Positions 1-24,269 of a stretch of 24,269 bases of DNA are shown here, in pieces; positions within the stretch are counted from its first letter, which is position 1; the number at the start of each line of letters is the position of its first letter. The notes under the pieces are model-generated. The model saw nothing but the letters and a program-made list of their open reading frames with translations, was not told the origin of the DNA and made no database searches. The stretch covers positions 1 through 24,269 of the IMG/VR virus record IMGVR_UViG_3300046477_000093; one strand, written 5' to 3'. The stretch is from a virus. The position numbers were made by a program, and so were the translations under genes.

Positions 1-1
1 T

Positions 2-163
2 CTTCACCGGGAAGGTCAGGCCAACACGATCATGCAAGTTGCGGAGCGTCTCGGATACCTCGACCCGAAAACGCTTGATCCTGACGGCGAAGCCTATGCG
101 TCGATTGACGAGGCCCAGGCTGCGCATGGCGACACCGTAGAAGGACGCAAAAGATATGGCTGA
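2..163 (+). CDS. C-terminal 53 residues of an unknown phage protein (5' end outside window)
   Basis: An open frame runs in from the left edge and stops at TGA, overlapping the start of the RecT gene by 8 bp (ATGGCTGA). The visible part contains a helix-like stretch (IMQVAERLGYLD) and an acidic end. The tight overlap places it in the same operon as RecT. The gene just upstream of a phage recT is often an exonuclease partner, but nothing visible here identifies one, so no function is assigned. Confidence 0.6.
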   Translation, partial: LHREGQANTIMQVAERLGYLDPKTLDPDGEAYASIDEAQAAHGDTVEGRKRYG

Positions 164-1121
164 CGACAACACGACCGAGATCGCCCGGCCTGCGCTGGTG
201 CCGCCGCGCGGCAACAAAGATTTGACGACGCTGCCGATCGCGGACGCAATCGAAGCGTTCACGCCGCAGTTTTCCGCTGCGCTGCCTGACAACATTCCGG
301 TCGCGAAATTCAAGCGCGTGCTGGTGACCGCGCTCAACCAGAACAAAGACCTCTCACGGTGCGACCGGCATTCGCTGTTCCTCGCCGCCGTGAAGTGCGC
401 CCAGGATGGTCTTTATCCTGACGGGCGCGAGGCCGCGCTCGTGCCGTTCAAGGGCACGGTGCAGTACATGCCGATGGTCACCGGATTGCGCCGGCTGATG
501 GCGAGCGAGGTGATCGTAGCGACGACAGAGGTCGTCTACGCAAATGACAAGTTCCGGTATGTGCTGGGCGATGACGCCCGCATTGAACACGAGCCGCCGA
601 CGCTCGACCAAGATCGCGGTCCGCCGATCGGTGCCTACTGCTCCATCAAGCTGAAGACCGGCGGTCATATCCGCGAGGTCATGTCGAAAGCAGAGATCGA
701 GCGGATACGCACAACCTACAGCAAGGCCACACGCGATGACGCGCCGTGGAATCAGCATTGGGGCGAGATGGCGCGCAAGACGGTGCTAAAGCGCGCCGCC
801 AAACAGGTCGCGTTCTCTCCTGAGATCGCGCAAGTTCTCGCGCGCGAGGATGGAGCTGCGCTGATCATAGATCACGACGACCTTACTGAGGAAAGAGAGC
901 CGGGTGGGGGTTGGGTCGAGACGGTCCCGCTCGCGCAGCCCGAGGCCGAGGCTCAGGCGCAGCCCCAGCGCCGCCAGCGCCGCCAGCGCCGCACCCGCGA
1001 ACCCGATCCGCCGCCGCGCACGCCGGCGCATATGGACGCGATGACCGAGGACAGCCCGGCGCCGCCCGAGGACAAGCCGGCGCCGCCATCTGGTCGCCGT
1101 CAGGTTCAGTTCGAGGTGTAG
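156..1121 (+). CDS. recT: RecT-family single-strand DNA annealing protein
   Basis: A 321-aa phage recombinase that would anneal complementary single strands during replication and recombination. The RecT core lies at about residues 25-235 and shows family hallmarks: LYPDGREAALVPFKG followed by VQYMPMVTGLRRL, an RGPPIGAY-like turn, then EVMSKAEIERIR, and finally PWNQHWGEMARKTVLKRAAK. The C-terminal 80 residues are low-complexity, with QRR repeats followed by a proline- and acid-rich tail, and are probably disordered; such tails in recombinases often contact partner proteins. The ATG sits inside the end of the upstream gene, and the stop is followed immediately by the ATG of the next gene, so translation is probably coupled. 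Family identification is firm; the exonuclease partner is not visible. Confidence 0.93.
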   Translation: MADDNTTEIARPALVPPRGNKDLTTLPIADAIEAFTPQFSAALPDNIPVAKFKRVLVTALNQNKDLSRCDRHSLFLAAVKCAQDGLYPDGREAALVPFKGTVQYMPMVTGLRRLMASEVIVATTEVVYANDKFRYVLGDDARIEHEPPTLDQDRGPPIGAYCSIKLKTGGHIREVMSKAEIERIRTTYSKATRDDAPWNQHWGEMARKTVLKRAAKQVAFSPEIAQVLAREDGAALIIDHDDLTEEREPGGGWVETVPLAQPEAEAQAQPQRRQRRQRRTREPDPPPRTPAHMDAMTEDSPAPPEDKPAPPSGRRQVQFEV

Positions 1122-1316
1122 ATGGCCGAGCTATTCCCCATCGGCATCGACGAGCAGATCGCGGCGGTGAAGCGCGAGATCGTCATGCGTCAGCGGGTCT
1201 ATCCGCGACGCGTTGCCGCAAAGCAGATGACCCAGAAAAAGGCGGACAGCGAGATCGCTGCGATGTCCGCCGTGCTCGACACGCTTCTCTTCGTCAGCAG
1301 GAACAAGGCCGTCTAA
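1122..1316 (+). CDS. Small phage protein of unknown function in the recombination operon
   Basis: A 64-aa protein that starts at the base directly after the RecT stop and ends in TAATG, sharing one base with the start codon of the ATPase gene. It is rich in charged residues and looks helical throughout (for example DEQIAAVKREIVMRQRVY), with no signal peptide, membrane segment or cysteine pair. Its position between RecT and a Rad50-like ATPase suggests an accessory role in recombination or replication, but this is context only; no family is recognised. Confidence 0.8.
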   Translation: MAELFPIGIDEQIAAVKREIVMRQRVYPRRVAAKQMTQKKADSEIAAMSAVLDTLLFVSRNKAV

Positions 1317-2992
1317 TGACCATCGACATCAGCGTTCGCAATTTCCGAGGCTGCGCCGACGCGCGGTTGACGTGCGCGCCTATTGCCCTGGTTGGAGGTT
1401 TGAACGCGGTCGGCAAGACCTCGATCGCCCAGGCGGTCGGCGCCGCCCTGAGTGGCAATGCGCTCCCGGTCGCCGGCCTGCGCGCCAACGCCGCCGGTGT
1501 GCTCGTCCGCGTCGGCGCCACCACGGGCACCGTCGAGGTCGGCAACGCCGAGGGGAGCTGCACGGTGGAATGGCCGGCGGCGCGCGTTACCACGCACGGG
1601 CACCCGCCGCAGGCGAGCGCCTACGCGGTCGGGCTGGAAACGATCGCGGTCGGCACTCCGAAGGACCGGCTGCGCATCCTCGCCGAATACCTGCACGCCG
1701 ACCCGATGCGCGAGGATCTGTCCGCCGCGCTCGACGAGGCCGGGCTCGATCCCGAACGGGTGCTCACGTCGATCTGGCCGCTCATCGAGCAATCGGGCTG
1801 GGATGGCGCGGTCACCGCCCGGCGCGATCGAGGCGCCGAGCTCAAGGGGCAGTGGCGGCAATGCACCGGCGCCAACTATGGCAGCCGCGTCGCGGCGTCG
1901 TGGCGACCCGACCTCGGCGAGCTCGACGAGTCGGAGCTGGTGACCGACCTCCACAATGCGCAGCGCGAACGCGATCGGGCGATGAGCGCGCAGGCGGTAT
2001 CCGCCGACGAGCACCGGCGGCTCGAAGACGAGGCCGAGCTCTATCAGGCCCGCCAGGATGCGCTGGGGCGCGCTTTGTCGAGGATCGACGATTACACCGC
2101 CGCCTATCAGAAGGCGCAGCAGGCGCGCGCCGCGCTGCCGCCAGCGGACAAGCAGGACATGATCCCCTGCCCGCACTGCGGCAAGCCGATCGTCATCAAC
2201 AAGGTGTCGCTGGTAGAGACGCGATACGAGAAGCCCGAGGCGGCGGCGCTCGACAGCGCCGAGCTGGGGAAGCGCCGCACGGCGATCGCCGAGGCAGACG
2301 GCAAGCTGAGCCACGCGAACGCCGATCTACAGGAAGCCCGGCGGCAGGCGACCCTCGCAGAGCAAGCCGTGCGCGACTCGGAAAACGCGCGCGAACGAAT
2401 CGCTAACTGGCCGCGCGCGGTCGAGACCGGCACCGACATCGCGACCGCCGAGGCGCAGCTCCAGCGGGCCGAGAAGCGCCTCGCCGAGTATCGCAGCAAG
2501 GTCGAGGCCGACCGGCTGCATCGGCTGGTCGAGGGCAACGAGATCGTGATCTCCATGCTCGCCGCCGATGGGCTGCGGGCGAAGAAACTCGCGCGGGTGA
2601 TCGACGTTTTCAACGCCCAGCTCGGCAATCTCTGCCACGCGGCGAAATGGCAGGGCGTGCGGATCGATGACGCCGGCAACATCGGCTACGGGGATCGCCC
2701 CTACAACCTGCTGTCGACCTCCGAGCAATACCGCGTGCGCGCCGTTCTGGCGGTCGCGATGGCGCAGATCGACGGCTCGGACCTCATCATTCTCGACGGC
2801 GCCGACATCCTCGACGCGCCCAGCCGAGGCCAGTTGTTCGCGCTGCTCGCCGAGGTCGAGATCCCGGCGCTGGTGACGATGACCGTCGCGCGCCGCGAGC
2901 AGCTCCCGGACCTCGCCGCCTCGGAGCTCGGCTATTCCTTCTGGCTGGCCGGCGGCGTGCTCGAACCGCTCGGCGAAAGGGTCGCGGCATAA
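1316..2992 (+). CDS. Rad50/SbcC-like AAA ATPase with zinc hook
   Basis: A 558-aa SMC/Rad50-type ATPase that probably acts on DNA ends or replication intermediates. The N-terminus (ISVRNFRGCADARL) matches the RecF/Rad50 opening strand. A Walker A motif, GLNAVGKTS, lies at residues 28-36. A CPHC zinc hook (C285-C288) sits almost exactly mid-protein and is flanked by heptad-rich helices at about 210-275 and 300-430. An LSTSEQ signature loop is at about 466-471, and a Walker B motif, LIILDG, at 490-495 precedes ADILD. The start is the ATG overlapping the previous stop (TAATG); the frame stays open further upstream, but that part is a shadow of RecT. The family nuclease partner (SbcD/Mre11) is not visible. 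At about half the length of cellular Rad50, it is a compact phage form with short coiled coils. Confidence 0.88.
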   Translation: MTIDISVRNFRGCADARLTCAPIALVGGLNAVGKTSIAQAVGAALSGNALPVAGLRANAAGVLVRVGATTGTVEVGNAEGSCTVEWPAARVTTHGHPPQASAYAVGLETIAVGTPKDRLRILAEYLHADPMREDLSAALDEAGLDPERVLTSIWPLIEQSGWDGAVTARRDRGAELKGQWRQCTGANYGSRVAASWRPDLGELDESELVTDLHNAQRERDRAMSAQAVSADEHRRLEDEAELYQARQDALGRALSRIDDYTAAYQKAQQARAALPPADKQDMIPCPHCGKPIVINKVSLVETRYEKPEAAALDSAELGKRRTAIAEADGKLSHANADLQEARRQATLAEQAVRDSENARERIANWPRAVETGTDIATAEAQLQRAEKRLAEYRSKVEADRLHRLVEGNEIVISMLAADGLRAKKLARVIDVFNAQLGNLCHAAKWQGVRIDDAGNIGYGDRPYNLLSTSEQYRVRAVLAVAMAQIDGSDLIILDGADILDAPSRGQLFALLAEVEIPALVTMTVARREQLPDLAASELGYSFWLAGGVLEPLGERVAA

Positions 2993-3027
2993 CCGCTGGG
3001 TGATCGTGTTGACTTAGGTTTAATTTT

Positions 3028-3450
3028 ATGGAACGTCCAATGGCACACATTACCGTCCCGGAAATCGCGGCCCGCATGGGCGTCTCTGCCGCCACCGCCA
3101 AACGACGCATTGCTGAATGGATGCTCGGAACCGGCTCCGCGCCGATGCGACCGGGCCGCGCCTATGTGCTGACCGAACAAGAATTTTCGCAAGTCATGGA
3201 GTTTACCCGATGTCGCTCAATGCTATCGCTCCCGGCAAGCGAAAGGGGAACCGCGTCTGGATATTCCGAGGGCGAGTCGCCGGAAGGCTCCGCGAGATTA
3301 CAACCGAGTTCGGCCCCGGTACGCCGGCGCGGGTCTTACGCCAAGCTGCGGAGCAAGCTGAACGAGAGCTTTGGGCCGAGCACGAGGCCGGTCGTATCCC
3401 TCGATCTGGAGAAAACACGACGTTCCGCCAAGCGGCTGTGCAATACCTGA
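3028..3450 (+). CDS. Helix-turn-helix protein, probable excisionase or regulator, overlapping the integrase
   Basis: A 140-aa frame whose first 60 residues look like a winged-helix DNA-binding domain: TVPEIAARMGVSAATAKRRIAEW at about residues 9-31, then a GRAYVLTEQEF wing. The location just 5' of an integrase fits an excisionase (Xis), which bends DNA and directs excision. The remaining 80 residues lie in a different frame on top of the integrase 5' end, are Ser/Arg-rich and look like filler, so the useful part probably ends near the integrase start. AGGT lies 8 bases before the ATG; a second ATG four codons in (MAHITV) is an alternative start. An AT-rich TTTAATTTTAT stretch precedes it and could hold a promoter. 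Confidence 0.62.
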   Translation: MERPMAHITVPEIAARMGVSAATAKRRIAEWMLGTGSAPMRPGRAYVLTEQEFSQVMEFTRCRSMLSLPASERGTASGYSEGESPEGSARLQPSSAPVRRRGSYAKLRSKLNESFGPSTRPVVSLDLEKTRRSAKRLCNT

Positions 3451-4235
3451 ACCTGAAAGACCCGCAGGCGCAGAACCTGCCGCTTCAGCGCAAGATCGAG
3501 AAGCTGGTGGCGCAGCTCGGCGACAGGACGCTCGCCAGCATCAGCGCGCAGGACGTGATCAACCTCGCGAACGAGCTGTATTCGCACACGACGCTGAGCA
3601 GCCGCAATGACGCCGTGATCATCCCGGCGGCGGCGGTGCTGCACTACGCCGCGCGCAACGGCTGGTGTCAGTGGCTGAAGATTTCGCAGTTCGCGCGGAA
3701 GCGACCAGAAACGCGATCGGTGACAGATGAGGTTGAGGAAACGCTGATTAATTCGTTGCCGATGGGCAGCTACGAGCGGCTGTTCATGCTGTGGATTTTC
3801 CGTCAAGGAAACCGCGTCACCGAGCCGCTCAATGTGCGCTGGCCCAAAATCGACCTAACGCGGCGCACGGTCGATATCTGGGTTGAGAAGCGCCGGGAAT
3901 GGCGCACGAAGCCTTTGCACGACGAAGTGTTCGAGGCGTTGGCCGCGATCCCGCAGGACGCGCGCGCCGATTACGACGGTTATCTCTTTCCGTGGCGTGA
4001 GCGGAATGGAATTTACAAGTGGCTTAAGCCCTACGCGAAGCGGCTCGGCATCGCCTCCTTCACCCCGCATCAGGCGCGGCACACGGTCGGCCGAAAGCTC
4101 AACGCGAATGGCAACGGGCTTGCCACGATCATGGACGTACTCGATCACCTCGACCCGAGATCGAGCGTCCGCTACCAGAGCGTCGACGAAGCCACCGTGC
4201 GCCACGCGCTCGCCGGGCTGGGCAAGAGACGATGA
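3210..4235 (+). CDS. int: Phage tyrosine integrase
   Basis: A 341-aa site-specific recombinase that would insert and excise the phage at its att site. The order is an arm-binding-like N-terminus (NRVWIFRGRVAGRLREITTEF, about 14-34), a core-binding helical domain at about 70-165 and a catalytic domain at about 170-330. The catalytic set is visible: R202 in RQGNRVTEPLNVRW, H287 and R290 in HQARHT, H313 in LDHLDP and nucleophile Y322 in VRYQSV. The frame is open 31 codons further upstream, but the ATG at 3210 is chosen because GGAG lies 8 bases before it and the integrase-like sequence begins there. It overlaps the HTH gene by 241 bases and the next gene by 4 (ATGA). Confidence 0.92.
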   Translation: MSLNAIAPGKRKGNRVWIFRGRVAGRLREITTEFGPGTPARVLRQAAEQAERELWAEHEAGRIPRSGENTTFRQAAVQYLNLKDPQAQNLPLQRKIEKLVAQLGDRTLASISAQDVINLANELYSHTTLSSRNDAVIIPAAAVLHYAARNGWCQWLKISQFARKRPETRSVTDEVEETLINSLPMGSYERLFMLWIFRQGNRVTEPLNVRWPKIDLTRRTVDIWVEKRREWRTKPLHDEVFEALAAIPQDARADYDGYLFPWRERNGIYKWLKPYAKRLGIASFTPHQARHTVGRKLNANGNGLATIMDVLDHLDPRSSVRYQSVDEATVRHALAGLGKRR

Positions 4236-4516
4236 TAAAATCCCTCTTTAACGGTCCGTGGTACAAATACGTATTCGAGTATCCCGTTCCGTTTTACTGC
4301 CGTTCGTATGACAAACCCGTCCTTAAATATCATTGCCCCGCAAAAAACTTAGAAGATGCTCGGGACTATATGCGGCACGATTGCCGCCTCGCCGGATTGC
4401 GCGATGTTTTCAGTAACGAAGTCGACCTCAAAAAATTTGTCCTTCGAGAGCCCTATAACCCTGTGTGGCCGTTGCCGCCCGAACGGCCCCGCATTAATCC
4501 CGTGTGGCCTGCGTAA
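4232..4516 (+). CDS. 94-aa hypothetical protein, lower GC than neighbours
   Basis: The start codon overlaps the integrase stop (ATGATAA context), so it may be translated by coupling. The protein is rich in aromatic residues (WYKYVFEYPVPFY near the start) and contains the pair YNPVWP and INPVWP at the C-terminus, which is also a direct repeat in the DNA. Base composition drops visibly against the integrase, suggesting recent acquisition or a cargo gene. No family is recognised, and there is no membrane segment or signal peptide. Confidence 0.6.
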   Translation: MIKSLFNGPWYKYVFEYPVPFYCRSYDKPVLKYHCPAKNLEDARDYMRHDCRLAGLRDVFSNEVDLKKFVLREPYNPVWPLPPERPRINPVWPA

Positions 4517-4517
4517 C

Positions 4518-4535
4518 GTGGGGAAGCTGTGGGGA
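4518..4535 (+). repeat. GTGGGGA direct repeat pair 1 (11-bp phased)
   Basis: GTGGGGA occurs at 4518-4524 and 4529-4535, with starts 11 bases apart, so both copies face the same side of the helix. The 11-mer CGTGGGGAAGC at 4517-4527 recurs exactly at 4760-4770 in the second cluster. The arrangement looks like protein-binding sites (integrase arm sites, iterons or operators); the binder is unknown. Confidence 0.6.
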
Positions 4536-4562
4536 GACTTCGGCGAAAGTCGGGAAAATCAA

Positions 4563-4823
4563 ATGCTTAACACCCGGCAGAACTTATTTGTTGAAATTGT
4601 CGATACCCGCGCGGGACACTGTCGGCAACCCTCGGAAACGGCAGAAACTATTAGAATGATCAATCACTTAATGGCATCCCCCGCATCGCTCAGAACAGAA
4701 CAAATCGATACCGAAAACCGCGAACGTGCGCGGAACATTCCCCACAACCGTGGGGAGCCCGTGGGGAAGCGTTCGACAGGGGTTCCTGCGACAAATTGGG
4801 TCATCGCGCTTAACGACCTTTAA
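4563..4823 (+). CDS. Doubtful 86-aa open frame
   Basis: An open frame from ATG to TAA with no clear ribosome-binding site (only GGGAAAA upstream). The product is polar, with no recognisable domain, and its end is translated across the GTGGGGA repeats (PHNRGEPVGKR), which suggests DNA with another role. It is listed because nothing else fills this stretch; it may well not be a gene. Confidence 0.22.
   Translation: MLNTRQNLFVEIVDTRAGHCRQPSETAETIRMINHLMASPASLRTEQIDTENRERARNIPHNRGEPVGKRSTGVPATNWVIALNDL
4739..4767 (+). repeat. GTGGGGA direct repeat pair 2 with an inverted copy
   Basis: GTGGGGA at 4750-4756 and 4761-4767, again 11 bases apart, is preceded by the inverted copy TCCCCAC at 4739-4745. 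The inverted and first direct copy form a 7-bp perfect stem with a 4-base loop (AACC). The same spacing as pair 1, about 230 bases away, makes chance less likely and supports a shared DNA-binding protein. Confidence 0.6.
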
Positions 4824-4844
4824 TAATTTATCGATTATATAAAA
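4811..4844 (+). promoter_or_regulatory. AT-rich island, possible rightward promoter
   Basis: A run of A/T (TTTAATAATTTATCGATTAT then ATAAAA) lies some 70 bases upstream of the 63-aa membrane-protein gene. TTAACG at 4811-4816 followed by TTATAT at 4835-4840 could be read as weak -35 and -10 boxes, 18 bases apart. The match is poor; the compositional contrast is the stronger evidence. Confidence 0.25.
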
Positions 4845-4913
4845 GCGCGACGCCGCCTTGCTGGAAACAGGGCGGCGCCACTTTCCACCCCGATCGCGTT
4901 GGAGGCGACCGAG

Positions 4914-5105
4914 ATGAACAGCATCAATAATACGACTAAACGCACGCCAAAGGGCGAAAGACGCACCCGGCAGAGTTGGGCGCGGTTTTTTATGCTCGCC
5001 GCGTTCTGCGCGGCGGCGGTGCTTTCGATCAACTGCAATCCGATTATCTGCGATTCCAATTTAGCCGTTGGCGTCGCTGCGGCACGCGCCGATACCGCGC
5101 GGTAG
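4914..5105 (+). CDS. 63-aa single-span membrane protein
   Basis: The ATG has a textbook ribosome-binding site, GGAGG, 8 bases upstream, which decides this start over an in-frame TTG five codons earlier. The N-terminal 28 residues are basic and polar (TKRTPKGERRTRQSW). They are followed by one hydrophobic helix (FFMLAAFCAAAVLSI, about 30-44), a short segment with two cysteines (NCNPIIC) and an alanine-rich end. The positive-inside rule predicts N-in, C-out. It resembles small phage membrane cargo proteins, but no family is recognised. It lies upstream of the superinfection-immunity gene and may share its transcript. Confidence 0.6.
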   Translation: MNSINNTTKRTPKGERRTRQSWARFFMLAAFCAAAVLSINCNPIICDSNLAVGVAAARADTAR

Positions 5106-5199
5106 CTATCAAGTTTTTGGCCGGGTCTATCAAGCGGGCGCCGTCGCCAGCCGCTAAGCGTGACGAGCGCGGCTAGGGTAGCTCCCGAACCCCCGGTCT

Positions 5200-5234
5200 C
5201 CTTGCACGGGTTGCCGCGCGCTTATCCCGCAAGG
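5200..5234 (+). other. Hairpin in the leader of the superinfection-immunity gene
   Basis: CCTTGC (5200-5205) pairs with GCAAGG (5229-5234), and after a two-base bulge GGG (5208-5210) pairs with CCC (5226-5228), leaving a GC-rich loop of 15. It ends about 10 bases before the AAGGAAG ribosome-binding site of the next gene. There is no T-run, so it is not a terminator. A leader structure affecting translation is possible but unproven. Confidence 0.3.
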
Positions 5235-5256
5235 CGTTTTCTGCAAGGAAGAACTC

Positions 5257-5553
5257 ATGACACGCACCGAACCAAAGTCACCCGTCTGGTTTGTCCTCGT
5301 CGCGACCGCCATAATCGTGCTGGCGGTATATTTCTGCTCGCTCAGCGCCGGCGGACCTTTGGGCGTTGTAATAGTCTTGGTTTCAATTTTGGGCCTCGCG
5401 CTCTACATGATCCCGACGATTATCGCCATTTGCCGCGATCACCATCAGTGCGGCGCCATCGCGATCGTCAACTTTTTTTTCGGCTGGACCTTCATCGGTT
5501 GGGTCGTGGCGCTCGCTTGGTCGGCGAGCCATGTTGTCCGTGAGCGAGCATAA
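5257..5553 (+). CDS. Superinfection immunity family membrane protein
   Basis: A 98-aa inner-membrane protein with three predicted spans (about 10-27, 34-58 and 66-90). The second half matches the superinfection-immunity (Imm-like) family pattern: LYMIPTIIAICRDHH, then IVNFFFGWTFIGWVVALAWS. Members are named after T4 Imm, which blocks DNA entry of a second phage; many homologues sit in bacterial genomes with no tested role. The start has AAGGAAG 5 bases upstream. The gene is convergent with the late operon, and its TAA overlaps the T-run of the late terminator. A lysogenic exclusion function is inferred from family and location. Confidence 0.75.
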   Translation: MTRTEPKSPVWFVLVATAIIVLAVYFCSLSAGGPLGVVIVLVSILGLALYMIPTIIAICRDHHQCGAIAIVNFFFGWTFIGWVVALAWSASHVVRERA

Positions 5554-5589
5554 AAAAGCCCTCGGCGCCGATTTGGAAACGCCGAGGGC
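5551..5589 (-). terminator. Intrinsic terminator of the leftward late operon
   Basis: Read on the minus strand: a 10-bp perfect stem (GCCCTCGGCG / CGCCGAGGGC) with a 12-base loop, followed at once by TTTTTTA. This is a textbook Rho-independent terminator for transcripts coming from the lysis genes. On the plus strand there is no T-run after the stem, so it does not terminate the convergent immunity gene. Confidence 0.9.
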
Positions 5590-5653
5590 GAAAGAACGTA
5601 GGGAGGTACGATTCATCAACCGCCGCCACTGTAAAGCCCGAGCGGTTGTCAGG

Positions 5654-5809
5654 CTAGACGAATCCGAGCAGCAGCAGCACCAGCACAATCACGAGCAGGA
5701 CGCCGAGCGCGCTGCTCGGGTAATAGCCCCAGCCCCGGCTATACGGGTACGCCGGGAAGGCGCCGACCAGCAGCACGACCAGCAAGACGATGAGGACCGG
5801 CGTCAGCAT
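5654..5809 (-). CDS. DUF3309-type hydrophobic mini-protein
   Basis: A 51-aa protein with two hydrophobic helices (PVLIVLLVVLLVGAF at about 4-18 and VLLVIVLVLLLLGFV at about 37-51) joined by a conserved-looking turn, YPYSRGWGYYPSSALG. The turn and length match DUF3309, a family of about 50 residues of unknown function common in Alphaproteobacteria. It starts 4 bases after the endolysin stop and is the last gene before the late terminator, so it is co-transcribed with the lysis genes. A helper in membrane disruption (holin or antiholin) is a tempting guess, but the family also occurs outside phages, so the role is open. Confidence 0.8.
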   Translation of the reverse strand: MLTPVLIVLLVVLLVGAFPAYPYSRGWGYYPSSALGVLLVIVLVLLLLGFV

Positions 5810-5813
5810 GGCC

Positions 5814-6413
5814 CTACGCTTCGTTCGTCGAGATCGCGCCGGATGCCGTGACGTAGAAAGGTCGCACGCTTTCCGGCGGCTCGGTCATCGGCGCCCGACG
5901 AATGGCAATACAACGCGCTTTGGTGACCCGCGTGATCGTCACGGAATCGGACTGATTGCCGCCGAGCGTGTGATAGTGGGCGCCGTCCTCGGCGACGTAG
6001 AAGCCGACATGCCCGCCGCCGTCGCGGACGTAGACGAGGATGTCGCCGAGGCTCGCCTCGCGATCGTCGACAAAGCTCAATCGCGGATTGCGGTCGGTGC
6101 CTTCGTTGACCGCGACGGGCTCGCCGAACGTCGCCCAGTTGCGCGCCCACAAGGGATTGAGGATCGGGCCGTGACCGGCTCGATGGGTGACGATCGCCGC
6201 GAACAGCCCGCACCACGGCACGCTGTCATCCGAGAACCCTTGGATCGCTTTGGAATGCACCGCATTGATCTCGTCGCGCCAACCGTCGATCACCTCGTTC
6301 GATGCACGCCCCGGCTCTTCGTCGGTGCCTAAGAGATCGAGCGCGTGCAGGATCGTCGGCGGGTGCGCGCCCACGGTACTGAGAAACGCATATTTCGCCG
6401 GGATGCTCGCCAT
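5814..6413 (-). CDS. Endolysin, cysteine peptidase (TIGR02594 / NlpC-P60-like)
   Basis: A 199-aa peptidoglycan hydrolase of the TIGR02594 type. The catalytic cysteine is C68 in VPWCGLFAA, the histidine is H135 in GGGHVGFYV, and the third polar residue is probably N153 in LGGNQSD; NPLWARNW is also typical of the family. There is no signal peptide or membrane anchor, so release needs a holin-like partner. The start at 6413 is set by a strong GGAAGGA ribosome-binding site 8 bases upstream; a longer open frame upstream is a shadow of the neighbouring gene. It would cleave the peptide part of the cell wall at the end of infection. The ~20-residue C-terminal tail after the domain is of unknown use. 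Confidence 0.87.
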   Translation of the reverse strand: MASIPAKYAFLSTVGAHPPTILHALDLLGTDEEPGRASNEVIDGWRDEINAVHSKAIQGFSDDSVPWCGLFAAIVTHRAGHGPILNPLWARNWATFGEPVAVNEGTDRNPRLSFVDDREASLGDILVYVRDGGGHVGFYVAEDGAHYHTLGGNQSDSVTITRVTKARCIAIRRAPMTEPPESVRPFYVTASGAISTNEA

Positions 6414-6427
6414 GTTCGTGATCCTTC

Positions 6428-7039
6428 CTATTTGCTGACCAGCGTTCGGGCGACCTCGCGCGCGGCGCCGACCGCCACGTCTTCCGCCGTCGCTCCCGGC
6501 GGTTCCCGCCACGCAAGATAGATGACGCCCACGAACGCCTCGGGCGAGGGCGGGATCGGCATCGCGCAAGCGCGCTTCATGCCTCGGTCGGCGAGGCGTC
6601 GCATCAGCGGTGACTCTCGGGGTCCGGTATCGCCGCAGGCTGGGTGACCGGCGAGGACGTTCACGACCGCCTGGATGTCGGAGGTCGATACGATGACCGG
6701 CAGTCGCCTCGGGCTCGGGATGATCGGACGCTCGCCATCGGAGCGGCGGGCGGCGAGGAAGCGCTGGCTGTTGGCGCCGAGGTCGACCGCCCAGATCTGG
6801 ACTAGGTCGGCGCCGCTATCCTCGACCAGCTTGTCGAGCGCCGCCGGGACGCCGCCTGTGTCGAGCGAAGCCGCTTCCGGCGTCAGCCACGCCTCGAACA
6901 GCTCGTCGCGCTGCTCGTAGACGATCCACCCGGCGCCGCCGACGACGAACAGCACGACCAGCGCGGCGACCTTCCACGGGCGATCGACATAGGCCAGGAT
7001 CTGCCCCAGAAGCCCCGCAGGCGCCTTCGGATCGGACAT
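6428..7039 (-). CDS. N-anchored membrane protein in the holin position
   Basis: 203 aa. One membrane helix (WKVAALVVLFVVGGAGWIVY, about 22-41) follows a short cytoplasmic N-terminus, and a soluble domain of about 160 residues follows. The C-terminal part (MKRACAMPIPPSPEAFVGVIYLAW) has the strand pattern of a GAF-like fold, which is a weak impression only. It sits between the fibre gene and the endolysin with only 14 bases to the latter, where holins are usually found, but the large soluble domain is unlike a classical pinhole holin. It may be a holin, a lysis-timing protein or a spanin-like protein. The ATG at 7039 is chosen because the upstream open frame is a shadow of the fibre gene. Confidence 0.68.
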   Translation of the reverse strand: MSDPKAPAGLLGQILAYVDRPWKVAALVVLFVVGGAGWIVYEQRDELFEAWLTPEAASLDTGGVPAALDKLVEDSGADLVQIWAVDLGANSQRFLAARRSDGERPIIPSPRRLPVIVSTSDIQAVVNVLAGHPACGDTGPRESPLMRRLADRGMKRACAMPIPPSPEAFVGVIYLAWREPPGATAEDVAVGAAREVARTLVSK

Positions 7040-7056
7040 GGCATTGTCGGCGCGGT

Positions 7057-8667
7057 TCAGTGAACCGTCGCGCTTTCGAGCGCGGCGACCTTGGCCTGGA
7101 GCGCGGCGATCATCTCTTGTTGCTGCTGCATACCTTTGATGAGCAGCGGCGTCAGGCGCCCGTAGTCGAGCATCCACGGCTGGAGATTAGGGTCTTTTCC
7201 GCCTTCGTGGACCGCCTCCGGGTAAACCGTGGCGACATCCTGCGCCAGCAGACCCTGGCTCGCGGTCTTGCCCATCTTGTAGTCGCTGACCTTGATCGCC
7301 ATCAGGGCGTCGAGGCCGCGCTTGCTCTCGGTGATAGCATCCTTCAGCCGCTCATCGGAAGACGTGACATAGGTTACCTGATTGGTAGCGCTTCGAACGA
7401 TCCCACCAATCGTCACCGACTTGTCGAAAGACTGAAAGTTTATCAACGATGTCGTTGCGTCGGCGCCGTTCGGGCCGCTACGCACCGCACTGGCGTTAAG
7501 GCCCGCCGCCGCCTGACCGCTCACACTCAGCTTTTCAGTCGGCCCCGCCGTGCCGATGCCGACGTTGCCATTGCCTAGAACATTAAAGTAATCAGCGCCC
7601 GACGAGCTACGGACCAGTACAGCGTAATCTGCTGCCGTCGATCCGGCTTGCATCGATAGCCCGTAGCTCTGGCCCGATGTTGTGCTTCCTGTGAAGGTAG
7701 CCGCCCAAATACCAGCCGGGCTGACCGTGTGGATCTGTGCTGTCGGCACCGTGATGCCGATGCCGACCCTGCCGCTGTGGTCGATCCGCATCGCCTCGGC
7801 GAGCGTCGTCGTGCCATTGAGCGTCGTGCGAAAACGCAGACAGGTTCCGTTTGCCGTATCGCTCCAGGCTTCCGTCGTCGCTGCCGTGATCCCGACCTTG
7901 TTATTGGCATAGGCTGTAGCCCCATAGCCGCTACCAAAAATCGAGAACAGAAACGCCCCGCTGTTCAACGGTTGCGGCGATGCCGCTGTATTGATCGCCG
8001 CCCGCATGGAGAGCGTCGGCGTGCTGCCAAAAGCATCAAGCGCGAGGGCGCTGGCACTGCCGTCTGCGGCGCCGATTTGCAGCAGCGTCCCGGCGGGCGG
8101 CGCCGGTAGCACCGCCGCGTTGGCGTTGAGGACCAAGCCGCCCTGGCCGGGGTCGGGCGCCGGGTTGCCGATGACGACGCCTTGGTTGATCGTCATTCGT
8201 CCGATTGGCGATCCAAGGGTTCCCGGCGCCGTTGTGGCAAAATTGATCCGTGTTCCGTTCGCGGTAGCTGTCCAGTTTTCGCTGGCCTGCATCTCAATCC
8301 GCACCGCATTGACGTTGTAGATAGTCGTGGCGCGGCCATGCCCGATGAGATTCAGCAAGAAGTCGCCGCTTTGCACCGCTGTCGGCGCCGCTGCGGTGCC
8401 GCGCGACCGTCGTCCTACCACTTGAGGTGCGACACTGGCCGAATAGCCATCCACAAACAGTAACGGCGACGTGCTTTCGCTTACCAGCCACGCCTGTGGC
8501 GATGACGTTGTCGCTTGCGGCGCCGCGCCCGAATTCGTGATGATGACCGGACCCGGCGAGATCGTGCCGCCCGCCGTCGATAGCGGCGGCGTCGTCAGCG
8601 AGACGGTGCCGTCAGCCGCTACGCTGAATTGACCGTTGAGATACTCGGGACCGGAGAGCGTCGGCAT
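7057..8667 (-). CDS. Tail fibre with C-terminal S74 intramolecular chaperone
   Basis: A 536-aa receptor-binding fibre or spike. The long middle is beta-rich with Ala, Thr, Asn and Gly, and shows repeated fibre units (RVGIGITVPTAQ, NVGIGTAGPTEK). The end is a peptidase S74 chaperone domain: SSDERLKDAI with the Ser-Lys dyad S437 and K442, then SQGLLAQDVATVYPEAV and a C-terminal coiled coil (QQQEMIAALQAKVAALE). In this family the domain drives trimerisation and then cuts itself off just before the serine, releasing about 100 residues. GAGGAG lies upstream of the ATG. It is the last clearly structural gene before lysis and is likely to decide host range. Confidence 0.88.
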   Translation of the reverse strand: MPTLSGPEYLNGQFSVAADGTVSLTTPPLSTAGGTISPGPVIITNSGAAPQATTSSPQAWLVSESTSPLLFVDGYSASVAPQVVGRRSRGTAAAPTAVQSGDFLLNLIGHGRATTIYNVNAVRIEMQASENWTATANGTRINFATTAPGTLGSPIGRMTINQGVVIGNPAPDPGQGGLVLNANAAVLPAPPAGTLLQIGAADGSASALALDAFGSTPTLSMRAAINTAASPQPLNSGAFLFSIFGSGYGATAYANNKVGITAATTEAWSDTANGTCLRFRTTLNGTTTLAEAMRIDHSGRVGIGITVPTAQIHTVSPAGIWAATFTGSTTSGQSYGLSMQAGSTAADYAVLVRSSSGADYFNVLGNGNVGIGTAGPTEKLSVSGQAAAGLNASAVRSGPNGADATTSLINFQSFDKSVTIGGIVRSATNQVTYVTSSDERLKDAITESKRGLDALMAIKVSDYKMGKTASQGLLAQDVATVYPEAVHEGGKDPNLQPWMLDYGRLTPLLIKGMQQQQEMIAALQAKVAALESATVH

Positions 8668-8680
8668 CGGTGAAGCTCCT

Positions 8681-8869
8681 CTACTCAGCCGCCGGTACGG
8701 GTTGCACCAGCGTCGGCTTGGTCACGGCGGCGGGCTCTTCTTGCGGCGTCTGGGCAATCTCGGCGAGAAGCTGGCAGCAGCGCATATACTCGCCCGCCTC
8801 GCGCGGCCCGGTGACGGTCACCCGTTCGAGGAACGCCAGGATGTTCTGGGCGTCGAGCTGTTTGAGCAT
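8681..8869 (-). CDS. Small conserved-looking phage protein, unknown function
   Basis: A 62-aa protein between tail genes, with a good ribosome-binding site (GGGAGAG) close to its ATG and 13 bases to the fibre start. The first 40 residues look helical (LDAQNILAFLERV, then CCQLLAEIAQ), followed by a Pro/Ala-rich tail. Placement directly before the fibre suggests a fibre-assembly or tail-tip accessory role, but there is no motif to support that. Confidence 0.62.
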   Translation of the reverse strand: MLKQLDAQNILAFLERVTVTGPREAGEYMRCCQLLAEIAQTPQEEPAAVTKPTLVQPVPAAE

Positions 8870-8884
8870 GTGGTCTCTCCCTGC

Positions 8885-9328
8885 TTAGAACCGGCGATAC
8901 CAAGTCGTATCGGCGGGATGGTATCGCCAGGACATACCGCCGCCGGCGGTCAGCATCCCGGTGCCCTGCTGGACCGTCGCGCCAGCCGGCGCGGTGACTG
9001 CCATTGCCGTGATCGTCTGGTTGGTCGAGAGCTCGAAGATCTGCCCATCGGTCGGCCCAGGCGGCAGCACGACATTTAGCGCCGCGATCGGCCCGGCGGG
9101 CTGGATGACGAAAGCCCCGAGCCCGGTCGTCGCCGTCAGGGTCGCCCCGGTCAGCGGGCGCTGAAACGAGAACGAGACGGTGAACGACCCGCCGAGCAGC
9201 CCGTTGATGACGACCATCAGGTCGGAGATCATCGGCAGCAACCACTGGCGATGCCCGCCGTGCTGCATATCCCGGCTGGTAGTGCCATCATCGCTGTAGG
9301 TGTTGCCGTTGACCGTTACTTGGGTCAT
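8885..9328 (-). CDS. Minor tail protein, beta-rich
   Basis: 147 aa with no cysteine and many Thr, Gly and Val residues. The N-terminus (TQVTVNGNTYSDDG) and the end (MSWRYHPADTTWYRRF) are typical of small structural proteins near tail fibres, where the last strand often reads W-R-Y...W-Y-R. The ATG overlaps the preceding gene's stop by 4 bases. It probably forms part of the tail tip or a fibre adaptor, inferred from composition and location. Confidence 0.68.
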   Translation of the reverse strand: MTQVTVNGNTYSDDGTTSRDMQHGGHRQWLLPMISDLMVVINGLLGGSFTVSFSFQRPLTGATLTATTGLGAFVIQPAGPIAALNVVLPPGPTDGQIFELSTNQTITAMAVTAPAGATVQQGTGMLTAGGGMSWRYHPADTTWYRRF

Positions 9329-10203
9329 CCGATGACCTCCTCGAGAGCAATCGGCACCTCGTCGATGTCGAGGCCGAAATAAGAAAACATGCCGGGATCG
9401 GTGAACTGCGCGAGCATTGCGGTGCGGACCCAGTTCACTTGATCGTCAGGGTTCGGCAGCCAGATCACCGGGTCGCAGATGTCGCGCTGCCGCAGCATTT
9501 CGAGCTGCTTCGCCAGCGCCTCGTTGTGCGTCAGGTGGAAGCTGCCCTTGAAGGTGCGGGGCTTGACCTTGTCGTCGAAATACTTGGCGCCGCCCAGCGC
9601 CTCGGTGGCGATCGTGCGGAAGCGGAACCCGTACTGCGCGCCATAGAGGAAATTCAGGCCGACCTGATACTGGCCGGCGATCTCCAGATAACCGGCCTGC
9701 ACATAGCCGACCGGGTTGCCAGGGTCGGCGATGTCGATGCGGACGCCCGCCGCCATGTAGTCTTGCCCGCCCCACCAGAGCCAGAGCCACGTCAGGCCGA
9801 CGAGCTCGGCATCGTTATATTTGCCGGTCCAGTAGTTGTCGTCTTCCCACTCCAGCGTATCGTAAGGGTAGACCTCGGGCCACACGGCATAGACGCCGCT
9901 GTCATAGAGCAGCTCGGTCATCGCCGCGTCTTGGTAGAGGCGGACGCGGATCGTCGCCGCGAGCGTGAAGTTGTGCCGCGCCAGCGCCATCAGGCCGACC
10001 CGGCGCGTGATGTCCGAGGTCGCCAGGATGACGGTGTCCAGCGGGCTCAGGCTAAGCGAGCGCGCGACCTTCGAGAGCGGCATCGCCTGGAGGTTCGCCT
10101 GTGGATAGCTCGCCTGCCAATTGCCGCCCACGAGCGTGAACTCGTCGGTGCTGCTCGGCCAGCCGAGGATCGCGGAAGTGTTCGGCATCAGCGTCAGCCC
10201 CAC
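9325..10203 (-). CDS. Tail tip protein, unknown family
   Basis: A 292-aa beta-rich protein with a tryptophan-dense centre (PEVYPYDTLEWEDDNYW, then TWLWLWWGG) and no signal peptide or membrane span. It sits between a hub-like gene and a minor tail gene, matching the position of tail-tip proteins that follow the hub in long-tailed phages. The start is uncertain: the GTG at 10203 overlaps the previous stop by 10 bases, while an ATG five codons in (MPNTSAI, 10188) starts just after that stop. Neither has a strong ribosome-binding site, so translational coupling is likely. Confidence 0.7.
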   Translation of the reverse strand: MGLTLMPNTSAILGWPSSTDEFTLVGGNWQASYPQANLQAMPLSKVARSLSLSPLDTVILATSDITRRVGLMALARHNFTLAATIRVRLYQDAAMTELLYDSGVYAVWPEVYPYDTLEWEDDNYWTGKYNDAELVGLTWLWLWWGGQDYMAAGVRIDIADPGNPVGYVQAGYLEIAGQYQVGLNFLYGAQYGFRFRTIATEALGGAKYFDDKVKPRTFKGSFHLTHNEALAKQLEMLRQRDICDPVIWLPNPDDQVNWVRTAMLAQFTDPGMFSYFGLDIDEVPIALEEVIG

Positions 10204-11747
10204 AAGGCCAGGATGAGGATGTTCGTCGCCGAATTGTACTCCATGCCGGTGATCACCATGCTGCGCCCCGCGTCGTAGCCGAAGCGCGGGATGACGACCG
10301 AGACGGTCTTGCCGAGGTCGAGGATCGAGATCGCCTCGGGCGTCAGCGGCGTGTCGATCTCGACGAAGTCGCGGCGGACCTTGTAGAGCCCGAGCACCCG
10401 GTTTGCTTCCGCCTGGGCGTCGGCCTGATTGACCAGCAGGGTCTCCACCGTTTTCTGCACCGCTGACGGGTTCGGGATCTGGACGCTGGTGTCGGTGGCG
10501 ATTGCCGACCGGGTTGCGACGGCGAGGAAGGCGCGCGCCGCATCGGTGACCACGCCCGCGAGCCCGTCAGTCTGCACCGTCCAGTTGTGGGCGTAATCGA
10601 GCGTGACCTGCCACGTCGGGACGCCCTTGTCGGGATCGTTGGTCGCGAGGAAGCGGCAGTCGACGATGTCGAGGTCGCCGCTCGCGGCGTCGCTGTCCAG
10701 GCCGAACCGGCGCAAGGTGACGACCGGCGTTCCCGGCGCCTCGACCCGCTGCATCCGAAACTGCCCGTCCGCGTCAAAGCCGTACCACGCGCCGACGCTG
10801 CCGAGCACTTGATCGAGCGCCGCGCCGAAGGTGCTTTCGCTGTCGATCCAGATCCCGACCACCGAAGGGTTGGCGGCATCGAGCGCCGCGACATCCGCCG
10901 CGCTGACATCACCGGCGGGAATGCCGCCCGTCCCAGTGACCAGCGCCTTCGAGACCTGGGCTGCGGTGCGGGCCGCGACAGTGGCGCCCTGGAGCACGTC
11001 AGCGGTCACCGCGCCGGTTGGGCTCGCGCCGAGCCGGATATAGCCGCCGGCTTTCCAGACCCGGTAGTTGCCGCCCGGCGCCGGCGCGTTCGCCTCCATG
11101 TCGGCTTGGCTGGTGTAGTCGGCGCCCTTGGTCAGCGGCGCACCGGAATCGTAGGCGGCGGGCACGTCGAACACCGGACCATCGTTGACCTGATATTCGA
11201 GCCGGGCGGTGTTAACGCATGACAGCGTGACGTTGAGCACTTGCCCTGCCGCCTTCGGCTTCGGCTTGCCCTTGAGGTCGGCGACGCCTTCGAGCCCATT
11301 GGGCAGCACATTGGTCCCGGCGTACTTGTTCGGCTGGATCGGTTGCTGGAGGTCTTGCAGGCGGTCGCGCAGCTTGATCTGCACCTCGGCGAGGTCGAAC
11401 AGCGCCTGCTCGACCCGGCCCGCAATGACCGTGACAAAGCTCGAATAGGGCGCCGCGTCGTCGCCGAGCAGGATCGTGCAGGTCTGCCCCGCCATCCCGA
11501 AGTCGCGCAGGTTGTCGAGTTCGCCGTCCGGGTTGGCGATGATCAGGTCGCCCTGGCTGACCGTGCTGGCGCCGCCCGTGGTGTTCTTGCCGAAGATGTC
11601 GCGGCGGAAGGTCGGCAGCTCGGTCACCCGGTTGGCGTATGGGCCGGGCGCGGTCGGGTGGAGGTATGGCTGCGAGCTATAGCGCAGCGTCGTCAGCGCG
11701 CCGGCGCTGGTGTCATAGGCGGCGATCTCGATCAGGTAGGTCCGCAT
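10194..11747 (-). CDS. Tail hub / distal tail structural protein
   Basis: 517 aa, directly downstream of the tape measure (the two share one base) and in the order expected for a distal-tail or hub protein. The N-terminal part has the pattern of many hub proteins: TVSQGDLIIANPDGELDNL, then TCTILLGDD. The C-terminal half contains VVIPRFGYDAG and a closing strand set, NILILALWG. The protein would cap the tail tube and hold the tip and fibres. Family assignment rests on position and general sequence style, not on a diagnostic motif. Confidence 0.75.
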   Translation of the reverse strand: MRTYLIEIAAYDTSAGALTTLRYSSQPYLHPTAPGPYANRVTELPTFRRDIFGKNTTGGASTVSQGDLIIANPDGELDNLRDFGMAGQTCTILLGDDAAPYSSFVTVIAGRVEQALFDLAEVQIKLRDRLQDLQQPIQPNKYAGTNVLPNGLEGVADLKGKPKPKAAGQVLNVTLSCVNTARLEYQVNDGPVFDVPAAYDSGAPLTKGADYTSQADMEANAPAPGGNYRVWKAGGYIRLGASPTGAVTADVLQGATVAARTAAQVSKALVTGTGGIPAGDVSAADVAALDAANPSVVGIWIDSESTFGAALDQVLGSVGAWYGFDADGQFRMQRVEAPGTPVVTLRRFGLDSDAASGDLDIVDCRFLATNDPDKGVPTWQVTLDYAHNWTVQTDGLAGVVTDAARAFLAVATRSAIATDTSVQIPNPSAVQKTVETLLVNQADAQAEANRVLGLYKVRRDFVEIDTPLTPEAISILDLGKTVSVVIPRFGYDAGRSMVITGMEYNSATNILILALWG

Positions 11748-14700
11748 CAGCCGAAGGCTTGGCGCCGCAGGGTCGTCTGAATGCCGTTCATGGTGTCGAG
11801 CTGCGCGCCTTGCGCCCCAGCCATGAACTCATCGAACTGGACCGTGACCTCGGCGAGGAAGGTGATGTATTCGCGAATGTTGTTCAGTTGATCCCAAAGG
11901 TTGCGGTTCCAGCCGATCATATTGTCGAGAATTTCTTGCAGCTTGTTGTAGAGGTTCTGGTTCCAGGCCACCTCGTTCGAGTTCACGCCGCCGATCGCGT
12001 TGTAGAGGTTCTGCCCCCACGAGACGAGGTTCGCGGTGAGGTTGTTCACCGCATTGGTCGTCGAGCTGCCGCTCAACGCCGCCATTGCCGAGACCATGCT
12101 ATTCGCCGCGCCATAGGTGGCGGCGATCTCGTTGTTGCTGGTCGTCGTCTCGGTGCTGACGATCGAGTTGGCGTTCGCCGCCGCGATGCCGATGCCGTAA
12201 TTCGACCAGGCGGCGACCGTGCCGACGACCGAGTCGGCGGCGGCAAAGGTCGCCTGCACGACGCCGTTCGAGCCGTTCGCGGTCACGCTGTAGAGCCCGC
12301 CGAACCAGTAATTGAGTGTGCCGATCGTCGCGTTATCCCAGGCGACTTGACTTTGCAGCAGCGCGTTCGACCACGCCGATATGGCGCCGATTACGGTCGT
12401 GCTGTTGCCCATCGCGGCGCTGATCGCGCGGTCGGTCGTGACCTGTGCGGTGTTGGCGAGCGCGGCGGTCTGGGTGTCGTTGGCGCTGATCAGGCTGGCC
12501 GTCGTGTCGGTCGTGCGCTGGGTGATGGTGGCGGCGTTCGCCGTGTTGCCGGCGATGATGGCGCCGGTCTGCGCCGCGCCCGCCGCCTGGAGCGTCGCCG
12601 CGTTTTGCTCGTTCCCCTGCATCGTGCTGATCGCGTTCGAGGTGTTGTTCGCGATCAGGCTGGCCGAGTTGGCGACGTTGTTGTTCAGCAGCGCGACCGT
12701 GCCCTCATAGACCGTCGCCCCGCTGCTGACGACCGCCGCTGTCGTGGTCTTGCTGGCGTCGACCACGGTCCCGGTGCTGCTCACCAGCTTCAGGGTCTGG
12801 TCGTTGAACTGCTGCGCCGTGCCGCCGACGATCGAGGCGGCGCCCTGGAGGGTCGTGTTGGTGATGTCGGTCGCGGTCGAGATCGTGGTGCTGATGATGT
12901 TGTCGTTCGCCACCTTGGCGGCGGCGAGGATGGTGCCGTTCGCCTGGATCGCGTTGTCGGTGATCGCCTTCGAGGAGGCGATGCCGGCGTTGACGATCTG
13001 CGCCGTCTGATCGTTGAGGGTTGCCGTGGTGCCGGCGGCGGAATTGTTGATCGCGTCCACGACATCCGCCGTCGTCGCGGTCGTCGTGCCCGGCCCGACC
13101 GTGCCGAGCAAGCCCTGGAGTTGTTGCTGCACTTGCTGGAATATCGCCTGCCCTGGTGCCGAGGAGGCGTAGTAGTCCGACACGTTCTGCAACAGGGTCT
13201 GCGCCGCCGTGGTGATGCCCTGCAAGGCATCGAGGTCGCCGCCCTGCGCTGCCGCCAGCATCGTGTTGTATTGCGACTGCGCGGCATCGAGCCGCGACTT
13301 CGGGTCGGTGAACGCGCTGCTCGCCGTCTGGAGCTGGTTCAGGTACGCCTGGATATTCGCCTGGGCGCTCAAGATCGTGTTAGCCCGAGCCTGCGCGTCG
13401 GCCTGCGCCTGGGTCGCGGCGGTCGCCGCCTCGGCCTCGTCGACCCACTGCGCAAACGCCGGGTTGAGGTCAGCCAGCACGGCGCGGGCCTGCTCCATCT
13501 GGTCGGTCGTCAGGCCCATCAGGATATTCAGCGCCGCCCGGTGCTCGGTCTCTTGCACGATGGCGTTCTGGTCGGCGCCGAGCCCGACCGAAGCGTTCGC
13601 CGCCTGCGCCGCGATCCTCGCCTGATCGAGGTCGCGGAGCTGCGCCAGGAAGCCTTGGCCGGCGGCGGTGTAGGCGTTCTGCTGGTTCTGGTAGATCTGG
13701 GTCTGCTGCGCCAACTGCGCGTTGAGCGCCTCGGTCGCGGCTGCGGCATCCCGAGCCGTCGTCGCCAGCGCCGGAAGGTCGTTCGTCAGATCGCCGAACT
13801 GGGCGATGACCTGATTGAGTTGCGTGCTGGTGAGCGACGAGAAGACCGTCTTCAGGCTGTCGTCGAAGGTCTGCCCGAGCTTGTTGAAGACATCGCCGCT
13901 TGCGCCGATCGCCGACGCCTCGCGAGCCATCGACTGATAGTTGTCGACGATGCTCTGGATGCCGTTCAGGAAGTCCGATCCGCTTGCGGTGTTGAAGGCG
14001 GCGTCGACCGCCTTGGCGAAGTCCACGTTGAGCCGCTTGGTCGCCTCGGCGAGCGCCGCGTTGATCGGGTCGAGGCTCAGCCCGTACTGGGTCGCCTGAT
14101 CGGTCAATTGCCCGAACGTCGTGGTGATCTGGGTCATCGCCTGCTCGAACGGCCCGGCGACCTGGGCGCCGCTCTCGACCGAGGCAAAGGACTGATCAGC
14201 CGCGGTCTTGATCTGGTCGTAAGCGTCGGCGAACTGCTTCGCTGCGGTGAGGGCGTCCGCGCTCTGGAGCTGGTCGAGGCTAAGCGTCGAGACGATCTTG
14301 CCGAGGGTCGGTGAGAGCCCCGACAGATCCATGTGCTGGGAAAGAAACTGCGCCACCTCCTGAACAACGGTCCCGGCATCCGAGCCGGTGAAGGACTTCA
14401 CGCCCTCGCCCGAGGCGATGTTGACCTTGATCCCGTCCCGACTCCCGGCCTGGGCGACCAGGGTCGCCTGCGGCAGCACCGAAGCCCCGAGGATCGAGGT
14501 GATTTGCGACAGCGCTGAGCCGATCGGCTGAAGGATCGCTTGGCTGGTCTGGTCGTTGGCGGCGACGCCGCCCGAGGTGAAGGCGCCGAGCTGTCCGGTC
14601 GCCAGATTGACCGAGCCCGAGCTGGCGAGGTTCGGCTTGCCGGCACCGAACAGCCCGCCGAGCAAGCCGCCCGCCGACCCGCCGACCAGCCCGCCGATCA

Positions 14701-17700
14701 AGGTGCCGATACCGGGGATGATCGAGCCGATGATCGCGCCGGCCAGCGCCCCGCCGGTCGAGCCTATCGTGCCGCCGAGGGTCTTGCCGCCGCCGATCGA
14801 TGGGCCGAGCAGCGAGTTCAGCAGCGAGCCGGCGGTTGCGCCTGCGGCGACGCCGCCGAGCGCGCTGGTCAAGGTCGTGCCGCCGAACAAGCCGCCGGCG
14901 ACACCACTGCCCGCAATATCGGACGTGGCGCCGGTTGCAGCATTCGTAAAGATGCCCGCGCCGGCACCGCTGCCAGGAAGCAAACCAGTAGGCGCGAAAC
15001 CAAGCGAGGTGCCGATGTTGTTGTTGATGAAGCCGCCGATGCCGCCGCTGCTGCCGAAGAGCCCGCCGCCGCCGCCGAACAGGTTCGACCCGGAGCTCAG
15101 CAGCGACCCGGCGTTGCTGATCGTACCGAGCACATTGCCGCTACTGTCGACGATCTGCGCGCCGCCCGTGACGCCGGCGGTGCCGGTGCTGCCGCTGAAG
15201 ATCCCGCCGCCGCTCGGGTTGAGGATGCCGGCGCCCGAGAACAGCGACCCGAAGCTCTGCGCCGCGCCGCCAAAGCCGAGGAACCCGAGCACGCTGCCGA
15301 TCGCCGGCTTGATGACCGACAGACTGAGGAGCTGACCCTCGATCTGCACCAGCACATTTTTGAAGACATCGTGCCACGCGGTGATCTTCTGGCCCGAGAG
15401 CGCGGCCTCGATGTTCTGGGTGACCGCGCTATCGATCGTCTGGCCGATCGAGGTGAGCGTGTCGTTGATGCGCTGCTGGTTGCGCTGCGCTTCTTGCAGT
15501 TGCGCGTTGAGGTCGGCGGTCGCCTTGACCGAGGCGAGTCGGGCGTCCTTTTCCTTCTCGCTGAGCAGCGGGAATTTCTCGTCGAGCTCTTGCTTCGCTT
15601 TCAGCAGGGTCAGTTGCTCGGTGATCACATCGCTCGACTGACCCTGGAGCGAGATCTCCATTTGCAGCGCGGCCTGCGTGTCCTTCTGCGACTGCATGTC
15701 CTGCGCGTTTTGCAGCTTCTCGGCTTGCGCCATCTGGGTCAGCAACTGCTGACGGCGCTCCTCAATCTCGGCGGTGTGACCGACAGCGGTCCCGTAATGC
15801 GTGGTGATCTCTTCGAGAGCCTGCGTCGCCGCCGTCGCCTCGACGACCGCCAGCCCGCCCTTCGCATAGGCTTCGGTGATGTCTCGGGTCGCCAGCGTCG
15901 CGCGGTCGGTTGCCGTGGTGACCTTATCCCACTGCGCGGCGCCCTCGGCGGCAGCCTTCGCCATCGCGTCGGCCCGGTTTTTGTTTGCGTCCTCTGGGGT
16001 AAGCCCTTTCGTGAGGGCGTCGTCGTAGGCTTGCTGCCCCGCCCGCAAGATGTCCGCCTGGACGCCTTGCGCCTTGGATACCTCTAGGTCGTTCTGGCGG
16101 GCTCGGGTGAGGTCGTCTAAAGCCTTCGCGCTCTTCTGGATATCGTCTGGCTTTACGTCCCCGCCCGCAGCACCGCCAGCGGCGAGGAACGCGGCCTGCT
16201 TTGCCTGATTGTTGGCGACCTCCGCGTTCTGCCCGATGCCGATATGACCGGGATCGGGATTGCCGAACAGCGAACCGATCGAGACCGGCGTGTTCAGCGC
16301 CATCGCGGCGCGCAAGACCGCCCGCTCCATGTCCGGTGTCGGAAGCCCGCCACCCATGCTCGGTCGACCGACGACGCCCGTGTCAACGACGTTACCCTGA
16401 GCGTCGACGACGCGATAATCTGCCGCGTTGCCGCCGGGATGCAGGCTCGAACCGGAGCGACTGCCGACACCTGAGAAAATTTGGAAACTCTGCCCGGCAG
16501 GGAGGATAACGGACGCTGCTCCAAGTATCTGCTTGAGCTGCTCGACGCCCGGCGCTGTCTGCACGCCCGGCGCCATCGACACGCCGCCCGCCACTCCCGC
16601 CGCAGGCGCGATCGGGATCACCTGCCCGGCCTGATTGCCGGTCCCGCCCGCGCCCGGCGCCGTACCGCCCGCCGTCGTGCTGCCGAACAAGCGGGCGGCT
16701 GCATTGGCTGCGTTCGCCAACCCCTGCATCATCGCCGCCGCGAAATGCCCGAGCGGCTTGTTCAGCGTGTCGAGTAAATTTGTCCACGCGATGCTGAGAT
16801 TGTTGACCGCCTTGGTGAACTCGCTGATCGAGCCCTTGTAAAGCCCGGCTGTCCGCTGATCGAGCAGGCCGAGCAACTGGCTCAGCGCCTTGGCGCCCTG
16901 CCCGTTGCGCCCCATCTGCTCGAAGTTCGCAGCTTCCGCTGCTGTCAAGTCGTGGAAATCCATCGCGAGCTTGATCGCCGTCTCCAGCCCCTTGAACGCC
17001 TCGGTAACCTGGGTGATGCCGGCAACGGTTCCTGCCCCGGTGATGGCGCCGAGGTTGGCGCCGACCCTGATGATCTGGTCGGCGAACGCCGGGTTGAGTC
17101 CGGCGTTCGAGATCGCCTTGATCGCCTTTGCGGCTTCGTCAATGGCGACCCCGTATTGCTGGGCTGACCTTGCCGACGCTTCGAGCTGCGTGCCGGTCGC
17201 CAGCGAGGTCTGGCCCATCCCGGCCAAGGTCGTGTTGAAAGATCGGACGCGATTTTCCGACTCAATCGCCCTGGCGGCGAGCGCAACGACCGCGGCGATC
17301 ACAATCGCCACGCCTGCGGCAGCGGCACCCGCAGCGAGCCCGACGCCGCCGAGGCTACGCGCCAGCGCCGGAAGGGCGGGCGCTATCTGAAAGAGTTGCG
17401 TCTCGAAGGTCTTCGCGGCGCCAACGCCCGCCGCCAGCGACTGCGCGGTGTTGATCACGCCCGAGCGCAGGATCTCCATGTTGACGAAGCCGATTTTCGC
17501 CGCCTCGCCCACGCCCTTGATGGCGTTCGAGTGAACCTGCGCGATCTTCGCGTTCTCGTTCGCGGCGTTCGACAGCTTCTGGATGCTGGCGATCTGGGCG
17601 TTGTAGCGATCGGTGACGAGTTGCGTGGCGGTTGCCAGCTTCGCCGCGTCGCCGGTGCCCTCGGCCTGGAACTGGGCGATCCGGTTCAGGCTCGCCTGAT

Positions 17701-17956
17701 AAACCTGCGTCGCCTTGGTCGCCCTATCCATCGAGGCGATCCAGCGATCGAGCTGGCTGGTGCTGGTGCGCTTAACGGTGGTGACGTTCTCTTCGGTCTT
17801 GGTCACCGTGACGGTCGCCGCCGCCAACTGCGCCGCCGACGCCGTCGCCTTGTCCTGGGTGCTCGATAGCGCAGCTATGGCAGCGTCGGCCTTTTGGATG
17901 TCCGGCGTGCCTTGAACGCTGAGCTTGTAGATTGCCGTGGTTACGACATCAGCCAC
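11747..17956 (-). CDS. Tape measure protein with embedded LAS/M15-like peptidase
   Basis: 2069 aa, by far the largest gene, placed right after the chaperones. At about 1.5 angstrom per residue it could set a tail near 300 nm, less if folded domains do not count. Visible parts in order: helical, Gln- and Ala-rich N-terminus; a hydrophobic segment at about 205-230; a metallopeptidase-like motif SxHxxGxAxD with H506 and D513, and a second His (H571) in PDPGHIGIG; coiled helices at about 600-860; a Gly-rich zone at about 900-1110 ending in a glycine zipper (GAIIGSIIPGIGTLIGGLVG); more helices to 1600; an Ala/Thr/Asn-rich stretch; and near the C-terminus three WxxNLY/W units. The start is GTG, with GAAGGG about 8 bases upstream. 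The plus-strand open frames opposite it are shadows. Confidence 0.92.
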   Translation of the reverse strand: MADVVTTAIYKLSVQGTPDIQKADAAIAALSSTQDKATASAAQLAAATVTVTKTEENVTTVKRTSTSQLDRWIASMDRATKATQVYQASLNRIAQFQAEGTGDAAKLATATQLVTDRYNAQIASIQKLSNAANENAKIAQVHSNAIKGVGEAAKIGFVNMEILRSGVINTAQSLAAGVGAAKTFETQLFQIAPALPALARSLGGVGLAAGAAAAGVAIVIAAVVALAARAIESENRVRSFNTTLAGMGQTSLATGTQLEASARSAQQYGVAIDEAAKAIKAISNAGLNPAFADQIIRVGANLGAITGAGTVAGITQVTEAFKGLETAIKLAMDFHDLTAAEAANFEQMGRNGQGAKALSQLLGLLDQRTAGLYKGSISEFTKAVNNLSIAWTNLLDTLNKPLGHFAAAMMQGLANAANAAARLFGSTTAGGTAPGAGGTGNQAGQVIPIAPAAGVAGGVSMAPGVQTAPGVEQLKQILGAASVILPAGQSFQIFSGVGSRSGSSLHPGGNAADYRVVDAQGNVVDTGVVGRPSMGGGLPTPDMERAVLRAAMALNTPVSIGSLFGNPDPGHIGIGQNAEVANNQAKQAAFLAAGGAAGGDVKPDDIQKSAKALDDLTRARQNDLEVSKAQGVQADILRAGQQAYDDALTKGLTPEDANKNRADAMAKAAAEGAAQWDKVTTATDRATLATRDITEAYAKGGLAVVEATAATQALEEITTHYGTAVGHTAEIEERRQQLLTQMAQAEKLQNAQDMQSQKDTQAALQMEISLQGQSSDVITEQLTLLKAKQELDEKFPLLSEKEKDARLASVKATADLNAQLQEAQRNQQRINDTLTSIGQTIDSAVTQNIEAALSGQKITAWHDVFKNVLVQIEGQLLSLSVIKPAIGSVLGFLGFGGAAQSFGSLFSGAGILNPSGGGIFSGSTGTAGVTGGAQIVDSSGNVLGTISNAGSLLSSGSNLFGGGGGLFGSSGGIGGFINNNIGTSLGFAPTGLLPGSGAGAGIFTNAATGATSDIAGSGVAGGLFGGTTLTSALGGVAAGATAGSLLNSLLGPSIGGGKTLGGTIGSTGGALAGAIIGSIIPGIGTLIGGLVGGSAGGLLGGLFGAGKPNLASSGSVNLATGQLGAFTSGGVAANDQTSQAILQPIGSALSQITSILGASVLPQATLVAQAGSRDGIKVNIASGEGVKSFTGSDAGTVVQEVAQFLSQHMDLSGLSPTLGKIVSTLSLDQLQSADALTAAKQFADAYDQIKTAADQSFASVESGAQVAGPFEQAMTQITTTFGQLTDQATQYGLSLDPINAALAEATKRLNVDFAKAVDAAFNTASGSDFLNGIQSIVDNYQSMAREASAIGASGDVFNKLGQTFDDSLKTVFSSLTSTQLNQVIAQFGDLTNDLPALATTARDAAAATEALNAQLAQQTQIYQNQQNAYTAAGQGFLAQLRDLDQARIAAQAANASVGLGADQNAIVQETEHRAALNILMGLTTDQMEQARAVLADLNPAFAQWVDEAEAATAATQAQADAQARANTILSAQANIQAYLNQLQTASSAFTDPKSRLDAAQSQYNTMLAAAQGGDLDALQGITTAAQTLLQNVSDYYASSAPGQAIFQQVQQQLQGLLGTVGPGTTTATTADVVDAINNSAAGTTATLNDQTAQIVNAGIASSKAITDNAIQANGTILAAAKVANDNIISTTISTATDITNTTLQGAASIVGGTAQQFNDQTLKLVSSTGTVVDASKTTTAAVVSSGATVYEGTVALLNNNVANSASLIANNTSNAISTMQGNEQNAATLQAAGAAQTGAIIAGNTANAATITQRTTDTTASLISANDTQTAALANTAQVTTDRAISAAMGNSTTVIGAISAWSNALLQSQVAWDNATIGTLNYWFGGLYSVTANGSNGVVQATFAAADSVVGTVAAWSNYGIGIAAANANSIVSTETTTSNNEIAATYGAANSMVSAMAALSGSSTTNAVNNLTANLVSWGQNLYNAIGGVNSNEVAWNQNLYNKLQEILDNMIGWNRNLWDQLNNIREYITFLAEVTVQFDEFMAGAQGAQLDTMNGIQTTLRRQAFG

Positions 17957-17980
17957 CGATCAACCCTTCACAAATCATCA

Positions 17981-18897
17981 TCAGTGTCGGCGTGGTCGGG
18001 AAAAGGAAGGTCGCGCCATCGTCGAGGCGGATCGCCCGTTGCCTATGCTCGATGACGGCGCCTTCGAGGCTTCGGATTTCTCGGCCTGGATGCTGGCTCG
18101 CAGCATCCCGAGCTGCACCAGGGTTCGGGCTTCCCACGGTTCGAGCTCGCCGACGCGGGTGATCTCTTGCCACGCCCGCAGCGTCTCCCAGGTGATCACC
18201 GGCGGGGCGAAACCGTTGGGCGCGAGCCCCCACGAGATCTCTTGAAACCAGCCCCAGAGATAGCCGAGCAGCTCGGGAAACTCGGGACCGTTGTCGACCG
18301 CTTCGAGGAGGCGAACCGGCTGGCTCCGCAGCGCAGCCGGGCGCAGCGCAGCCGGCATCTTGGCCCACTGGCGGGTGCCTGACTCCTCGTGCTCGCGCTC
18401 GGTCGAGCCGTCTAGTGCTTTTCGGCTCGCGCGGAACTCGGCCTCGGCCCACTCGATGAGCTCGGCGACGAGGCTTGCGTAAAATTTCCGCGCTCTTTCG
18501 AGAACTCGTCGACCTGTTGGCGAATCCAATTGGTCGATGGGGAGCTGTAGAGCCGCCGCGCATTTTCCGGCGTGAACGGGAACTCGATCGGCTGGCCGCT
18601 CGGCGTCAGCAGGTGCCAACCAGCGGTCAGCTTGACCAGCACGTCGACGGTGTTCGCCTCGTTTTCCTCGGGCGTCATCGTCACCGTGCGCTGCCGCTGC
18701 GCCTTGAAGATCCGGCGCAGCACTTCCCGATCGTGGCGGCGGACGATCTCCGAGTCGTTGGAATAGACATCAACCCACGCCGGGTTGCCGTTCGCATCGA
18801 CCAAAGGCAGCCCCGTCTCGAAGTGAAGCAGGGGCATCCGGCGCGGCTTGTCGACCTCGATCGATAGAGCGTTCAGGGCAGCATCAATATCGGACAT
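17981..18897 (-). CDS. Tail assembly chaperone fusion (gpG-T type) made by -1 frameshift
   Basis: A predicted 305-aa product. Codons 1-139 are read in the upstream frame, then ribosomes slip back one base on AAATTTT (18487 to 18481), and 166 residues follow in the second frame, starting YASLVAELIEWAEAEF. The second part has chaperone-like features: helices, then PPVITWETLRAWQEITR and LEPWEARTLVQLGM. The second frame has no good start of its own and ends 24 bases before the tape-measure start. In lambda-type tails, a small amount of the fused form recruits the tape measure to the tube protein. The motif and position are seen directly; slippage itself is inferred. Confidence 0.82.
18412..18897 (-). 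CDS. Tail assembly chaperone, unshifted form (gpG type)
   Basis: A 161-aa product made when no slippage occurs. It shows typical features of tail-assembly chaperones encoded after the tube gene: LVKLTAGWHLLTPSGQPIEF followed by TPENARRLY. The last 22 residues, after the slip site, are Ser/Pro-rich and look like run-on. AGAAGGA lies 6 bases before the ATG and touches the foot of an upstream hairpin. It is expected to coat the tape measure during assembly and to leave before the tail is finished. Confidence 0.85.
   Translation of the reverse strand: MSDIDAALNALSIEVDKPRRMPLLHFETGLPLVDANGNPAWVDVYSNDSEIVRRHDREVLRRIFKAQRQRTVTMTPEENEANTVDVLVKLTAGWHLLTPSGQPIEFPFTPENARRLYSSPSTNWIRQQVDEFSKERGNFTQASSPSSSSGPRPSSARAEKH
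18481..18487 (-). promoter_or_regulatory. -1 programmed frameshift heptamer A AAT TTT
   Basis: In the gpG frame the codons read GGA AAT TTT ACG, so the heptamer fits the canonical X XXY YYZ rule. After a -1 slip the pairing becomes AAA TTT and the next codon is TAC, leading exactly into the open T frame. No strong downstream pseudoknot is obvious by eye. Confidence 0.8.
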
Positions 18898-19020
18898 GGC
18901 GGTTCCTTCTGGCGGGTACGAGTAGGGGCGCGCTACCCGCCAGCAGCGCGCCCCCGGTAGCAGCTACCATCCGCTCGCGCGGACAGTGACCCTGTGGCGG
19001 CAGGATTGGTTGAGGCGGGC
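18898..19020 (-). promoter_or_regulatory. Structured gap between tail tube and chaperone genes with competing hairpins
   Basis: Three inverted repeats lie in 123 bases. Hairpin A: TGGCGGGTA (18910-18918) with TACCCGCCA (18934-18942). Hairpin B: GGGGCGCGCT (18925-18934) with AGCGCGCCCC (18945-18954). A and B interlock and cannot both form as simple stems. A third, GGTAGC (18956-18961) with GCTACC (18963-18968), is an almost continuous palindrome. Hairpin A ends at the ribosome-binding site of the chaperone gene. There is no T-run. This could lower chaperone output relative to the abundant tube protein. Confidence 0.5.
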
Positions 19021-20283
19021 TTAGACCGCCGCGCTGTCGGTCATCACGATAGTCGTCTGCGGCACGCCGGGCGCGTTGCCGACGTACTTCAAGGCCGTGA
19101 ACGGCATGGTCAGCGTCTGGCTGCCGATGCCGGTCACGGCAACATCGGCGTCGCTGAACTTGACCCTCGGCAGGTAGATCGAGATGGCGTCGGCGTTGGC
19201 GTCGTTGGTCGTCGTGAGATACGCCAGGATGTCGACCTCGTCCTCGTCGAGGAAGTTGCGCACGAGGTCGAGGTTTTCGAGCATGGCCGTCACTTGGCCC
19301 GTCACCGCAGCGGTGCCGAGGAAGACCTCGGGAACGAAATTCTGACCGACCACGGCGTCGGAGCTCGGCGACAGCTCCAGCGTGATGTCGAGGCCGGTCA
19401 CCACGCCGAGGACAGCACCGTTCACCCTCAACATGCCATTCACCGCCGCCAGAATCCCGGTCGTCGTCTCCGGTAATGGCGTCGTGAAAAACGGGGCCGG
19501 CGTCGGCGTCGTGGCGTCGAAGGTCTCCATGTCGCGGCCCATCATCGGGAACTCGACCGTCGCCATCCCCGAGGCGGGCAGGGACAGCTTGAACCCGCCG
19601 ACGCGGACCTCGGTGAATAGCCTGCTGACACCGATGTCCTCGTGGAACGTCTCGAACGCGAACTTGCGGGGAACGAACCCGCTCGACGGGATGATCAGAT
19701 GCGAGCCTACGGTTGTGAGCGTGAAGACCGTTTCGGCGGTCGACATCGTGACCGGCTCGGGGAACACGGTCACGTCGGTATTGCCGGCGCCGCCGAACCT
19801 CACGGCGATGAAGTTCACGCCGTTGTTCGGGACGCCGCCGCCGGTGAGCCCGCCCAGGCGAAAGACGCTTCCGACTCCCAGCCCGGCGGCAATCGGATCG
19901 GTGCCGAAGATGAACTTCGAGGTTGTGGCGTCGGCGCTGATGCTGGTCAGCTCAGACTCGGTCAGCGACAGCGCCGGCGTTGCCGTGCCGCGTGTCCCGG
20001 CCTCGAACAGCGGCCAATAGGTGCCGGGACTGAACTCGCCGGTGATCGAGCCGGTGACGCGCCGCGTCCCGTGCCGGAAGTCGACGGTCTGCCGATCGGT
20101 GCGGACCTCGGTCGCCGAATAGCTGTCCTTCGCCAGCTTCAGCGTCGAGGCGACGCGGCGCAGCGACTGCGCGCCGGTGGCACCTGGGTCGGTTGCCAAC
20201 AGCGGCTGCGTGTTGGATTGGATAACGCCCGTGGCATAGGGCTTGTAGCGGACTTGGGCTGATACGCCTTCGGCGAGCGACAT
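19021..20283 (-). CDS. Major tail tube protein
   Basis: A 420-aa phage tail tube protein (tube_2-like). Family-style signals near the N-terminus are SLRRVASTLKLAKDSYSATEV, followed by RTDRQTVDFRHGTRRVTGSI and EFSPGTYWPLFEAG. The C-terminal half has the repeated strand pattern expected of a tube subunit, possibly with an inserted or added Ig-like part given the length. The ATG at 20283 has GGAG about 8 bases upstream; a longer frame 17 codons further up lacks such a site. It polymerises around the tape measure. Its place between the tail terminator and the chaperones is the standard order. Confidence 0.87.
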   Translation of the reverse strand: MSLAEGVSAQVRYKPYATGVIQSNTQPLLATDPGATGAQSLRRVASTLKLAKDSYSATEVRTDRQTVDFRHGTRRVTGSITGEFSPGTYWPLFEAGTRGTATPALSLTESELTSISADATTSKFIFGTDPIAAGLGVGSVFRLGGLTGGGVPNNGVNFIAVRFGGAGNTDVTVFPEPVTMSTAETVFTLTTVGSHLIIPSSGFVPRKFAFETFHEDIGVSRLFTEVRVGGFKLSLPASGMATVEFPMMGRDMETFDATTPTPAPFFTTPLPETTTGILAAVNGMLRVNGAVLGVVTGLDITLELSPSSDAVVGQNFVPEVFLGTAAVTGQVTAMLENLDLVRNFLDEDEVDILAYLTTTNDANADAISIYLPRVKFSDADVAVTGIGSQTLTMPFTALKYVGNAPGVPQTTIVMTDSAAV

Positions 20284-20334
20284 GGGGCACACTCCATAGG
20301 GGAGGGGCGCCTTGCCCAAGGGCGTTTGAATCAA

Positions 20335-20357
20335 CCTCGCGCGGGCTTCACGCGAGG
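20335..20357 (-). other. Hairpin in the gap between tail terminator and tail tube genes
   Basis: CCTCGCG (20335-20341) and CGCGAGG (20351-20357) form a 7-bp stem with a 9-base loop. A second, imperfect stem (CGCCTT...AAGGGCG, near 20309-20324) lies closer to the tube start. There is no T-run on the minus strand. They may mark a processing or partial stop site that sets tube expression apart; weak evidence. Confidence 0.3.
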
Positions 20358-20373
20358 GTTCGGGTTTACTCGG

Positions 20374-20835
20374 TCAACCGATCTGGTCGAAAAACAAAAC
20401 AACCTCGGCGACCGACCAGAAGTAGTTGCTGACCTCGGAGGGCAGGCCGGGCGGTCGGAGCGCAGCGCCGTCGCCGCCGGGATGCACCGAGGCGGCGAAG
20501 CACGAGACGCTCGAGTCGCGGTAGGACCGGAACAGCGCCGCCGCCGTCTCGGCGTGATCGAGCGCGGGCGCCAGCCCCCAGCCCTTGGGAATGAACACGA
20601 AGACTTCGAGCCGCGCCGGGATGCGGTAGCGGTTGGCGCCCGGCCCGCCGCCGAAGGACACCAGCTCGCCGGGCTCGGTGAGAAACTCGGTGTAGAGGAA
20701 CGGCGCCGGCGTGTCGGGCAGGGCGACCGCGCCGGTGCTGTCCTCGTCCTCGGCCTGCCAGCGCAGCGGCGGCAAGGAGTTCGAGCCTTCGAGCCTCGTG
20801 CGCAGGACCGCGTAGGCTTCCTTCGTCGTCGTCAT
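20374..20835 (-). CDS. Tail terminator-like protein (DUF4128-like)
   Basis: A 153-aa protein with the build of tail-completion proteins: an N-terminal helix (TKEAYAVLRTRLEG), a strand segment after LPDTPAPFLYTEF, a basic hairpin (NRYRIPARLEVFVFIPKGWG) and a C-terminal strand (SNYFWSVAEVVLFFD). Such proteins cap the finished tail and join it to the head. It lies directly before the tube gene and overlaps the gp10-like gene by 4 bases, as expected for this module. Family assignment is from pattern and order. Confidence 0.75.
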   Translation of the reverse strand: MTTTKEAYAVLRTRLEGSNSLPPLRWQAEDEDSTGAVALPDTPAPFLYTEFLTEPGELVSFGGGPGANRYRIPARLEVFVFIPKGWGLAPALDHAETAAALFRSYRDSSVSCFAASVHPGGDGAALRPPGLPSEVSNYFWSVAEVVLFFDQIG

Positions 20836-21509
20836 AGCGCCCCGATAAAGATCGCTGGTGATCGGACCTCGCTGCCGACCTGTTGGCGCCGCCGGCGCCG
20901 CTGACCGGCTCGCCCGTAGTGGCTGCCGAGCTTCCCCTGGACGACGTGCGCGTCGGAGGGCGTCACATAGCCGAAGGTGATCTTCACGGCGTTGCGGTAG
21001 CGCGCGATCGCGGCGGCGGCGATCCGCTCGTAAATCCGGTTCGGCACCGACACGAGGAAGTCGCGCCCCGACTCGGTCTTGCCGATCTCCAGCCGCCGGG
21101 CATAGGGCAGCGGGTTGGCGATCATCACTTCCTGGCCGGGCAGGATCGGCGTCGAGGCCGGCGCCGGGTGCCCGTTGATGTAGAGCGTGTGGGCCCGGCG
21201 GTAGGCACCCGAGGCGACGGGCGAAGCATCTTCGAGGGCTTTGATCAGCACGAGGATGATCTCGCGCAGGTAGGTGTAGTGGTAGACGATCTTCTGCTTC
21301 GCCTGCTCGATCGGCGTGCCTGGGTTGTCACCGAACGCGGTCCAGCCCGGCACGACGCCCGAACGGGCCGACTGCTCGGCCATGATCTTCGCGTGCCCGG
21401 CTTTGGCGGTCTTGACGAGGAACGCCTGGGCTTCCTTTTGCGACATCGCCGGCCAATCGATGTTGACCGTCTGGCGGATCACCTTCAGGGCGGCAGCCGG
21501 GCTCGCCAC
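20832..21509 (-). CDS. HK97 gp10-like tail-completion / neck protein
   Basis: 225 aa. The central part carries the usual gp10-like elements: a helix around YLREIILVLIKALEDASPV, then SGAYRRAHTLYING, then IANPLPYARRLEIGK and a hydrophobic ERIAAAAIARYR helix. The tail is strongly basic (GRAGQRRRRRQQ). The start is read as GTG, directly after the previous stop, with GAAGGG 5 bases upstream; the first internal ATG (MSQKEAQAF) would remove about 20 residues. The protein probably sits at the head-tail junction. Confidence 0.78.
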   Translation of the reverse strand: MASPAAALKVIRQTVNIDWPAMSQKEAQAFLVKTAKAGHAKIMAEQSARSGVVPGWTAFGDNPGTPIEQAKQKIVYHYTYLREIILVLIKALEDASPVASGAYRRAHTLYINGHPAPASTPILPGQEVMIANPLPYARRLEIGKTESGRDFLVSVPNRIYERIAAAAIARYRNAVKITFGYVTPSDAHVVQGKLGSHYGRAGQRRRRRQQVGSEVRSPAIFIGAL

Positions 21510-21869
21510 CTAGCCCTTCACCGTTAGATTGTAGGCGAGAAGCTCGGTTCCGACGCTGCGGGTCGCCTTGTCGGGGAAGCTAATCGCCATCTCCTTCCCG
21601 TCGAACACCAGCTTGTCAGCCGTGGTGATCGGCAGCGGGAAGCCGCCAGCGACGAGATCCTCGACCAGCACGACGGCGGTCAGCTCGTACTGCATCACGT
21701 CGCTGACCAGGGTCGTTGCCCCGCCGGCGGCTCGGGCGCGCTTGATCCAGGCGCGGCAGGTGACATCGGTCGTCGCACGGTTCGGGCCGGCTGGCCCGGT
21801 GAACCGGCGGATCGTGACCTGATTGGTGAGCGAGCGCCGATAGATCGATTTGGCAAGGTCGAGGTTCAC
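21510..21869 (-). CDS. Head-closure / head-tail joining protein
   Basis: 119 aa, starting at a GTG that overlaps the connector's stop (GTGA). The open frame extends far upstream, but that part is antisense-like filler over the connector gene. The sequence is beta-rich: NQVTIRRFTGPAG at the start, TTADKLVFDGKEMAIS in the middle and TELLAYNLTVKG at the end, a pattern common to small head-closure proteins that bind the connector ring. Order (after gp6-like, before gp10-like) supports the role. Confidence 0.75.
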   Translation of the reverse strand: MNLDLAKSIYRRSLTNQVTIRRFTGPAGPNRATTDVTCRAWIKRARAAGGATTLVSDVMQYELTAVVLVEDLVAGGFPLPITTADKLVFDGKEMAISFPDKATRSVGTELLAYNLTVKG

Positions 21870-22576
21870 GCCGACCAGATCCGATAAGGCGCGAGCAGGC
21901 CGCAGACCGCTTCGGGCGGGCCGAGGCCGGTCTCGGTGAAGCTGCCGGGATCGTCGGCGTAGGTCACCGTCAGCACGTCGAATACCGCCTCGGAGCGCAC
22001 CGCCGGATCGCGCCCGCGCTGCATCCAGCGGGCATTGAGCCAATCGAGCGCGGCGACCTTTACATCCGCCGGGACGGTGTCGAACCCGGCGTCGTAGTCG
22101 ACCACGATCTGCGAGCTGCACCAGAAGCCCATATTGCCCATGCTGTCGAGACGATAGAGCTCGCCGGTCCCGAGCTCGACCTCGAAGAACACCGGATCGA
22201 GGGCGGCGCCGTCCTCGGTGATGGTCAATACTGGCGTCCCGTCCACCTCCGTTGCGATCGGCAATTGCCGGGTCTGGAGCGGCGCCCCCATGCGCAGCCA
22301 GTTGCGCGCGTGGCGGATCTGGTCGCGGTAGGTCTGGCGGACGAAGGTGCGGCTGCAATAGTTGTCGATCGCCGCCGAAACCGAGTCGATCTGGAGCTGC
22401 AACATCGTGTCCTGCGACGTGTCGGTGTCGGCGATGTCCAGCACCGCCTTGAGCTCTTCGAGCGTCACCAGCCCGAGCGATGGCGCCGGCGTGACGACCC
22501 TGGTGAGCCGATAGCGCGGGTTGACCGGCGAGGCCGGGAAGGTCGAGCTCGGATAGTAATAGCCCAGGTAGCTCAT
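21866..22576 (-). CDS. gp6-like head-tail connector protein
   Basis: 236 aa. The family core is visible: LGLVTLEELKAVLDIADTD, followed by LQLQIDSVSAAIDNYCSRTF, the usual helical start of gp6-like connectors that ring the portal exit. Further on, IVVDYDAGFDTVPADVKVAALDWLNARW is the second typical segment (YxAG...P..vk.A...). The N-terminal 35 residues (YLGYYYPSSTFPASP) are an extension. The ATG overlaps the stop of the collagen-like gene (TGATG), so the two are coupled. Confidence 0.85.
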   Translation of the reverse strand: MSYLGYYYPSSTFPASPVNPRYRLTRVVTPAPSLGLVTLEELKAVLDIADTDTSQDTMLQLQIDSVSAAIDNYCSRTFVRQTYRDQIRHARNWLRMGAPLQTRQLPIATEVDGTPVLTITEDGAALDPVFFEVELGTGELYRLDSMGNMGFWCSSQIVVDYDAGFDTVPADVKVAALDWLNARWMQRGRDPAVRSEAVFDVLTVTYADDPGSFTETGLGPPEAVCGLLAPYRIWSA

Positions 22577-23433
22577 CAGCGTTGCTCGGCGTGGTAGGTC
22601 TCGAACACCTCGCGCAGATCGAGCGGCGGGCCGATGCTGCCATCACTCATCACGGGCAAGGCTTGGTAGCCCCGCACCGCCCATTCGGTGATCACCGGCG
22701 CCTGCTGCCCTGGCAGCCCGCGTTCGCCGCGCTCGCCGGGCTTGCCGCGACTGCCCGTCTGTCCCGATAGCTGCCACCCGTCGCCGGGCAACGTCCCTGG
22801 ACTGTCCCGCTTCGCCCGCCACTCCGAGCCGTGGAAGGTCACGAGGTCGAACTTGCGATACGCGCGGCCCGGCTCATAGAGCCCGCAGACCTCGCCGACA
22901 TAGGGCGTCTCGCCACGGGCGGCGATGAGGGTCCAATCCTCGCCCGGCGGTTCTTGCGCGGTATCGCATCGCGCCTGGAAGGTCTCGCCGGCACGAACGA
23001 CGACATCGCCCTCGTAAGACACGCCGCCCTGCCAGAGCCTGACCGGCGGCAGCTTGCCGGGCGGTCCCGGCTCGCCCCGATCGCCGGGCGGTCCCGGCTC
23101 CCCAGGCCCGCCTCGATCGCCACGTTCCCCAGCTTCCCCACGCTCCCCAGGCTCGCCTGGAGGCCCAGGAAGCCCCTGATCGCCCGGCGGGCCTGTGATC
23201 GCCTCGCCGGGCGCCCCCTGCGCTCCCCGCTCACCAGGCGGGCCGGCTGGCCCATCCCGCAGTTCCCCGATCCTCGCCGTGATCGCGAGCTCGGTCTCGG
23301 CCCGGCTGGCGCGCATCTCTGCCAGCGCAACCGACAGTGATAGCCGCAGCTCCCGCTCGATGCGGGCTGCCATCGCGCCGAGCTCTTCGCCAAAGGCGTC
23401 AATGGCAGCGTCAAGCGGCGAGGTGTCGGACAT
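22576..23433 (-). CDS. Collagen-like protein with carbohydrate-binding-like segment
   Basis: 285 aa from this start. An N-terminal amphipathic helix (about 8-55) is followed by about 21 Gly-X-Y triplets at 61-126 ([22 protein letters not shown] and similar, with one break at GEAIT), and a second short collagen run lies at 227-243. Between them are two copies of a CBM5/12-like pattern: [19 protein letters not shown] and [17 protein letters not shown]. Collagen-like triplets form trimeric rods in phage proteins. It may be a neck whisker, head fibre or surface adhesin. An ATG at 23487 has a better ribosome-binding site (GGGGAG, 8 bases upstream) but would overlap the portal gene by 77 bases; either start is possible. 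Confidence 0.75.
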
Positions 23434-24269
23434 TCGCTGCGCGGAAGGCGGCAACAGCTCTGGCTTTTGCGGCAGGGTCTGCTCCATTGCCACTGCTCCC
23501 CGATGCCGGCGGCGGCGCCGGTGGCGCGTTGGGCGCCGGTGTCGCCGGTGGCGCCTTATCCCACGCGCTGAGCGGCACGACCTGTTGCTGGACCCTCGGC
23601 TCGTCGCCAAAGGGCACCGCGGTCAGCTCTTCCCTGGCGCGCGCTTCGTTCGGGCTGAAGATGCCGCCCTGGACGCCCTGCGCCAAAGCCGCGATCCTGT
23701 CCTTGAAATTGGCGCGAAGCAGCGCTTCGAGGTCGAGCTCCAGATATTCGTCGGGCTGGCCCGCCAGGGCGAAGAGCCGACCGAACGCCGTTTCGATATG
23801 GTTGGCGGCAAAGCCGAGCCCGGTCGCCACCCAGTTCGCCATCAGGCTTTCGGTCGCGGCCTGCGGCGCTTGCCCGGCATCGAAGCTGAGCAGCGGTAGC
23901 GGCACCCGGTACGCGGTGGCGATGCGCTGGTCGGAGATCTTGAGCATCTCGGCGAGCTGCGCGTCGCGGCTGTTGACGACGGTCGGAACCCACTTCATCC
24001 CGTCAGTCAGGATCGGCGTGCCGCCGACGTTCGGGCCTTGGGTCTGCTCGTTCCACTGCGCGCGCAACTGGCGGATGCCGTCCGGTTGGTTGTGATAGCC
24101 CTTGTCGGTTTGGATGACGCCGCTCGGTCGTCCCTGGTTGCGTGCATAGGCGAGGGCTTGCGACACCATTGCCGTGGAGACCTCGACTTCGAGCAGCGCC
24201 GATTGCAGCGGGGAGATGCCCCAGAGCAGGTTGCGCCGGTCGGGAAACCGAACATGCAGGACATCGCGC
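23411..24269 (-). CDS. Portal protein, HK97-type (5' end outside window)
   Basis: The C-terminal 285 residues of a portal, the dodecameric ring through which DNA enters and leaves the capsid. The frame is open to the window edge, so the N-terminus is missing. Portal signatures: DVLHVRFPD and [11 protein letters not shown] at the edge, [36 protein letters not shown], then [28 protein letters not shown] and [12 protein letters not shown]. The C-terminus is a Pro/Ala linker ending in [16 protein letters not shown]. Its stop lies inside the start region of the collagen-like gene. Terminase is expected beyond the right edge. Confidence 0.92.

Follow-up and report, generated by a model that had tools for sequence, protein, structure and literature searches.

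Tail tape measure proteins (TMPs) that carry a peptidase domain of the LAS type (lysostaphin/D-Ala-D-Ala peptidase/Sonic hedgehog) are already known in principle. Motif 3 (mt3) of the TMP of mycobacteriophage TM4 helps the phage to infect stationary cells, and peptidoglycan is hydrolyzed by motif-3 proteins (PMC1796659). A pneumococcal protein with this motif belongs to clan MD; it is an L-Ala-D-Glu endopeptidase whose zinc ligands are His, Asp, and His (PMC11667670). A tblastn search with TM4 mt3 retrieved 755 phage records; the names listed were those of Actinobacteria phages, except for one given as Bacteriophage, and most of the listed records were annotated as tape measure. Virion endopeptidases are described as nearly confined to phages with Gram-positive hosts (PMC6116005), and a Gram-negative example of a wall hydrolase in a TMP is the CHAP domain of gp95 of Caulobacter phage phiCbK (PMC3556154). 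In the M15C enzyme EndoT5, the T5 endolysin, zinc is bound by H66, D73, and H133, the catalytic D130 stands three residues before H133, and the invariant Trp near the M15C active site (W114 of EndoT5) was found to be essential (PMC10487532).

The window, i.e., the whole stretch of 24,269 nucleotides analyzed here, contains a very long ORF with a GTG start (11747-17956, minus strand) that encodes a coiled-coil and Gly-rich protein of 2069 amino acids. The gene is placed between the tail tube gene (19021-20334, PF18906) and the tail-tip genes, and its product is homologous to the TMPs of contigs L005, L008, and L027, which bear the Pfam domain TMP_2; the identification as a TMP is sound. A sequence-only reading had pointed out a metallopeptidase motif in the first third of this protein. 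The ORF translation confirmed the residues on which that reading was based, at 24-28% along the protein: SLHPGGNAAD (residues 504-513, window 16418-16447, minus strand) is an exact SxHxxGxAxD with the proposed zinc ligands H506 and D513, and a second His at 571 lies within DPGHIGIG (residues 568-575, 16232-16255, minus strand), where D568 is the proposed catalytic residue and H571 the proposed zinc ligand. Both parts of the LAS/clan MD signature are present in these two stretches, the H-x6-D in its SxHxxGxAxD context and the second zinc-type His with an acid three residues earlier (D568-P-G-H571). SxHxxGxAxD occurs once across all six frames of the window. When the TMP was shuffled 20,000 times with its composition preserved, the motif came up in 17 of the shuffled sequences, and in none of them together with [DE]xxH 40-110 residues downstream; the combination of the two motifs in the TMP is not a product of chance.

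Like the window protein, TM4 carries a LAS-type H-x6-D inside its tape measure (HPSGRALD in TM4, HPGGNAAD in the window). In contrast, the second motif of TM4 is NHMDHVH as opposed to DPGH, the mt3 second motif RGSxTxNHxDHxH is absent from the window domain, and there is no significant sequence or profile similarity between the two. The family Peptidase_M15_3 (PF08291) shares SxHxxGxAxD and shows a weak in-register alignment over this first motif, but its acid is an upstream Glu, its last motif is W-[VIL]-H, and its Pfam model does not match the domain. In the M15C endopeptidases EndoT5, ChiX, LysECD7, and EndoRB49, which also gave the best fold matches described below, SxHxxGxAxD is followed by DxxH with the catalytic Asp. 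The DxxH was invariant in the nine M15C phage endolysin sequences that we collected, one of which has DGGH. The earlier impression that an Asp before the second His is unusual was thus not borne out, as DPGH has the spacing of D130 and H133 of EndoT5 and of the nine M15C sequences. Since the catalytic Asp of M15C stands at this very distance from the second His, the best analog would be an L,D-endopeptidase and not a D-Ala-D-Ala enzyme, and the window domain probably works like an M15C enzyme. On the other hand, the matched M15C members are stand-alone endolysins or cellular enzymes, and the profile match to M15C was non-significant. The Trp is invariant in the collected M15C set, while no Trp is found anywhere in the sequence of the window domain, and for this reason the domain was not filed in M15C.

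To get an idea of the fold, the window domain was modeled with AlphaFold2 from six sequences, which gave a model of modest confidence (pLDDT 62, pTM 0.60) with the order helix, strand, strand, helix, strand, strand that fits LAS. The LAS/M15-like domain supported by this model and the VIA-align matches spans residues ~465-590 (16187-16564, minus strand). The top VIA-align matches in the PDB were ChiX (Z 6.0 over 103 residues), EndoT5 (5.6), and LysECD7 (5.5), followed lower down by the RB49 endolysin (4.8) and by LysB4, Hedgehogs, DacB/LdcB, and VanX. LAS members accounted for 21 of the 50 matches listed, many of them redundant Hedgehogs. Foldseek paired the model with ChiX at a probability of 0.82 and an E-value of 0.15, and the top nine matches to viral models included a Peptidoglycan-binding-like phage protein as well as an L-alanoyl-D-glutamate peptidase of a Bacillus phage. 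According to the VIA-align ranges, the alignment ends with residue 137 of EndoT5 opposite residue 116 of the model; if no gap intervenes, H571 would fall on the zinc ligand H133 of EndoT5 and D568 on the catalytic D130. The model is favorable to a LAS fold, yet a pLDDT of 62 and a Z of 6 place it below the level of a proof.

A profile-profile comparison of the domain with the PF08291, M15C, and mt3 sets was non-significant, in a test of low power with small alignments, and the positive control (M15C against mt3 or PF08291) likewise scored low; because accepted LAS sets find each other so poorly, the comparison has little power. Thus, of the comparison with LAS/M15 peptidases that the sequence-only reading had called for, the structural half was favorable (top matches LAS, Z 5.5-6.0), while the profile half gave no significant match. 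No match to the domain was found in Pfam, PHROGs, NCBIfam, or the PDB sequences, and judged by the Pfam, NCBIfam, and PHROGs models it is not assigned to any named M15 family; current annotation libraries miss it. In a PDB profile search with the domain, a cortical-lytic enzyme was the only hit (E 0.26), which was judged to be due to chance. Neither the domain nor the whole TMP matched any of 50,697 phage records by tblastn, and a scan of GTDB genomes with the TMP returned no relative; relatives were found solely among metagenomic virus contigs. A gapped DNA pattern of the motif was found in 11 viral contigs, nine of the already known kind and two by chance, while the 42 genome contigs that matched it were rejected as chance hits with a broken frame, stops, or no motif context. 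When 398 genomes from the order of Sphingobium were searched with an HMM, two marginal matches emerged, which were judged to be noise.

A diverged copy of the domain was found in a group of cousin contigs (L005-L008 and L010-L018), whose TMP is ~54% identical to that of the window. The copy in the L005-L008 group is 28% identical to the window domain (...TAHNPAAGGAFDYKI...PDIGHIGF), with GxAxDY, LFG, and DxGHIG invariant between the two; in terms of residues, D513, the G/A positions, D568, G570, H571, I572, and G573 are all shared with the L005/L008 group. In the cousins the first motif retains its His and its Asp, but spaced two residues wider (HNPAAGGAFD), a spacing absent from the LAS sequences collected for comparison. 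Within the cousin group the dN/dS of the domain was 0.12-0.19, indicating purifying selection. The model of the cousin domain had a pLDDT of 49, and its best two matches were protocadherin; LAS members made up 28 of the 50 matches listed, and VanX, LysB4, Ply500, and Hedgehogs were also seen. These data bear on whether the motif arose by chance, within a linker or some unrelated fold, in a TMP with no peptidase at all. The low model confidence and the lack of a significant profile match would fit such an origin, which we nevertheless regard as very improbable given the shuffle test, the separate motif blocks conserved in a homolog at 28% identity, the purifying selection, the predominance of LAS among the fold matches, and the exchange with lysozyme domains described next.

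The DNA of contig L003 is 99.9% identical to the window. In a blastn comparison with L019, which is the same contig as L004, the two sequences are 95.2% identical over 7.5 kb (to position 7506 of the reverse complement), then differ over a dissimilar block, and are again 96.9% identical from position 8119. The breakpoints delimit a cassette of TMP residues ~399-602 (16152-16763, minus strand) that holds the domain. The sequence-only reading had placed the motif region correctly, but the exchanged unit is larger than the block it had given. In L004 the block is replaced, between nearly identical flanks, by a lysozyme-like SLT_3 domain (10294-10779; PF18896, E 2.4e-19), and the pattern is that of a recent cassette exchange within the TMP gene. 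The TMPs of L027 and L131 are more distant (31-32% identical to the window TMP). An SLT transglycosylase (PF01464, E 2.8e-18) occupies the corresponding slot of L027, which follows the TMP_2 domain and precedes the coiled coil. The slot of the L131 TMP (1772-6835; 32% identical) contains only a linker-like stretch, in which no hydrolase was recognizable by eye. The presence of SLT_3 in L004 and SLT in L027 at one position indicates a site for exchangeable wall hydrolases, and this exchange offers the strongest functional argument for the predicted role of the window domain. The TMPs with lysozyme, SLT, or CHAP domains (L004, L027, and phiCbK gp95) resemble that of the window, with its predicted hydrolase, in having a wall hydrolase domain inside the TMP, at the same slot in L004 and L027, but their domains belong to another enzyme class and cut another bond.

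The exchange also helps to judge two further explanations. TMP processing is known in some phages, and the domain could be a protease that cleaves the TMP or other tail proteins during assembly and not the cell wall. We find this the least probable explanation, since the interchangeable partners cleave glycan and cannot process proteins, and the fold-matched enzymes cut peptidoglycan. Somewhat less remote, though still unlikely, is a domain of LAS descent, no longer catalytic, that binds peptidoglycan or guides the TMP in the periplasm, comparable to Hedgehog, where the fold is kept and wall hydrolysis is unproven. The strong divergence from all models, the missing M15C Trp, the altered His-Asp spacing of the cousins, and the many Hedgehog matches speak for such a loss. 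Against it, all four candidate catalytic or ligand residues are present in the window at the canonical spacing (HxxxxxxD and DxxH), and catalytic domains are what otherwise fills the slot.

We therefore consider it likely that the segment is a divergent LAS-fold zinc-peptidase domain within the TMP, acting as a predicted virion-associated peptidoglycan hydrolase. The LAS/M15 zinc-site layout suggested by the sequence-only reading has gained from the fold matches, the conservation in the cousins, and the swap with lysozyme and transglycosylase domains, whereas its D-Ala-D-Ala type has given way to the L,D-endopeptidase as the better analog. In such a peptidase, one zinc ion would be held by H506, D513, and H571, and D568 would serve as the general base for the zinc-bound water. 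On ejection, the TMP would enter the envelope by way of the tail tip; there the domain could leave the tube, refold in the periplasm, and cut stem-peptide bonds, thereby making a local gap through which the DNA channel can pass. The bond cut is most likely of an L,D type such as L-Ala-D-Glu, as both the nearest folds and the DxxH point to L-Ala-D-Glu endopeptidases.

The nearest matches of the gene that follows the TMP, at 29-32%, are in EBPR siphovirus 2, Caulobacter phage Sansa, and Azospirillum phage Cd, and this similarity suggests a Gram-negative, probably alphaproteobacterial host. The TMPs of Sansa and Cd contain no such motif. The presence of RecT (156-1121) together with an integrase (3117-4235) suggests that the phage is temperate. 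A TIGR02594-family protein (5814-6569, minus strand; NCBIfam E 2.4e-18, with 66.7 bits just under the cut-off of 70.55) is probably the endolysin; with a separate probable endolysin, the TMP domain would not be needed for final lysis.

With LAS-type TMP domains already known in principle, what is new is a divergent, unannotated family whose setting is probably Gram-negative, a sister copy in which His and Asp are spaced differently, and a clean exchange, found in nature, between peptidase-like and lysozyme-like cassettes. It is possible, though we put it forward tentatively, that the window domain, together with the 28%-identical copies in the cousins, represents a so far unrecorded TMP-specific family of LAS peptidases of (probably Gram-negative) phages. 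In such a family H-x8-D would be tolerated beside H-x6-D, and recombination would exchange its members for lysozyme and transglycosylase domains between phages that are otherwise nearly the same. A LAS-type TMP peptidase in a phage with tail relatives infecting Caulobacter and Azospirillum would extend the Gram-positive-centered picture of virion endopeptidases. With the near-identical phage pair that differs in the cassette, nature has set up an experiment on the interchangeability of peptidase and lysozyme activities during DNA entry, which also bears on whether the choice of cassette follows the wall chemistry of the host.

Some other features of the window were observed as well. TMP residues 884-1108 (~14630-15310, minus strand) gave a weak match to PHROG 1047 (tail associated lysin) over a Gly-rich stretch, which is likely compositional. 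Directly after RecT lies a gene for an SMC/Rad50/RecF-like ATPase (911-2992, plus strand). The tail fiber (7057-8667, minus strand) ends in a C-terminal Peptidase_S74 intramolecular chaperone (PF13884), and an ORF adjoining the portal gene (22576-23610, minus strand) contains collagen-like GPPG/GEPGERG repeats with weak matches to collagen-like adhesins.
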